Origin: Deltaproteobacteria bacterium
Lineage (GTDB): Bacteria; Desulfobacterota; Binatia; UBA1149; JAJCZL01
Length of the DNA stretch: 64,000 nucleotides
Assembly (NCBI GenBank): GCA_029262415.1
Contig: JAJCZL010000056.1
Location: 123,819 to 187,818 of the forward strand
Reading direction: 5' to 3'
The translations under genes and the position numbers were made by a program. The notes under the pieces were generated by a model. That model saw nothing but the letters and a program-made list of their open reading frames with translations, searched no databases and was not told the origin of the DNA. Within the stretch, counting starts at the first letter, position 1. The number at the start of each line of letters is the position of its first letter. Positions 1 to 64,000 of this stretch are shown here, piece after piece.

Positions 1-2
1 TC

Positions 3-728
3 AAGAATCCACTCACGCCGATCCAGCTCTCGGCCCAGCGCTTGCGTCGCAGGCTCGGAAAGAAGCTTTCGGGAGCGGACGCCGAGATCTTCGAGGAATG
101 TACGACCACCATCGACCAGCAGGTCGATGAGCTGAAGACCCTGGTCAACGAATTCTCGAGGTTCTCGCACCGTGCAGCGGCGACGATGCACCCCCACTCG
201 CTGGGTGACATCGTCACCGAGACACTTCCCCTTTACCGTCAGTCACGTCCCGATATCGCGTTCCGTTCCGAGACCGCCGACGCGCTGCCCGACGTCTCGA
301 TGAACCGCGACGCCGTCAAACGTGCCCTGATCAACTTGCTCGACAACGCGGTAGCGGCCATCGGTAACGAGCGTAACGAGATCAAAAGAGTTGCTGCCGA
401 GGATGGCGAGGGCTCTCAGGCGGGGAAAACCCCACCGGCGGAAATCATCGTTGTTACGCGTTACGACAAGGGATTGTCTCGTGTGGTACTTGAGGTGGCG
501 GACAGTGGCCCCGGGATTCCGCCCGAGCATCGTGCCCGGGTCTTTGAGCCCTACTTTTCGACCAAGCCCGAAGGTACCGGGCTCGGCCTGGCGATCGTCG
601 CATCGGTCGCGTCCGACCACCGCGCCTATATCAGACTGAAAGAGAACCAGCCGCGTGGCAGTAGATTTATCATAGAGTTCCCGGTCAAACCGGAAGCGTC
701 ACTTGAATCGGAGACGGCGACGTCATGA
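3..728 (+). CDS. NtrY-like two-component sensor histidine kinase, C-terminal part (5' truncated by window edge)
   Basis: Reading frame is open from base 3: KNPLTPIQLSAQRLRRRLGKK (H-box region just after the truncated HE), then N-box LINLLDNAVAAIG, G1 VADSGPGIP, F-box VFEPYFSTK, G2 GTGLGLAIV. Confidence 0.9.
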   Translation, partial: KNPLTPIQLSAQRLRRRLGKKLSGADAEIFEECTTTIDQQVDELKTLVNEFSRFSHRAAATMHPHSLGDIVTETLPLYRQSRPDIAFRSETADALPDVSMNRDAVKRALINLLDNAVAAIGNERNEIKRVAAEDGEGSQAGKTPPAEIIVVTRYDKGLSRVVLEVADSGPGIPPEHRARVFEPYFSTKPEGTGLGLAIVASVASDHRAYIRLKENQPRGSRFIIEFPVKPEASLESETATS

Positions 729-1984
729 CGCAAACAATTCTCGTGGTTGACGATGACCAAAAGGTACGCGACTCAATTGGCGGAGTGCTGCGTGACGAAG
801 GCTTTTACGTCGAGCTTGCATGTAATGGTACCGAGGCGCTTGCCAAGCTCGGGCGCGTCGATCCTCGGCTCGTTCTGATCGATGTCTGGATGCCGGAGAT
901 GGACGGTATCGAACTGCTTGAGCGCATTCGCAGCGCACGCGCCGATTTGCCCGTTATCATCGTTTCCGGCCATGGCAACGTAGAGACTGCCGTCCGCGCG
1001 ACCCAGCTTGGAGCTGTCGACTTCATCGAAAAACCGTTCTCGATTGACGGTCTTCTCAATTCGGTACGGCGTGCGCTCGCGTCTTCGGGCGATGAATTCG
1101 CGGCTGCACCGGCAGCCGGCGGCTCGCCACTTCATGCAGGGGCGGATGACGGACCGACGGTGACCGAACGCACGCTGGCGCGCAGCGTCGTCGGCGGTGG
1201 TCATGGACTGCACAGTGGGGTCAACACCGGGCTGATTCTCCATCCGCTTCCGCCCGGTAGCGGGATCCGTTTCGGCAGGGTGGCCGGCGAAGGCCAGCTG
1301 GATGCCCATGTCGATAACGTCGATTCGACCGGCTATGCGACCACGCTTCATCGTGGGGGAATGACGGTTCGAACCGTCGAGCACTTGATGGCGACACTGC
1401 ACGCCTACGGAATCACCAACCTGTTGGTCAAGGTTGAGGGTGAGGTGCCGATTCTCGACGGCTCGGCGGTCGAATTCTGTGACCTGGTCGAATCGGCAGG
1501 CGTCGAAGAACAAGGCGTAGAGCGAGCAGCGATCCACATTGAAGAAGAGATCCGCATCAACCGCGGAGAAGACGAGTTCATCTCGATCGCGCCGTTTGAC
1601 GGGTTTAAGGTCACCTACGAACTTTCCTACCCGAAACCCGTCGGCGATCAGACCTATACTTTTGTGCTTGATGGGTCGCAGTCATTCCGCGAACAGATCG
1701 CGCCGGCGCGCACCTTCGGCTTCGTCGAAGAAATCCGTGCGCTCGAACGTGCCGGACTCGGTAAGGGCGGAAAACTCGGCAACTTCATCCTCATCGGCCA
1801 GGGGGGGGTGGTCAACACCGAGTTGCGTTTCCCCGAGGAACTCGCCCGCCACAAGATCCTAGATGTGATGGGGGATTCGTATCTTCTTGGTGCGCCGATT
1901 CGCGGAGCTATCCACGCACGCAAAACCGGCCACGCCGCGAACGTGGCATTGATGAAAGCGGTCAACGGGCGTGTCGGGCTCTAA
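725..1984 (+). CDS. lpxC: Response-regulator receiver domain fused to UDP-3-O-acyl-N-acetylglucosamine deacetylase (LpxC)
   Basis: One uninterrupted ORF. Residues 1-118 are a CheY-like receiver (D9-D11 acidic cluster, D53 in VLIDVWMPEMDG, S81, K103 in FIEKPFS). Residues ~145-419 are LpxC (VEHLMATLHAYGITN, PARTFGFVEE, RHKILDVMGD, KTGHAANVALMKAV). Confidence 0.95.
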   Translation: MTQTILVVDDDQKVRDSIGGVLRDEGFYVELACNGTEALAKLGRVDPRLVLIDVWMPEMDGIELLERIRSARADLPVIIVSGHGNVETAVRATQLGAVDFIEKPFSIDGLLNSVRRALASSGDEFAAAPAAGGSPLHAGADDGPTVTERTLARSVVGGGHGLHSGVNTGLILHPLPPGSGIRFGRVAGEGQLDAHVDNVDSTGYATTLHRGGMTVRTVEHLMATLHAYGITNLLVKVEGEVPILDGSAVEFCDLVESAGVEEQGVERAAIHIEEEIRINRGEDEFISIAPFDGFKVTYELSYPKPVGDQTYTFVLDGSQSFREQIAPARTFGFVEEIRALERAGLGKGGKLGNFILIGQGGVVNTELRFPEELARHKILDVMGDSYLLGAPIRGAIHARKTGHAANVALMKAVNGRVGL

Positions 1985-2028
1985 CAGCCGGTCGCGCTCA
2001 GCCGCTGCCGGTTTAGTTGCGCACCGGC

Positions 2029-2904
2029 CTACTTGAGCCCGACGAAGGTGGGCGCGCGTATGTCTCCGCTTGCTTTGTAGCGGTGCCAACCGTCGCGTCC
2101 GACTGCGGACCGCGGCAACAAACCAATCACGGCTTTGGCGCGGTTACCGCCATCTGCGTTGCGCGCACGGACTTCGGCGTTGATCTTGGTCTGGCCAGTG
2201 GGCGCTGAGAATATCCGCCCTTTAGTCAGTTGCCACTCGACACCTTGGCTTGCGGCCGTGCCTTTGGTGAATACAATTTCGCTGCCTTCCAAGCGGGCAT
2301 CGATGACGACATCTTGGAACTCCCATGTACCAAGCGAGGCACCGATCGAGGTGTCGCCTGAATCGTCGCCCAGGTCGGCATCACCGGTGCCGGTCTGCGT
2401 CGAGATGCCCAGCGTTCCGGATAAGGTCCCTCCGCGACCGCGCAGTTCGATGCGACCGCTTTCGGCTATCCGGCCGATCTCACCGTTGCCGGCCCCGCGG
2501 CCCGGTCTCCGTAGCACCAGAGTTCCTGAGAACTTGCCGGCGACGACCAGACCGCCCTGTGCGAGGCAGGCGGCCGGGTTGATGTCGGCGAAGCTTAGGT
2601 CGAGCTTGTCTTCGTGGACGCTACCGTGGATCTCGCCGCCGCAAGCCTCGGCCTCGACCCCATAGCCGCTGCGCCCAATTGCGATCCGTACGTGCTCAAG
2701 CGCGAAATCATAATTACGTCCGTCCAGACGCACGCCGTCGAGTTTGTAGCTGAGCGGGAAGGCGTAGCGCACGTTTTGGATCGAGAGCGCGAGCCCGGCT
2801 TCGGCTGCAGGAGGCGTGAGAGTCGCTTCGATCAGGCGCCGGTGCGGAAAGTGCCATAAGGTGAATACCAGAAGGAGGCCCAGGAAAAGCGCGACGCGTT
2901 TCAT
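2029..2904 (-). CDS. gspN: Type II secretion system protein GspN
   Basis: N-terminal TM segment; FPLSYKLDGVRLDGRNYDFALEHVRI; last gene of a colinear gsp operon. Confidence 0.8.
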   Translation of the reverse strand: MKRVALFLGLLLVFTLWHFPHRRLIEATLTPPAAEAGLALSIQNVRYAFPLSYKLDGVRLDGRNYDFALEHVRIAIGRSGYGVEAEACGGEIHGSVHEDKLDLSFADINPAACLAQGGLVVAGKFSGTLVLRRPGRGAGNGEIGRIAESGRIELRGRGGTLSGTLGISTQTGTGDADLGDDSGDTSIGASLGTWEFQDVVIDARLEGSEIVFTKGTAASQGVEWQLTKGRIFSAPTGQTKINAEVRARNADGGNRAKAVIGLLPRSAVGRDGWHRYKASGDIRAPTFVGLK

Positions 2905-2912
2905 CGTCGCGT

Positions 2913-3467
2913 CTACGCGTCGGCCATGGTAGCCGCAACCATCACGACATCGAAGCGTGATTTGTCATCGTAGCGGCGCTTTAGCTGAAGCTGTTTAATG
3001 TAGACGGGCTTGCCCGATTCTTCGACGCTCTTGAGCACTGTGACGACGGCGCTAAGAGGGACACGCGATAGTCGTAGTTCGACCGACATTTCTTCGACGC
3101 CCGGCTTGAGTTGACGACGGCTCGGGTTCATGGACTCAATGCTTTCCTTGTCCACAGCCGACGCGGTAACGCGATCTACAAACGAGAACAGCGAGAAGTC
3201 GACGTCGGCGTGGGCCCGTCCCGAGGTATGGCCGAGCCTAGCCTGCAAGTCGCGGATATCGCTGCCCGCCTGGTGCATAGCACGGATATCGCTTCTCAGT
3301 TTGCCGAGTCCGCGGTCCATGCGCGTGTGACTATCGATCAGCGGATATACGACCAGCCCGACAAGCGCGACGAAAGCGAGGCAGATACCGAGTAGTGAAA
3401 CGAGGCGTTGCTCGCGCCGACTCAATCGTGCAAACAATGCCGAGACCTGCTCAAGGAGTTGGTTCAC
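2913..3467 (-). CDS. gspM: Type II secretion system protein GspM
   Basis: Short N-terminal cytoplasmic part plus single TM (RLVSLLGICLAFVALVGLVVYPL); position between gspL and gspN. Confidence 0.8.
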   Translation of the reverse strand: MNQLLEQVSALFARLSRREQRLVSLLGICLAFVALVGLVVYPLIDSHTRMDRGLGKLRSDIRAMHQAGSDIRDLQARLGHTSGRAHADVDFSLFSFVDRVTASAVDKESIESMNPSRRQLKPGVEEMSVELRLSRVPLSAVVTVLKSVEESGKPVYIKQLQLKRRYDDKSRFDVVMVAATMADA

Positions 3468-4867
3468 GCTTGTCCCCCTGCGATCTCGGCCAACTTGATC
3501 ATCATCTGAAAGTCCACGCCCTCACCGTTGACGGCTGCACGCACGTCACGTACTTCCACCGAGGCGAACCCGGCGTTGGCCTGGAGAAGTTCCTGCACCC
3601 GCGTGACGGCTTCGAATGAGGAAGCGCGTCCGCTCAAACGCACGTTGGGAGGTTCGTGGAGGTAGCTGTCAAACTCGATGTCGAGGTCTACGGGGATGGT
3701 CTGCGACATGAGCGCAAGCACCCGCAGGGGGGTTGCCGTCGAGCCCCCGCCACCAGCCGAGGCGCGGACTTGCCGGGTGAGTTCGTCGCGCCGCATTTCG
3801 AGCTTGAGACGCCGTCCCGTGGATCCGGTAGCCCCAGGCATGGCGCTTTTAAAGATCGTATCGGCTTGCTGCTCGAGCCTTGCGTGCTCGGAGGAGAGTT
3901 TTACGTAATTGGTGGTGACGGCGGTGACGGTAAGTCCTGCCGCGAGTGCGGCCCAAGGCGCAAGAGGACGCAGCCGGTCGCGCCACTCGTTGGTCTCAGT
4001 CGCAGAGGCTTGGGCCGCGGCGCGTACTGGAAGCTCGACCAGGGGACGGCCACTGTTGCCCGCCACGGCGTAGAGAAGGCCAAGCACGGGAGCTGCGGAT
4101 GTCCAGTGGGTGGAGGTCTGTGCGGTGATCTCGAGTGGGCAGCGGTCGGGCAGGGCCTCGAGGCGGAATTCTGCAAGCAAGTCGGCCAACGCCGGTGCAA
4201 CGCCGGCGACCATCGACCCGCCGAGCACGATGCGTGGGGTTGGCGGGGCCATCGTGCGTATGCTCCAAGCGAGGTTACGGACCAGGACGGCTGTTGGACA
4301 CATACCCACGACGCGGAGTGAGTCGAGTTTGCCGAACACAAAAGACGCGAGTACGGCACCGTCGGGGCTGACATCGATAGCCGTATACGAAGACTCGGTC
4401 CCCAGGGTCCTTCGGTAGACCTCAGCGATCGCGGTTGGGGCCCAAATGAAGCGTTGCGGATTCACCTCGTATTTGGCGAGCGCTTCGCGGTGCTCGTCCA
4501 GCGTTGCATACGGTACCAGTAGGCCGAGAATCTTGCCGCGCTTATCCTGGGCCGCAAAATCCCAGGCGGCTACGCACTCGTCCAGACTCATCGGTACGTG
4601 TTCTTCCAGTGCCGGCCCGACGGCCTGGTCAAGCCGCCGTTTGTCGCGGAAGGCGAACTCGAGCAGACGAAAACTTGCTGCCGTGGAAGGGACGGTGGCG
4701 ATGACGCGGTCGTAGTCGTGCTTTGGCAACAAACGCGAAAGCGTCATGGCCCGGTCGCGCTCGATGTCGAGCAGCGCGTCCACTCGCAGCGAGCGCAGAG
4801 TAGATTCCGCGGTTGCCACGCAAAGCCGGGCCGAGGTTAAGTGTACGGCGAGAATCCGATTAGCCAT
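3464..4867 (-). CDS. gspL: Type II secretion system protein GspL (PilM/actin-like fold)
   Basis: PilM/GspL-like N-terminus, LLEFAFRDKRRLDQAVGPALEEHVPMSLDECVAAWDF; position in gsp operon. Confidence 0.82.
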   Translation of the reverse strand: MANRILAVHLTSARLCVATAESTLRSLRVDALLDIERDRAMTLSRLLPKHDYDRVIATVPSTAASFRLLEFAFRDKRRLDQAVGPALEEHVPMSLDECVAAWDFAAQDKRGKILGLLVPYATLDEHREALAKYEVNPQRFIWAPTAIAEVYRRTLGTESSYTAIDVSPDGAVLASFVFGKLDSLRVVGMCPTAVLVRNLAWSIRTMAPPTPRIVLGGSMVAGVAPALADLLAEFRLEALPDRCPLEITAQTSTHWTSAAPVLGLLYAVAGNSGRPLVELPVRAAAQASATETNEWRDRLRPLAPWAALAAGLTVTAVTTNYVKLSSEHARLEQQADTIFKSAMPGATGSTGRRLKLEMRRDELTRQVRASAGGGGSTATPLRVLALMSQTIPVDLDIEFDSYLHEPPNVRLSGRASSFEAVTRVQELLQANAGFASVEVRDVRAAVNGEGVDFQMMIKLAEIAGGQA

Positions 4868-5910
4868 CAGCGCCGGCGTAAGCCGCCTCCAGGCAGAAGT
4901 GCGTTGAGTTCATCGAGGCTGTTCCTGGCTGAATCGTCGGACGCGGGCAGGTTCGGCCCACGCCGCCGCGTCCAATAGAGTAGCTGGATCCGGCCACCTT
5001 CGCGATGCAGCAGCGCCTCAACACTACGGTAGGCACCACCGGCGCCGGCCGTAGAACGCACGCGGAAGTATTCGCTCTTGACGTCGGCAATCTTGTCGAG
5101 TTCTACGCCCTCCAACCCCTCTATCTCACCGACCTCTTCGAGTTTCTTGAACGGGGCGGTGTCTCTGCGAGCCAGAAAGCGGTTGAGCACCACCGGGTCA
5201 CGCAGTTGCTGGATCATCGCGCTGAGCACTTCGGGGGGAGCGGTGTTCACGTTGATTGATTTGGTTTTACTGGGGGTTACCGAGGCAACTGTTCGCAGTC
5301 TCACGAGATCTGAGGGTTCCACGCCGCGGATCAATGCGAGTTCGGCGAACGTGCGCAGATACCCGTTACGCGCAGCGTGGGGCTGAGGGAGTCCGAGGTA
5401 GTAGCTGTTCTCGGCACCTTCCGGCACCGGGAAAGTCGTCGAATCATCGTCGATCCAGTCGATGATCGAGCCGATCAGCGCGGTATCCACCTCGACGGAG
5501 CGAAACAAACGTTCCGCGCGTTCACGCTCCTCCAGGCGGCGGGAGCGCAGCCTGTTCAGGTCGTACAGGCCGCTGTCGTCTTGGATGCGAAAAGTAAGCG
5601 ACACATCCTCCTCAACCGGGATAGGGATCTCGGAGGCTGCCCACAACTCGCCGAGATGGTCGATCTTGCGCAAGTCCGGCGCGGTAGCGTAGGCGCCGAA
5701 GCCATCCAGGGATAGAAGTTCCGAGGCGAAGAGGAGACCGGACTCGGCGAGCAGGCCGGCACGTTTGGCGTTGATCCATTGGGCGGTGCGGCGTGCCTCG
5801 ACTTGGGTCCGGAAGGTGAACTGCATGACGATCACCGTCAGTAACGCCGTGGCCAGAAGTGCGGTCAGCAGTGCAACGCCGCGCTCGGATGAGGTGGCTG
5901 GGGTCTTCAC
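4867..5910 (-). CDS. gspK: Type II secretion minor pseudopilin GspK
   Basis: GTG start at 5910 overlaps the gspJ stop (GTGA). Begins VKTPATSSERGVALLTALLATALLTVIVMQF; GspK-like helix-hairpin region SINVNTAPPEVLSAMI. The listed ORF begins further upstream (6042). Confidence 0.88.
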   Translation of the reverse strand: MKTPATSSERGVALLTALLATALLTVIVMQFTFRTQVEARRTAQWINAKRAGLLAESGLLFASELLSLDGFGAYATAPDLRKIDHLGELWAASEIPIPVEEDVSLTFRIQDDSGLYDLNRLRSRRLEERERAERLFRSVEVDTALIGSIIDWIDDDSTTFPVPEGAENSYYLGLPQPHAARNGYLRTFAELALIRGVEPSDLVRLRTVASVTPSKTKSINVNTAPPEVLSAMIQQLRDPVVLNRFLARRDTAPFKKLEEVGEIEGLEGVELDKIADVKSEYFRVRSTAGAGGAYRSVEALLHREGGRIQLLYWTRRRGPNLPASDDSARNSLDELNALLPGGGLRRR

Positions 5911-6644
5911 TGGATCGTCGCCGCGGCCAAGTAAGCAGCCGAGACGAACTCCGCTTCGGGTCCCTCGGCCGCGGCAAGGCGCAGTCGGGTTTGCACGATA
6001 ATGGGGGCACGACCGCCATCGGCTCCCACATCCGACTGCCAATCGCTTTGCCAGCCGCCGAGTGGGGCCCTCATGCGCAGAGAAAGACCGCGCACGTTGT
6101 GGGCTATCACTGAGCGAAGCCCGGCTTCTTCGATCTGCGAAGTGGGCGGTCGCATCTCATAGCGGACCAACTGAAGCTCTTCGGATGATGGGTCGAAGGC
6201 GCGGCTATTGAAGTCGCTGTCCGGCCTTTCGAGCCTGTAGACGATACGGGTGAGGTCGCCGCGGTCGATGCCGAACGGCGGGGGAGCCCCGATGCCGTCA
6301 AGCGGGGTGGTCCCGCGTGACGATAACGCGGTGAAGTCGAGGACCACCACAGCGGTGTCGGTCGATGACATTTCGGCGTCCCCGTCAGCGAAAAACCGAG
6401 GCGGAGGGGGGTCGAATTCGTTACCGAAAGCGCCGGTGGCGAACGTACCTCCAAGGTCTTCTTCGATGAGATCGACTGCACGGCGGCCGGCTGCAAAGAC
6501 CGCAGCGCGGGCTTGCGCGTAGTCACGGGTTGCCACTGTACGTGAGAACGAGCCGAACAGCGTGGTCGCGATCACTCCGAGAATCGCCACAGCGACGAGA
6601 ACCTCGAGCAGGGTGAACCCGGCTTGCGCACGGCATGCGGTCAT
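5907..6644 (-). CDS. gspJ: Type II secretion minor pseudopilin GspJ
   Basis: Prepilin N-terminus AGFTLLEVLVAVAILGVIATTLFGSF. Confidence 0.88.
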   Translation of the reverse strand: MTACRAQAGFTLLEVLVAVAILGVIATTLFGSFSRTVATRDYAQARAAVFAAGRRAVDLIEEDLGGTFATGAFGNEFDPPPPRFFADGDAEMSSTDTAVVVLDFTALSSRGTTPLDGIGAPPPFGIDRGDLTRIVYRLERPDSDFNSRAFDPSSEELQLVRYEMRPPTSQIEEAGLRSVIAHNVRGLSLRMRAPLGGWQSDWQSDVGADGGRAPIIVQTRLRLAAAEGPEAEFVSAAYLAAATIQ

Positions 6645-7117
6645 TGAAATCCCGTCGGCCGCATGAAGAACCGTAGGCTGACCAACGGTCTCGACCTGTC
6701 GTCGGCCAGCCAGACACTCACTGTGACGTCGCGAAGCGTAGGTGCGAAGCTCGCCTGAACCAACGACTTCCAGAGGAAACGATCGGCCCCGGGCAGCGAC
6801 TCATCTTCGTCCTCGCCGAAGCCAGGGAGAACGAACTCCTCTGTGAACTCGCCTTCTTCCTCGCCGATTTTCGGGAAGGGGCCGGTCTTGATGAGCGCAA
6901 CCCGGTGGCCGGCAAGCATGGCGGCAGTCGTCATGTCTTGCGTTTCAGAGACGAGCTTTAGGTTGCGCGCCTGCAGTCCGAGCAAGCTCACCATGGCGAC
7001 GCCGAGAATCGCCACGGCGACGAGGATCTCGAGCAGCGTAAAACCGCGTTCGCCGACCGCGGTGGCTCGGCTGGATGCGAGCGGAGGTTTGAATCTCAGG
7101 TTCACCGGGCTCTCCAC
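6641..7117 (-). CDS. gspI: Type II secretion minor pseudopilin GspI
   Basis: Prepilin N-terminus ERGFTLLEILVAVAILGVAMVSLLGLQARNL. Confidence 0.88.
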   Translation of the reverse strand: MESPVNLRFKPPLASSRATAVGERGFTLLEILVAVAILGVAMVSLLGLQARNLKLVSETQDMTTAAMLAGHRVALIKTGPFPKIGEEEGEFTEEFVLPGFGEDEDESLPGADRFLWKSLVQASFAPTLRDVTVSVWLADDRSRPLVSLRFFMRPTGFQ

Positions 7118-7632
7118 TCGGGACTGTGATGCTTGACCGACGTTTGGCCCGTAAACGAGTCATAGGTCACTACGTAGGAGTCTTCACCGGAGACGAGCGT
7201 GATCGATATCGGCAAACCACCGCCTTCCGGAGTGAGGTAAACCTGCGCCTGACCTGCATTCTGTTCGGCGGTTTCTGTTCTCACCGATGCAATCTCTACC
7301 CCCAGCGGCAACACCCCGGGTTTCGCGTACGGGTCCCAGTCCTCGGCGAACCCACCGGCAAGCTCCCCTTCGGCGTAGGGTACATGTACGCGGATGTCCC
7401 AGCTTTCACGTTCGAGGTCGAAGTCGATGCGATAGGTACGTCCGCGTAGCGCGGCTTCGTCGGAAAGGTAGCTGATTAAGGTAGCCAGGCGGTCGGCTCC
7501 TGCCTCTGCGCGTGTCGCCGTTAGGTCGGGGAGACGTGGCAGGACGATCACGAGCATCAGGCCGAAGATAAACAGCACTACGCTGATCTCGATCAGAGTG
7601 AATCCGGCCTGCGAACGCGGGTGGCCAGTCAT
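7102..7632 (-). CDS. gspH: Type II secretion minor pseudopilin GspH
   Basis: Prepilin N-terminus QAGFTLIEISVVLFIFGLMLVIVLPRL. Confidence 0.88.
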   Translation of the reverse strand: MTGHPRSQAGFTLIEISVVLFIFGLMLVIVLPRLPDLTATRAEAGADRLATLISYLSDEAALRGRTYRIDFDLERESWDIRVHVPYAEGELAGGFAEDWDPYAKPGVLPLGVEIASVRTETAEQNAGQAQVYLTPEGGGLPISITLVSGEDSYVVTYDSFTGQTSVKHHSPEWRAR

Positions 7633-7646
7633 TGCCAGGGGCGTGG

Positions 7647-8096
7647 TCAGAAGTCCCGCGAGTCGATGTCTGCGTCCAGTCCGTCGCCGCCTTCTTCGCC
7701 GTCGGCGCCGAGCGAGCGGAGCACGTAGCTTTTGGAATCGCCCGCGTACAAGAATTCATTGTCCCACGGGTCTAACGGAACTCGTTCCAAGTAACCGTCT
7801 TCGCGCCAGTTGCGCGGTATGCGGCCGGTTGTGGGTTGGACGACGAGTGCCTCCAATCCCTGCTCTGAGGTCGGATAGGCTCCGGAGTCGATTCGATAGA
7901 GGTTCAGAGCCTCTTCTATCGCGCGTATATCGGCCATTGCTTTGACTAGGCGCGCTTCGTCGGTGCGTCCGATGATCCGCGGGGCCGCCAGGGAGATGAG
8001 CAACCCTAGGATCATGACCACCACGAGGATTTCGATCAGCGTGAAGCCGCGTTGGAGCGAGGGTCTTCCCATTGTTTTGGCCATTGCTCGGAGCAT
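7647..8096 (-). CDS. gspG: Type II secretion major pseudopilin GspG
   Basis: QRGFTLIEILVVVMILGLLISLAAPRIIGRTDEA...DSGAYPTSEQGLEALV...YLERVPLDPWDNEF. Confidence 0.95.
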   Translation of the reverse strand: MLRAMAKTMGRPSLQRGFTLIEILVVVMILGLLISLAAPRIIGRTDEARLVKAMADIRAIEEALNLYRIDSGAYPTSEQGLEALVVQPTTGRIPRNWREDGYLERVPLDPWDNEFLYAGDSKSYVLRSLGADGEEGGDGLDADIDSRDF

Positions 8097-8097
8097 C

Positions 8098-9342
8098 TTA
8101 TCGAACCAGCTGGTTCATCTCAAAGACGGGTAGTAATACCGCGACCACGATGAACATTACGATTGCACCCATGATCACCGTCGTGACCGGAGCAAGCATA
8201 GAGGACAGAGAGTCTACGTTGGCACGTACCTCTTCATCTAGCATTGATGCCGCCTTTTCGAGCATAGTCTCGAGTTCGCCGCTTTTTTCGCCCACGCCGA
8301 TCATATCGACGACCATCGGGTTGTACAGTCCGCTGGTGCGCAGAGCCGGAGCCAGTGGGTCGCCCTGCGTTACTGCCTCTTCGGCGTCCTCGAGCGAGTC
8401 GGAGAACAGCCGGCTGCCGACCACGGAGCGGGCGATCGCGAGCGCCTTGACCAGCGTCAATCCGCCCGAGAGCATTGTCGCGGTGGTCTGTGCGAAGCGG
8501 GTCGCGGCGACGTTCTTTGCAAGTGCTCCGGCAATTGGAGTGGCGTACCACACGCGCTCGAGTTGACGAGCGCCGCTCTGGGTACGTCCGTAAAGGCGTA
8601 GTCCTATCAGTGCCAGGATCAGCAGTACCCCGACGGTGGTTCCCCAGGTGCCGAGGGTATCGGCCATCCACATCAGTACGCGGGTGGGCAGCGGAAGCTT
8701 CTGATTAGATTGTGCGAACACACGTGTCACCTGCGGCACTACGTAGGAGAGCAAGAAGAGGACAATTGCACCGCCAACCAGCATCATGAACAGCGGATAG
8801 GTCATCGCGTCGCGCACGCGGGTTTGTAGTCGCGCGCCGGCCTCGGCGTGGTCGGCTATGCGTACCAGCACGCGGTCGAGCGCGCCGCTGGCCTCGCCGG
8901 CGCCGACCATGCCCACGTAGATTTGCGGAAATACCGAGGGGTGCTTGGCCAGCGCGGTTTCGAGACTGCCGCCTTCGACGATGTGGGTGCGTACGTTGTC
9001 CAGTGCGCGTGTCATGCGAGGACTGATCTGCTGGTCACGAAGCGAGGCAACGGTCTCGACCAGTGGGATTCCGGCGCCCAGCAGGGTTGCCATCTGACGC
9101 ATGGTGCGCGACAGTTCGGCCGCGCCGACACGCCGTGTGAACAGACCGGCCAGTGGGTTTCCGCCGCCGTCGCCGCCCTCTGCACTGATCGAGCCGGTGG
9201 CTCCGGGGTCACTGTGCAGGTCGGAAGCGAAGATGCCTTTCTCACGCAACCGTGCCCGCGCTCCGCGTAGACTGTCGGCGTCGATCAGTCCAGAGACGCT
9301 ACGCCCGGCATCTGAGATTCCCTTGTAAGCGAAGGTCGGCAT
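8098..9342 (-). CDS. gspF: Type II secretion inner-membrane protein GspF
   Basis: MPTFAYKGISDAGRSVSG start; GspF repeats with MATLLGAGIPLVETV and TTATMLSGGLTLVKAL. Confidence 0.95.
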   Translation of the reverse strand: MPTFAYKGISDAGRSVSGLIDADSLRGARARLREKGIFASDLHSDPGATGSISAEGGDGGGNPLAGLFTRRVGAAELSRTMRQMATLLGAGIPLVETVASLRDQQISPRMTRALDNVRTHIVEGGSLETALAKHPSVFPQIYVGMVGAGEASGALDRVLVRIADHAEAGARLQTRVRDAMTYPLFMMLVGGAIVLFLLSYVVPQVTRVFAQSNQKLPLPTRVLMWMADTLGTWGTTVGVLLILALIGLRLYGRTQSGARQLERVWYATPIAGALAKNVAATRFAQTTATMLSGGLTLVKALAIARSVVGSRLFSDSLEDAEEAVTQGDPLAPALRTSGLYNPMVVDMIGVGEKSGELETMLEKAASMLDEEVRANVDSLSSMLAPVTTVIMGAIVMFIVVAVLLPVFEMNQLVR

Positions 9343-9410
9343 CCAATAGGTAGTCTACGGTGGGACAGGGGGGCGCCGCAACGCGGCACGTCGGGTTCCT
9401 TGGAGCCTGG

Positions 9411-11111
<1,701 letters not shown>

Positions 11112-11143
11112 GGCGACCGACGGCGTATCGGATGCGGGACGGT

Positions 11144-13324
11144 TCAGAACAGCTCCCGGAAGTCGTCGATGATCTCGAGGTTCTCGTTGCCGGACGGATC
11201 TTCTTCTTCGAGGACCGCGGTTCCGTGCTGCCACTCGACGGCGGGCTCCTCGGGCAGGTTGGAGGGGATTGCGCCGTAGGCGCGGCCTTGGTTCGCAGGA
11301 AGCCAACGCGTCGGGTCCGGCTCCTCCCACTTGTCGTTCTTCTGGCCGGTGTTGCCGAGGTTTTGCTGGTACTTGCGTTGGCTGTCGTCGGTGATCGTCT
11401 GCAGGTCGCGCGCACTGCGAATTACATGGGGCGTCAAGAACGCGATCAGGTTCACCTTACCGCTCGACTTTTTGTCGGCCTTGAACAGCCGTCCTAGTAT
11501 CGGGATCTTCGACAAGACCGGGACACGCGATTCGGTGACTGTGATCGCGTCGCTGATCAAGCCGCCGATTACTGCAGTCCGCCCATCGGCGACGCTGACG
11601 GTTGTGGACGCGGACCTGATCGTCGTCGTCGGCCCTACCGCGGCGGCGTCGATGAGCGCGTTGAAGACGATCGCCGAGACTTCCTCTTCGACCGTCAAGA
11701 TCACGCTGTCGCCCTCGGAGACTTGCGGGGTCACCTTGAGGCGGATGCCGACATCGCGTCGTTCGACGGTGGTGAACACGTTCGATACCGATGCGAGGTC
11801 GACGCCTTGACCCGTTATGAACGGCACGTTCTGTCCGACGACGATTTCTGCTTCTTGGTTGTCGAGGGTGAGCAGAGTCGGTGCCGAGAGCACGTTGACA
11901 TCGCTGTCGGCGGCCAGTGCTCGGAACAGGGCGACGTTGGCCGGGACTTCGCTGCCGTCGGGCAGCGTCACGGTACGGTCGCTGGCGGCAGCGAGGATCA
12001 GTCCCGAGAGCGCGAATGGGTTGGCGACGCCGGTGGTTAACGCTCCGAGGCTGGCCAGGTTGCTCGATGCCAAGCCGACGCCGTCTCCGAGATCCCCACC
12101 GCCTTGGAACTCAAAGCCGAGTTCACGCGAGCGATCGACCGATACCTCAACGATTATGGCTTCCACGAACACCTGCGGTCGTTCGATATCGAGCTTTTCC
12201 AAGAGCCTGAGAGCGACCTGGTAACCTTGCGGCGCGGCGTCGATGATGACGGCATTGGTGGCGGGGTCGGCGCTCACGGTAACGTCCTCGGAAAGTCCGA
12301 GACCTCCTGAAGCCGCCGATGCTGCCTTTGGGTCGGTTTTTCCCGCCGCGGGGCGTTTGCTACGTCCGGCCGAGATGATCGAGGAGAGTATCTCGACGAG
12401 GTCTTCAGCGTCGGCATGCCGTGCGTAGTAGACGTGGATGCGTTCACCGCCCGCGTTGAGCGGGGTATCGAGGGTGCGTACCAGGTCGCGAACCCTGCGC
12501 ATATTGACGATGTTGGCGGTCACGATCAGCGCGTTGGTACGTTCGTCGGAGACGATACGAAGCCCGCCGTCTGCGGCCGCTCCTTTCGCAGGCTTGCCGC
12601 CGCGAGCGTCGGTTTGCAGCGACTCAAGCAGCTGCTTCGTCGTTGTCGCTGCGTCTGCGTGCTCGAGTTTGATGACCTCGACTGCTTCTTCCTGGCTCGG
12701 GGTGTCGAGTGCTTTGACTATAGTAGCGACCCTACTGGTGTTCAGGGCCAGGTCGCTGACGATCAGAGTGTTGGTCGCGCGGTAGGCGACCACGGTGCCT
12801 TCTTTGGAAATCAACTGCTTGATCGACTCGGCGAGTTCGCGGACATCGACGTGTTCGAGTGGGATCAACCGTGTCGCGAATCCGTCATTGGAGTCGCCGC
12901 TGCGTGAAAGTGCGGCGCCTTGGGTCCGCGCCTCGCGTATCGGAACGATACGGATGACCACCCCGTCGTCGACCGTGGTCAGGCCGCGCACCGAGAGCAC
13001 CGACTGGAAGACCGTGTAGGCTTCCTCGGGGGTAACAGGCGTCGGCGAGACGATCGTTGCGGTGCCGGCGGCGGTGTCGGTGAACACGAAGTTGCGACCC
13101 GTCACCTTGCTGATGAACTTGACGAACACCGGCAGCTCGACGGCTTCGAAATTGATGGTGATATTGCGCGTGGCGGCGGGTTGGGCGGCCGCAGTGCCGA
13201 CCAAGAAGCCGGTCAACACCGCCGCCAGAGATAGCCGCATCAGCGCGGACGCTGGGCGGGTGTGTCCGGTTGTCGGTGCGCGCGTGAGCGGTTCAAGGTG
13301 CGGTGGCTGGTTAAACGGTTCCAT
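11144..13324 (-). CDS. gspD: Type II secretion secretin GspD
   Basis: Signal peptide; N0/N1-N3 repeats; secretin motif SAPTLLTLDNQEAEIVVGQNVPFITG; VPVLSKIPILGRLFK. Confidence 0.95.
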   Translation of the reverse strand: MEPFNQPPHLEPLTRAPTTGHTRPASALMRLSLAAVLTGFLVGTAAAQPAATRNITINFEAVELPVFVKFISKVTGRNFVFTDTAAGTATIVSPTPVTPEEAYTVFQSVLSVRGLTTVDDGVVIRIVPIREARTQGAALSRSGDSNDGFATRLIPLEHVDVRELAESIKQLISKEGTVVAYRATNTLIVSDLALNTSRVATIVKALDTPSQEEAVEVIKLEHADAATTTKQLLESLQTDARGGKPAKGAAADGGLRIVSDERTNALIVTANIVNMRRVRDLVRTLDTPLNAGGERIHVYYARHADAEDLVEILSSIISAGRSKRPAAGKTDPKAASAASGGLGLSEDVTVSADPATNAVIIDAAPQGYQVALRLLEKLDIERPQVFVEAIIVEVSVDRSRELGFEFQGGGDLGDGVGLASSNLASLGALTTGVANPFALSGLILAAASDRTVTLPDGSEVPANVALFRALAADSDVNVLSAPTLLTLDNQEAEIVVGQNVPFITGQGVDLASVSNVFTTVERRDVGIRLKVTPQVSEGDSVILTVEEEVSAIVFNALIDAAAVGPTTTIRSASTTVSVADGRTAVIGGLISDAITVTESRVPVLSKIPILGRLFKADKKSSGKVNLIAFLTPHVIRSARDLQTITDDSQRKYQQNLGNTGQKNDKWEEPDPTRWLPANQGRAYGAIPSNLPEEPAVEWQHGTAVLEEEDPSGNENLEIIDDFRELF

Positions 13325-13327
13325 GGT

Positions 13328-14203
13328 TTATTGGATCCTGTAACTCATCGTGCTCGGCTTGTTTGCGCGCAGGATATCTATCCGCAGGGTGTCAGCACTC
13401 TGTATGACATCGAGAAGGCCGGCCGCCTTGGCCGGGTCGCTCAGCTGTTGGTCGTTGATACGTTGCACGACGTCGCCGTTCTTGAGGCCGATTTGCTCGA
13501 AGATCGAGCCCGGACGGATCGCGAACACGCGAAAACCCGTGTTTTTGCCGTCCTTCATATAGGGGACAGCCCGCGCCTGGGTGACGACCTCGTTCAGATT
13601 GGCGATCGCGTGATCGACTTCGCGACGATCGACCAGAAACTGTCCGTCGCCTGTCTTGCGAACGCCCGAGCCGGCCTTTGCGCTCGCTGTGCTCTCGGCT
13701 TTTACCCGCGACGGCGCGGTCGCGGTGCGTCGGCCGCGGGCGGGGGCGTCGCTGAGTTCGATGGTCTTGTGCTTGCCGTTGAGCAAAATCACGGCGCTGC
13801 GCGCAAACACCGTAACCAGCTCGGGGCCGTCGAAGATTTTCTCGCCGACTGCGAAGATGTCTTGTTGTCCGGTCTCGGCGTGCTGGAAGACCCCAAAACC
13901 GGTCCCTTCTATATCTGCGGTTCCGCGCAGCAAGATGTTGAGTGGTGCAGCTTGGGCGGCCGCCGTCGGTTCATCGGAGACGGCACCGGTCTCGGAGCCG
14001 AACAGGTTTCGCCGAAATATCGCCTGGGTATCGGGTCCGAGCACAGAGGGAGCCGTGGCATCGTTCTGCGTGCGTCCCGGTTGGTAGATTGTCGAGGTGG
14101 TCTGTGGCGTGTGCGCGTCCAACCAATAATCCACGGCTGCTGTGGCCGCGACCGCCCCCGCGTAGGCGGCAGTCGCGATGAGGAGATAGGGCAGCATGCT
14201 CAT
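13328..14203 (-). CDS. gspC: Type II secretion protein GspC (PDZ-containing)
   Basis: ATG at 14203 (MSMLPYLLIATAAYAGAVAATAAVDYWL); HR region with IFRRNLFGSE; C-terminal PDZ (GFRVFAIRPGSIFEQIGLKNGDVVQRINDQQL). The ORF track extends spuriously to 14719. Confidence 0.85.
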   Translation of the reverse strand: MSMLPYLLIATAAYAGAVAATAAVDYWLDAHTPQTTSTIYQPGRTQNDATAPSVLGPDTQAIFRRNLFGSETGAVSDEPTAAAQAAPLNILLRGTADIEGTGFGVFQHAETGQQDIFAVGEKIFDGPELVTVFARSAVILLNGKHKTIELSDAPARGRRTATAPSRVKAESTASAKAGSGVRKTGDGQFLVDRREVDHAIANLNEVVTQARAVPYMKDGKNTGFRVFAIRPGSIFEQIGLKNGDVVQRINDQQLSDPAKAAGLLDVIQSADTLRIDILRANKPSTMSYRIQ

Positions 14204-14419
14204 CACGCGCCGCTGGTGCGTCAGCGCCACATCGCGGAGGTTAGGTAAATCCGCTAGATAATTCAAGTTTTTACGATTGCGACGCGTTTGCCCCGGGCGT
14301 TGTACAGTTGACCGCCTGGACGCACCGCGGTAGATTCCGCGACGCCGAAAACCCCGTGGTGGAGCGAGCGAAGGTGGACGATCTTTCGCGGTAGGCGCGA
14401 GAGGAGTGTCGGCCGAGAT

Positions 14420-15949
14420 ATGAATCGGGACGACGGAAAAAGGGGCGCTACCCAGAGCGGGGAGCCGGCCGATGAACAACAACAGGTCGCCGTTCGGCGA
14501 TCCAAGCTCGCCTTGCTGCGTGAGCGGGGCCAAGCTTTTCCCAACGACTTTGTTCCCGACACGACTTGCGCCGATCTTGCGGCGAGGTTTGACGGCCGGG
14601 AAGGCGATGAGGTCGAGAAGACCACGGCCACCTACGCATTGGCCGGACGCCTCATGGCGATTCGCAGCTTTGGCAAGAGCGCCTTTCTCGCGCTTCGCGA
14701 TGGTAGCGGGCGCATCCAATTGTTCGCCGAGAAGAAAAAGCTCGGTGATGACGTCTACGACGCTGTTAAAAAGTTCGACGTCGGCGACATTGTGGCGGTT
14801 AGAGGTCCTGCGTTTCGCACGCGTACCGGCGAGCTGACGGTGCGCGCGGAGAGTCTGCGCCTGTTGGCCAAATCACTGCGGCCGCTTCCTGAGAAATGGC
14901 ACGGTTTGACCGACGTTGAGATGCGCTACCGGCAACGCTACGTCGATCTGATCGCCAACGACGATGTCGCACGCAAGTTCCGTGTGCGTGCGGCTGTGGT
15001 TGCCGGGGTTCGCCAATTTTTGGGTGACAAGGGTTTTCTCGAAGTCGAGACGCCGATGATGCAACCGATCGCCGGCGGCGCGGCTGCGCGGCCGTTCATC
15101 ACTCATCACAACGCCCTCTCCCTTGATCTGTTCCTGCGGATTGCCCCTGAACTCTACTTGAAGAGGTTGGTGGTCGGTGGTTTCGAGCGCGTTTTCGAAC
15201 TCAACCGGAACTTTCGCAACGAGGGTATCTCGATCCAGCACAACCCCGAGTTCACGATGTGCGAGTTCTACCAGGCCTACGCCACCTACGAAGACCTCAT
15301 GGACTTGACCGAACTGATGCTGGCCCAGCTCGCGGTTGCCGCGACAGGCAATACCACCGTTACCTATGGTGAGCTACAACTTGAGTTCTCGGCGCCGTTT
15401 GCACGCATGACGATGGCCGAGGCGGTGGTGCGTCACTCGCGCTTAGATGAGAGCAACGTCCTCGATCGCTCCGCGCTTGAAGCGCTCGCAGGCGACCTCG
15501 GAATCGATGCCGCAAAGCGCAAACCAGGTTTGGGACTGCTCGCCGACGTATTCGAAGAGGTAGCCGAGGAGTCGTTGGTGCAGCCGACCTTCATCACCGA
15601 CTTTCCGGTCGAGGTCTCGCCGCTCGCCCGCCTGAGGGATTCCGATCCGCGTTTTGTCGATCGCTTCGAGCTCTACGTGGCCGGCCGTGAGATCGCCAAC
15701 GGGTTCTCCGAACTCAACGACCCCGAAGATCAAGAGCGCCGCTTTCACGAGCAGTTCGGTATGCGCGAGGCCGGCGACCACGAGGCGCACATGATGGACG
15801 AAGACTACGTTTGTGCTCTCGAGTACGGCATGCCGCCGACCGCGGGGGAGGGGATCGGTATCGACCGCCTGGTGATGTTGTTGACCGACTCGGCGTCGAT
15901 CCGCGATGTGATCCTGTTTCCGCAACTCAAGCCTCACGTGCGCGGCTGA
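14420..15949 (+). CDS. lysS: Lysyl-tRNA synthetase, class II
   Basis: [105 protein letters not shown]. Confidence 0.97.
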
Positions 15950-15967
15950 GGGCGGGGCGCCGCAGTC

Positions 15968-17212
15968 ATGCGTTGGGAGACTCTGGTCGGGCTTCGCTAC
16001 TTACGCTCGCGCCGTAAAGAAACCTTCGTTTCTGTCATTACAGTCATTTCAACGCTCGGCGTGCTTATCGGCGTGATGGTGATGACGATCACGCTGTCCG
16101 TGATGACCGGTTTCGAGGAAGACTTGCGTTCACGCATCCTCGGTCTTCATCCACACTTGCGGCTCACCAACAGGTTGAGTGCCGGGGTTGTCCAGGATCC
16201 CGAGGAGCTTGCCGCCGAGATGCGTGCTCACCCCGAGGTGCTCGAAGCCGCGCCGATCCTTAACGCGCAGTTGATAGTGTCGGTTGGCGACCAAATCTCC
16301 GGCGTGTACGCTCGCGGTGTGGATCCCGATTCGCAATCGAGCACCTTCGGAATTACCGACATGGTCGTTGAGGGTAGCCTTGAAGAAATCGGGCGTACCC
16401 GACGTATCGATGGCGCGGATCTGCCGGGCGTCATGTTGGGGCGCGGCTTGGCCAAGCAACTAGGTGTTGCATCCGGCGACGCCATCACGTTGATGTCTCC
16501 CAAGCTGAGTGCAAGCCCGCTCGGCGTGCTCCCGCGCAGCAAGCGTTTCTATATCGCCGCGATGTTCGACTCCGGTATGAGCGAATACGATGCGGGATTG
16601 GTCTACATCTCGATCGAGTCGGCACGCAAACTCGTGGGCGTGGGGCCGGTCGCGACGGGGATCGAGGCAAGGATCAAGGATCCGTACGATGCCCCGCGCG
16701 TAGCCGAGCAACTCAATGCGGTCATAGGGATGCCCTACTGGGTCGAGAGTTGGACCGAAGCGCACCGTAACGTGTTCGCAGCGTTGCAGCTTGAGAAGAC
16801 GGTGTATTTCTTGGTTTTGCTGCTGATCATCATGGTCGCGGCGTTTGCGATAGTTGCTACCCTTTACATGGTTGTGATGGAGAAGCGTCGCGATATCGGG
16901 GTTCTCAAGGCGATGGGTGCCCGCAACCGGTCGATCGCGCGGATCTTCGTACTAAAGGGATTGTTGGTCGGAACGCTCGGGACGGCGCTCGGGGCGCTGT
17001 TCGGCTACTTGGCTTGCCTCGGGCTGCAGACTTTTGAGTTCGTCGATTTACCTGAAGGGGTGTTTTACGTCTCCAAACTCCCGGTGCGCATCGTCGGGGT
17101 AAATTTTGCGGTTGTTTGCGCGGCCTCGATGACCATCTGCTTGCTTGCGACGATTTTTCCAGCCTGGAAGGCGACGAAGATCGCCCCTGTAGACATCCTT
17201 CGCTATGAGTAA
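15968..17212 (+). CDS. Lipoprotein-releasing ABC transporter permease (LolC/LolE family; single copy)
   Basis: MRWETLVGLRYLRSRRKETFVSVITVISTLGVLIGVMVMTITLSVMTGF; FtsX-like C-terminal TMs. Confidence 0.92.
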   Translation: MRWETLVGLRYLRSRRKETFVSVITVISTLGVLIGVMVMTITLSVMTGFEEDLRSRILGLHPHLRLTNRLSAGVVQDPEELAAEMRAHPEVLEAAPILNAQLIVSVGDQISGVYARGVDPDSQSSTFGITDMVVEGSLEEIGRTRRIDGADLPGVMLGRGLAKQLGVASGDAITLMSPKLSASPLGVLPRSKRFYIAAMFDSGMSEYDAGLVYISIESARKLVGVGPVATGIEARIKDPYDAPRVAEQLNAVIGMPYWVESWTEAHRNVFAALQLEKTVYFLVLLLIIMVAAFAIVATLYMVVMEKRRDIGVLKAMGARNRSIARIFVLKGLLVGTLGTALGALFGYLACLGLQTFEFVDLPEGVFYVSKLPVRIVGVNFAVVCAASMTICLLATIFPAWKATKIAPVDILRYE

Positions 17213-17909
17213 GCCGGATGTGGAGGTGGCTGTGCTGGAGGCACGGGGGCTCGAGAAGCGCTACGACGACGGCGAACGTGTCGTCGATGTGTTGCGGGGT
17301 CTCGACCTCACGGTTGCCGCCGATGAGGGGATCGCGATCGTCGGCCAGTCGGGCGTGGGTAAGAGCACGCTCCTACATCTGCTCGGGGCGCTTGACGATG
17401 CCGATGCCGGTACGGTTTTGGTCGAGGGCAGGGACATCGGGCAGATGGATGCCGATGCTCAAGCCGAGTTGCGCAATCGTTCCCTGGGTTTCGTTTTTCA
17501 GTTTCACTACTTACTTGGAGATTTCGATGCCCTGGAGAACGTCATGCTGCCACTGTTGATCAACGGCTCGGCGCGCGCCGTGGCGCGAAAGCGCGCGCTG
17601 GAAGTTCTCGAACGCGTGGGACTTGCCGACCGGGTCGATCACCGGCCGGCTGAACTGTCGGGCGGGGAACAGCAACGCGTCGCTGTGGCCCGCGCTCTGG
17701 TCGCCAAACCGAGACTGATTCTTGCCGACGAACCCAGCGGCAACCTCGATCCACTCAGTGCGGCGCACGTTCATGAGCTGCTTCGCGGAGTGCAGCGCGA
17801 GAATCGCTGTTCGCTGGTGGTTGCAACCCACAATGCCGAGCTGGCCGCGATGATGGATAAGATCTACCGAATCCAGGACGGCGTCCTGACCGAAGTGGGT
17901 TCGCCGTGA
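17205..17909 (+). CDS. lolD: Lipoprotein-releasing ABC transporter ATPase LolD
   Basis: Walker [16 protein letters not shown], signature [15 protein letters not shown], Walker [13 protein letters not shown]. Confidence 0.93.
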
Positions 17910-20290
17910 AAGCGAGCCTTCGCAGGTACTGCGCGTGCAGGCGGCAGCCGACGTTGCCGAGCGTTGTCTGTTCGCTCGTGACGGCCGCCGTGCTCGCCAC
18001 CGGCCTGCTGGCTTGGGTGCCGCTCGCGCACGCCGGGGTCGTCGCCGATGTCGAGATCGTCGGGGTCAGCCGGGTTGACGAGGGAGCGGTCCGCATCCAG
18101 ATCACTACAGCGGTTGGGGATACCATTGACCCGGAGACCATCGATTCCGACGTTAAAGGCATTTACTCGCTCGGACTCTTCGATCGAGTGTGGGTCGTCG
18201 CTGAGGAGCGACCGACGGGGATGCTGCTGACCTACCACGTAAAGGAGCGCCCATACATCGAGGAGATTTCGTTTGTCGGTGTCAAGAATGTGACCGACGA
18301 GGACCTCGAGGCGGTCATCAATCTGCGTCCCCGAACCATTTACGACCCGCAGAAAGCCTGGGAAGGTTTGCGTGAGGCGCGCAAGTACTACGCCGCGCAG
18401 GGGTACGCCGATGCCGACCTCGACTTTGAGCTGGAAATCTACGGTGACAACCAAGTCAAAGTCGTCTACACAGCGAACGAGGGTGAGTTGGTCCGGGTCC
18501 AGGACATCCGTTTTGAAGGCGTCGAGGCGTTCAGCGAACGCAAGCTTCGCCGCATCCTCGGTACTAAGAAGGAGTGGTTCTTCTCGTTCCTTACCGGCGC
18601 GGGTTTGTTGAACGACGATGAGCTCACGGCCGATGTTGAGAAGCTTGGTGCGTTCTACTACGACCAAGGCTACATCAACGTCCGCATCGACGAGCCCGAT
18701 GTGGAGCGTGGCGAGGACGGCCTAATCGTGACGTTCAAGGTCGACGAAGGGCCGCAATACCGAGTCGGCGAGATGACATTCATCGGTGATCTCTTCATCG
18801 AAGAAGAGAAATTGCTTGCCGTTTCCTCTCTGCAGCCGGGCGACGTATTCAGTGCCAGCGAGCTCCGTGAGGCGATTTTCCTGATGGTCGAGTCCTACGG
18901 GAACCTCGGCTACGCCTTCGCAGAGGTCGTGCCCTTGACTGAGGTCGTCAGTGACGAACCGGTCATCGATGTCGCGTTCCGGTTTAAAAGCGGCCCCATT
19001 GTCACCGTGCGGCGTGTGATCATCCGCGGTAACACTAAAACCCGCGACTACGTAGTTCGGCGCGAGTTGCAGGTTGGCGAAGGCGAACGATTCACCGGGT
19101 CGGGGTTGCGCCGCTCGCGTGAGAACATCGAGCGTCTCGGATTTTTCTCGAAGGTTGAGTTGACCACCAACCGGACCGATCGTGACGACGAGGTTGACCT
19201 CCTTGTTGAGGTTGAAGAGGGACGCACCGGCACGTTCTCGGCTGGCGCGGGCTTCAGTTCTTCGGATAGCTTCATCTTTAACGCACGTATTCAAGAGCAG
19301 AACCTGTTCGGGCGCGGCCAGGCGTTGGTTGCCAATATGGATGTCGGAAGCGTACGCCAGAACGTGCAGTTGAGTCTCACCGAACCTTGGTTCGGCGGGA
19401 TCCCGTTGAGTCTTGGTGCGGACTTGTTTAGTTGGCAGCTCGAGTTCGACGACTTCACGCGTGGTGGTACCGGCTTTGCGGTGCGCGCGTCGTATCCTTT
19501 GCGCGATCTCGGCGTCGAGAGCTTTCTCGGTTTCTCGCTCGACCGAGTGCGTGCCGGTCTCGAGTACCGTCTTGAAGAGTCCCAGATCGACGGCGTCAGC
19601 TTGGCGGCACCGCCGAGCATCCAGGCTGAGGTCGGGACGCGGCTCACGAGTTCAATCGCGCCACGACTGATCCGCAGTACGCTCAATCACCCCTTCGATC
19701 CTACGCGTGGCTCGCGGCAGATTGCCTCCGCGGAATTCGCAGGCCTCGGCGGCGAGACGGATTTCGTCAAGCTCGAGTTCAGCGGTCGCTGGTTCACGCC
19801 TGTGTTCGAGACCAAGGGCGGTCGCGAGCTTGTATATTCTCTTGGTACCACGCTGGGCTACGGCGTCGGCGATGCAGGTACGAGTGGCGAAGAACTCCCG
19901 TTGTTCGAGCGCTACTTCCCCGGTGGCATCAACTCTGTGCGCGGCTTCGATACGCGTACGCTAGGGCCAGAGGAAGACTTCATCGATAACGATGGCGAGA
20001 TCACCCGTCGTGAGACGGTCGGCGGTTCCCAACAGTTGATCATAAACAACGACCTGATCTTCCCGCTCATCCGCGACGCCGGTCTCAAGGGCGTTATCTT
20101 TTTCGATGCGGGCAATGCGTTTACCGCCGAAGACGGCTTTGATGCCGGTAAGCTACGGCTCGCAGCCGGTTTCGGGATTCGCTGGCTATCGCCGCTCGGT
20201 CCGCTTCGGGTCGAGATCGGATATCCCCTCGACGCAGAGGACGACGAAGGTTCGAGCGTCGTGCTGTTCTCGTTCGGGGCACCGTTTTGA
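17906..20290 (+). CDS. bamA: Outer membrane protein assembly factor BamA
   Basis: Signal peptide, five POTRA-like repeats, Omp85 barrel with VRGFDTRTLGP and C-terminal GPLRVEIGYPLD...VLFSFGAPF. Confidence 0.95.
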   Translation: MKASLRRYCACRRQPTLPSVVCSLVTAAVLATGLLAWVPLAHAGVVADVEIVGVSRVDEGAVRIQITTAVGDTIDPETIDSDVKGIYSLGLFDRVWVVAEERPTGMLLTYHVKERPYIEEISFVGVKNVTDEDLEAVINLRPRTIYDPQKAWEGLREARKYYAAQGYADADLDFELEIYGDNQVKVVYTANEGELVRVQDIRFEGVEAFSERKLRRILGTKKEWFFSFLTGAGLLNDDELTADVEKLGAFYYDQGYINVRIDEPDVERGEDGLIVTFKVDEGPQYRVGEMTFIGDLFIEEEKLLAVSSLQPGDVFSASELREAIFLMVESYGNLGYAFAEVVPLTEVVSDEPVIDVAFRFKSGPIVTVRRVIIRGNTKTRDYVVRRELQVGEGERFTGSGLRRSRENIERLGFFSKVELTTNRTDRDDEVDLLVEVEEGRTGTFSAGAGFSSSDSFIFNARIQEQNLFGRGQALVANMDVGSVRQNVQLSLTEPWFGGIPLSLGADLFSWQLEFDDFTRGGTGFAVRASYPLRDLGVESFLGFSLDRVRAGLEYRLEESQIDGVSLAAPPSIQAEVGTRLTSSIAPRLIRSTLNHPFDPTRGSRQIASAEFAGLGGETDFVKLEFSGRWFTPVFETKGGRELVYSLGTTLGYGVGDAGTSGEELPLFERYFPGGINSVRGFDTRTLGPEEDFIDNDGEITRRETVGGSQQLIINNDLIFPLIRDAGLKGVIFFDAGNAFTAEDGFDAGKLRLAAGFGIRWLSPLGPLRVEIGYPLDAEDDEGSSVVLFSFGAPF

Positions 20291-20306
20291 TAACCTGGAG
20301 ACTCTT

Positions 20307-20834
20307 ATGAACACAAAAATTCCTGCATTTATCACATCCTCTCTGGTCGCCGCTGCGGCGCTTGCGATTCCCGTGTCCGCCGGCGCACAGGACATCAAGA
20401 TCGGCTACATCATTACTCAGCGCTTGATTGCGGAGTCGCAGATCGGCCAGGGCGCAGCCGAAGAGCTGAAAAAGAAGATGGAATCGGCGAACTCGGGCCT
20501 CCAAGACAAACTCGCCAACATCAAGGCGCTTGAACAGGACTTGGAAAAACGCTCGATGGTCCTGAGTGACGCCGAGCGCAAGAAGGCCGCCGATCAGCTC
20601 GAGAAAGAACTGGTTGAAGCAAAGCGCATGAAGGAAGACTTCCAGCGTTCGTTGCAGAAAGCCGAGGGGCAGGTGATGGGCAAGGTAAACGTGTTTTTGC
20701 GCGAGGTGATTGAAGACTACGGCAAAGCCAACGGTTACGATCTCATCCTTGACGCGTCTACGCTGCTGTACATCTCACCAAAGCCGGATCTTACCGATCA
20801 GGTCATCAAGATGGCGGACAAGAAAAAAAGGTAG
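20307..20834 (+). CDS. skp: OmpH/Skp family periplasmic chaperone
   Basis: ATG at 20307: MNTKIPAFITSSLVAAAALAIPVSAGAQDIKIGYI; long coiled-coil; DLILDASTLLYISPKPDLTDQVI. Confidence 0.88.
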   Translation: MNTKIPAFITSSLVAAAALAIPVSAGAQDIKIGYIITQRLIAESQIGQGAAEELKKKMESANSGLQDKLANIKALEQDLEKRSMVLSDAERKKAADQLEKELVEAKRMKEDFQRSLQKAEGQVMGKVNVFLREVIEDYGKANGYDLILDASTLLYISPKPDLTDQVIKMADKKKR

Positions 20835-20838
20835 CCGG

Positions 20839-21624
20839 TTGCCCGAATCGACGCATATCCACGAAACGGCGATCGTCGAGAAAGGCGCGGAGTTAGACTC
20901 CGGCGTCATCGTTGGCGCGTATGCGATCGTCCACGCCGGAGCGCGGGTCGGTGCGGGGACGACGGTTGGACCCCACAGCGTGATCGAGGGATCGGTTACG
21001 CTCGGTCGTAACAACCGGGTTTCGCAGTTCGCCTCGCTCGGTTCCGAACCCCAGGACCTCAAGTACAACGGAGAGCCGACCCGTGTTGAGATCGGCGATG
21101 ACAACACCATTCGCGAGTTCACGACCGTCAATCGCGGCACCGAAGGCGGCGGTGGGATTACCAACATCGGTAACAGCAATATTTTGATGGCCTATTCCCA
21201 CGTTGCGCATGACTGCCATGTCGGCAGCAGCGTCGTGTTAGCCAATTGTGCGACGTTGGCGGGGCATGTTACGATCGAGGACTACGCTGTGGTCGGTGGC
21301 TTGGCCGGCATCCATCAATACTGCAGGATTGGGACCTCGGCCATGATCGGTGGAGCTTCTGCGGTGGTTCAGGACGTGCCGCCGTTTTGTATGGCGCACG
21401 GCAACCACGCCGATCTGCGCGGCCTGAACGCGATCGGTCTGCGGAGGCGCGGCTTCACGGCCGAGCAGATCAAGGAAGTCCGCGCGGCCTATAAGATCCT
21501 GTTCCAAAAGGGGCTCAAGTTGAAGGATGCCATCGAGACGTTGAAAAGGGATTTCGCCGGTTCCGAGCCCGTTCAGACGATGGTCCGTTTCGTCGCTGGA
21601 TCCGAACGCGGAATCGTCCGTTGA
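20839..21624 (+). CDS. lpxA: UDP-N-acetylglucosamine acyltransferase LpxA
   Basis: Hexapeptide left-handed beta-helix; IHETAIVEKGAELDSGVIVGAYAIV; YSHVAHDCHVGSSVVLANCATLAGHV; GLNAIGLRRRGF. TTG start at 20839 proposed. Confidence 0.93.
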   Translation: MPESTHIHETAIVEKGAELDSGVIVGAYAIVHAGARVGAGTTVGPHSVIEGSVTLGRNNRVSQFASLGSEPQDLKYNGEPTRVEIGDDNTIREFTTVNRGTEGGGGITNIGNSNILMAYSHVAHDCHVGSSVVLANCATLAGHVTIEDYAVVGGLAGIHQYCRIGTSAMIGGASAVVQDVPPFCMAHGNHADLRGLNAIGLRRRGFTAEQIKEVRAAYKILFQKGLKLKDAIETLKRDFAGSEPVQTMVRFVAGSERGIVR

Positions 21625-21637
21625 GCGAATCATACCG

Positions 21638-22465
21638 ATGGATCACATCGGTCTAATTGCAGGCAACGGGAGTTTTCCGGTTCTATTCGCACGCGAGGCG
21701 AAGTCGCGCGGAATTCGGATCACCGCTGTGGCACATCGTGGAGAGACGCTTGAGGCGTTGGTAGCGGAAGTCGATGCGCTAACCTGGGTCCGGGTTGGTC
21801 AACTCGGCAAGATGATATCGGCGTTTAGGCGCGCGGGGATCACCCGCGCGGTGATGGTCGGTGGCCTCAATAAGGTTCATTCACTGCGCTCTTTTCGCCC
21901 CGACTGGCGCGGTATTCGATTCCTTCGGCGTGCCGCGGGAATGGGCGACGACGTTCTTCTGCGCACCCTTGCGTCCGAGTTCGAGTCTGATGGCATTGAG
22001 ATTGTGCCCTCGACGATATTTCTCGACCGCATCGTCGCAGCGGCCGGACCTATCGCCGGACCGAAGCCCAATCCGGCTGCGTTCGACGACATACGGCTCG
22101 GAGCGCGCGTCCTCGAGACCACCGGGGTGCTCGACGTTGGACAGTGCGTCGTTGTCGAAGGCGGCGTCGTTCTTGCGATAGAAGCGGTCGAGGGCAGCGA
22201 CGCGGCGATTGCGCGCGGCGGCGCGCTCGGTCGCGGTGCCGCGGTGGTCGTCAAAAGAGCCAAGCCCGGCCAAGATCTCCGCTTCGATGTCCCTGCGGTT
22301 GGCGCAAAAACAATGGAAACAATGCACGCATCGGGAGCGACCACGCTGGCAATTGAAGCCGGGTCGACAATCATATTGGAAGGCGACCGGTTCTCCGTAT
22401 TGGCCGATCGCTACGGTATCGCCGTGGTCGGCTGCGATGCGCACGGAGAGCTCAGCGATGGGTGA
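21638..22465 (+). CDS. lpxI: UDP-2,3-diacylglucosamine pyrophosphatase LpxI (DUF1009)
   Basis: IGLIAGNGSFPVLFAREAKSRG; MVGGLNKVHSL; position between lpxA and lpxB. Confidence 0.9.
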   Translation: MDHIGLIAGNGSFPVLFAREAKSRGIRITAVAHRGETLEALVAEVDALTWVRVGQLGKMISAFRRAGITRAVMVGGLNKVHSLRSFRPDWRGIRFLRRAAGMGDDVLLRTLASEFESDGIEIVPSTIFLDRIVAAAGPIAGPKPNPAAFDDIRLGARVLETTGVLDVGQCVVVEGGVVLAIEAVEGSDAAIARGGALGRGAAVVVKRAKPGQDLRFDVPAVGAKTMETMHASGATTLAIEAGSTIILEGDRFSVLADRYGIAVVGCDAHGELSDG

Positions 22466-23408
22466 TGCTGTTCGTATGGGCGTTGTCGGCGTCGGTTATC
22501 TCGGCGGGCTACATGCCTCGAAATACGCGCAGATCGAGAACGTCGACCTGGTCGGTGTGTTCGATCTCGACCGCGCACGAGCAGAGAAGGTCGCCGCGGA
22601 CTCGGGCGCGCGTGTGTTCGACAGCGCTGCAGAGCTTTACGCGGAAGTTGAGGCGGTGAGCATTGCGGTGCCGACAGTGCACCATCTCGAAACTGGGCTT
22701 GCTGCCTGCGAGCGGGGCATTCACATCCTGATGGAGAAGCCGCTGGCGAACAACCCCATCGACGCGCGGCGCCTGCTCGAAGCCGCCGAACAGGCGGGTA
22801 TTGTCATGCAGGTTGGTCATCTCGAGCGATTTAACCCGGTCTTTCGTGGACTGCGCGAACTCGTGCGGCGCCCGCGTTTTATCGAATGCCATCGCCTCTC
22901 GCCGTTCGCCGGCCGCGGGGGAGATACCAACGTCGTTTACGATGTTATGATTCACGATCTCGATCTGATCGATTTCCTCGTTGGCGACGATCTCGTCGAG
23001 GTCGAAGCGATCGGGGTACCGGTGCTTTCCCGTGAGATGGATATCGCGAACGCGCGCCTCAAGTTTGCGGGCGGCTGCATAGCCAACGTGACGGCGAGCA
23101 GGGTCTCACTCAAGCGTGAGCGTAAGCTAAGGATCTTCGAACCCGAGGCCTACGTCTCGGTGGACTTTGACGGTGGGCGCGTGGTGATCGCGCGTCGTAA
23201 GAACAGTGCCGATATCGAACCGAGTGTCTCTCCGATGGAGTCGGTGTCGGTAGAGGAGCGAGAGGTTGGCGCCGGCGACGCCCTACTCGAAGAGCTTCGA
23301 TCTTTCGTGCGCTGTGTGCGGACGGGCGATGCCCCGGTTGTCGGTGCAGGCGAAGCCTTGCGGGCGATCGAAACCGCCGAGCGCGTCGTCGGTGCGATCA
23401 AGGCATAA
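22458..23408 (+). CDS. Gfo/Idh/MocA family NAD(P)-dependent oxidoreductase (GnnA-like candidate)
   Basis: GVVGVGYLGGLHASKYAQ, EKPLANN, GHLERFNPVFRGL, YDVMIHDLDLIDFLV; lies between lpxI and lpxB. ATG at 22458. Confidence 0.88.
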   Translation: MGDAVRMGVVGVGYLGGLHASKYAQIENVDLVGVFDLDRARAEKVAADSGARVFDSAAELYAEVEAVSIAVPTVHHLETGLAACERGIHILMEKPLANNPIDARRLLEAAEQAGIVMQVGHLERFNPVFRGLRELVRRPRFIECHRLSPFAGRGGDTNVVYDVMIHDLDLIDFLVGDDLVEVEAIGVPVLSREMDIANARLKFAGGCIANVTASRVSLKRERKLRIFEPEAYVSVDFDGGRVVIARRKNSADIEPSVSPMESVSVEEREVGAGDALLEELRSFVRCVRTGDAPVVGAGEALRAIETAERVVGAIKA

Positions 23409-23424
23409 GGAACACCGTCGCGGC

Positions 23425-24552
23425 ATGCACAAGCGGATCATGATCGTGGCCGGTGAGGCTTCGGGTGACGCGCACGCTGCGCTTCTGGTACGCGCGATGC
23501 GCGAACGTGCGCCCGCGTTGTCCTTTTACGGCGTGGGCGGTGACAAGATGCGCGCAGCAGGAGTTGAGACGCGGGTTGACGCCCACGATCTTTCGATCAT
23601 GGGATTCACCGAGGCGGCACTGGGTCTCCGCCGCGTGTGGGGTCACTACAAAAAGCTTTCGGCAGACTTCATCTCGGCTAACCCACCCGACATGGTTATC
23701 TTGGTCGACTTCCCTGAATTCAACTTGGTGATGGCCAAAGCTGCGAAGAAGGCAGGCATTCCAGTGTTCTACTACGTCAGCCCGCAGGTTTGGGCGTGGC
23801 GGCAGGGGCGGGTTCGCAAGATAGCCGATCGCGTTACCCGCATGGTGGTGCTGTTCCCTTTCGAGAGAGATCTCTATGGCGAATTCGGGCTGGACGTCCA
23901 TTTCGTCGGCCATCCGCTTGCCGAAGACGTTCGCGCCGACCGTGGCCGCGCGGAGACCCTTGCGCTGCACGGGCTGCCCGACGATCGCCGTTTGGTGACG
24001 CTGCTCCCGGGAAGTCGGGCGAAAGAACTCGAAGCAAATTTCCCGGTGATGCTCGAGGCGGCGGCGCGGCTGCGCGGGGAAGCGGCATTTGCCGTCGCGC
24101 GCGCCCCAGGGCTGGCGCCGGGTCTGGTAGAGCGGTACGTCGCGCGGGTTCCGCAGGCGAATGTCGCGATCGTAGACGCTGATACCTATAATCTGGTGTC
24201 GGCGAGTGACGCGGTTGCGGTAACTTCGGGGACCGCGACCGTCGAGTGTGCTTTGATTGGGGTCCCCATGGTAGTTTTGTATCGAATGTCGCGGACAACT
24301 TACTTGCTCGCTAAGTTGCTCGTGAAGTCCCCTTTCATTGCAATGCCTAACATTGTGCTCGGTCGCGAGGTGGTTCCTGAACTCGTGCAATCCGAAGCCA
24401 ATGCGGACAACGTCGTGGTGCAAATACAGCGCCTGCTTGACCCGGTCATTGGCTCGCAAGTCAAGGCTGGGCTGACCGCAATGCGCGACATGATCGTACT
24501 GCCCGGCGCAGCAGGGCGCGCGGCAGAGCTGGCACTGGAGGTTGTCGCTTGA
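23425..24552 (+). CDS. lpxB: Lipid-A-disaccharide synthase LpxB
   Basis: MIVAGEASGDAHAALLVRAM; YYVSPQVWAWRQGRVRKI; FVGHPLAE; LLPGSRAKELEANFPVML. Confidence 0.96.
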   Translation: MHKRIMIVAGEASGDAHAALLVRAMRERAPALSFYGVGGDKMRAAGVETRVDAHDLSIMGFTEAALGLRRVWGHYKKLSADFISANPPDMVILVDFPEFNLVMAKAAKKAGIPVFYYVSPQVWAWRQGRVRKIADRVTRMVVLFPFERDLYGEFGLDVHFVGHPLAEDVRADRGRAETLALHGLPDDRRLVTLLPGSRAKELEANFPVMLEAAARLRGEAAFAVARAPGLAPGLVERYVARVPQANVAIVDADTYNLVSASDAVAVTSGTATVECALIGVPMVVLYRMSRTTYLLAKLLVKSPFIAMPNIVLGREVVPELVQSEANADNVVVQIQRLLDPVIGSQVKAGLTAMRDMIVLPGAAGRAAELALEVVA

Positions 24553-26309
24553 GCGCTTGGTCTGTCATGCGGCGGATCAGCAGGTACCTGGGGCCGTACT
24601 GGTGGCCGCAGTTTACGATGGCTCTGGTCTGCATGGTGGCCTACAGCGCTACCTCGGGGGTCATTCCCTACATCGTCAGATCGCTGGTCGATGACGTTTT
24701 CCAGAGCGGCAACGCCGAGCGCTTGAAGATGATCCCGTTGATGATCCTCGTTGCGTTCTCGTTTCGCGGGATGGTTAGTTTCGGCCAAATTTACTTGAGC
24801 GAATGGGTCGGACAGCGCATTACTTTCGACCTACGACGCGACATCGAGACCAAGACGCTCGGGCTTCCGCTATCTTTCTTCGACACGGCGCGAACGGGCG
24901 ACCTCCTTTCCCGCGTAACGACCGACGTGCTTCTCGTACGTCAGGCGCTCACCGAAGGTGCAGCCGCGATTATCCGTGATACTACGACGGTCATCGTTTT
25001 AGTGCTGGTGGCTTTCTATCTCGACCCGGCGCTCGCGTTGATCACGTTTCTAGTTTTCCCGTGTGTGGTGGTACCGCTGCAGGCGCTGTCGCGACGAATG
25101 CGCAAGTTGAGCGAAGAAGGTCTGGGGACGCTCGGCAATCTATCCGGCCTCTTGCAGGAGACCATACAGGGTAATCGTGTAGTCAAGGCTTTCGGAATGG
25201 AGGACTACGAAGCCGGACGTTTCGAGGCCGAGAACGAGAGATTACTGGCCTACTACCTACGAGCGGCGAAGATCAAGGCGTCGACGACCCCGATGATGGA
25301 GTTCTTCGTCGCTCTTGGTATCGCGGCCGTGTTGTGGTTCGGCGGAAATTCGGTGCTGTCCGGTGGCCGTACGGCCGGTGGCTTCATGGGCTTTGTGACT
25401 GCTGTGATGTTGATCTACGACCCGTTCAAGAAAGTCGTGCGTGCTAATAACAGTGTGCAGTCCGGTCTCGGCGCGGCCGACCGCGTCTTTGCGATTCTCG
25501 ATACCGCCTCCGAGGTCGAAGAACGGCCTGGAGATCTATCGATCGACAGTTTCGAGGATGCCATTCGCATCGACGGGCTCTCCTTCTCTTACGGGGAGGA
25601 GAGGGTTCTGCATAACGTCTCTTTGGAGTTACCGCGCGGAACAGCGTTGGCGTTGGTCGGACCCAGCGGCGGCGGCAAGTCGACGCTCGCAGACTTGATT
25701 CCACGTTTTTATGAGTACGAGCAAGGCAGCATTACACTCGACGGTGTCGATATACGCAGCATCGGTCTTCGCTCACTACGCGCGATGATCTCGGTGGTCA
25801 CTCAGCAGACGTTTCTGTTCAATGATACGATTCGCAATAACATCGCATACGGCAGCATCTGCGGTAGCGAAGAGAGTCTCGTGGCAGCAGCCAAGGCGGC
25901 CAATGCGCACCGATTCATCGAGGCGCTTCCGCAAGGCTACGACACCGTAGTCGGAGAAATGGGCGTGAGGCTATCTGGCGGCCAGCGTCAACGGCTCGCG
26001 ATCGCACGTGCTCTTCTCAAGGACGCGCCGATTCTTATTCTGGACGAGGCGACGAGCGCTCTCGATTCGCAATCGGAGAGGCTTGTGCAGGGAGCGATCG
26101 AGCGGCTGATGGAGGGACGGACAACGTTGGTTATCGCGCACCGGCTTTCGACGATTCGCAACGTCGATCGAATCGCGGTGGTTGCTTCCGGAGAGATCGC
26201 AGAGTTGGGCACCCACGAGGAGTTGATCGAGAGCGGGCAACTGTACAAACAATTTTATGCCATCCAGTTCGAGGACGACCCGGTATCCGGCCGACACCAC
26301 ACCATCTAG
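24549..26309 (+). CDS. msbA: Lipid A export ABC transporter MsbA
   Basis: ABC exporter TMD plus NBD: Walker A GPSGGGKSTLADLI, signature LSGGQRQRLAIARAL, Walker B ILILDEATSALD; TTG start overlaps lpxB stop. Confidence 0.92.
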   Translation: MSAWSVMRRISRYLGPYWWPQFTMALVCMVAYSATSGVIPYIVRSLVDDVFQSGNAERLKMIPLMILVAFSFRGMVSFGQIYLSEWVGQRITFDLRRDIETKTLGLPLSFFDTARTGDLLSRVTTDVLLVRQALTEGAAAIIRDTTTVIVLVLVAFYLDPALALITFLVFPCVVVPLQALSRRMRKLSEEGLGTLGNLSGLLQETIQGNRVVKAFGMEDYEAGRFEAENERLLAYYLRAAKIKASTTPMMEFFVALGIAAVLWFGGNSVLSGGRTAGGFMGFVTAVMLIYDPFKKVVRANNSVQSGLGAADRVFAILDTASEVEERPGDLSIDSFEDAIRIDGLSFSYGEERVLHNVSLELPRGTALALVGPSGGGKSTLADLIPRFYEYEQGSITLDGVDIRSIGLRSLRAMISVVTQQTFLFNDTIRNNIAYGSICGSEESLVAAAKAANAHRFIEALPQGYDTVVGEMGVRLSGGQRQRLAIARALLKDAPILILDEATSALDSQSERLVQGAIERLMEGRTTLVIAHRLSTIRNVDRIAVVASGEIAELGTHEELIESGQLYKQFYAIQFEDDPVSGRHHTI

Positions 26310-27021
26310 CAGCGGTCGTCACGTACGTGGCTTGCGTAAGGTGGGGTGGTTTGAACGAGCAGAGATAGCACTGCTCGGGACGCTGAGTTGGGCCCTGCTC
26401 GCGTTTCTGCGTTTGACCACAAGAGTGGAACTTCACGGCCATTGCGGGCTCACAGATAGCTGGCGCAAGGGTGAACCCACAATCTTTGCGTTCTGGCACG
26501 GCCGCGCGAGCATGATGACGATGTTTTACAAAGGCTCGAGCGGTGTGATCATGAACAGCAATCACCGTGACGGCCAGATCGTCTCGGTTGCTCTGCGCCG
26601 CTTTGGGCTGCGGACGATAGGCGGGTCGAGCTCGCGTGGTGCGGTAGGCGGGATGCGCGGGCTTTTCCGCGCTTTCAGCCAAGGCAACGACGTTGCTCTT
26701 GTGCCCGACGGTCCACGCGGGCCGGCGGGTGTTGCAAAACCCGGTGCGGTCGAGCTAGCGTTGCGCAACCGTGCGCTTCTTTACCCGGTTGCCGCCAGCG
26801 CGACACGCGCGATCCGCTTCCGTGGTTGGGATCGCATGATGCTGCCTACGCCCGGTGCTCGCGTGATCGTTGTTGTGGGAGAACCAATTGTGCCTCCGCA
26901 GGTCGAGAAGGGCGCGTTCAAGGCGGCGCGCGAAAGTTTGAGCGCTGAACTCGAGGCGCGATTGGCCGAGGCATGCCAAGAGGCCGACCGCATGGCCGGC
27001 CGTGACCAGGAAGAGACTTGA
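26257..27021 (+). CDS. DUF374-type lysophospholipid acyltransferase superfamily protein
   Basis: FAFWHGRASMM, SNHRDGQIVS, GGSSSRGAVGGMRGL, LVPDGPRGP. True start probably downstream of 26309. Confidence 0.85.
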   Translation: MPSSSRTTRYPADTTPSSSGRHVRGLRKVGWFERAEIALLGTLSWALLAFLRLTTRVELHGHCGLTDSWRKGEPTIFAFWHGRASMMTMFYKGSSGVIMNSNHRDGQIVSVALRRFGLRTIGGSSSRGAVGGMRGLFRAFSQGNDVALVPDGPRGPAGVAKPGAVELALRNRALLYPVAASATRAIRFRGWDRMMLPTPGARVIVVVGEPIVPPQVEKGAFKAARESLSAELEARLAEACQEADRMAGRDQEET

Positions 27022-28346
27022 ACCAGTCGCAACTCGGCTTCGGCGGCAGAGTTCTCTATGGGATCTACACTGCGATCGCGACGGTCGTCTCACTCGGCCT
27101 GGAGACCGGGCTACGACTCGGTCTGGTTGACCAGCAAGATCACGTGCGTACTGCCGAACGTACCGGCATGTGGGAGCAGGGCGGCATGGCCGGTTCGGTG
27201 CGTGCGGGAATGGGACTCCGGCCGGTTTGGGTACACGCGGCTTCGGTCGGTGAAGTAACGCTCGCGAAGACCTTGATCGGTGCGCTTAAGCGCGCGCGCC
27301 CCGGCACGCGCGTGCTGCTGACGTGCAACACCGCGACGGGTCGCGAGCTGGCCGATCGCAGCGGGGCCGACGAGGTCCACTATTTCCCGATCGATGCCCC
27401 GCGCGCCTTACGACGTGTGCTGGCGCTTATCCAGCCTGCGTTCGCCGTAGTGATTGAGACTGAGCTTTGGCCTACATTCCTTTTGACCCTCGCTGCTAAC
27501 GGCACTCCGGCAGCCTTGGTCAACGCGCGTATCTCGGAGCGGACATTTCCGCGCTACACCCGCGTCCGAGCGCTGATCGAGCCGATCCTCGGTGCGTTCT
27601 CGGTCGTTTGTGCGCGCGACGAGGTCTCGCGTGGGCGTCTTCTGAAACTCGGCTGCGACCCTGCAGTGCTACATCTGGTCGGCGATCTTAAGTTCGATGC
27701 TTTTGATAGATCGACGGTTGATGAGACCGCAGACTTTCTCGCCGATATTGCTGCGCCGGTACTGGTTGCGGCCTCGACGCACCCCGGAGAAGAGGAACTG
27801 GCGCTCGAGGTCTTTGCGCGGCTTCTGGTAGGGAGAACCTCATTACGCTTGGTTGTCGCGCCGCGGCATCCTGAGCGCGCGCAGCAGATTTTGGCTGTAG
27901 CCGCGGCCCGTGGGCTCGAATCTGTTGCGTGGACCCGGCTTCGCGAAACGCCCGAGACGCAGTGGTCGGTACTCGTTGTCGATACGGTCGGTGACCTGCT
28001 CGGGTTCTTTCGCGGCGCGGTCGGGGTGTTCTTGGGCGGGAGCTTTACAGGTTTAGGTGGGCACAATCTTCTCGAGCCGGCGGCATTCGCTAAGCCGATC
28101 GTTTGCGGCCCGCATCTGTCGAATGTTGCGGCAGTAGCCCGCGATCTCACCCAGGCCGGTGCGCTTCAGGTAGTCTCGGATCTAGCCGGGCTCGAAAGTG
28201 TCTGGCGTGGATGGCTGGACGACCCCGATTCCGCTGTAGCTGGCGGTCAGAGCGGCCGCGCGGCTATCGAGAACAACCGCGGCGCGCTCGAGGCGACGAT
28301 TGCTTTGCTCGAGCCGTTTGTTCCGGCTCTCGAACCGGCTAGGTAA
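27018..28346 (+). CDS. waaA: 3-deoxy-D-manno-octulosonic acid (Kdo) transferase WaaA
   Basis: VWVHAASVGEVTLAKTLI; IETELWPTFL; VNARISERTFPRY; FLGGSFTGLGGHNLLEPAAF. Confidence 0.95.
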   Translation: MNQSQLGFGGRVLYGIYTAIATVVSLGLETGLRLGLVDQQDHVRTAERTGMWEQGGMAGSVRAGMGLRPVWVHAASVGEVTLAKTLIGALKRARPGTRVLLTCNTATGRELADRSGADEVHYFPIDAPRALRRVLALIQPAFAVVIETELWPTFLLTLAANGTPAALVNARISERTFPRYTRVRALIEPILGAFSVVCARDEVSRGRLLKLGCDPAVLHLVGDLKFDAFDRSTVDETADFLADIAAPVLVAASTHPGEEELALEVFARLLVGRTSLRLVVAPRHPERAQQILAVAAARGLESVAWTRLRETPETQWSVLVVDTVGDLLGFFRGAVGVFLGGSFTGLGGHNLLEPAAFAKPIVCGPHLSNVAAVARDLTQAGALQVVSDLAGLESVWRGWLDDPDSAVAGGQSGRAAIENNRGALEATIALLEPFVPALEPAR

Positions 28347-28352
28347 AGTAGC

Positions 28353-29510
28353 TTGAGCACGGGAATTGAACGCATCTGGTACGGCTCCGGACCGGCAGCG
28401 ATCGCAGGACGCATCCTGTTGGCGCCCGCGTCGTGGGTGTTCGGACTCATCGCTCTCGCACGCGCAGGGATGTACGCGCGCGGGCTCCTGCGCTCCGAAC
28501 CCGCTGACGCGCCGGTCGTGAGTGTCGGTAACCTCAACGTTGGCGGTACCGGTAAAACGCCCATGGTCGTGTGGCTGGTTGAGCGTCTGCTCAATGCTGG
28601 GTTTCGCCCTGTCGTTGTATGCCGAGGGTACGGCGGCAAGGCCGGACGTCCGGTTGTCGTCGACTTCGATTACTCCTGGAGCCTTCCGCAGGATCTGAGC
28701 CACCGGGTATTTCGCCCGCGCTCGTACTCCGAAGGTCTAGAAGCCGCGGGTGACGAGGCGGTTCTTGTCGCGCGGCGTACCGGGTGTCCAGTCGTGGCGT
28801 TCGCAGATCGGGCGGAGGCTTGTCGCACTGCCTGTGACGCTTATGAACCCGATTGTCTAATCCTCGACGATGGCTTCCAGCACCTCAGACTTCGGCGTGG
28901 ACTTGATATCGTGCTGCTCGGTGAGCGTGACCAAGGTGCGCGCCTGCTCCCCGCCGGGCCGCTACGTGAAAGAATGTCGGCGCTAGCGCGGGCCGATATT
29001 GTCATTCGGACCGCGCCCGACGCGCCGCTGCCCAGGGTTCGCCGTTCGCTCACCGGGCTGGTTGCGCGTCCCGATGCCGACGCGCGGATCGCACCGCTGG
29101 CGAGCCTAGCGGGTAAGCGGATCGCAGTGTTAGCTGCGATCGCGAACCCCGACGGGTTTTTTGCGATGGTGGCCGAGACCGGAGCCGAGATTGTCGTCAA
29201 ACGTACGTTCGCTGACCACCACCCTTATGACGACGATGATTGGGACGACGTATTGCATGAAGCGCGTGCCGCGGGGGCTGAGATGATCGTGACGACCGAA
29301 AAGGATCTGGTGAAACTCGAGCGCGTCGCGGGCAGGACCGATCTCCTACGTGCGGTCCGCTTGTCGCTCGATGTCGAAGGCGGCGATGAGATCATCGCAC
29401 GAATTACCTCACTTGACGCGCGTCACGGCCCAACCCATGATCGCGCGGCCGCACCCGCACCCGCACCCGAGGCCGAGTCCGAAAACAAAGACCAGGGCGC
29501 GGCCACGTAG
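28353..29510 (+). CDS. lpxK: Tetraacyldisaccharide 4'-kinase LpxK
   Basis: VGNLNVGGTGKTPMVVWLVE (P-loop); LILDDGFQHLRLRRGLDIVLL; (GCACCC)3 repeat encodes an A/P-rich tail. Confidence 0.95.
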   Translation: MSTGIERIWYGSGPAAIAGRILLAPASWVFGLIALARAGMYARGLLRSEPADAPVVSVGNLNVGGTGKTPMVVWLVERLLNAGFRPVVVCRGYGGKAGRPVVVDFDYSWSLPQDLSHRVFRPRSYSEGLEAAGDEAVLVARRTGCPVVAFADRAEACRTACDAYEPDCLILDDGFQHLRLRRGLDIVLLGERDQGARLLPAGPLRERMSALARADIVIRTAPDAPLPRVRRSLTGLVARPDADARIAPLASLAGKRIAVLAAIANPDGFFAMVAETGAEIVVKRTFADHHPYDDDDWDDVLHEARAAGAEMIVTTEKDLVKLERVAGRTDLLRAVRLSLDVEGGDEIIARITSLDARHGPTHDRAAAPAPAPEAESENKDQGAAT

Positions 29511-29521
29511 ACGGAGACTGG

Positions 29522-30457
29522 ATGAAAGCACTTGTAACCGGAGCTGCCGGCTTCATAGGATCCACTCTGAGCGACCGGTTGGTCGAGCAGGACGTCGAAG
29601 TTGTGGGGGTCGACTGTTTCCTCGATTACTACCCGCGCGCGACGAAACAACGGAATCTCGCCGGTTTGGCCAAGAACTCAGCATTTCGTTTCGTCGAAGC
29701 AGATCTCGTTACGGCTGACCTGGAGTCGTTAACCGCTGATGTCGACTTTGTCTTTCACCAGGCCGCGCAAGCCGGTGTGCGCAGCAGTTGGGGGGAAGAC
29801 TTTCGCATATATAGCGACAACAATGTATTTGCGACGCAACGCTTGCTCGAAGCCTGCCGTGTAGCATCGAACTTGAAGAAGTTTGTCTATGCGTCGTCTT
29901 CGTCCATTTACGGGGATGCCGAGTCTTTGCCGACCCACGAAGACACAGTACCGGGGCCGCTGTCGCCTTACGGTGTCAGCAAACTGGCCGGTGAGCACTT
30001 GGTGCGTTTGTACCACATCAACAACGGCCTCCCGACGGCGTCGCTTCGCTACTTTACGGTGTACGGACCGCGCCAACGGCCCGACATGGCGTTTAATCGT
30101 TTTATGCGTGCAGCGATCGAAGACCGTGAGATTTCGTTGTACGGAGACGGAGAGCAGTCACGTGATTTCACCTTCGTCGGAGACATTGTTGCCGCAAACA
30201 TCGCGGCCGCGAACTCAGACGCAAACGGTGAAGCGTTCAATGTCGGCGGCGGCAGCCGCGTCACTGTGAACGAGGTCCTGGCAACGATCTCGCGGATTGC
30301 GGGCCGAACTTTACGCGTCAATAGGATGGACGCACAAAAAGGGGATGTCCGGCACACCGGTGCCGATACCTCGCGCGCCGCTGCTGCGTTCGCGTACAAG
30401 CCCAAGGTCGGTTTGGAGGAGGGGCTGGCTCGTGAGTACGCATGGCTCGCGTCTTGA
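29522..30457 (+). CDS. NAD-dependent epimerase/dehydratase (nucleotide-sugar 4-epimerase-like, extended SDR)
   Basis: GAAGFIGSTLSDRL; YASSSSIYG; SPYGVSKLAGE (YxxxK); RYFTVYGPRQRPDMA. Confidence 0.9.
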   Translation: MKALVTGAAGFIGSTLSDRLVEQDVEVVGVDCFLDYYPRATKQRNLAGLAKNSAFRFVEADLVTADLESLTADVDFVFHQAAQAGVRSSWGEDFRIYSDNNVFATQRLLEACRVASNLKKFVYASSSSIYGDAESLPTHEDTVPGPLSPYGVSKLAGEHLVRLYHINNGLPTASLRYFTVYGPRQRPDMAFNRFMRAAIEDREISLYGDGEQSRDFTFVGDIVAANIAAANSDANGEAFNVGGGSRVTVNEVLATISRIAGRTLRVNRMDAQKGDVRHTGADTSRAAAAFAYKPKVGLEEGLAREYAWLAS

Positions 30458-30506
30458 CCTCGACTGTAAAGCGTTTGCCTCACCCTGATCTCGGGTTCTA
30501 GCGCCC

Positions 30507-31232
30507 GTGGATGTGACCAACTCGCTCCCGTCGGGCTACTCCGACTACGACCGCGGCTCAGTCCGGATCGTGGCGCTGCGTCTGCAACTCGAGGAACTCG
30601 TCAGTCTGTTAGCTGGGCCGGCACGGCACGTGCCGGCCGACGTCTCTCTCGGGGGCCGTGGCGGAACACGGCGGGTCAAACTGGGTGGCCGCATTCTTTA
30701 TCTTCGCAAGTGTCTGCGCGGCGGGCTGATGCGCTATCTGACGCGCGATCTCTACTTGCTTCGCCCGGCACGTCCGCTAGTGGAACTGATGGTGACCGAG
30801 AAAGCCCGCGCTGCAGGCTGTCGCGTGCCGGTGGTTGCCGGCGTCTGCGTCGAAGAGGCGGGCGTGTTCTATCGTGGATGGGTCGTTACCGAAGAAATTC
30901 CAGGGGTGGTGCCTTGGTTTAGATGCTACCAAGAGGCCGACAATCCTGAGCGTGGTCGGCTTCTCGCCGCCGCGGGGAGGGCCATGCGGGGTCTCAACGC
31001 AGCCGGCGTCTATCACGCCGACCTCAACGTCCACAACCTCCTCGTGTGCGCTGACGGCGAAGTGGCAATCGTCGATTTTGACAAGGCTCTGGCCGCTGCT
31101 CCCGATGAAGTTCGCCGTGGCGAGCGTGGCCGCGACAGATTCTGGCGTTCCCTCCACAAAGTTTGTGACGCCGTGGGTGAGGAACTCGACGATGCACAAC
31201 GGCGCTGGCTCGAACGTGGCTACGAGCGCTAG
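30507..31232 (+). CDS. kdkA: 3-deoxy-D-manno-octulosonic acid kinase-like (KdkA/Kdo-WaaP family)
   Basis: LRKCLRGGLMRYLTRDLYLL; YHADLNVHNLLV (catalytic HxDLN); IVDFDKA. Confidence 0.85.
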   Translation: MDVTNSLPSGYSDYDRGSVRIVALRLQLEELVSLLAGPARHVPADVSLGGRGGTRRVKLGGRILYLRKCLRGGLMRYLTRDLYLLRPARPLVELMVTEKARAAGCRVPVVAGVCVEEAGVFYRGWVVTEEIPGVVPWFRCYQEADNPERGRLLAAAGRAMRGLNAAGVYHADLNVHNLLVCADGEVAIVDFDKALAAAPDEVRRGERGRDRFWRSLHKVCDAVGEELDDAQRRWLERGYER

Positions 31233-31257
31233 AATGGCCTCCAATGGGAATCACGCG

Positions 31258-32130
31258 ATGAAAAGCATGACTGGTTACGGTGCGGCCAATGGACAAGCCG
31301 GCAAAATCGGCCTTTCGGTCGAGATCCGCTCGGTCAACCAACGGCACCGGGAAATCAAGATCAGCGCGCCACGCGAGTATAACGCATGGGAGACTGAACT
31401 TCGCACATTGGTGGCCGGCAGCGTCGCGCGTGGACGTGTCGAGGTGTCGGTCGGTCGTACTGCGGGTATTCGCGCCGAGCAGATCGGCGTGCAGCACGAC
31501 CTCGCGGCCGCTTATGTCAAGGCGCTCAAGGATCTGAAGCGCACCTACGGACTCAAGGGAGAACTCGATATTTCGCTTTTCCAGGGGCGCGGCGAGATCT
31601 TTCAGTCGCGCGGCAAAGGGCCGGACCCGGAAGTCGAAATCAAGGCTGTAAAAAGGATCTTGAAGAAGGCGCTCGCCGCACACAGCGCAGAGCGAACTCG
31701 AGAGGGCGCGAATCTCGAGCGCGACATTTCGAAACGGATCGCAAAGCTGCGCACGCTGGTGGCGCTCTTGAAGAAGACCACAGCCGGGGCTGCAGGGGAT
31801 ATGCGCGAGCGGCTCGAAACGCGAGTTCGCTCGCTTATCGGCGATACACGCGTTGAAGATGCGCGGCTGATCCAAGAGACGGCCTTGCTCGCCGAGCGTG
31901 CAGACGTGACCGAAGAGTTGGTCCGTCTGGATTCGCATCTGGATGGGTTGGGGCAGGTCGTTCGGTTGCAAGAGCCGGCCGGCAAGCGATTCGAGTTCTT
32001 GCTTCAAGAAGTTGCGCGCGAGTTCAACACCATCGCGTCGAAATCCGGGAACGTGAAGGTGACGGGATTGATCGTTGACGCGAAGTCTGAGGTCGAGAAG
32101 TTGCGCGAACAGATTCAGAACGTGGAGTAG
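31258..32130 (+). CDS. yicC: YicC family endoribonuclease/stress protein
   Basis: MKSMTGYG start; SVEIRSVNQRHREIKI; C-terminal KRFEFLLQEVAREFNTIASKS. Confidence 0.93.
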   Translation: MKSMTGYGAANGQAGKIGLSVEIRSVNQRHREIKISAPREYNAWETELRTLVAGSVARGRVEVSVGRTAGIRAEQIGVQHDLAAAYVKALKDLKRTYGLKGELDISLFQGRGEIFQSRGKGPDPEVEIKAVKRILKKALAAHSAERTREGANLERDISKRIAKLRTLVALLKKTTAGAAGDMRERLETRVRSLIGDTRVEDARLIQETALLAERADVTEELVRLDSHLDGLGQVVRLQEPAGKRFEFLLQEVAREFNTIASKSGNVKVTGLIVDAKSEVEKLREQIQNVE

Positions 32131-32135
32131 CGCAG

Positions 32136-32786
32136 ATGCAGATCGATGACGTCGATGTCGCTCGTTTGGGTGCGCTTTTCATTGTTTCGGGACCCTCAGG
32201 CGCCGGTAAGACGAGCGTGAGCCGTCCGGCGATCGATACTCTCGGCGGGATCGAGATGTCGGTGTCCGTCACCACGCGACCACCGCGCGCCGGTGAACAG
32301 CAAGGCGTGGACTACCTATTTGTGACGCCTGAGAAGTTCGACTTGATGGTCGACGAAGGCGCGTTCGCCGAGTGGGCAGTGGTGCACGGAGCGAAGTACG
32401 GTACTACCAGGGCTTCGATCGAGCGCGCCGGAGCAGCCGGCGTCGATCTGCTTCTCGACATCGATGTCCAAGGTGCGGCACAGCTACGCAAGAGCTTTAC
32501 TCAAGCCGTTTCGATTTTTCTCCTCCCGCCATCGCGGGCCAAGCTCGAAGCACGGTTATCAGGGCGCGGCACCGATCCGGCCGATGTCGTCAAACGCAGG
32601 ATCGAACGTGCGGTTGCCGAGATCGCCGAGATTCGCGACTACGACTACGTAATCGTTAATGATAACCTTGAACACGCGACGGCCGCGTTTACTGGGATCG
32701 TATCGAGTGAGCGACGCCGGGTGCGCTTGCTTCGCCCGCAAGGATTGACCCGCGCAATCGGGGGGTTCGAGGGACCCTCACGATGA
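32136..32786 (+). CDS. gmk: Guanylate kinase
   Basis: FIVSGPSGAGKTSV; SVTTRPPRAGEQQGVDYLFV; LLLDIDVQGAAQLRK. Confidence 0.95.
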   Translation: MQIDDVDVARLGALFIVSGPSGAGKTSVSRPAIDTLGGIEMSVSVTTRPPRAGEQQGVDYLFVTPEKFDLMVDEGAFAEWAVVHGAKYGTTRASIERAGAAGVDLLLDIDVQGAAQLRKSFTQAVSIFLLPPSRAKLEARLSGRGTDPADVVKRRIERAVAEIAEIRDYDYVIVNDNLEHATAAFTGIVSSERRRVRLLRPQGLTRAIGGFEGPSR

Positions 32787-34933
32787 CGAGCGGCGAGCTA
32801 CAACTCAAGATCAAGTCGTATGATCCGGCGGCGAATTTGGAGTTGGTCGACAACGCTTACCGTTTCTCTGCAGAAATGCACGACGGCCAGAAGCGCATGT
32901 CGGGTGAGGACTATTTTACGCACCCCGTCGCTGTGGCGGGGATTCTTGCGGACATGAAGCTCGACGTGCCGAGCATCGTTACCGGACTATTACACGACAC
33001 GGTCGAGGACACCCTCACCACCAGCGACGAGATCAGCTCGCGTTTCGGTGCCGAAATTGCTGCGCTTGTCGACGGCGTAACCAAGATCAGTGCGCTCGAA
33101 TCCTACGAGCGTGAAGATATTCAGGCCGAAAGCCTGCGGAAGATGTTCTTGGCCAGCGCGCGCGATATTCGCGTCCTGCTCGTTAAGCTCGCGGACCGTT
33201 ACCACAATCTCACCACCCTCCATCACTTGCCGGAAGACAGGCGCAGGCGGATCGCGCAGGAAACGCTCGATTTGTACGTTCCTCTAGCGCACCGGGCGGG
33301 GATTCACTGGCTGAAGAACCAGTATGAAGAATTGGCGTTTAAAGCGCTCGACGAGTCGGCCCACGACGAACTTCGCGAGAAGCTCGAAATACACAAGGTC
33401 GAACGTGAAGGCTACATCGGAGAGATCATCGGGCTGCTTGACAAGCGGTTGCGTGAAGCCGGCATCGATGGGGAGATCGACGGGCGGTTGAAAAGCACTT
33501 ACTCAATATTCTGTAAGATGAAAGAGCAGGGCCTACAACACGCCGACATCTATGACGTTGTCGCGTTCCGTATCATCGTGGGTGCCGAGCGCGACTGTTA
33601 CGACACCCTCGGAGTCGTTCACATGTACTGGCGGCCGGTGCCCGGGCGTTTTCGTGACTACGTGGCACTCCCCAAGGCCAATATGTACCAGTCGCTGCAC
33701 ACCACGGTGATCGGGCCCTACGGAGAACGCATGGAGGTACAGGTCCGAACCCACGTCATGCACCACGTCGCCGAACTCGGGATCGCTGCGCACTGGAAGT
33801 ACAAGGCGCGCGCGAACGGTGAGCAAGAATCGCTCGGCCGTTTTGTGTGGCTCAACCAGCTGCTCGAGTGGCAAGAGCACGTCGAGGATCCGCGCGAGTT
33901 TCTGCACAATCTGAAGGAGGATCTCTTTACCGACGAGGTCTACGTATTCACGCCTAACGGTGAGACCAAGAGCTTTCAGAAGGGCGCGACGGTGGTGGAC
34001 TTTGCATATCGGATTCACTCCGACCTGGGCGGCCATTGTGCCGGAGCGCGCGTGAACGGGAAGCTCGTTCCTGTGCGCTACGTGCTCCAACAAGGCGACA
34101 CGGTTGAGATCATCTCTACTGACGACCAGACGCCTTCACGTGACTGGTTGCGTTTCGTGGTAACGCCGCGAGCGCGGCAACGGATCGCGGCTTGGCTGAA
34201 ACACGAAGAACGAACGCGAGCCGTGGCGATCGGGCGCAAGATTCTCGAACGTGACCTCTCCGTTTACCAACTTGATCTCGCTCGCCTCCATCGTGAGGGG
34301 CGGATGGCCGAACTGTTGCGCGAGTTCAAGAAGCCGGACGAGGAAGCGCTGCTCGAGGCGATCGGCTACGGCCGCTTGACGCCGAACCGAATTCTGCAAC
34401 ACGTCGTAGAGCCGGGAAAACTGGCCAACACTCCGGATAAGGGCCGACGTCGTTTTGGTCGCTTGTTCGATCTCATTTCGCGGCAACGCAACAAGACCGG
34501 AGTTACAGTCATGGGTAGCGAGGAGACTGTCGTGCGCTTTGGTAAGTGTTGCCTGCCGTTGCCGGGTGAGACTATTTCGGGTCTTCTCACCAAAGGCCAT
34601 GGCGTTACCGTCCATGCTGAGTCCTGCGGCCGTATGTCGGGGGCTGATCCATTTCGACGCGTCGACGTCGCGTGGGAGAAAGGCGCGCGTGCCGCCCGCG
34701 CGGTCAAGATCCGCGTGGTTTCCCGCGACCGGCCGGGTGTGCTCGCAGCGATGAGCCAGGCTATCGCATCGGCGGGAGTCAATATTAACCGTGCCTCGGT
34801 GCGTAGCTCTAAGGACGGCACTGCTACCAACGTCTTCGAGCTGACGTTGGAAACGCTCGAAGACCTCAACCACGTGATCCGCAACCTCAAGCGTATTCCG
34901 GGCGTCAAAAACGCCGACCGTATGCGCAGCTGA
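32783..34933 (+). CDS. spoT: Bifunctional (p)ppGpp synthetase/hydrolase (RelA/SpoT, RSH)
   Basis: HD domain LLHDTVEDT; synthetase domain YQSLHTTVIGPYGERMEVQVRT; TGS; C-terminal ACT. Confidence 0.95.
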   Translation: MTSGELQLKIKSYDPAANLELVDNAYRFSAEMHDGQKRMSGEDYFTHPVAVAGILADMKLDVPSIVTGLLHDTVEDTLTTSDEISSRFGAEIAALVDGVTKISALESYEREDIQAESLRKMFLASARDIRVLLVKLADRYHNLTTLHHLPEDRRRRIAQETLDLYVPLAHRAGIHWLKNQYEELAFKALDESAHDELREKLEIHKVEREGYIGEIIGLLDKRLREAGIDGEIDGRLKSTYSIFCKMKEQGLQHADIYDVVAFRIIVGAERDCYDTLGVVHMYWRPVPGRFRDYVALPKANMYQSLHTTVIGPYGERMEVQVRTHVMHHVAELGIAAHWKYKARANGEQESLGRFVWLNQLLEWQEHVEDPREFLHNLKEDLFTDEVYVFTPNGETKSFQKGATVVDFAYRIHSDLGGHCAGARVNGKLVPVRYVLQQGDTVEIISTDDQTPSRDWLRFVVTPRARQRIAAWLKHEERTRAVAIGRKILERDLSVYQLDLARLHREGRMAELLREFKKPDEEALLEAIGYGRLTPNRILQHVVEPGKLANTPDKGRRRFGRLFDLISRQRNKTGVTVMGSEETVVRFGKCCLPLPGETISGLLTKGHGVTVHAESCGRMSGADPFRRVDVAWEKGARAARAVKIRVVSRDRPGVLAAMSQAIASAGVNINRASVRSSKDGTATNVFELTLETLEDLNHVIRNLKRIPGVKNADRMRS

Positions 34934-34948
34934 TTATCCGGAGGAAGT

Positions 34949-35380
34949 ATGGGCGAAAGCAGCGGTCGCGAAAAGCAAACGCGGATGGACGGGAGGCGAC
35001 TCCGAGCCGTGACCGCCGAGAGTGCCCCAGCGGCGATCGGTCCATACTCGCAGGCCGTGCGCTCCGGAGACTGGCTGTTCTGTTCTGGGCAGATTCCGCT
35101 CGATCCGGCCACCGGCAACCTAGTGGAGGGTGCCTTTGAGGTTCAAGCGCATCGGGTGTTCGAGAACCTGGCTGCGCTGCTCGCGGCGGCCGATGTCGGT
35201 TGGAAAGACGCAGTAAAGCTGACGATCTACCTGACCGATCTCGCGAACTTCGCAGCGCTTAACGATATTTACGCGGGGTACTTTGCCGAGCCGTACCCGG
35301 CCCGTGCAGCGGTCGAGGTCGCGGCCCTGCCAAAAGGGGCCATGATCGAGATTGATTTGATCGCTCGAAAGCCCGGTTGA
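34949..35380 (+). CDS. ridA: RidA family reactive intermediate/imine deaminase
   Basis: AIGPYSQAVRSGDWLFCSGQIPLDPATG; PARAAVEVAALPKGAMIEIDLIA. Confidence 0.93.
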   Translation: MGESSGREKQTRMDGRRLRAVTAESAPAAIGPYSQAVRSGDWLFCSGQIPLDPATGNLVEGAFEVQAHRVFENLAALLAAADVGWKDAVKLTIYLTDLANFAALNDIYAGYFAEPYPARAAVEVAALPKGAMIEIDLIARKPG

Positions 35381-35416
35381 GCGCAGCAGCAGCGCGGCCC
35401 GGACACTGAGGGCGGC

Positions 35417-35608
35417 TCAGGCCGCCTTGACCACTCTGCCGGAGCGGATACAGCTGGTGCAGACCGTCAACGTCTTGTTGGATTTGTTGACTACCGCGTG
35501 AACCTTTTGGAGGTTCGGCTGCCAGGTTCGCCGTGTTTTGTTGTTGGCGTGCGAGACGTTGTTCCCTACGCTGCGTCGCTTTGAGCAAATATCACAAACC
35601 CTGGCCAT
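35417..35608 (-). CDS. rpmB: 50S ribosomal protein L28 (bL28), Cys4 zinc-type
   Basis: 63 aa [36 protein letters not shown]...[15 protein letters not shown] from ATG at 35608; the ORF track start at 35929 is spurious. Confidence 0.93.
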
Positions 35609-35761
35609 TTCTTGAACCTCCGGAGATCGGAAGCCGCGGTTGTAACACGGCAGCGCAAGGGCTTCAAGCCTGCGTCGGCTCGGATTCAAGCGTCGCTGGG
35701 ATAGCGTGATGGCTCCCGAAGGCTGGTTGCCCGTGCCTCGTGCCTGCTGTTTAAGGGGGCC

Positions 35762-37189
35762 GTGACAAGGGTTGTTCTGGACGTCAATGGGTTCTTCGAT
35801 CACACCACCGGTGCGCGCGGCCTCACGCGCGAGCGGGTCGTCGGCGAAGTCGACCGTGCCCGGCGGGTTCTCATCGAGCTGGCCGCCAAACGCGCAGCAG
35901 GGGAGCTGCCGTTCTTTGATCTCCCCCACGATGCCGCTCTACGTGCCGCGGTACATGCCCAGGCCGACCGCCTGGAGGCGAGATTTGACCGGTTGGTGGT
36001 CCTCGGCATCGGGGGCTCGGCTCTGGGTACCCGCGCGGTTCTCGATGCGGTGCCGCGTTCGGCCGCCGCTTCCAGTGGTGGCGCAAACGGCGGCAAAGCC
36101 GGCAGTGCCGGGCGGGCCGGACTGCAAGTCGATGTCCTCGACAACATCGACCCCGCCGTCGTGGGCGCCGTGCTCGATGGTATCGACCTCGAGCGAACAG
36201 CGTTCAACGTCATCAGCAAGTCGGGGACCACTGCCGAAACGATGTCGCAGTTCCTCATCGTGCGCGAGCGGTTGATCGAGCGTTTCGGCGAGCGCAAGGC
36301 TCGCGAGCGATTGGTTTTCACGACCGACCCCGAACACGGGCTCCTGCGGCAAATCGCGTCAGAAGAAGGAATCGAAACGCTTGCCGTGCCCGATGGGGTT
36401 GGCGGCCGCTTTTCGGTTCTCTCGGCAGTCGGCCTGTTACCGTTGGCAGCGGCAGGCGTTGACATCGAGGCCTTGTGCGCGGGAGCGCGGGCGGCTGACG
36501 AAGCCTGCAGCCGCGTCGATGTATGGTCGAACCCTGCGGCCTTGCACGCACTGCTGCTCGCTCTCGCATCGCAAGACGGCGCGTCGATCCACGTGCTGAT
36601 GCCTTATTGCGATGCGCTGGGCGGACTCGCTGAGTGGTACGGGCAACTCTGGGCTGAAAGCCTCGGCAAACGCCTCTCTCTCGACGGCGAGGTTGTTGAG
36701 ACCGGCCAGACACCGGTGCGCGCGATCGGCGCGACCGACCAACATTCGCAAGTCCAGCTATATATGGAGGGTCCGCGCGACAAGGTGGTTACCTTTCTTC
36801 GCGTTCTCGACCACGGGCGTGAACTGGTCATTCCGCATGCCTACGAGGGACACCAAGCCCTTGCGTATCTGGGCGGCCGTGGTCTTGGTGAACTTCTCAA
36901 CATGGAACAGCGCGCGACCGAGCTTGCGTTGGCGGCACACGGACGGCCGACCAGCACGATCGAATTGGAGCGTGTCGATACCGAGTCGATAGGGTATCTT
37001 TTCCACCTGTTTGAAGTTCAGACGTTGGTGACCGGGGGACTTTGGAATATCGACCCGTTGGACCAGCCCGGCGTCGAGGCGGGCAAGGTGCTCACGCAGG
37101 GGATGGCCGGGCGCGCAGGTTTCGAGGACAAAGCCGCGGAAGTTGCCGAGATGCTCGCCCGTAAGAAGCAAGAACTTGTCCTCGGTTGA
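35762..37189 (+). CDS. pgi: Glucose-6-phosphate isomerase
   Basis: [37 protein letters not shown]; Pgi C-terminal [11 protein letters not shown]. Confidence 0.93.
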
Positions 37190-39017
37190 ACCGATCATCG
37201 CGCTGCTTCCCGACGCGGTCATCTCTCAGATCGCCGCCGGGGAAGTCGTCGAGCGTCCAGCCTCGATCATCAAAGAACTGATCGAGAACTCTCTGGACGC
37301 CGGTGCAAGCAACATTCGCGTCGAGTACGACGATCGTGGGCCGAACCGACTGGCGGTGACCGACGACGGTGCCGGCATCGAACCCGGCCAAGTCGAGCTC
37401 GCCTTGACACGGCATGCGACGAGTAAGATCCGCGTGCTCGACGACCTACAAGACATTGCAAGCCTGGGTTTCCGCGGTGAAGCGCTCGCGAGCATCGCTG
37501 CGGTTTCTGAGATTGAGCTTGTCACCCGCGTGCGGGGCCGTGAAGACGCGGCACGAGTGCTGGTGCGCAGCGGTAAGGTCCTCGATTTTTCGAGCAAGGG
37601 TTTCTCGCACGGCACGCGGGTCGACGTCCGCGACCTGTTCGCCGAGGTCCCGGCGCGCGCAAAGTTCTTGAAAACAGCAAGCACCGAATTCGGTCTGGTT
37701 ACGGATACGGTGCGGCGTTATGCGCTCGGCTACAGCGACCGCGGTTTCACACTCGAACACAACGGCAAAGAAGTTTCCGCATATCCACCGGTCTCCTGGC
37801 TACGTGATCGGGTCGCACAGGTCATGGGCGGTGGCAACGCATCGGCAATGGTCGAAGTCGATGCTGAGTTCGCAGGGATGCGGCTCTACGGCTTCGCCAG
37901 TCGTCCGGGTGTTTCGCACGGCTCAAATCGTTGGATGTCGGCGTTTGTCAACCGGCGCTGGGTGCGCGACCGGGTCGTTATGCGTGCGGTGATCGATGCC
38001 TACAAAACGTATCTTTTGAAGGGTCGCTTTCCGGCACACGCGTTGTTTTTGGAGGTCGACGGGGCAGCCGTCGATGTCAACGTGCATCCGGCTAAGACTG
38101 AGCTCAGGTTTAGCAAGCCTGGTGAGGTCGGGAGGTTTCTCAGCGAAGCGATCACGCACGCGTTGCGCGAGGGCGCGTCGCCGCTCGGCCGTTGGGGCGT
38201 GGATGCGGCGGCGCTTGAGCTAAAGGATACCGCCTATCGTGCGCGTGGTCCGGCCGGGCCCGAAGGCCCCGCTCGTGACCCGGAGCCCTCGTCATGGGCC
38301 GGGCCGACGGCGGGCCCGCGTATCCCGCAGGATGAGTCTGGCGCGCCGGTCGGATACCGGGTGCCGCGCAGCGACCCAGCGGCCGCAAGCCGAGAGGTTC
38401 AAGAGTCGTTCGCTGTCGCCGGCATAGGCAAGGCGGGCGTGCTCGGTTCGCTCGAAGTCATCGGCCAGGTCTTTGACGGCTACATTGTCTGTAGAGGTGC
38501 CGAGGGTTTGGTTATCGTCGATCAACACGCCGCGCACGAGCGCGTGTTGTATGAAAGGCTGAGGGCCGAACACGCGCGCGGCATTGTGCAAACTCAGCCG
38601 TTGTTGCTTTCTGTCGCTGTTGAGCTTCCTGAGGCGGACGTCGCCTCTATCGAGCGCAGCAGCGCGGAACTAGCCGGTTTCGGGTGGTGTATCGATGTAG
38701 CCGGTGAGCGCGAGGTCTTGGTACGCGAGGTCCCGGCCCTGGCCGTGAGAGCAGATGTACGTGCGGTGGTTCAGCAACTCGCCGCCGACCTGACCGACAG
38801 CGGACGTTCATCCTTACTGTCCACGATCGAGCAGCGCGTGATGGCGACCGTTGCTTGTCACAGCGCTGTCCGTGTCGGCAAACGGCTCGACCGGGCGGCT
38901 ATGACCGGTTTGCTCGCTGAAGCGGCAACTGTTGACTTCTCGGCTAGCTGTCCTCATGGCAGGCCGGTCGCCGCCGCTCTGAGCCGCACGAGCGTCGAGC
39001 GTCTATTTGGACGCTGA
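37176..39017 (+). CDS. mutL: DNA mismatch repair protein MutL
   Basis: ISQIAAGEVVERPASIIKELIENSLDAGA; DDGAGIEP; TSKI; GFRGEALASI; C-terminal dimerisation domain. Start (TTG 37176 or ATG 37143) uncertain. Confidence 0.94.
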   Translation: MSSVEPIIALLPDAVISQIAAGEVVERPASIIKELIENSLDAGASNIRVEYDDRGPNRLAVTDDGAGIEPGQVELALTRHATSKIRVLDDLQDIASLGFRGEALASIAAVSEIELVTRVRGREDAARVLVRSGKVLDFSSKGFSHGTRVDVRDLFAEVPARAKFLKTASTEFGLVTDTVRRYALGYSDRGFTLEHNGKEVSAYPPVSWLRDRVAQVMGGGNASAMVEVDAEFAGMRLYGFASRPGVSHGSNRWMSAFVNRRWVRDRVVMRAVIDAYKTYLLKGRFPAHALFLEVDGAAVDVNVHPAKTELRFSKPGEVGRFLSEAITHALREGASPLGRWGVDAAALELKDTAYRARGPAGPEGPARDPEPSSWAGPTAGPRIPQDESGAPVGYRVPRSDPAAASREVQESFAVAGIGKAGVLGSLEVIGQVFDGYIVCRGAEGLVIVDQHAAHERVLYERLRAEHARGIVQTQPLLLSVAVELPEADVASIERSSAELAGFGWCIDVAGEREVLVREVPALAVRADVRAVVQQLAADLTDSGRSSLLSTIEQRVMATVACHSAVRVGKRLDRAAMTGLLAEAATVDFSASCPHGRPVAAALSRTSVERLFGR

Positions 39018-39025
39018 GCAGGTCT

Positions 39026-39967
39026 TTGCAAGCAACGCGAGACAGAACACCGGCGGTGGTGTTGGTTGGCGGACCGACGGCGTCGGGTAAGAGTGAGCTT
39101 GCCGTCGAACTCGCACGCTCGTGCTGCGGAGAGATCGTCGGTGCCGATTCTCGGCAAATCTACCGATACATGGACGTGGCGACCGCCAAACCGAGCGCCG
39201 AGCAACGCCAAGCCGTTCGCCATCACCTGATCGACGTGGTCGAACCTGACGAGCATTACGATGCTGCCGCATGGTTGGCCGCAGCTCGAGAGGCTATCGC
39301 CGAGATCGCAGCGAGAGGCAGCCTGCCGATCCTCTGTGGGGGCACCGGCTTGTACCTGCGTGCTCTGCTCGATGGGTTGTTCGCGGGCCCGGCGGCCGAC
39401 CCGGTGTTGCGCGAGTGTTTAGAGTCAGCGGAAGACGCCTGCCCTGGCTCGCTGGTGGCACGCTTGCAGGCATGCGACCCGGAGTCCGCCGCGCGCTTAC
39501 ACCCGAACGACCGTGTGCGGATCATCCGCGCTGTCGAGGTCTTTGAACTGACCGGCAAGCCGATAACCGCTTGGCACCAGGCACCGGACGATTCCGCTTG
39601 TCTCGGCGCGCTGTTCTTATCGGTCGAGCGCGACCGCGACGAACTCAACGCACGCATCGATGCCCGCGCCGGCCAACTGGCCGGTGACCGGCTGCTGGAA
39701 GAGATGCGTGGACTGCGTGAGCGTTATCCCGGGAATCCCCGGGCGTTTTCGGCGATCGGCTACAAAGAGGCCGGCGAGGTGCTCGACGGCGAATTGGCGC
39801 AATCCGCGCTCGCTGATGCGATCGCCCAGGCGACCAGGCGCTACGCCAAGCGTCAACGAACATGGCTGCGGGGCCGCCGTGAGGCGGTTTTGATCGGTCC
39901 CGACGATGTCACCGGCGCGGTGCGACGGATTGGTGAGTTTCTTGCAAAGCAGAAGGACATCAGTTAG
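39026..39967 (+). CDS. miaA: tRNA dimethylallyltransferase MiaA
   Basis: VVLVGGPTASGKSELAVELA; GADSRQIYRYMDVATAKPS; CGGTGLYLRALLDGL. Confidence 0.95.
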   Translation: MQATRDRTPAVVLVGGPTASGKSELAVELARSCCGEIVGADSRQIYRYMDVATAKPSAEQRQAVRHHLIDVVEPDEHYDAAAWLAAAREAIAEIAARGSLPILCGGTGLYLRALLDGLFAGPAADPVLRECLESAEDACPGSLVARLQACDPESAARLHPNDRVRIIRAVEVFELTGKPITAWHQAPDDSACLGALFLSVERDRDELNARIDARAGQLAGDRLLEEMRGLRERYPGNPRAFSAIGYKEAGEVLDGELAQSALADAIAQATRRYAKRQRTWLRGRREAVLIGPDDVTGAVRRIGEFLAKQKDIS

Positions 39968-39983
39968 CTCTGCCGGTTCCGCC

Positions 39984-41060
39984 ATGGCCGCACGTTCACT
40001 CACGCAACTGCGCGACAAGATTGACGCGATCGATCGTAAAATACTCGATCTGGTCTCTCGGCGTGCACGCGTTGCGGTCGAGGTCGGCAAGTCTAAGAGC
40101 AAGGCCGCGAAAGAGGTTCTTGACGTCTCGCGGGAAAAAGCGTTGCTAGCGGTGCTGTCCAACGCAAACCCCGGACCTCTCGGCGACGCATCCATTGAGG
40201 CGATCTTCCGCGAGATTATCTCGGCCTGCCGTGCTGCGCAGAGAGAAGTCACGGTTTGCTTCCTTGGCCCTGAAGGGACGTTCTCCCACCAGGCTGCGAT
40301 TAAGCAGTTCGGGCGCTCGGCGCAGGCCGACCCGGTAGGCACCATCGGCGACGTGTTCGTCGCGGTGGAAACCGGCAGGTGCGCCTACGGGATTGTCCCC
40401 GTGGAGAACACCACCGAAGGTGCGGTGACTCCGACGCTCGACGCATTGGCTGCGACCGATCTCGCCGTTCTCGCCGAAGTCGAGGTGAAGGTCGAGCACT
40501 GTTTGCTCTCCAAGATTGGTGATCGCAAGAATATCCGTAGTATCGCCTCGCACCCGCAGCCGTTGGCCCAGTGTCGGCGCTTCCTCGCCGACAAGTTTCC
40601 GGGTCTCGAACGTGTTCCGACCGCGAGCACTGCGGCCGCAGCTAAACTCGCGGCTTCGCGTACCACGACCGCCGCGATTGCGAGCAAGCTCGCCGCGGAT
40701 ATTTATGGGTTGAAAGTGGTTATGGCCGGCATTCAGGACAACCCGTCAAATGTTACTCGATTCCTCGTGATCGGCCGCGGCAAGCCCGGCAAGCCGACCG
40801 GTGCCGACCGGACCTCGTTGGTAATCGCAGTACGTGATGAAGTCGGCATGCTCGAGAAAATATTGCGTCCGTTCGCGGCCAACAAGGTCAACCTCTCGAT
40901 GATCGAGTCACGTCCATTGTCGGGTCGGTCGTGGGAATACAGCTTCTTTGTCGACGTAACCGGTCATATCGGCGATGCGAAGGTGAAAAAGGCCCTGGCC
41001 CAACTCGAACGGGTTGCCGTGGCGACAAAGGTGCTCGGCAGCTATCCGGTGGCGTCGTGA
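39984..41060 (+). CDS. pheA: Chorismate mutase / prephenate dehydratase (P-protein)
   Basis: N-terminal AroQ LRDKIDAIDRKILDLVSRRARVAVEVGKSK; PDT domain FLGPEGTFSHQAAIKQFG; ACT ESRPLSGRSWEYSFFVDV. Confidence 0.95.
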   Translation: MAARSLTQLRDKIDAIDRKILDLVSRRARVAVEVGKSKSKAAKEVLDVSREKALLAVLSNANPGPLGDASIEAIFREIISACRAAQREVTVCFLGPEGTFSHQAAIKQFGRSAQADPVGTIGDVFVAVETGRCAYGIVPVENTTEGAVTPTLDALAATDLAVLAEVEVKVEHCLLSKIGDRKNIRSIASHPQPLAQCRRFLADKFPGLERVPTASTAAAAKLAASRTTTAAIASKLAADIYGLKVVMAGIQDNPSNVTRFLVIGRGKPGKPTGADRTSLVIAVRDEVGMLEKILRPFAANKVNLSMIESRPLSGRSWEYSFFVDVTGHIGDAKVKKALAQLERVAVATKVLGSYPVAS

Positions 41061-42154
41061 GGCCGAAGGTTCCCGAACGGATCCTTGCGCTTCAGCCCTA
41101 CAGACCAGGTAAACCGATCGAAGAAGTCGAGCGCGAACTGGGCTTGACTGATTCCGTCAAGCTCGCCTCTAACGAAAACCCGTTATCACCTTCTCGGAAA
41201 GTGCTCGATGCGCTGCGCGGCGCGCTGGCACAGCTCAACCGTTATCCCGACGGTGGCGCGGTGGTTTTGACCGAAAAGCTGGCCGCGCGGTTCGGCGTGT
41301 CGCCGACGCGTGTGGTCCTCGGCAACGGCTCCAACGAAATTATCGAACTTGTCGTGCGCATGTTCGCGGGACCGGGCGATGAGGTGGTCATGTCGGCCGA
41401 CGGATTCCTGGTTTATGATCTTGTTACACAGGCGGTCGGCGCGCAGGCCGTCCGCGTTGCGGCCGCCGGATTCTTCCACGATCTGGAGGCGATGGCTGAT
41501 GCGATCGGGCCGCGTACGCGGGTCGTCTTCGTTGCTAACCCGAACAACCCGACCGGAACTATAGTCAAGCGTGGGGCTTTCGAGGCATTTCTTGCACGGG
41601 TTCCGCACGACGTGGTAGTTGCCTGCGACGAGGCGTATTTCGAGTACGTTGAAGATCCCGACTATCCCGACAGTCTGACCTATCAAGACCATCATCCCGG
41701 TCTTGTGACGATGCGAACGTTCTCAAAGATTCACGCGCTGGCCGGGTTGCGGCTTGGCTACGGCGTGGCGAGCACAGAGATCGCCGGTGCGTTGGCGCGC
41801 TTGCGCCAGCCGTTCAACGTCAACTCCCTAGCACAGGTTGCGGCCTGTGCCGCGCTCGAGGATGACGAGTACGTCGAAGCCGCCCGTGCGATCGTGCGCG
41901 AGGGGCGAGCGATGTTAGCCTTGGGCCTCGATGCTCTGGGCCTGCGGCACATCACCGGACACGCGAACTTCGTGCTCGTGGAAGTTGGTGATGGTTCGGC
42001 GGTAACCGAATCACTTCTCCAACGAGGAGTAATCGTACGACCGATGGGTGCCTACGCAATGACCACGATGATTCGGGTGACCTACGGCACAGAAGCAGAG
42101 AACCAAAAATTCCTAGCCGCGCTTCCGGCTGCGCTCGCGGAGGTGCCTAGGTGA
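41057..42154 (+). CDS. hisC: Histidinol-phosphate aminotransferase family (PLP fold type I)
   Basis: LASNENPLSPSRKV; NGSNEIIELVVRMF; FVANPNNPTGTIV; TFSKIHALAGLRLGYG. GTG start overlaps pheA stop. Confidence 0.93.
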   Translation: MRPKVPERILALQPYRPGKPIEEVERELGLTDSVKLASNENPLSPSRKVLDALRGALAQLNRYPDGGAVVLTEKLAARFGVSPTRVVLGNGSNEIIELVVRMFAGPGDEVVMSADGFLVYDLVTQAVGAQAVRVAAAGFFHDLEAMADAIGPRTRVVFVANPNNPTGTIVKRGAFEAFLARVPHDVVVACDEAYFEYVEDPDYPDSLTYQDHHPGLVTMRTFSKIHALAGLRLGYGVASTEIAGALARLRQPFNVNSLAQVAACAALEDDEYVEAARAIVREGRAMLALGLDALGLRHITGHANFVLVEVGDGSAVTESLLQRGVIVRPMGAYAMTTMIRVTYGTEAENQKFLAALPAALAEVPR

Positions 42155-43029
42155 GTGGTGCGGTACGGCAAAAGCCCCTGATCGGTACCGTCGCGATCCT
42201 CGGAGTCGGTTTGATTGGTGCTTCACTGGGGGCCGCAATCAAGCGCGCCGGTGTCGCTCGGCGAGTCATTGGTGCGGGTCGCACGCGCTCCAACCTTGAT
42301 GCGGCGATTGCGGGTGGATGTATTGACGAAGCAACGACCAACGAGCGTGATGCCGTCGTCGGTGCCGATTTGGTGGTGCTCGCGGCACCAGTGGATGCGA
42401 GCGTGGGACTTCTCGAAAGGATCGTCGCCTTCCTCGCCCCCGCAGCGGTATTGACCGATGTCGGTAGCGTGAAGCGGCCGGCGTGTTTGGCTGCGGCACG
42501 CGTCGGTTTGGCAGCGCGTTTCGTCGGCGGACATCCGATGGCCGGCGGAACCGCGACGGGTGCCGTCAATGCAGATGCCGAGCTCTTCCAGGGCAAGTTG
42601 ACGTTGCTGACGCCGACTGTGCAGACGTCAGAGAGCGCTACAACAGTAGTCACTACGCTGTGGGAGCGATGCGGTGCGCGTGTCCGCTACGTTGATGCAG
42701 ATCTACACGACAGGGTCGTTGCCTCGGTGTCTCATGTTCCCCAGTTTCTCTCGGTGTGTCTGGCCGAGATGTGCGCCACCGACCCAAACGCAGAGCTTCT
42801 CGGAGATGCTGCCGCCGGTGGCTTCGCCTCGGTGACACGGCTTGCGATGAGCGACCCTGATATGTGGCTCGCAATTGCGGCGGCCAACACGGAGCCGCTC
42901 GGCGAAGCCATGGAGGCATTTGGTCGTCGTTGGCAAGAACTCACCCGCGCCGTGCGCGCGGGCGATCAGACGGTGTTGCGACTGGCGATGGAAACCGCAC
43001 GTCGATTTAAGGAGTCGACCGGTAAGTGA
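42151..43029 (+). CDS. tyrA: Prephenate dehydrogenase
   Basis: VAILGVGLIGASLGAAIKR; VGGHPMAGGTATG; SHVPQFLSV. Confidence 0.92.
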   Translation: MSGAVRQKPLIGTVAILGVGLIGASLGAAIKRAGVARRVIGAGRTRSNLDAAIAGGCIDEATTNERDAVVGADLVVLAAPVDASVGLLERIVAFLAPAAVLTDVGSVKRPACLAAARVGLAARFVGGHPMAGGTATGAVNADAELFQGKLTLLTPTVQTSESATTVVTTLWERCGARVRYVDADLHDRVVASVSHVPQFLSVCLAEMCATDPNAELLGDAAAGGFASVTRLAMSDPDMWLAIAAANTEPLGEAMEAFGRRWQELTRAVRAGDQTVLRLAMETARRFKESTGK

Positions 43030-44345
43030 GCAGCGACGTTGTGAGCATTCCGCCGGCGGCAGGTGGGTTATCGGGCTCGCTTCGGGTGCCGGGCGACAAA
43101 TCGATTGCGCACCGGGCGGTCATGTTCAACGGGTTCGGTCAGGGGACCGCCTTGGTAACCGGGCTTCCGGCCGGACTCGATGTCAACTCTACAATTGTAG
43201 CGACGAGGAAACTGGGTGCGGTAATCGAAGCGGCTCCGCAACAAGGGGTGCGCGCCCTGCGCATCCGCGGCTGTGCGATGAAACCGACGAGGCCCATTGA
43301 TCCGATTGATTGCGGGAATTCCGGAACCACTATGCGGTTGTTGGCCGGCCTCCTCTCCGGTTGCGGGATCGCGTTCGAATTGACCGGCGATGCGTCTCTC
43401 AGGCGCCGTCCGATGGGGCGTATCGCTATACCACTCAGGGAAATGGGAGCAGTGATAGTAACAGCCCCGAAAGGCCGCGCCCCTTTACGTGTGCGTCGTT
43501 CGTCGCTGCGCGGGACCCAACATCTGCTGCCCGTCGCCAGCGCGCAGGTGAAGTCGGCACTGCTATTGGCAGGTCTCAGCGCCCACGGCCGCACTTGCGT
43601 GACCGAGTCGGCTGCGACCCGCGACCACACTGAGTTGCTGCTTCGCGCGATGGGGGTCGATCTGCACGAGCAGGGCGGAGCGTTGTGCATCGACGGCCCC
43701 GTAGTGCCGCAGTGTGTGGATGTCGAAGTGCCCGGGGATCCGTCCTCCGCTGCGTTTTTTTTAGTTGCTGCGGTTTTGGTTGCGGGATCCGACATACGGA
43801 TTGATGGTGTTTGCTTGAATCCGACACGAATCGGATTTGTTCACCTGCTCAAACGCATGGGGGCAAAGATCGAGATTGAAACCACCGGTGTGTGTGGTGG
43901 CGAGGCCGTCGGCTCGCTGCGTGTTGTCACCCCCCGGACCGGGACTAAGCTGTGCGGTATCGAAATTTCGGACGCTGACGTCCCGGCGGCCATTGATGAG
44001 TTACCGATCCTTGCGGTGGCCGCCGCCGCAGCGTCCGGAAGGACTGTCATTTCGGGCGCTGCAGAACTGCGCGTCAAGGAAAGTGACCGGATTGCGTCGG
44101 TTGCGCGGTTGCTTGCGGGGTTCGGTGTTTCTGTTCAGGAACAGCCCGATGGCATGACGATCCACGGCGCCGGTGGTGCGTTCCGCGGAGCCGCGGATAG
44201 TGACCCCGCCGGTGATCACCGCATCGTGATGGCCGCGGCAGTGGCGGCGCTGCGCGCTCCGGCCGCGGTACGCATACGTGGTGCGGGTGCAGCTGCGGTC
44301 TCATACCCAGAGTTCTTCGACACGCTGGAGGGATTGCGGACGTGA
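43026..44345 (+). CDS. aroA: 3-phosphoshikimate 1-carboxyvinyltransferase (EPSP synthase)
   Basis: LRVPGDKSIAHRAVMF; DCGNSGTTMRLLAGLLS; RRPMGRIAIPL; ELRVKESDRI. Confidence 0.96.
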   Translation: MSSDVVSIPPAAGGLSGSLRVPGDKSIAHRAVMFNGFGQGTALVTGLPAGLDVNSTIVATRKLGAVIEAAPQQGVRALRIRGCAMKPTRPIDPIDCGNSGTTMRLLAGLLSGCGIAFELTGDASLRRRPMGRIAIPLREMGAVIVTAPKGRAPLRVRRSSLRGTQHLLPVASAQVKSALLLAGLSAHGRTCVTESAATRDHTELLLRAMGVDLHEQGGALCIDGPVVPQCVDVEVPGDPSSAAFFLVAAVLVAGSDIRIDGVCLNPTRIGFVHLLKRMGAKIEIETTGVCGGEAVGSLRVVTPRTGTKLCGIEISDADVPAAIDELPILAVAAAAASGRTVISGAAELRVKESDRIASVARLLAGFGVSVQEQPDGMTIHGAGGAFRGAADSDPAGDHRIVMAAAVAALRAPAAVRIRGAGAAAVSYPEFFDTLEGLRT

Positions 44346-45055
44346 GCGACAAGCAGCGACCGGTGTGCGGACCTGGGGATTCGAGCAGGGTATTTGTTGT
44401 TACCATCGACGGTCCCTCTGGAGCAGGCAAGTCGACGACGGCGCGTGCGGTTGCCGACGCGCTGGGTTTTGACACCCTAGACTCCGGCGCGCTTTACCGT
44501 GCGGTGGCGGTCGCGGCTCTGGATGCAGCCGTCGAGCTTGAAGACGATGCGGCGCTGGCCGAGTTGTTGGCCCGAATTGAGGTCCGCGCAGAGCAGGGGG
44601 GCAGGCGAATGTTTGTTGAGGGGCGCGAAGTCACCGCGAGGCTGCGCAGCGATAGAGTATCGCAAGCAGCCTCGAAGGTTTCTGCGCTACCCTCGGTCCG
44701 GCGTGCCCTGATCGACCTCCAGCGCGATGCAGTCACCCCCCCTGGGGCCGTCGTTGAAGGTCGCGATATGTCCACCGTGGTATTCCCGGATGCTCAAGTA
44801 AAGGTTTACCTTGATGCCGATGCAGGCGAGCGGGCCGTGCGCCGCACCCGTGAACTGCTGGAGCGCGGAGAGGCGGTCGAGGCCGCCTCGGTGTTGGCGG
44901 AGATGCGCCAAAGGGACGCTAGGGACAGTGGGCGCGAGAACGCCCCCCTCAGCATTGCTGAGGGGGCGCTGGTGATTGATACCACATCCCTCTCGCCCGA
45001 ACGCGTTGTTGAAATGATCGTTGCGGCGATCCCCAACGAGTTTCGCGCCAAGTAA
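44342..45055 (+). CDS. cmk: Cytidylate kinase
   Basis: VTIDGPSGAGKSTTARAVADALGFDTLDSGALYRAVA; VVEGRDMSTVVFPDA. Confidence 0.95.
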   Translation: MSDKQRPVCGPGDSSRVFVVTIDGPSGAGKSTTARAVADALGFDTLDSGALYRAVAVAALDAAVELEDDAALAELLARIEVRAEQGGRRMFVEGREVTARLRSDRVSQAASKVSALPSVRRALIDLQRDAVTPPGAVVEGRDMSTVVFPDAQVKVYLDADAGERAVRRTRELLERGEAVEAASVLAEMRQRDARDSGRENAPLSIAEGALVIDTTSLSPERVVEMIVAAIPNEFRAK

Positions 45056-45080
45056 AGCGAAATATCAGAGGAATTACCGC

Positions 45081-45109
45081 TTGAAACGGGGGGAGAAGGG
45101 CTGTATGCA
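45081..45109 (+). promoter_or_regulatory. Putative sigma70-type promoter upstream of rpsA
   Basis: TTGAAA, 17-bp spacer, TATGCA; in the cmk-rpsA intergenic gap. Confidence 0.3.
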
Positions 45110-45155
45110 CCATCTAGCCGTACGGGATCACCGGGCGGCTTCGGAGGTTCCCTAA

Positions 45156-46907
45156 TTGATATCCAATAAACCCGCGGACGAAGGATCGCACACAGACGAA
45201 ACTATGGAGAGTTTCGACGATCTCTTTGAGGCGTCCGTCATCTCAGTCCAGGTCGGCGAGATCGTAAAGGGCGACGTAGTGAGCGTCGACAGCGAAACGG
45301 TTACCGTCGACATCGGCTTCAAATCTGAAGGTCTTATCCCAGCCTCTGAGTTCTCCGACGCGTCGGACGAACTCAAGGTCAAATCCGGCGACCAAATCGA
45401 AGTCTACGTCGACTCGCTTGGTGAGCACGGCGGCCCAATAAAACTTTCTTACCAGCGAGCAAAACAATGGCGCGTCTGGAAGGTCATCGAAGAAGCACAC
45501 AACGCGAACACCACGGTTCGCGGAAAGGTTGTCGGTCGCGTCAAGGGCGGCCTGATGGTTGACGTCGGCGTGTCCGCGTTTCTGCCCGGCTCGCATGTCG
45601 ACATACGACCGACGCGCTCGCTCGATAAGTATATCGGCGAAGAAGCCGACTTCTCTGTCCTCAAGTTCAACCGTTCTCGCGGCAACGTCGTTGTCTCACG
45701 TCGCGCACTCATCGAAAAAGAGCGCGAGGTGCAACGAAGCGAAACGATGCAGGTGCTCGAAGAGGGAGTTGTTCTCGAAGGTGTCGTGAAGAACGTTACC
45801 GACTATGGTGCGTTCGTTGATCTCGGCGGCATCGACGGACTTCTCCATGTCACCGACATGAGCTGGGGGCGCGTAGGGCATCCCAGCGAAGTCGTAAAAC
45901 CCAACGATGTCGTCAAGGTCGTAGTTTTGAAAATCGACACCGAAGCTGACAAGGTCTCGCTCGGACTCAAGCAACTCGAGGACGATCCGTGGTTGACTGT
46001 AGCGGAAAGGCTCTTCCCGGGCAGCAGGGTTCGCGGCAAAGTCGTCAGCCTCGCCGACTATGGCGCGTTTGTCGAAGTGGAATCGGGCGTAGAAGGTTTA
46101 GTGCACGTATCCGAGATGTCATGGACGTCGCGTGTGCAGCACCCCTCCAAGATCGTATCCATCGGCGACGATGTCGAAGTCATCGTCTTGGCCTTGGATC
46201 CGGCAAGTCGCAGGATCTCGCTTGGGCTCAAGCAGACGATGCCCAACCCTTGGGAGCAGCTCCCGATTGATCACCCGATTGGCACGCCCCTCACGGGAAC
46301 GGTCACCAGTCTTACTGACTTCGGTGCCTTCGTTAACGTGACTGAAGGGATCGACGGGTTGATTCATGTCTCCGACATGCATTGGACCAAGAAAGTCCGC
46401 CACCCTTCTGAGGTCCTGAATAAAGGTGACGAGGTTGATTGTGTCGTGCTCGCGATCGATGTGGCCCATGAGCGTCTCTCTCTCGGCCTCAAACAGTTGG
46501 CTGAGGATCCGTGGTCGAACATGGATAACCGTTACCCGATCTCTACGCGTGTGAAGGGCAAAATCACCAATGTCACCGACTTCGGTGTGTTTGTTGAGTT
46601 GGAAGAGGGCGTCGAGGGAATGATCCACGTGTCGCAGCTCGCCAAGGACCGCGTTGACGATCCGCGCACGATGTTCAGCTCGGGTCAAGAGATAGAAGCT
46701 CAGGTCACGCAAATCGACCGCCGCGAGCGGCGCATCTCACTCAGTGTGAAATCGCTGGAGAATTCGGCCGAGAAAGAAGAGATGGAGCAATACATGGACC
46801 AGAATAAGGGTTCCTCCGGGTTCTCCCTGGCTGACATGATCAACGAGGAACTCGACCGTGGTCGTTCGGAGAAGCCTGCGAACGATGACAACGGGGGGCA
46901 GGCCTGA
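45156..46907 (+). CDS. rpsA: 30S ribosomal protein S1
   Basis: Repeated S1/OB motifs ([34 protein letters not shown] etc.); TTG start preceded by GGAGG with 8-nt spacing. Confidence 0.95.
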
Positions 46908-46951
46908 CGGAATTTCCGGGGCTGACGACGGTAAGGAGAGCTTCGATCGCA

Positions 46952-47323
46952 ATGACGAAGAGAGACCTGATCGACGAGATTGTGCGTCTGCACCCGACCT
47001 TTTCGCGCCGAGACGCGGAGGTCGTGGTCAACTCGGTATTCGAGAGTATGACCGAGGCGCTGTGCGGGGGAGACCGCATCGAGATCCGTGGCTTCGGAAG
47101 CTTTGTGGTCAAGCAGCGCAAAGCGCGCGAGGGCCGCAACCCGAAGACTGGTGAGATCGTTGCAGTAGCCGCCAAACGGGTTCCGTTCTTCAAAGTGGGT
47201 AAGGAGCTACGGTTGCGTGTTGACGGAGGCGAAGACGGCGAAGGGCATTCCGCGGGCGGCGAGAACGGTAATGCCGAAGTTGAAACGGCCCCGCGTGCGG
47301 CGGCATACCCCGCGCGCACTTGA
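46952..47323 (+). CDS. HU/IHF-family DNA-binding protein (IHF beta-like) with low-complexity acidic tail
   Basis: MTKRDLIDEIVRLHPTFSRRDAEVVVNSVFESM; IEIRGFGSFVVKQRKAREGRNPKTGE. Confidence 0.92.
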   Translation: MTKRDLIDEIVRLHPTFSRRDAEVVVNSVFESMTEALCGGDRIEIRGFGSFVVKQRKAREGRNPKTGEIVAVAAKRVPFFKVGKELRLRVDGGEDGEGHSAGGENGNAEVETAPRAAAYPART

Positions 47324-47332
47324 CCGAATAAC

Positions 47333-47833
47333 GTGCGCGTCCTCTGGGCGCCGTGGCGCCTTTGCTACGTCAGCGCCGCGGACGAACAGTCCGGCTGCAT
47401 TTTCTGCGATAAGCCTGCGCTGAAAACGCCTAGCGAGCGGCGAGAGCAACTCGTCCTTTATTCTGACGACAGTATCTCGATACTCATGAACAAATTCCCG
47501 TACGCGAACGCCCACTTGATGGTTGCGCCACGGGTGCACTCTGCGGACTTTCCAGCTGTCGACGAACGTACCGCATCTATGTTGCACGTTGGTATCGGCA
47601 AGTGCATGGAAGCGATAAGCGCCGAATATCGCCCGCATGGGTTCAACATAGGTATGAATCTCGGACGCATAGCAGGCGCGGGAATAGACGACCACATGCA
47701 CTGGCACGTCGTTCCGCGCTGGGAGGGCGATACCAATTTCATGCCGGTGCTCGCTGATACTAAGGTCATGCCCGAGCATCTCGAAGAAGCCTACGACCGG
47801 CTGGTCGGACATTTTGGAGGACAGGCATCGTGA
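47333..47833 (+). CDS. HIT family hydrolase/phosphorylase
   Basis: CIFC; PYANAHLMVAPRVH; HIT triad HMHWHVVPRW. Confidence 0.93.
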   Translation: MRVLWAPWRLCYVSAADEQSGCIFCDKPALKTPSERREQLVLYSDDSISILMNKFPYANAHLMVAPRVHSADFPAVDERTASMLHVGIGKCMEAISAEYRPHGFNIGMNLGRIAGAGIDDHMHWHVVPRWEGDTNFMPVLADTKVMPEHLEEAYDRLVGHFGGQAS

Positions 47834-48375
47834 AACTACTTAGAACCGTCATTCTCGGAGTCCTCTTTCTGCTCGGGGTGTTCCTGTCCAGTGCTAACAC
47901 CGGCTCGATGAAAATCGTTTACCTGCCGCCGATGCCGTTCGGGCCGATGCCTGAGGGTGCGTCGATCGAAGTTCCGGTATTTATCGTTATTCTCGGTTCG
48001 ATCCTCGTAGGTGTGCTTATCACGGGACTCGGTGTCGCTTTTGAGCAATCTAAACTGCGCTGGTCGACGCGGAGCGCGCTCAAGCAGGCCAAACGACAGG
48101 AAGCAGAATGGGGTGCTGCCAACCGGGACGTCGCGTCGATGAAAGAGCAGGTTGCTAACGCGAACGGAGAGACCGAACGGGTGCGTGCAAAACTGCGCGA
48201 AGCAGAAGCCCAAATCGTGAAGCTGAAGCCTCCTTCCCCGGCTGCGTCTTTGGGCACCAGTCAAGGCGCGCTCGGATCTTCCGCAACGAGCGGCGCGACA
48301 GGATCGGCGGCCGATGCCGCGACGAGTTCCGTAGAGTCGAAAACTGTCGGCGAAAGCACGAGCGGACGCGGCTAG
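47830..48375 (+). CDS. LapA-domain (DUF1049) membrane protein
   Basis: Two hydrophobic segments (LLRTVILGVLFLLGVFLSSAN; VPVFIVILGSILVGVLITGLG) followed by coiled-coil. Confidence 0.7.
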   Translation: MKLLRTVILGVLFLLGVFLSSANTGSMKIVYLPPMPFGPMPEGASIEVPVFIVILGSILVGVLITGLGVAFEQSKLRWSTRSALKQAKRQEAEWGAANRDVASMKEQVANANGETERVRAKLREAEAQIVKLKPPSPAASLGTSQGALGSSATSGATGSAADAATSSVESKTVGESTSGRG

Positions 48376-48384
48376 AGACCAGGG

Positions 48385-50979
48385 ATGCAGCGCGACCCCG
48401 GTATCAAGCTGACGCCGGTCATGCAGCAGTACCTCGAGATCAAGCGCGATCACGAGGACGCGATTCTGTTTTTCCGTCTCGGGGACTTCTACGAAATGTT
48501 CTTCGAGGACGCCGAACGTGCCGCGGGTGTCCTGGATATTACGCTTACCAGTCGGAACCGTAACGCCCCCAATCCGATTCCTCTTTGCGGTGTTCCGTAC
48601 CACTCGGCACGCCCTTATATTGCCAAGCTGATCAATGCGGGACTCAAAGTGGCGATCTGCGAGCAGGTGGAGTTGCCAAGCGGGACTCAAAAGATCGCTT
48701 CGCGCAGAGTAACGAAGGTCGTGACACCGGGCACCGCCGTCGACGAAGAGAGCCTAGATTCGGACCGCAGCCGCTATCTTGCCGCGGCCGTTTGCCGTCA
48801 AGGGTGCTGGGGGCTGGCTTGGACCGATTTTTCTACCGGGGAGGTTTCGGCCGCGCAGCCGGGTACGGCGCAAGCCATGGCCGAGCAACTCGCAGCATTA
48901 TCGCCGAGCGAGTTGATCGTGCCGCCCGGCGATCTCGATGCACTACGTGCATGTGTACCGGCCGGGTTGGATATCATTCAACCGGTCGAGCACGGAGACG
49001 GGGTTGATCCGCGATTGGGAAGTACCCCGGCCGCTGCGTCTGCGCTGTCACTGTTGGACGGGTATGTCGAACGCGTGCAAGGCGAGTTCCGTGGACACAT
49101 GCGCGAGCCGGAACTACACGACGAGGGCCGCTATCTGCACTTGGACGCGGCGACGCGTACCAATCTCGAAGTCGTACAGACCCGTGGCGGCGAAAAACGT
49201 GGTTCGTTGTTTGGTGTTCTGGATGCCGCCGTGAGCCCAATGGGACGTCGGCTGACGAGGCGCTGGCTGATGCAGCCGCTTGCGCGTGCCGATACGATTG
49301 GACGGCGTTTGGATGCGGTCGAGTATTTTGTCGAGCACCTGCGGCGCCGCTCGGCTTTGCGTGAAACGCTCCGCGGGATCGGCGACCTCGAACGACTGAC
49401 AGGCCGCGTTGGTTCAGGAACTGCGGGTCCGCGCGATCTCGTCGGGTTGGCTGAAGCGCTCAGCCGAGTTGCGGACGTGCGTGGTGTTCTTGCCGGGCCT
49501 GTGGGTACGGGTGAGACCGAACCCGCCGCCGAGATCGCCGCGGCGCTGCAGGCTCTGGACCCGCTGCCGGAAATCGCCGACCTCATCCGTCGTTCGTTGG
49601 TTGATGAGCCTCCCACTCACACGCGCCATGGCGGGGTCATTCGTAGGGATTACGACGAGGCCGTCGATCGCGTGCGGGCCGTCGCCGACGCCGGCAAGGG
49701 ATGGATTGCTGCGGTCGAGGCCGATGAGCGTAAGCGTACCGGTGTAGCCACGCTCAAGGTCGGGTACAACAAGGTATTCGGCTACTACATCGAGATCAGC
49801 AAAGCCCATCAGGCGCGTGTTCCAGATGACTACGAGCGTAAGCAAACGCTGACCAATGCCGAACGCTACGTAACCCCGGCGCTAAAAGAGAAAGAGGGTG
49901 AGGTTCTCGGCGCGCAAGATCGACTGGTGTCTTTGGAGGCTGCGCTATTTGAGAAGGTAGCCAAGACCGTTGCCTGCGAACAGGCGCGTTTGGCGCGCAC
50001 TGCGGGCGCGCTCGCGGTGTTGGATGCACTCGCGGGTCTTGCGGAAACCGCCCACCGACGCGGCTACGTACGCCCGGCGATACATACCGATGGTGCGCTT
50101 GAGATAGAAGACGGGCGTCACCCGGTTGTTGAAGCGGCCATCGGCAAGGGGTTTGTCGCCAACGACTGCGCGCTCGGCGGTGACGGCACCACCCTTGTCG
50201 TCATCACCGGCCCCAACATGGCCGGCAAGTCGACCTATCTAAGGCAGACAGCATTGATCGCGCTGATGGCGCACGCCGGCAGCTTCGTGCCCGCTTCCCG
50301 CGCGCGGATTCCAGTAATGGACCGAGTTTTTACGCGCATTGGCGCTAGCGATGATCTCGCCGCCGGCCGGTCCACGTTCATGGTCGAGATGAGCGAGACC
50401 GCTGACATCCTCGCCAACATGAGTGATCGCAGTCTGGTTGTACTCGACGAAATCGGACGCGGCACCTCCACCTACGACGGCATTTCGATTGCATGGGCCG
50501 TGGCGGAAGCGTTGGTGAAGGCGCGCGTACGTACACTGTTTGCGACCCACTACCACGAGTTGGCGGCGCTGGCCGAAGAGCACGGCGCGGTCGCGAACTT
50601 TTCGGTCGCCGTAAAACGCTACAAAGGGGAGATCGTGTTTCTCTACCGAGTGCTCGCAGGTGCGGCGAGCGGCAGCTACGGAATTGATGTAGCCAAGCTC
50701 GCCGGACTCCCCCCGGCGGTGATCGCCCGCGCTTCGCTCATGCTGCAAGAACTGCAGGCCGGTGGTCGTTGCCTGGATGATGCCGGGGGACAGCTGGGTT
50801 TGTTTATCGGCAATGCAGGCGGGTCTGAAGCGTCCGTCGGGACCGGAAAAACTGCAGAGAATGCCGCCGAACGTGAGGTTTTGGACACCCTGGGGCAGGC
50901 CCGGCCGGATGCGATGACCCCGCTGGAAGCGTTGAATCTTCTCTCAGGACTTGTCCGGCGCGTCCGAAACGAGAGATAA
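48385..50979 (+). CDS. mutS: DNA mismatch repair protein MutS
   Basis: LTPVMQQYLEIKRDHEDAILFFRLGDFYEMF; VITGPNMAGKSTYLRQTALIALMAHAGSFVPA; LVVLDEIGRGTSTYDGISIAWA. Confidence 0.97.
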   Translation: MQRDPGIKLTPVMQQYLEIKRDHEDAILFFRLGDFYEMFFEDAERAAGVLDITLTSRNRNAPNPIPLCGVPYHSARPYIAKLINAGLKVAICEQVELPSGTQKIASRRVTKVVTPGTAVDEESLDSDRSRYLAAAVCRQGCWGLAWTDFSTGEVSAAQPGTAQAMAEQLAALSPSELIVPPGDLDALRACVPAGLDIIQPVEHGDGVDPRLGSTPAAASALSLLDGYVERVQGEFRGHMREPELHDEGRYLHLDAATRTNLEVVQTRGGEKRGSLFGVLDAAVSPMGRRLTRRWLMQPLARADTIGRRLDAVEYFVEHLRRRSALRETLRGIGDLERLTGRVGSGTAGPRDLVGLAEALSRVADVRGVLAGPVGTGETEPAAEIAAALQALDPLPEIADLIRRSLVDEPPTHTRHGGVIRRDYDEAVDRVRAVADAGKGWIAAVEADERKRTGVATLKVGYNKVFGYYIEISKAHQARVPDDYERKQTLTNAERYVTPALKEKEGEVLGAQDRLVSLEAALFEKVAKTVACEQARLARTAGALAVLDALAGLAETAHRRGYVRPAIHTDGALEIEDGRHPVVEAAIGKGFVANDCALGGDGTTLVVITGPNMAGKSTYLRQTALIALMAHAGSFVPASRARIPVMDRVFTRIGASDDLAAGRSTFMVEMSETADILANMSDRSLVVLDEIGRGTSTYDGISIAWAVAEALVKARVRTLFATHYHELAALAEEHGAVANFSVAVKRYKGEIVFLYRVLAGAASGSYGIDVAKLAGLPPAVIARASLMLQELQAGGRCLDDAGGQLGLFIGNAGGSEASVGTGKTAENAAEREVLDTLGQARPDAMTPLEALNLLSGLVRRVRNER

Positions 50980-51004
50980 TGGCAGTTTGCGGGGAGAAGG
51001 GATC

Positions 51005-52441
51005 TTGAAATTCTTGTCGTGGTGGAGAGGAAGCGGGTTGGCGGTAAGTGCGGTGGCCATTAGAGCTGCGTTGGCGTGGGCGCTCGTGTCGGCGTTGTCG
51101 GTTGCAGGCGTTGCTGAGGCTACGACCATCAAACGCATCCGCTCTGCGTCAGGCGACGATTTCAGTCGGATAGTCATCGACGTCGATAGTAGCGCGACCT
51201 ATCGCTACGGCCTTGTTCCGCCGTCGAGTGACGGACGTTCCGCCGCACGTTTTTACATCGATATTGACGGGGTCCGTCTTGAGCGCGGCGAGAATCCGGC
51301 CGCGGAGATTCGCGACCAGCGGATCGTCGCGGTGCGGACCGGACAGAACAAGCTGCGAACCGCACGTGTGGTTTTTGAGTTAGCGCACCCGGTCCGCACC
51401 AATGTGTTCTCGCTCCCTTCGCCCCCGCGGATTGTCATCGATCTCACCGATCGGCCCGGCGTTAAGGTGCAGGAGTTGGCATCGAAAACGCTTTCGATCG
51501 GAGAAGCGCCCAAGTCCGCTTCTCCTCGGTCGGTTCCGTCCCTTGGCGGACCTCGCCGCAGCGCCGCGCCGGGCGTCCCCAGTCCGCCTTCGGGCGTCGG
51601 CACTCTCGCGGGATCACCACGCGGATCTCCTGCGCTACGTCCGCCGCCTACGCGTGAAGCGGCTTTGCATACTTCGCATCCTAGCGGTCCTGTGCGCGGC
51701 CGATCGGTCGTGCCGCCTCCGCCTGTGCTGCGCAGAAGGCCGCGCATCGTTATCGATGCCGGGCACGGGGGTAAAGACCCCGGAGCCAAGGGTCTCAAAG
51801 GCGTTGTCGAGAAGGACGTCGTGTTGGATATCGCCAAGCGCGTCGCCAGCAAGCTCAAGTCGCGCATGGACGTCGATGTGTTCATGACCCGGACCAAGGA
51901 TGAATATATCCCACTGGACCATCGCAAAGATCTCGCCAACCAAGCCGAGGCAGACCTGTTCGTATCGATCCACGCGAACGCCGGTCGCAACTCGCGTGCG
52001 CACGGGATCGAAAGCTACTATCTCAAGAACACCAATGACCGCGCCACGCTGCGCTTGGCCAAACTCGAGAACGGGATCGGCGACCTAATCAAGGGCCATG
52101 ACGTATCAACCGATGCTGATCTGCCCTACATACTTTCAGACATGGTTCAGGGCCAAAAAGAGTCGGATTCCATCGTTTTGGCTAACCACATCCAGCGCGA
52201 GTTGGTCTCGCACCTGCGTCCGCGCTATCCCTCGGTGAAGAACCTGGGAGTTAAGCAGGGGCCGTTTTTGGTGCTTGACGGTACGCTGATGGCGAGTACC
52301 CTGGTCGAGATTGGTTTCGTGACAAATGCGACCGAAGCCGGCCGCGTGGGCTCGCCCACTTACCGTGAATCGCTGTCCGAAGGCGTGTACCGCGGCATCA
52401 AGCGCTACTTTGAAGACTCCAAGGTTCCGGGTCTCCAGTAG
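51005..52441 (+). CDS. amiC: N-acetylmuramoyl-L-alanine amidase (AMIN + Amidase_3)
   Basis: TTG start with GGGGAGAAGGG upstream; signal-like TM; AMIN domain; IVIDAGHGGKDPGAKG; FVSIHANAGRN; LVEIGFVTNATE. Confidence 0.92.
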   Translation: MKFLSWWRGSGLAVSAVAIRAALAWALVSALSVAGVAEATTIKRIRSASGDDFSRIVIDVDSSATYRYGLVPPSSDGRSAARFYIDIDGVRLERGENPAAEIRDQRIVAVRTGQNKLRTARVVFELAHPVRTNVFSLPSPPRIVIDLTDRPGVKVQELASKTLSIGEAPKSASPRSVPSLGGPRRSAAPGVPSPPSGVGTLAGSPRGSPALRPPPTREAALHTSHPSGPVRGRSVVPPPPVLRRRPRIVIDAGHGGKDPGAKGLKGVVEKDVVLDIAKRVASKLKSRMDVDVFMTRTKDEYIPLDHRKDLANQAEADLFVSIHANAGRNSRAHGIESYYLKNTNDRATLRLAKLENGIGDLIKGHDVSTDADLPYILSDMVQGQKESDSIVLANHIQRELVSHLRPRYPSVKNLGVKQGPFLVLDGTLMASTLVEIGFVTNATEAGRVGSPTYRESLSEGVYRGIKRYFEDSKVPGLQ

Positions 52442-52442
52442 T

Positions 52443-55169
52443 TTGCCTGAACAAAAGACACCGCCGGTCGTTCGCTCAACTCTTCTGCCGTCACCGGTCG
52501 GCTTCGTCGGCGGCCTGCCTGAGGTCGCTGCAGAGTATATTCAGGCGGTAACCGCGGAACTCGAAGAGGCCCACTGGTCGGGCGCGCCCGGTGCGGATAC
52601 TTCGGTGCGCTATACCAGTGCGGCCGATAATCTTCTACGTTTTATCTTCGAAGCAGCTAGCGAGCGCTTCAGCCGTCGCTACGCGCGTGCGCACCAGCGC
52701 TGCGCGGTCCTGGCGCTGGGAAGTTACGGTCGCAGGGAACTCAACCCCAAGTCGGACTGGGACATCCTCGTTGTTTACCCCACGACGATGAATCCGTACG
52801 TCGAGACCGTTGCGGAGTCGTTGTGCTATACGTTGTGGGACGCAGGCATCCAGGTGGGTCACGCGGTGCGCAGTTTCAAACAGTGCGCCGAACTGGCCGC
52901 AAAAGACCTGACCATCAAGACTTCAATTCTCGACGGACGCTTCGTTTGCGGCAGCACCGAACTCGCTGGTGAGTTCGTCGAAAAGGTGCAGAACACGATC
53001 GCCTCCGCCGATCCCGATGGCTTTGTTGACGCCAAGGTGCGCGAGTCGGAAAAACGCCACGGCAACTACGGCGGCTCAATCTTCATGCTCGAGCCGAACA
53101 TCAAAGAGGGGCAAGGCGGTCTGCGCGATCTGCATACCGCTTTGTGGATTGCGCGTGTCAAGCACGGCATTCAAAACCTAGAAGGTCTGGTTGAGCACAA
53201 GATCGTCTCGCAGACAGAGCTCGTCGAGCTGATGGGGGCGCGCGATTTCCTGCTCCGTGCGCGTAACTCGCTGCACTTTCTCACCGGCAGCAAGCAGGAC
53301 AACCTGACGTTTGAACGCCAGGAGGCCATCGGCGAGCGTTGCGGATACGGCGGCGAGAACGGCAACACGGCCGGTGAGTTGTTCATGCGCGACTATTACA
53401 GCAACGCGGCGCTCATTTGGCGCGTCAGTACCGACCTGATCAACCGGTTGGTTGATTCGCCGCAGCAGCCGGGCCTTCTCGACCGCTTGGTCGGCCGCAC
53501 CGTACGCGAGAAGGTTAAGCTGCAGCGGGGTCGTCTCGCCGCCGATGAGTCGTTGGTCGACGAAGACCCCGTCAATCTGATTCGCATCATGCACGATGCC
53601 CAACGTTTGGAGGTCGATCTCTCCTCTTCCACTCGCGAAATGCTCCGGCGTAAGGCGGACCTGCTGACACCGGAGATCGCAGAATCAAAAGCGGCGGTAG
53701 CCGCGTTTTTCGATATCTTGAAGTGGAAGACGGGTGTGTTCATAACGCTTGCGCAGATGAACAGGCTGGGAGTTCTCGGCCGTTTGATTCCCGAGTTCGG
53801 CCGTCTGTTTTGCATGGTCCAGCACGATTTCTACCATGTCTACACGGTCGACGAGCACTCGTTGATCGGTGTGCGCGAGCTCGAACGCTTGCGCGACGGC
53901 GAGTTCATGAAAGATAGCCCGTTGCTGACGCAGATCATGCGTGAGTGCGACCACCCCGAACTCCTGTTTTTAGCGATGATGCTTCACGACCTCGGTAAAG
54001 GCTACGGCGGTGACCACGACGAGAAGGGCGCGCTGATGGTCAAGGACATCGCCAAGCGTCTCCGCATCAACCACGACGACCGGCGCGCGCTCGAGTTTTT
54101 GGTGCGTTACCACCTCAACATGTCGATGCTTGCCCAGACCCGCGATATCGAAGACGATATGCTGGTCGCCGATTTCGTCGAACTGGTCGGAACGTACAAG
54201 AACCTCACTTACCTGTATCTACTCACCTTCGCCGATATGCGTGCGGTCGGACCGAAAGTGTGGAGCGGTTGGAAAGACAACTTGCTTAGCGAGCTCTACA
54301 GACGGGCGTCGGAGATGTTCGACACTGGATTGGTTACCGAGCGCGATCTGACACGCAGGGCTGAACGGGCACGTAAACGCGCGGTCAAGCGCGCGGCGGC
54401 CGACAACGAACGTGAGCGCATAGAGTCCTTCGTTGGCGCGATGCCCGACTCGTACATGCTGTCCACGTCGGATGAGACGGTGGTCGATCACTGGCGGCTG
54501 GTGGACTCACTCGGTACAGACGGGTTTACGAGCGGTGTCGTTCATTTTCCAGAGCGCGGGTTCTCGGAATTCACGGTCTGCACGCGCGACCTTCCTGGTG
54601 CGTTCGTGCGCATCACTGGGGTACTTCTCGCCCACGGCCTGAACGTCATAGGTGCGCGTATCGTGACGTCCTCGGACGGTGTCGCGCTCGATGTCTTCCG
54701 TATCGATCACCAAGGCAGTGCCGAGGTGGCGATGGATCCAGAGGTTTGGACGCGCGCACGTGAGGGGCTGCAGGGCGTGCTCGAGGGGCGCGTCGATGTC
54801 GACATCCTGGTTGCCGAGGTACGTGCGGCCAGCGAACGTAGCATCGCGACGCGCCAGGTGAGACGGATGATCACCCGCGTGGAGATCGACAACGATGTTT
54901 CGAAGACCTACACGGTCATCGACCTATACACCTCGGATCGTCTCGGCGTCTTGTTTACAGTGGTGAACTGTATCTACCATCTGGGGATGATCATCCATCT
55001 CGCGAAGATCACCACCCAAGTAGACCGTGTACTTGATGTCTTTTACGTCACTGACGCAGAGGGTCGCAAGATCACCAGTGCCGACTGGCTCGAGGAGATC
55101 CGCACCATTATCGTCGAGACGCTCGACGGCAGCGTCGTCGAGCCGACTGCGCGTGCGCAGCCGGCCTGA
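52443..55169 (+). CDS. glnD: Protein-PII uridylyltransferase/uridylyl-removing enzyme GlnD
   Basis: Nucleotidyltransferase ALGSYGRRELNPKSDWDILVVYP; HD domain MLHDLGKGYGGDHDEKGALM; two C-terminal ACT domains. Confidence 0.93.
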   Translation: MPEQKTPPVVRSTLLPSPVGFVGGLPEVAAEYIQAVTAELEEAHWSGAPGADTSVRYTSAADNLLRFIFEAASERFSRRYARAHQRCAVLALGSYGRRELNPKSDWDILVVYPTTMNPYVETVAESLCYTLWDAGIQVGHAVRSFKQCAELAAKDLTIKTSILDGRFVCGSTELAGEFVEKVQNTIASADPDGFVDAKVRESEKRHGNYGGSIFMLEPNIKEGQGGLRDLHTALWIARVKHGIQNLEGLVEHKIVSQTELVELMGARDFLLRARNSLHFLTGSKQDNLTFERQEAIGERCGYGGENGNTAGELFMRDYYSNAALIWRVSTDLINRLVDSPQQPGLLDRLVGRTVREKVKLQRGRLAADESLVDEDPVNLIRIMHDAQRLEVDLSSSTREMLRRKADLLTPEIAESKAAVAAFFDILKWKTGVFITLAQMNRLGVLGRLIPEFGRLFCMVQHDFYHVYTVDEHSLIGVRELERLRDGEFMKDSPLLTQIMRECDHPELLFLAMMLHDLGKGYGGDHDEKGALMVKDIAKRLRINHDDRRALEFLVRYHLNMSMLAQTRDIEDDMLVADFVELVGTYKNLTYLYLLTFADMRAVGPKVWSGWKDNLLSELYRRASEMFDTGLVTERDLTRRAERARKRAVKRAAADNERERIESFVGAMPDSYMLSTSDETVVDHWRLVDSLGTDGFTSGVVHFPERGFSEFTVCTRDLPGAFVRITGVLLAHGLNVIGARIVTSSDGVALDVFRIDHQGSAEVAMDPEVWTRAREGLQGVLEGRVDVDILVAEVRAASERSIATRQVRRMITRVEIDNDVSKTYTVIDLYTSDRLGVLFTVVNCIYHLGMIIHLAKITTQVDRVLDVFYVTDAEGRKITSADWLEEIRTIIVETLDGSVVEPTARAQPA

Positions 55170-55186
55170 GGGACGGGGCGATAGCG

Positions 55187-56128
55187 ATGCGCGGCGAGAC
55201 TTGCATCGATGAGGCGATCGACGGCTTCCTCTCTCATTTGGCGACAGAGAAGGGAGTATCGCGCCACACGCTTTCGGCGTACGGGCGCGACCTACTTCGG
55301 TTTGCTAATTGCATGGAGTCGCGCAATCGCGCTTACGCAGGGGCGGTCGCGCGCGACGACGTGGTGGCGTTCCTCAGCGAACTCACGGCCGACAGGCTTG
55401 CCTCGTCTTCTAAGAACCGTGCACTCTCTGCGGTTCGTGGTTTGTTCAAGTACTTGTTGAGAGAGTCGCTGATTACCAGCGATCCCAGCCGCGATGTCGG
55501 CTCGCTTCGTAAACCCCGCAAGATCCCGCAGCAGATCTCACCCGCCGGTGTTGTGCGTATTCTCGACGCTCCAACCGGCGATTCGCCCCGTGCGCTTCGC
55601 GACCGTGCGATGCTCGAAGTGCTTTACGGTTGTGGGCTGCGGGTCAGCGAACTAGTTGGGCTGCGGACCTCGCAGGTCAATGTTCGCGACGGATTCTTGA
55701 CCGTATGGGGCAAGGGGTCCAAGGAGCGAGCGGTTCCGGTCGGCCGTGTAGCGCTCGCTGCGCTACGTGCCTACATGGAGGCGGGGCGCCCCGCCTTCGA
55801 CCGCGAACGAGGCAGCGCCTTCTTGTTTTTGAATAGGTTCGGTAAGGCGATGAGTCGTCAGGGGTTTTGGAAACGGTTGCGGGCGTATGCACTCTCAGCG
55901 GGGATATCTGAGGTTTCACCGCACGTCTTGAGGCACTCCTTTGCGACCCATCTACTGGAGGGCGGCGCCGACCTGCGCTCGGTGCAGATGATGCTCGGGC
56001 ACGCCGACCTCTCGACCACCCAGATTTACACCCATGTGGCGGGGGCTCGACTGCGCAAGGTTCACACTGAGTTCCACCCGCGTGGGCGGATGAACCCTAG
56101 CGCGAAAGAGCGGCGAGGCGAGGAGTGA
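55187..56128 (+). CDS. xerD: Site-specific tyrosine recombinase XerD/XerC
   Basis: SAM-like N-terminus; [53 protein letters not shown]. Confidence 0.93.
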
Positions 56129-56196
56129 CGCTGATTCGCAGGCCCGGCCTTCAAGTGCTAGGTTAAGACGGTGTCGCAGGGCGGCACTCCTTCCAC

Positions 56197-56862
56197 ATGA
56201 ATTTCGACATCGCCCAGGCGGTCCTGTGGATTTTCCCGCTCCTTCTGGCTTTGGTTCTGCACGAGGTCGCGCACGGTTGGGTCGCGAATCGTCTTGGCGA
56301 TGACACTGCTGCGAGGATGGGACGGCTGACGCTCAACCCACTGGCGCATATCGACCCGATCGGGACGCTGTTGATGCCGGGTCTGCTGATCATGTCCGGC
56401 GCTCCGATCCTGTTCGGCTACGCCAAGCCCGTCCCCGTGGTGTGGCACAACCTGAGGAACCCGGTTCGCGATATGGTTTACGTGGCCGCTGCCGGACCGG
56501 CGATGAACTTGGTGTTGGCGGTAGTCTGCGTTCTTGCACTGCGCGTGATGGGCGAGGCCGCCGCCTACACGCCCGATATTGGCGGCGCCGATATCGCAGT
56601 CGCGCAGCCGCTCGCGATCATGCTCACGTTCGGCGTACGTCTGAACGTGTTGCTGGCGGTGTTTAACCTTATCCCCGTACCACCGTTGGACGGTGGGCGC
56701 GTGGCGGTCGGCCTGTTGCCTTCGGGACCGGCGCAAGCGCTTGCCCGCGTCGAACCGTTTGGGTTCATGATTGTTTTCCTCCTGTTGATGAGTGGAGTGC
56801 TGTGGAACGTTTTAGGGCCGATAATCAACGCGGTCATCGGGATGCTTTCGTGGCTGTTGTGA
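56197..56862 (+). CDS. Site-2 protease family (M50) membrane metalloprotease
   Basis: LVLHEVAHGW (HExxH); NLIPVPPLDGGRV (NPDG-type motif). Confidence 0.92.
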   Translation: MNFDIAQAVLWIFPLLLALVLHEVAHGWVANRLGDDTAARMGRLTLNPLAHIDPIGTLLMPGLLIMSGAPILFGYAKPVPVVWHNLRNPVRDMVYVAAAGPAMNLVLAVVCVLALRVMGEAAAYTPDIGGADIAVAQPLAIMLTFGVRLNVLLAVFNLIPVPPLDGGRVAVGLLPSGPAQALARVEPFGFMIVFLLLMSGVLWNVLGPIINAVIGMLSWLL

Positions 56863-56868
56863 GTACGA

Positions 56869-57900
56869 TTGCCGAAACATAAGAAAAAAGACGAACGCTC
56901 TGCACGCGAGCCGGTTGTAACCAATACCGTCGTCTCCGGGAGCAGGCCCACCGGCGATTTACACCTAGGGCATCTGCACGGCGCGCTACGCAACTGGTGC
57001 AAATTTCAGGATGCGTATTCAAGCTATTTCTTCGTAGCCGACTGGCACGCGCTCACCACTGAGTACGCCGATCCGAGTGGGATTCAAGAAAGCACGCAGT
57101 CGATGGTTCTTGATTGGCTCGCAGTGGGATTGGATCCGGAGCGCAGCGTCATCTTCCGCCAATCCGCGGTTTCTGAACACGCCGAACTACACCTGATTCT
57201 CTCGATGATCGTCCCGGTGCCGTTGCTCGAGCGCGTCCCTACCTACAAGGAACAGCAGCAACAACTTTCGGGCAAAGACCTCTCGACCTACGGGTTTCTC
57301 GGCTACCCCCTGCTGCAGGCGGCCGACATCCTCGTCTACAAGGGCGATCGTGTTCCGGTCGGCGAGGACCAGCTGCCGCACGTAGAACTCACGCGCGCAG
57401 TGGCGCGCAAATTTAACAACCTGTACGGCGAGGTGTTTCCCGAGCCGAGCGGAGAGATTGTCCGCGCCGCGAAGGTCCCGGGCACCGACGGTCGTAAGAT
57501 GAGTAAATCTTACGGCAATACCGTCAACCTGCGCGACGATCCCGAGACGGTCCACAATAAGCTGGCACGGATGGTTACCGACCCGGCCCGCAAGCGGCTC
57601 GCCGATGCGGGTGACCCGGCGCTGTGCCCGGCCTTTAGGTTGCATGAAATCTACTGTACCGAAGAGGAGAAAGCGGAGCTGACCGAGGCGTGTAAGAGCG
57701 CCTCGATCGGGTGTCTGGACTGTAAGAAGGTGATGATTAAGCACGTGCTCGAAGACCTCGACCCGATTCGCGAACGGCGTACGGCGCTGGAGGCGAGCCC
57801 TGGGTTGATCGACGAGGTGCTCGACGCGGGTGCGAAGAAAGCGCGCGTAGCGGCGGCGGAGACGATGGCCGAGGTACGCAAGCGAGTGGGGGTGAAATAG
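56869..57900 (+). CDS. trpS: Tryptophanyl-tRNA synthetase
   Basis: SGSRPTGDLHLGHLHGAL; DGRKMSKSYGNTVNL (KMSKS). Confidence 0.95.
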   Translation: MPKHKKKDERSAREPVVTNTVVSGSRPTGDLHLGHLHGALRNWCKFQDAYSSYFFVADWHALTTEYADPSGIQESTQSMVLDWLAVGLDPERSVIFRQSAVSEHAELHLILSMIVPVPLLERVPTYKEQQQQLSGKDLSTYGFLGYPLLQAADILVYKGDRVPVGEDQLPHVELTRAVARKFNNLYGEVFPEPSGEIVRAAKVPGTDGRKMSKSYGNTVNLRDDPETVHNKLARMVTDPARKRLADAGDPALCPAFRLHEIYCTEEEKAELTEACKSASIGCLDCKKVMIKHVLEDLDPIRERRTALEASPGLIDEVLDAGAKKARVAAAETMAEVRKRVGVK

Positions 57901-57902
57901 CG

Positions 57903-58742
57903 ATGGCGACTCGGGGATATACAGTCAAGCTCGATGCATTCGAAGGGCCGTTGGATTTGTTGCTTCACTTGGTGAGGACCAACGAACTCGACATATATCA
58001 CCTCCCAATCGCGACGATCACCGATCAATACCTCGCCTACCTCGAGATGTTCGAGGAGCTCAATCTCGATATTGCCAGCGAGTATCTAGTGATGGCGGCT
58101 TCACTGACCTATATGAAGTCGCGACTGCTGCTTCCCACCGAGGACGACGACGAAGAGGCGGAGGAAGAGAACCCGGTTCAGGATCTGGTGCGGCAACTCG
58201 CCGAGTACTCGCGTTACCGGGAGGCCGCCGAAGCGTTGCGCGACCGTGCGCTGCTCGACCGCGACGTGTTCCGAAGAGCACCGCTTCCGGCTGATGACTT
58301 CAACGAACCGGGAGAGATCGCTCCGATCAAAATCGAACTCGGCGATTTGTTTGAAGGCCTGCGCCGTGTGCTTCAAGCCGCCGCCGCGCGCAAGCCGCAC
58401 ATGCTTCCGGTAGAGGACTACAGTGTCGCCGAGTGTGTGCGGTCGGTTATCGCGAAACTGCGTTCTACGCAGAGCATGCAGTTCGAGGATGTCTTCGAAG
58501 ATACTGCGACTCGCGGCTATATCGTTGCGACCTTCATCGGATTGCTCGAAATGCTCAAGCTTTGCATCATAGAAGCGCGACAAGACGTGAACCGCGGACC
58601 GATCTTGTTGAGCTTGATCGACAAGACGGTTGACGATCGCGTATTCGAATTGATCGGCACGTACGGTGCCGGAGACCTGCCGGGAGTGTCGGCCGCGAGC
58701 GAGGAATCGACTGCACCGCCGGACCCGCAGGCCGAGGCGTGA
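57903..58742 (+). CDS. scpA: Segregation and condensation protein ScpA
   Basis: YTVKLDAFEGPLDLLLHLVRTNELDIYHLPIATITDQYLAYL; C-terminal winged-helix FIGLLEMLKL. Confidence 0.95.
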   Translation: MATRGYTVKLDAFEGPLDLLLHLVRTNELDIYHLPIATITDQYLAYLEMFEELNLDIASEYLVMAASLTYMKSRLLLPTEDDDEEAEEENPVQDLVRQLAEYSRYREAAEALRDRALLDRDVFRRAPLPADDFNEPGEIAPIKIELGDLFEGLRRVLQAAAARKPHMLPVEDYSVAECVRSVIAKLRSTQSMQFEDVFEDTATRGYIVATFIGLLEMLKLCIIEARQDVNRGPILLSLIDKTVDDRVFELIGTYGAGDLPGVSAASEESTAPPDPQAEA

Positions 58743-58773
58743 CCCGCAGCGGGCACGGGGAGACCCTCGTACA

Positions 58774-59679
58774 ATGAAACTGAAAGACGTCGACGTCATC
58801 ACTGAAAAGGACCTCAGCGTGGAGGCCGCCGGCCCGTCCAAGGCGGGCAAGAAACGCGAAGCCGACGCCGGTGCCCAGGGCGTGGATGCAGACCAGCCCG
58901 CCGCCGAGGACGGCCGCGAGGGGCTCTGGCCGGTCGAGCGGCTGCGCCCCGTGCTGGAGGCTGTTTTGTTTGCCGCCGGCGATCCGCTGTCGATCAAGCG
59001 CATGAGTGAGGTGATCGATGGTCCCACGCGCAAAGAGGTCTACGACGGGCTGAAGGCCATCAAGAACGACTTCTTGACCAACGGACTACGGCTTGTCGAG
59101 GTGGCCGGTGGCTGGCAGTTCCGCACCGCTCCCGAGCATCACGCGGTCGTCAAACGGCTGTTTAAAGAACGGCCGCAAAGGCTTTCGCGCGCCGCTGTCG
59201 AGACCGCGGCTATCGTCGCGTACCGTCAGCCCTGCACGCGCCAAGATGTGGAATCGATTCGCGGGGTAGACTGCGGCGGGGTTCTTGAGACGCTTGTCGA
59301 ACGTACGCTGCTTAAGATTGCAGGTCGCCGCGAGGTTCCCGGCCGTCCTCTGGTCTATGCAACCACCACGGAATTCCTTGAACTGTTTGGGCTTAAAGAT
59401 TTGAAATCGCTGCCTGCGTTGGCTGAGCTGGACGACGACATACGTGCGCTCGCCGAGGATACGGATTTCGCGGAGCGCGGCGAGGCCACGGGCGTTGTAG
59501 CGTTGGAGGACGAAGAAATTGGTGAGGCAAACGACGAAGAACCGCCCACGGTCCGCGTCTTCGACGGGACCCAGTCGGTCGAAGAAGCCGACAACGACGC
59601 GCAAGACGAAACCGGTCACGCCGAAAACGACGAATACCAAAACGAAGCCGCCGGCGCCGACGAAAAGGACGGGCTCTAA
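58774..59679 (+). CDS. scpB: Segregation and condensation protein ScpB with long acidic tail
   Basis: VEAVLFAAGDPLSIKRMSEV-type core; SRAAVETAAIVAYRQPCTRQDVESIRGVDCGGVLETL; tail DEEPPTVRVFDGTQSVEEADNDAQDETGHAENDEYQNEAAGADEKDGL. Confidence 0.94.
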   Translation: MKLKDVDVITEKDLSVEAAGPSKAGKKREADAGAQGVDADQPAAEDGREGLWPVERLRPVLEAVLFAAGDPLSIKRMSEVIDGPTRKEVYDGLKAIKNDFLTNGLRLVEVAGGWQFRTAPEHHAVVKRLFKERPQRLSRAAVETAAIVAYRQPCTRQDVESIRGVDCGGVLETLVERTLLKIAGRREVPGRPLVYATTTEFLELFGLKDLKSLPALAELDDDIRALAEDTDFAERGEATGVVALEDEEIGEANDEEPPTVRVFDGTQSVEEADNDAQDETGHAENDEYQNEAAGADEKDGL

Positions 59680-60475
59680 ACCCAAGCAGGGGTCCAAGGC
59701 TCCGAAACCGAGCCGTCCGAATAGGGAGAAGGCGAACGCTGCATCTGCGAGCGTCCGCCTTCAAGTAATCATCTCCCGTGCTGGACTCGGTTCGCGGCGC
59801 GCTGCGGAGACGTGGATCAGCGAAGGAGACGTGACTGTCAACGGTAAGGTGGTTACCGCGCTGGGGTCGCGCGCGATTCCGGGCGTCGATCATATAAAGC
59901 TTCGAGGTAAGCTGATCCACGGTGATCGGCGTCTTGAGTACTACCTCTTCAACAAGCCTACCGGCTGCGTGACCACGATGCAGGACCCCGAGAAACGCTT
60001 CTGCGTGGGTGACGTGGTGCGCGCGATGAACCGTTCGGTGGTCCCCGTCGGTCGGCTCGACTATGCGAGTTCCGGGCTACTGCTTTTGACCAACGACGGG
60101 GTTCTGGCCCAGAAGCTTACCCACGCCCGTGCGCAGATCGAACGCACCTACCACGCGAAACTTTCGGCGGTGCCAAGCGAAGCTGTGCTCGAACGACTGC
60201 GCCGTAAGGTGTTTTTGGCCGATGGTCCGGCCCACGCCGTTCGCGTACGCAAGCTGCGCTCGGACGGCAATAAAGCGTGGGTCGAGATTGTCATTGCAGA
60301 GGGCCGCAACCGCCAGGTACGGCGTATGTTTGAAGCGGTTGGTATACTCGTGGAAAAGCTCCGGCGGACGAAAATGGGGCCGCTAACCCTCGGTCGCTTG
60401 GCTACAGGTGACGCGCGACGGCTCGAACAAAGCGAGATTGACGAACTGCGCGCGGTCACCGGCCGCAAATCCTGA
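59519..60475 (+). CDS. rluB: 23S rRNA pseudouridine synthase RluB/RsuA family with basic N-terminal extension
   Basis: S4 domain VRLQVIISRAGLGSRRAAETWISEGDVTVNGK; VGRLDYASSGLLLLTNDG; TTG/GTG start (59519/59522) with GGAGGA at 59505-59510. Confidence 0.9.
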   Translation: MVRQTTKNRPRSASSTGPSRSKKPTTTRKTKPVTPKTTNTKTKPPAPTKRTGSKPKQGSKAPKPSRPNREKANAASASVRLQVIISRAGLGSRRAAETWISEGDVTVNGKVVTALGSRAIPGVDHIKLRGKLIHGDRRLEYYLFNKPTGCVTTMQDPEKRFCVGDVVRAMNRSVVPVGRLDYASSGLLLLTNDGVLAQKLTHARAQIERTYHAKLSAVPSEAVLERLRRKVFLADGPAHAVRVRKLRSDGNKAWVEIVIAEGRNRQVRRMFEAVGILVEKLRRTKMGPLTLGRLATGDARRLEQSEIDELRAVTGRKS

Positions 60476-60517
60476 GTCTAAACAGCTCTGCGTGCTTTTA
60501 CGCCGCAGTGCGCCGAG

Positions 60518-60546
60518 TTGACATCAACCCCGGGCGTCCATACAAC
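60518..60546 (+). promoter_or_regulatory. Sigma70-type promoter for initiator tRNA
   Basis: TTGACA (60518-60523), 17-bp spacer, TACAAC (60541-60546). Confidence 0.6.
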
Positions 60547-60551
60547 CCTCG

Positions 60552-60628
60552 CGCGGGGTGGAGCAGTCTGGTAGCTCGGCGGGCTCATAACCCGCAGGTC
60601 GAGGGTTCAAATCCCTCCCCCGCACCCA
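60552..60628 (+). tRNA. Initiator tRNA-Met (CAU), CCA encoded
   Basis: 77-nt cloverleaf CGCGGGG TG GAGC AGTCTGGTA GCTC G GCGGG CTCATAA CCCGC AGGTC GAGGG TTCAAAT CCCTC CCCCGCA C CCA; C1xA72 mismatch and three consecutive G-C pairs in the anticodon stem. Confidence 0.97.
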
Positions 60629-60711
60629 TTTCTCTCGGGTACGACACCTTAGGATTCCAGGTACTTCTGCTGCTCCAGCTACGGCCCGGTTTTCGTCCTT
60701 ATCGGCTGGTG

Positions 60712-60815
60712 GGCACTGTCATAAGTTGAGCCGCGATTGGCAGACTGGCGCGATGAACAGCCGAAAGCCCGCGTATTACGGATATCGATTTCCCCCTGAG
60801 ATCATCAGCCACGCC
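60712..60815 (+). mobile_element. Left end of an IS6-family-like element: terminal repeat plus truncated transposase N-terminus
   Basis: GGCACTGTCATAAGTTGAG at 60712 resembles IS6-type ends; ATG 60753 encodes MNSRKPAYYGYRFPPEIISHA, resembling IS6 transposase N-termini, then similarity stops. Confidence 0.6.
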
Positions 60816-60826
60816 GATCTCGGATC

Positions 60827-62047
60827 TCAGTCTAAGGCGCACACTCCCCAGCTTTGCCCCGGAATCCCAGAGCCGTTGATGTGGCTGGTGCCGCAACTCG
60901 AAGCAGCCTTGACCCGGGGGAACACGGCCGTGTTTAGATCTGCGCAGCTCGTAGAGACGCCACACTCCGGCGAGAATCCGCTACCGGTCACCGACGAGCG
61001 AGCCAGCGTCGTACGGTCGTCAGTCGAATCGACATATACGCCATTCTCCGCACTGCCGGCAATAGTGCTGTCGCGTAGAACTATCTTCGTGCTTCGGACC
61101 CCCAAGCCGGACAAGGACACTCCGATACGATTACCATCGACGTTTGAGCGTTTCACTTTGACACGCGGCCTCTCTGTCCATGCGTCGCTGATGCCGATAT
61201 CGTTGCGCGAGATCGACGAATCAAGGGAAATCACGCGAGCATGCCTGAAACCGTTGGTCAGAACGCCATTCCCCGCGTTGTCATCTAGCGAGCTATTGAT
61301 GAGCTTTAGCTTCAGCTTGACGCTGCTATGCGAGAGGACAATGCCCGAACCGCCGTTAGAAACCACCTGTGAATCACGCGCCACCACCGAGTTAGACCAG
61401 ATTCCTGTGGAGAGATTTCCTGATATGGTCGAGCCCTCGACAGTGACCTTGCCGCGGGGAGCGTGGCGAAAATCCGTCTGGAGCGACCTAGTACGCACAC
61501 CGGCCGCGCCCCCGTTATTGGAGACGGTACTATCCACGATGGTCACAACCGTATTCTTGCCAATCGCATAGGCATAAACGCCCATGTCATCGTTGCCGGT
61601 GATCGTCACTCCCTCGATGACGATGCGCGCGGTGGGTAGATCGCGGAAGGAGGACGGTGTGCGCTCGTTGCGTACGCCGTAACCGGGACCGGTGATAGTG
61701 CCTGGGCCAACTATCGCAATTTCGGAGGTATCCCCACGGACTTCTCCGATCAGCGTATGGCCATTGAGGTCGAAGGTCCCATTCTTGTTCAGCAGCACCG
61801 ACGGAAGCGGCGCCGCCGAACAGTCCAGATCGGCGGTCAGTATGCCGTCACCCTCCAGTATCTGACCACAGGTGTCGACAACGACAGGCGGCGGCTCCGC
61901 GGCGAGCGCGGGCAGCGCCGTAGCCAGGACGATGCCTACACTGAGGACACCGATTGTTTTGCCCGCGATCCGGACGGTTTAGCGGGCCGAGGGGATGCTG
62001 TACTTGCGACGGCCCGGCCTGCCAGAATGAGAGACGCGCGTGCTCAT
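60827..62047 (-). pseudogene. Secreted right-handed parallel beta-helix repeat protein, interrupted by in-frame TAA (61979-61981)
   Basis: AAGGAGG SD 6 nt upstream of ATG 62047; 22 codons then TAA; the same frame continues TVRIAGKTIGVLSVGIVLATALPALAA (signal peptide) then beta-helix repeats to TGA at 60827. No ATG/GTG/TTG was found between the TAA and the signal-peptide core. Confidence 0.65.
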
Positions 62048-62126
62048 TAAGACCCTCCTTGAGACCAGTGACTCTAGGGCAATAGAACCCTTTGCGTCAA
62101 TCACATTCACATTCGCTAGCCCCCGA

Positions 62127-62174
62127 CTGGGGACGGTGGGCATCCGGGGCTTCGGACCCCCGCTCCCGTCCCAA
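62127..62174. repeat. Long imperfect inverted repeat / structured element with TTCG loop
   Basis: actggggacggtgggcatccggggc-TTCG-gacccccgctcccgtcccaagt. Confidence 0.55.
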
Positions 62175-62388
62175 GTAGCCCACTGAGCAAATAGAACCAT
62201 AGGCTCAACTGGTCCCAATTCGGCTGACGGGGCACAGTCTGAAATCAGCTGCACGGGTTCAACCTAACTGTTGCGTTGATTGGTTGAGATCGCGTCGTGC
62301 CTAGGAACTCCAAGGCCCCATCCCGAAGTATCGAACTTCGTCCGATAACATCATTTACGCAAACTAGCGCTTCGATGTACGCGCCGAC

Positions 62389-62418
62389 GGGGCGGGGCGG
62401 CGCGGCGCGGCGCGGCGC
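62389..62418. repeat. Pentanucleotide tandem tract (GGGGC)2(GGCGC)4
   Basis: Direct reading of ggggcggggcggcgcggcgcggcgcggcgc. Confidence 0.85.
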
Positions 62419-62461
62419 TTATCGAGGGTTCAGCAGTGCCGTGCCCTGGCGCAGTGCCGCT

Positions 62462-62690
62462 GCATAACAACGACGCCGAGCGCGGAATGCGTAGCATTGC
62501 GATCGGGCGGAAGAATCATTTCGGATCGCGATCGCAACGCGGTACCGAAGTGGCGGCGTTGTTTTACAGCCTGCTCGAGTCGGCGAAGATGGCCGGGGTC
62601 GAGCCGGCCCAATACTTGCGCGTCGCATCACGACGGGCTATCGAAAATCCCGGCACGATCACGCTGCCCCACGAACTCCTCGATATCTGA
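62462..62690 (+). pseudogene. IS66-family transposase (TnpC) C-terminal fragment
   Basis: HNNDAERGMRSIAIGRKNHFGSRSQRGTEVAALFYSLLESAKMAGVEPAQYLRVASRRAIENPGTITLPHELLDI, typical IS66 C-terminal motif; no N-terminal part upstream. Confidence 0.85.
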
Positions 62691-62837
62691 AACTCCGCAC
62701 GGCTCGCCGATCTTGAACCTCTTGCCGGCGGCGACGTCCCACGGCGAGCAGTTACCCAGAAACGCCCTCGCGAAGCCGTGCTCCCACGTGGGACCCGGGG
62801 TGGTATGGCTACCAGCCCGCGGGTGATTTTAGGCAGC

Positions 62838-62852
62838 CCTGCCTACGGCAGG
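62838..62852. repeat. Perfect 6-bp-arm inverted repeat CCTGCC-TAC-GGCAGG
   Basis: Direct reading. Confidence 0.6.
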
Positions 62853-62889
62853 CGGGGCGGCGAGGGCGTACTATGCCGATATCCCACGA

Positions 62890-62908
62890 CGGTGTTACGT
62901 TAACACCG
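62890..62908. repeat. Perfect 8-bp-arm inverted repeat CGGTGTTA-CGT-TAACACCG
   Basis: Direct reading. Confidence 0.6.
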
Positions 62909-62953
62909 ATTGCGTACAGCTCTGCCGTCGTACTGTGGACCGGTCATGGAATT

Positions 62954-63390
62954 CTAGGCGCACGTCACCTCCGTCCAAGTTGTGAAAGCTCGCGCCCGAA
63001 GCATCCGAGCGTTCACTGCACTAGGACGATGACGACCGACGCGGAATAGGTTTTGGACCAGACCATGAATCGTTAGAAATCGCTGCGCTTGTCCGCGGGA
63101 TTTTAAGCCGCGCATCTGTCATTCTCGGTTCTTTGAGTTCGCTCCCTCGCCAGCTCGGGGGCTCAGGTGAGAGACTTCGGCTTGGTTGTTTGCGTATCGG
63201 GATGTGTCGTGTGCGACGGATGGCGTGATCTCACGGTGTGCTGCGCAATAGCTGCCCAACTAGTCGGTCACCATGCGTAAGGGTTCGCGGCCTTGATTCT
63301 TCAACAAACTGCGCAGGAACCTCGCAGCCGCTTTACGGTCTCGTCGCGGTTGCACGAGGATGTCGATCACGGTGGTCGACTGAGACATGA
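62954..63390 (-). pseudogene. Degenerate IS6-family transposase, C-terminal catalytic half, with internal stops
   Basis: Manual minus-strand translation: STTVIDILVQPRRDRKAAARFLRSLLKNQGREPLRMVTD*LGSYCAAHREITPSVAHDTSRYANNQAEVSHLSPRAGEGANSKNRE*QMRGLKSRGQAQRFLTIHGLVQNLFRVGRHRPSAVNARMLRARAFTTWTEVTCA*. Matches the IS6 DDE region pattern (TDKLxSY...NNRAExSHxxxRxRExQMxxFKSxGxAQRF). Confidence 0.82.
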
Positions 63391-63510
63391 GGCCACCTTG
63401 CCAGACGCACGCTTAACAAAACCCATCTGGGTGATGCTGAACAGGTCCGCAGCGTGTTCAGTGAGTTCCAAAAGTATCTCTACCACGAAAAGGACGCCGT
63501 GTAACACCGC

Positions 63511-63530
63511 CGACACCCTACGACACCCTA
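63511..63530. repeat. 10-bp direct repeat (GACACCCTAC)2
   Basis: Direct reading. Confidence 0.7.
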
Positions 63531-63622
63531 CGACCACTGGCGTCAGATACACACCGCAGCTAGGGGCATTCACGGTCTGCGTTGATCGGCACGACAGTCT
63601 CCGACGTCTGGACGCTCGCGGG

Positions 63623-63820
63623 TCCAGCGACATCTACGAGATCATCATCGAGAGGCACCGCCGGTCATCGACGATTTTCACTTCCAATCGCGACGTCACC
63701 GAGTGGATCCCGCTCTTCGACGATCCCATCCTGGCGCAAAGCGCGCTCGACCGGCTCGCGCACAACGCGCACCAGGTCGTCATCGAGGGAGAGAGTTATC
63801 GGAAAAGGCTCGCGCCGGGG
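63623..63820 (+). pseudogene. IS21-family helper ATPase (IstB-like) C-terminal fragment
   Basis: SSDIYEIIIERHRRSSTIFTSNRDVTEWIPLFDDPILAQSALDRLAHNAHQVVIEGESYRKR, characteristic IstB C-terminus; Walker motifs absent upstream. Confidence 0.8.
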
Positions 63821-64000
63821 TACCCACGCTCAGAATCGAGCCCCGTAAAAGGCCCAGACGCGAGGATCGCAGACGCCCCGGGGGCTGCACTACCCCCGCA
63901 ATCCGAGCCGGCGGACCAGTGAGCAGCTCAGCCGACCATCGATGCGCTTCCTTCAAGGGCGCGCTCTGGTACTAAATGAAACTGGCCTCGGGGACTGGGG

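Follow-up and report, generated by a model that had tools for sequence, protein, structure and literature searches.

Lipid A synthesis is committed at LpxC, an enzyme under tight control and a target for antibiotics. Response regulators whose output is an enzyme are known, examples being CheB, PleD/GGDEF and HD-GYP proteins. A review of 2025 on how LpxC is controlled deals with transcription, proteolysis, MurA and LapB-type control, and mentions neither a receiver nor a fusion (PMC12444477). The C-terminal tail of E. coli LpxC serves as an FtsH degron, and degrons of this type are reported to be largely limited to Enterobacteriaceae (PMC12444477). MurA, bound to LpxC, directly activates the enzyme (PMC9995270).

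Two-component systems have also been connected to this step. Loss of NtrYX in R. sphaeroides increases lpxC mRNA by 8.8-fold and elevates LPS, through a link that is indirect in that no NtrX site lies upstream of lpxC (PMC7240162). NtrYX is likewise reported to restrain lpxC expression and LPS in Caulobacter (PMC12444477). The only target of the D. vulgaris response regulator DVU2934 is lpxC, and lpxC of S. fumaroxidans is located directly upstream of the operon orthologous to that of DVU2934 (PMC3333781). Fusions of LpxC are known from Bacteroidota and other groups, where the partner is FabZ (PMC3087551). A receiver-LpxC architecture is not described in the open-licence PMC literature that was searched, and domain databases (InterPro/CDART) may list such an architecture automatically.

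A receiver domain and LpxC in one reading frame

The window analysed here is a 64,000-nucleotide stretch of a contig from a genome of 3.9 Mb that is 96.8% complete. Its features are collected in Table 1. The first-pass annotation of this DNA had described one uninterrupted frame carrying both a receiver and a full LpxC. The single frame is borne out, and both domains match their Pfam models far above the curated cut-offs. For the LpxC domain, the scores are 275.8 bits with PF03331 (cut-off 27) and 236.9 bits with TIGR00325 (cut-off 187).

Table 1. Coordinates of features within the window.
Feature	Position	Strand	Comment
NtrY-like sensor histidine kinase gene, 3' part	1..728	+	765 aa in all
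Receiver-LpxC fusion gene	725..1984	+	419 aa, ATG start, no internal stop
Receiver domain, NtrX type	737..1066	+	aa 5-114, PF00072 (Response_reg) 2.1e-31
Predicted phospho-acceptor D53 codon	881..883	+	essentially always D (109 fused proteins)
Interdomain linker, probably flexible	1085..1153	+	aa about 121-143
LpxC deacetylase domain	1169..1963	+	aa 149-413, PF03331 5.2e-82
Catalytic E219 and zinc ligand H220	1379..1384	+	invariant in fused and unfused relatives
H376, K377, D380 (zinc ligands H376/D380)	1850..1864	+	invariant
Catalytic H403	1931..1933	+	just 16 residues after H403
PilN-like/GspL-like gene	3464-4867	-	type II secretion run
GspF	8098-9342	-	type II secretion run
Secretin GspD	11144-13324	-	type II secretion run
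Rest of lipid A/Kdo pathway	20710..29510	+	Pfam matches

All of the residues singled out in that annotation are found as named. The receiver carries the acidic pair (D9/D10), the phospho-acceptor aspartate (D53), the S/T position (S81) and the lysine (K103) of response regulators, and the LpxC part carries its catalytic and zinc-ligand set (E219, H220, T330, H376, K377, D380 and H403). The linker had been put at about 25 residues, which is close to the 27-33 residues estimated here. Among relatives it ranges from 25 to 67 residues and is poorly conserved in both sequence and length. A Pfam scan found no FabZ domain after LpxC, and the LpxC-FabZ model PRK13188 reaches 203 bits against a cut-off of 465, matching through the LpxC part alone.

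The gene for the NtrY-like kinase begins with a GTG codon about 1.57 kb before the window starts (L002:8431), and its product has NtrY_N, HAMP, PAS, HisKA and HATPase_c domains, all five of which score above the Pfam cut-off. The end of this gene overlaps the start of the fusion gene by 4 bp (ATGA, 725-728), and the gene order is yebC-ruvC-ruvA-ruvB-ntrY-receiver/lpxC. A full NtrY-like kinase gene is located directly 5' of the fusion in the Binatia loci examined and in family f66, whereas the fused gene has no adjacent kinase in families f23, f26, f25, f42, f67, f39, f92 and f85. Judged from this arrangement, the adjoining kinase is likely the cognate one.

Downstream in the window, the 20710-29510 run contains lpxA, lpxI, lpxB, an MsbA-like ABC transporter gene, a DUF374 gene, kdtA and lpxK, with lpxI present and lpxH absent from the run. 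The presence of this set shows that lipid A is made by the organism. As the fusion protein is the only LpxC of its genome and these genes are present, its LpxC domain is predicted, and is likely, to be an active deacetylase.

Two other features of the window were observed. A run of type II secretion genes (2029-13324, minus strand) is convergent with the fused gene, and the last gene of the run (2029-2904, minus strand) has no Pfam match. In addition, a tyrosine recombinase gene of the XerC/D-like type (55187-56128) adjoins a gene for a GlnD-type uridylyltransferase (52326-55169).

Distribution and conservation of the fusion

The circumstances that the annotation had named as refuting its reading include a frameshift or assembly error and a separate, stand-alone lpxC elsewhere in the genome. 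The second is removed for the genome of the window, since it yields a single PF03331 match. Concerning the first, a survey of 59 genomes, including the window's own, found a near full-length, single-frame fusion in 56, with relatives 48-75% identical, and four independently named public contigs (L003-L006) also encode it in a single frame. The recurrence of single-frame fusions across so many genomes and contigs rules out this concern.

Within the class, which is apparently Binatia, as the relative L003 is named Candidatus Binatia, LpxC was found in 143 of 147 genomes. An open frame of at least 405 aa is present in 135 of them (G309, which has an internal TGA, is counted here), four more are fused but truncated by a contig end, and for G058, G339, G359 and G381 the N-terminal side of lpxC is cut by, or lies too near, a contig end to judge. 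One genome (G364) has an unfused LpxC in addition to the fused one. Almost all genomes of the class have receiver-LpxC as their single LpxC. Outside the class, about 16 further family codes of the phylum contain receiver-LpxC or a longer receiver-AAA+-LpxC form, a Syntrophobacterales record (L006) among them. In most remaining members of the phylum, lpxC is unfused and encodes about 310 aa.

Some genomes depart from these patterns. Fused and unfused LpxC occur together in G104, G259 and G364 (L217/L299, L227/L125 and L143), which could reflect contamination, transfer or real second copies; L227 forms a very long branch (1.59). Seven nearly complete genomes of family f55 (G132, G164, G192, G218, G242, G264 and G285) have no LpxC match, and possibly make no lipid A or use a very divergent enzyme. 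An in-frame stop or frame break lies inside the fused lpxC of L301 (G309) and inside the receiver-AAA+-LpxC gene of L207 (G159); these breaks are sequencing errors or real.

Conservation of both active sites was surveyed in 109 fused proteins (98 receiver-LpxC and 11 receiver-AAA+-LpxC), which correspond to about 51-53 effectively independent sequences after redundancy weighting. D9, D10, D53, S/T81 and K103 of the receiver are essentially invariant, as are E219, H220, T330, H376, K377, D380 and H403 of the enzyme, and most of the few departures come from gaps or from ends that are misaligned. A 73-sequence alignment has D9, D10, D53, K103, E219, H220, H376, K377, D380 and H403 as invariant positions. 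The receiver residues are also retained in the orphan lineages that have no adjacent kinase. Such conservation of the phosphorylation site argues that the receiver is useful, because a useless one would have decayed.

Origin from an NtrX-type regulator

The receiver was initially thought to resemble that of NtrX, as if LpxC had taken the place of the AAA+ and HTH output domains. Both parts of this proposal hold up. The best NCBIfam receiver model is that of NtrX (NF051870), which matches the window protein with 137 bits over aa 4-120 only. NtrX proper is recognized by more than 600 bits and by AAA+ and Fis/HTH domains, and the Pfam scan of the window protein found no AAA+ domain. From this partial match and the missing domain, the protein is not an NtrX but derives from one. 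A receiver tree that included NtrX from alphaproteobacteria and from loci with unfused lpxC, together with other NtrC-like receivers, placed the fused and NtrX receivers in one clade (support 98/91); the tree without an outgroup was unresolved. Searching 39 genomes of the class with the NtrX model gave many NtrC-family matches, the best at 423 bits and none above the 600-bit cut-off. An NtrX from elsewhere in the phylum (L232) scores just 475 bits, also below it, and so the cut-off alone is no proof that NtrX is absent.

Synteny and intermediate forms support the replacement of the output domains. Unfused lpxC has an NtrY-like kinase gene as its neighbour in 11 of the 29 loci sampled across the phylum, mostly with a gene for an NtrX-like regulator after the kinase gene; at L232 a DUF4390 gene lies between lpxC and ntrY. 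Unfused loci of family f42 have the order (yebC-ruvC-)ruvA-ruvB-lpxC-gap-ntrY-ntrX, which is the ruv neighbourhood seen in the window. Triple fusions of about 700-780 aa, which we refer to as NtrX-LpxC, combine receiver, sigma54 AAA+ and LpxC domains. They were found at L198-L209 (families f17, f19, f49, f63, f69 and f87) and directly follow ntrY in seven of 12 loci. Their AAA+ domain lacks GAFTGA in 12 of 12 cases and the Walker B DE in most, whereas nearly all NtrX proteins encoded beside unfused lpxC keep both motifs. NtrX-LpxC proteins are therefore not ordinary sigma54 activators, and LpxC is their remaining output. They appear to be intermediates, or else a branch that runs in parallel and whose sigma54 domain is dead.

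In the LpxC tree, one branch with 99% SH-aLRT support splits 65 fused from 37 unfused rows, and a single origin of the fusion is thus sufficient. This tree by itself does not place NtrX-LpxC before receiver-LpxC. The proposed route would begin with an lpxC-ntrY-ntrX neighbourhood in which NtrX and LpxC became fused. The sigma54 AAA+/HTH portion would then have decayed and been lost while receiver and enzyme were retained, shortening the signalling link such that NtrY might use the receiver to act on LpxC itself.

Family f42 contains both arrangements, with fused lpxC at L241, L243 and L245 and unfused lpxC in the ruvCAB-lpxC-ntrY-ntrX order at L295-L298. At L241 the fused gene is beside a YchF-like GTPase gene and no kinase gene is nearby. 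Replacement of lpxC by transfer inside the family is the likely cause.

How the receiver might act on LpxC

AlphaFold modelling of the window protein and a 44%-identical orthologue gave pLDDT values of 90.6 and 89.2, respectively, and a pTM of 0.89 in both cases. The LpxC part matches the LpxC fold of solved PDB structures (P. aeruginosa LpxC, E 3e-32). The linker falls below a pLDDT of 60 in both models, and to about 50 at residues 121-140 of the window protein. For a free-floating receiver, which would make up about 30% of the chain, a pTM near 0.7 is expected as an estimate rather than a computed value. A pTM of 0.89 despite a disordered linker suggests, if indirectly, a defined docking, and the modelled receiver likely has a preferred position on the LpxC domain.

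We favour, with modest confidence, an NtrY-type two-component system in which LpxC is the output of the regulator and phosphorylation of the receiver changes its activity. The membrane-bound NtrY-like kinase encoded by the overlapping upstream gene would sense an envelope or membrane signal and would phosphorylate, or dephosphorylate, D53. The receiver, which a flexible linker tethers to LpxC and which probably docks on it, would then alter LpxC activity post-translationally. Phosphotransfer to D53 from the adjoining kinase and an effect of receiver phosphorylation on LpxC catalysis are both presumed in this scheme. By analogy with NtrYX in alphaproteobacteria, we lean towards restraint of LpxC as the direction of control. 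Post-translational control by NtrY also fits published work in which NtrYX, or another response regulator, governs the transcription of lpxC. Three observations weigh on the other side. The poor conservation of the linker makes rigid allosteric transmission less than obvious, several lineages have a fused gene that does not adjoin a kinase gene, and NtrYX of R. sphaeroides is linked to lpxC only indirectly (PMC7240162).

The receiver could instead set the abundance of LpxC rather than its catalysis, with phosphorylation exposing or hiding a site where a protease (Lon, ClpXP or FtsH) or an adaptor binds and thereby replacing control through the tail. The tails of the fused proteins are indeed much shorter, with a median of 16 residues past the catalytic histidine in 108 fused proteins (at most 32) compared with 45 in 59 unfused proteins. 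The window protein has 16, ending in NVALMKAVNGRVGL, and its tail lacks the E. coli FtsH-degron motif LAXXXXXAVLA. Protease control of LpxC has precedents in the E. coli tail degron and in Lon, which has been implicated for alphaproteobacteria on expression in E. coli (PMC12444477). However, because the E. coli degron is largely enterobacterial, the tails of the unfused relatives are only putative degrons, and the short tail is read here as the loss of a C-terminal extension that was only possibly regulatory. The difference also represents one event on one branch, and control of abundance is judged unlikely. The LapB zinc-ribbon profile (PF18073) does not discriminate as a marker for loss of the E. 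coli-type system: it matched 10 of 14 controls, Bacillus among them, and probably did so by recognizing RadA-like zinc ribbons.

Localisation offers another explanation, in which the receiver anchors the soluble LpxC at membrane-located NtrY. Phosphorylation would free or hold the enzyme and so couple lipid A synthesis to the membrane, with catalysis unaltered. Its kinase is membrane-bound (NtrY_N and HAMP), and the LapB homologue Ght of N. meningitidis has been proposed to place LpxC at the inner membrane (PMC12444477). The existence of orphan fusions without an adjacent kinase runs counter to this scheme, which we regard as improbable. Doubtful to a similar or slightly greater degree is the view that the receiver serves as a passenger, as a phosphate sink or as a reporter of the state of LpxC to NtrY, and that it leaves LpxC unregulated. 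The LpxC catalytic residues would by themselves explain why the enzyme part is kept, but every receiver active-site residue is conserved as well, orphan lineages included, and the receiver was retained where the defunct AAA+/HTH part was lost. Joining of two genes by an assembly or frameshift error is rejected as vanishingly improbable, as uninterrupted homologues occur in over 130 genomes on varied contigs and from varied projects.

Building on the favoured reading, in which phosphorylation changes LpxC activity, a more far-reaching proposal can be advanced tentatively, at somewhat less than even likelihood. In a large group of bacteria, a two-component phosphorelay might directly and allosterically gate the enzyme that commits cells to an essential envelope pathway, its output having moved from lpxC transcription to the LpxC protein through an NtrX-LpxC intermediate and having replaced tail-dependent control. 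That the sole LpxC is a fused protein, in an entire class of uncultured bacteria and in several lineages related to it, suggests an envelope sensor with direct control over outer-membrane synthesis, not by way of genes. If true, the receiver in cis would be a direct switch from kinase to biosynthesis, and this would explain the relation of NtrYX to LPS. The series from neighbouring genes through the triple fusion to the slim fusion would also give a clear instance of a transcriptional circuit that was reduced to one regulated enzyme.

Comparison with known systems

The window protein shares the fold and the catalytic and zinc residues of E. coli, P. aeruginosa and Aquifex LpxC, with about 33-39% identity to PDB structures, but differs from them in its N-terminal receiver, its short tail and its position on a separate branch of the tree. 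With NtrX (NF051870) it has in common an NtrX-clade receiver and a gene that follows that of an NtrY-like kinase, yet it is without sigma54 AAA+ or Fis/HTH domains and its output is an enzyme. CheB, PleD/GGDEF and HD-GYP proteins also fuse a receiver to a catalytic domain, although these make, remove or read signals, whereas the output here is a committed biosynthetic enzyme. Response regulators with an enzyme as output are thus already known, and what appears to be new is that this output is an essential, committed biosynthetic enzyme. The interest of the system is high for this reason and because its evolutionary route is visible.

LpxC-FabZ proteins likewise contain LpxC within a fusion, but they join two pathway enzymes (PMC3087551). 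R. sphaeroides NtrYX (PMC7240162) and DVU2934 (PMC3333781) are, like the present system, two-component systems that bear on the LpxC step; theirs is a transcriptional effect, whereas here regulator and enzyme are one protein. MurA (PMC9995270) and the FtsH-LapB-YejM system of E. coli (PMC12444477) are protein modules that control LpxC post-translationally, as is proposed here for the receiver, and the fusion differs from both in that its module is a phosphorylatable receiver in cis.
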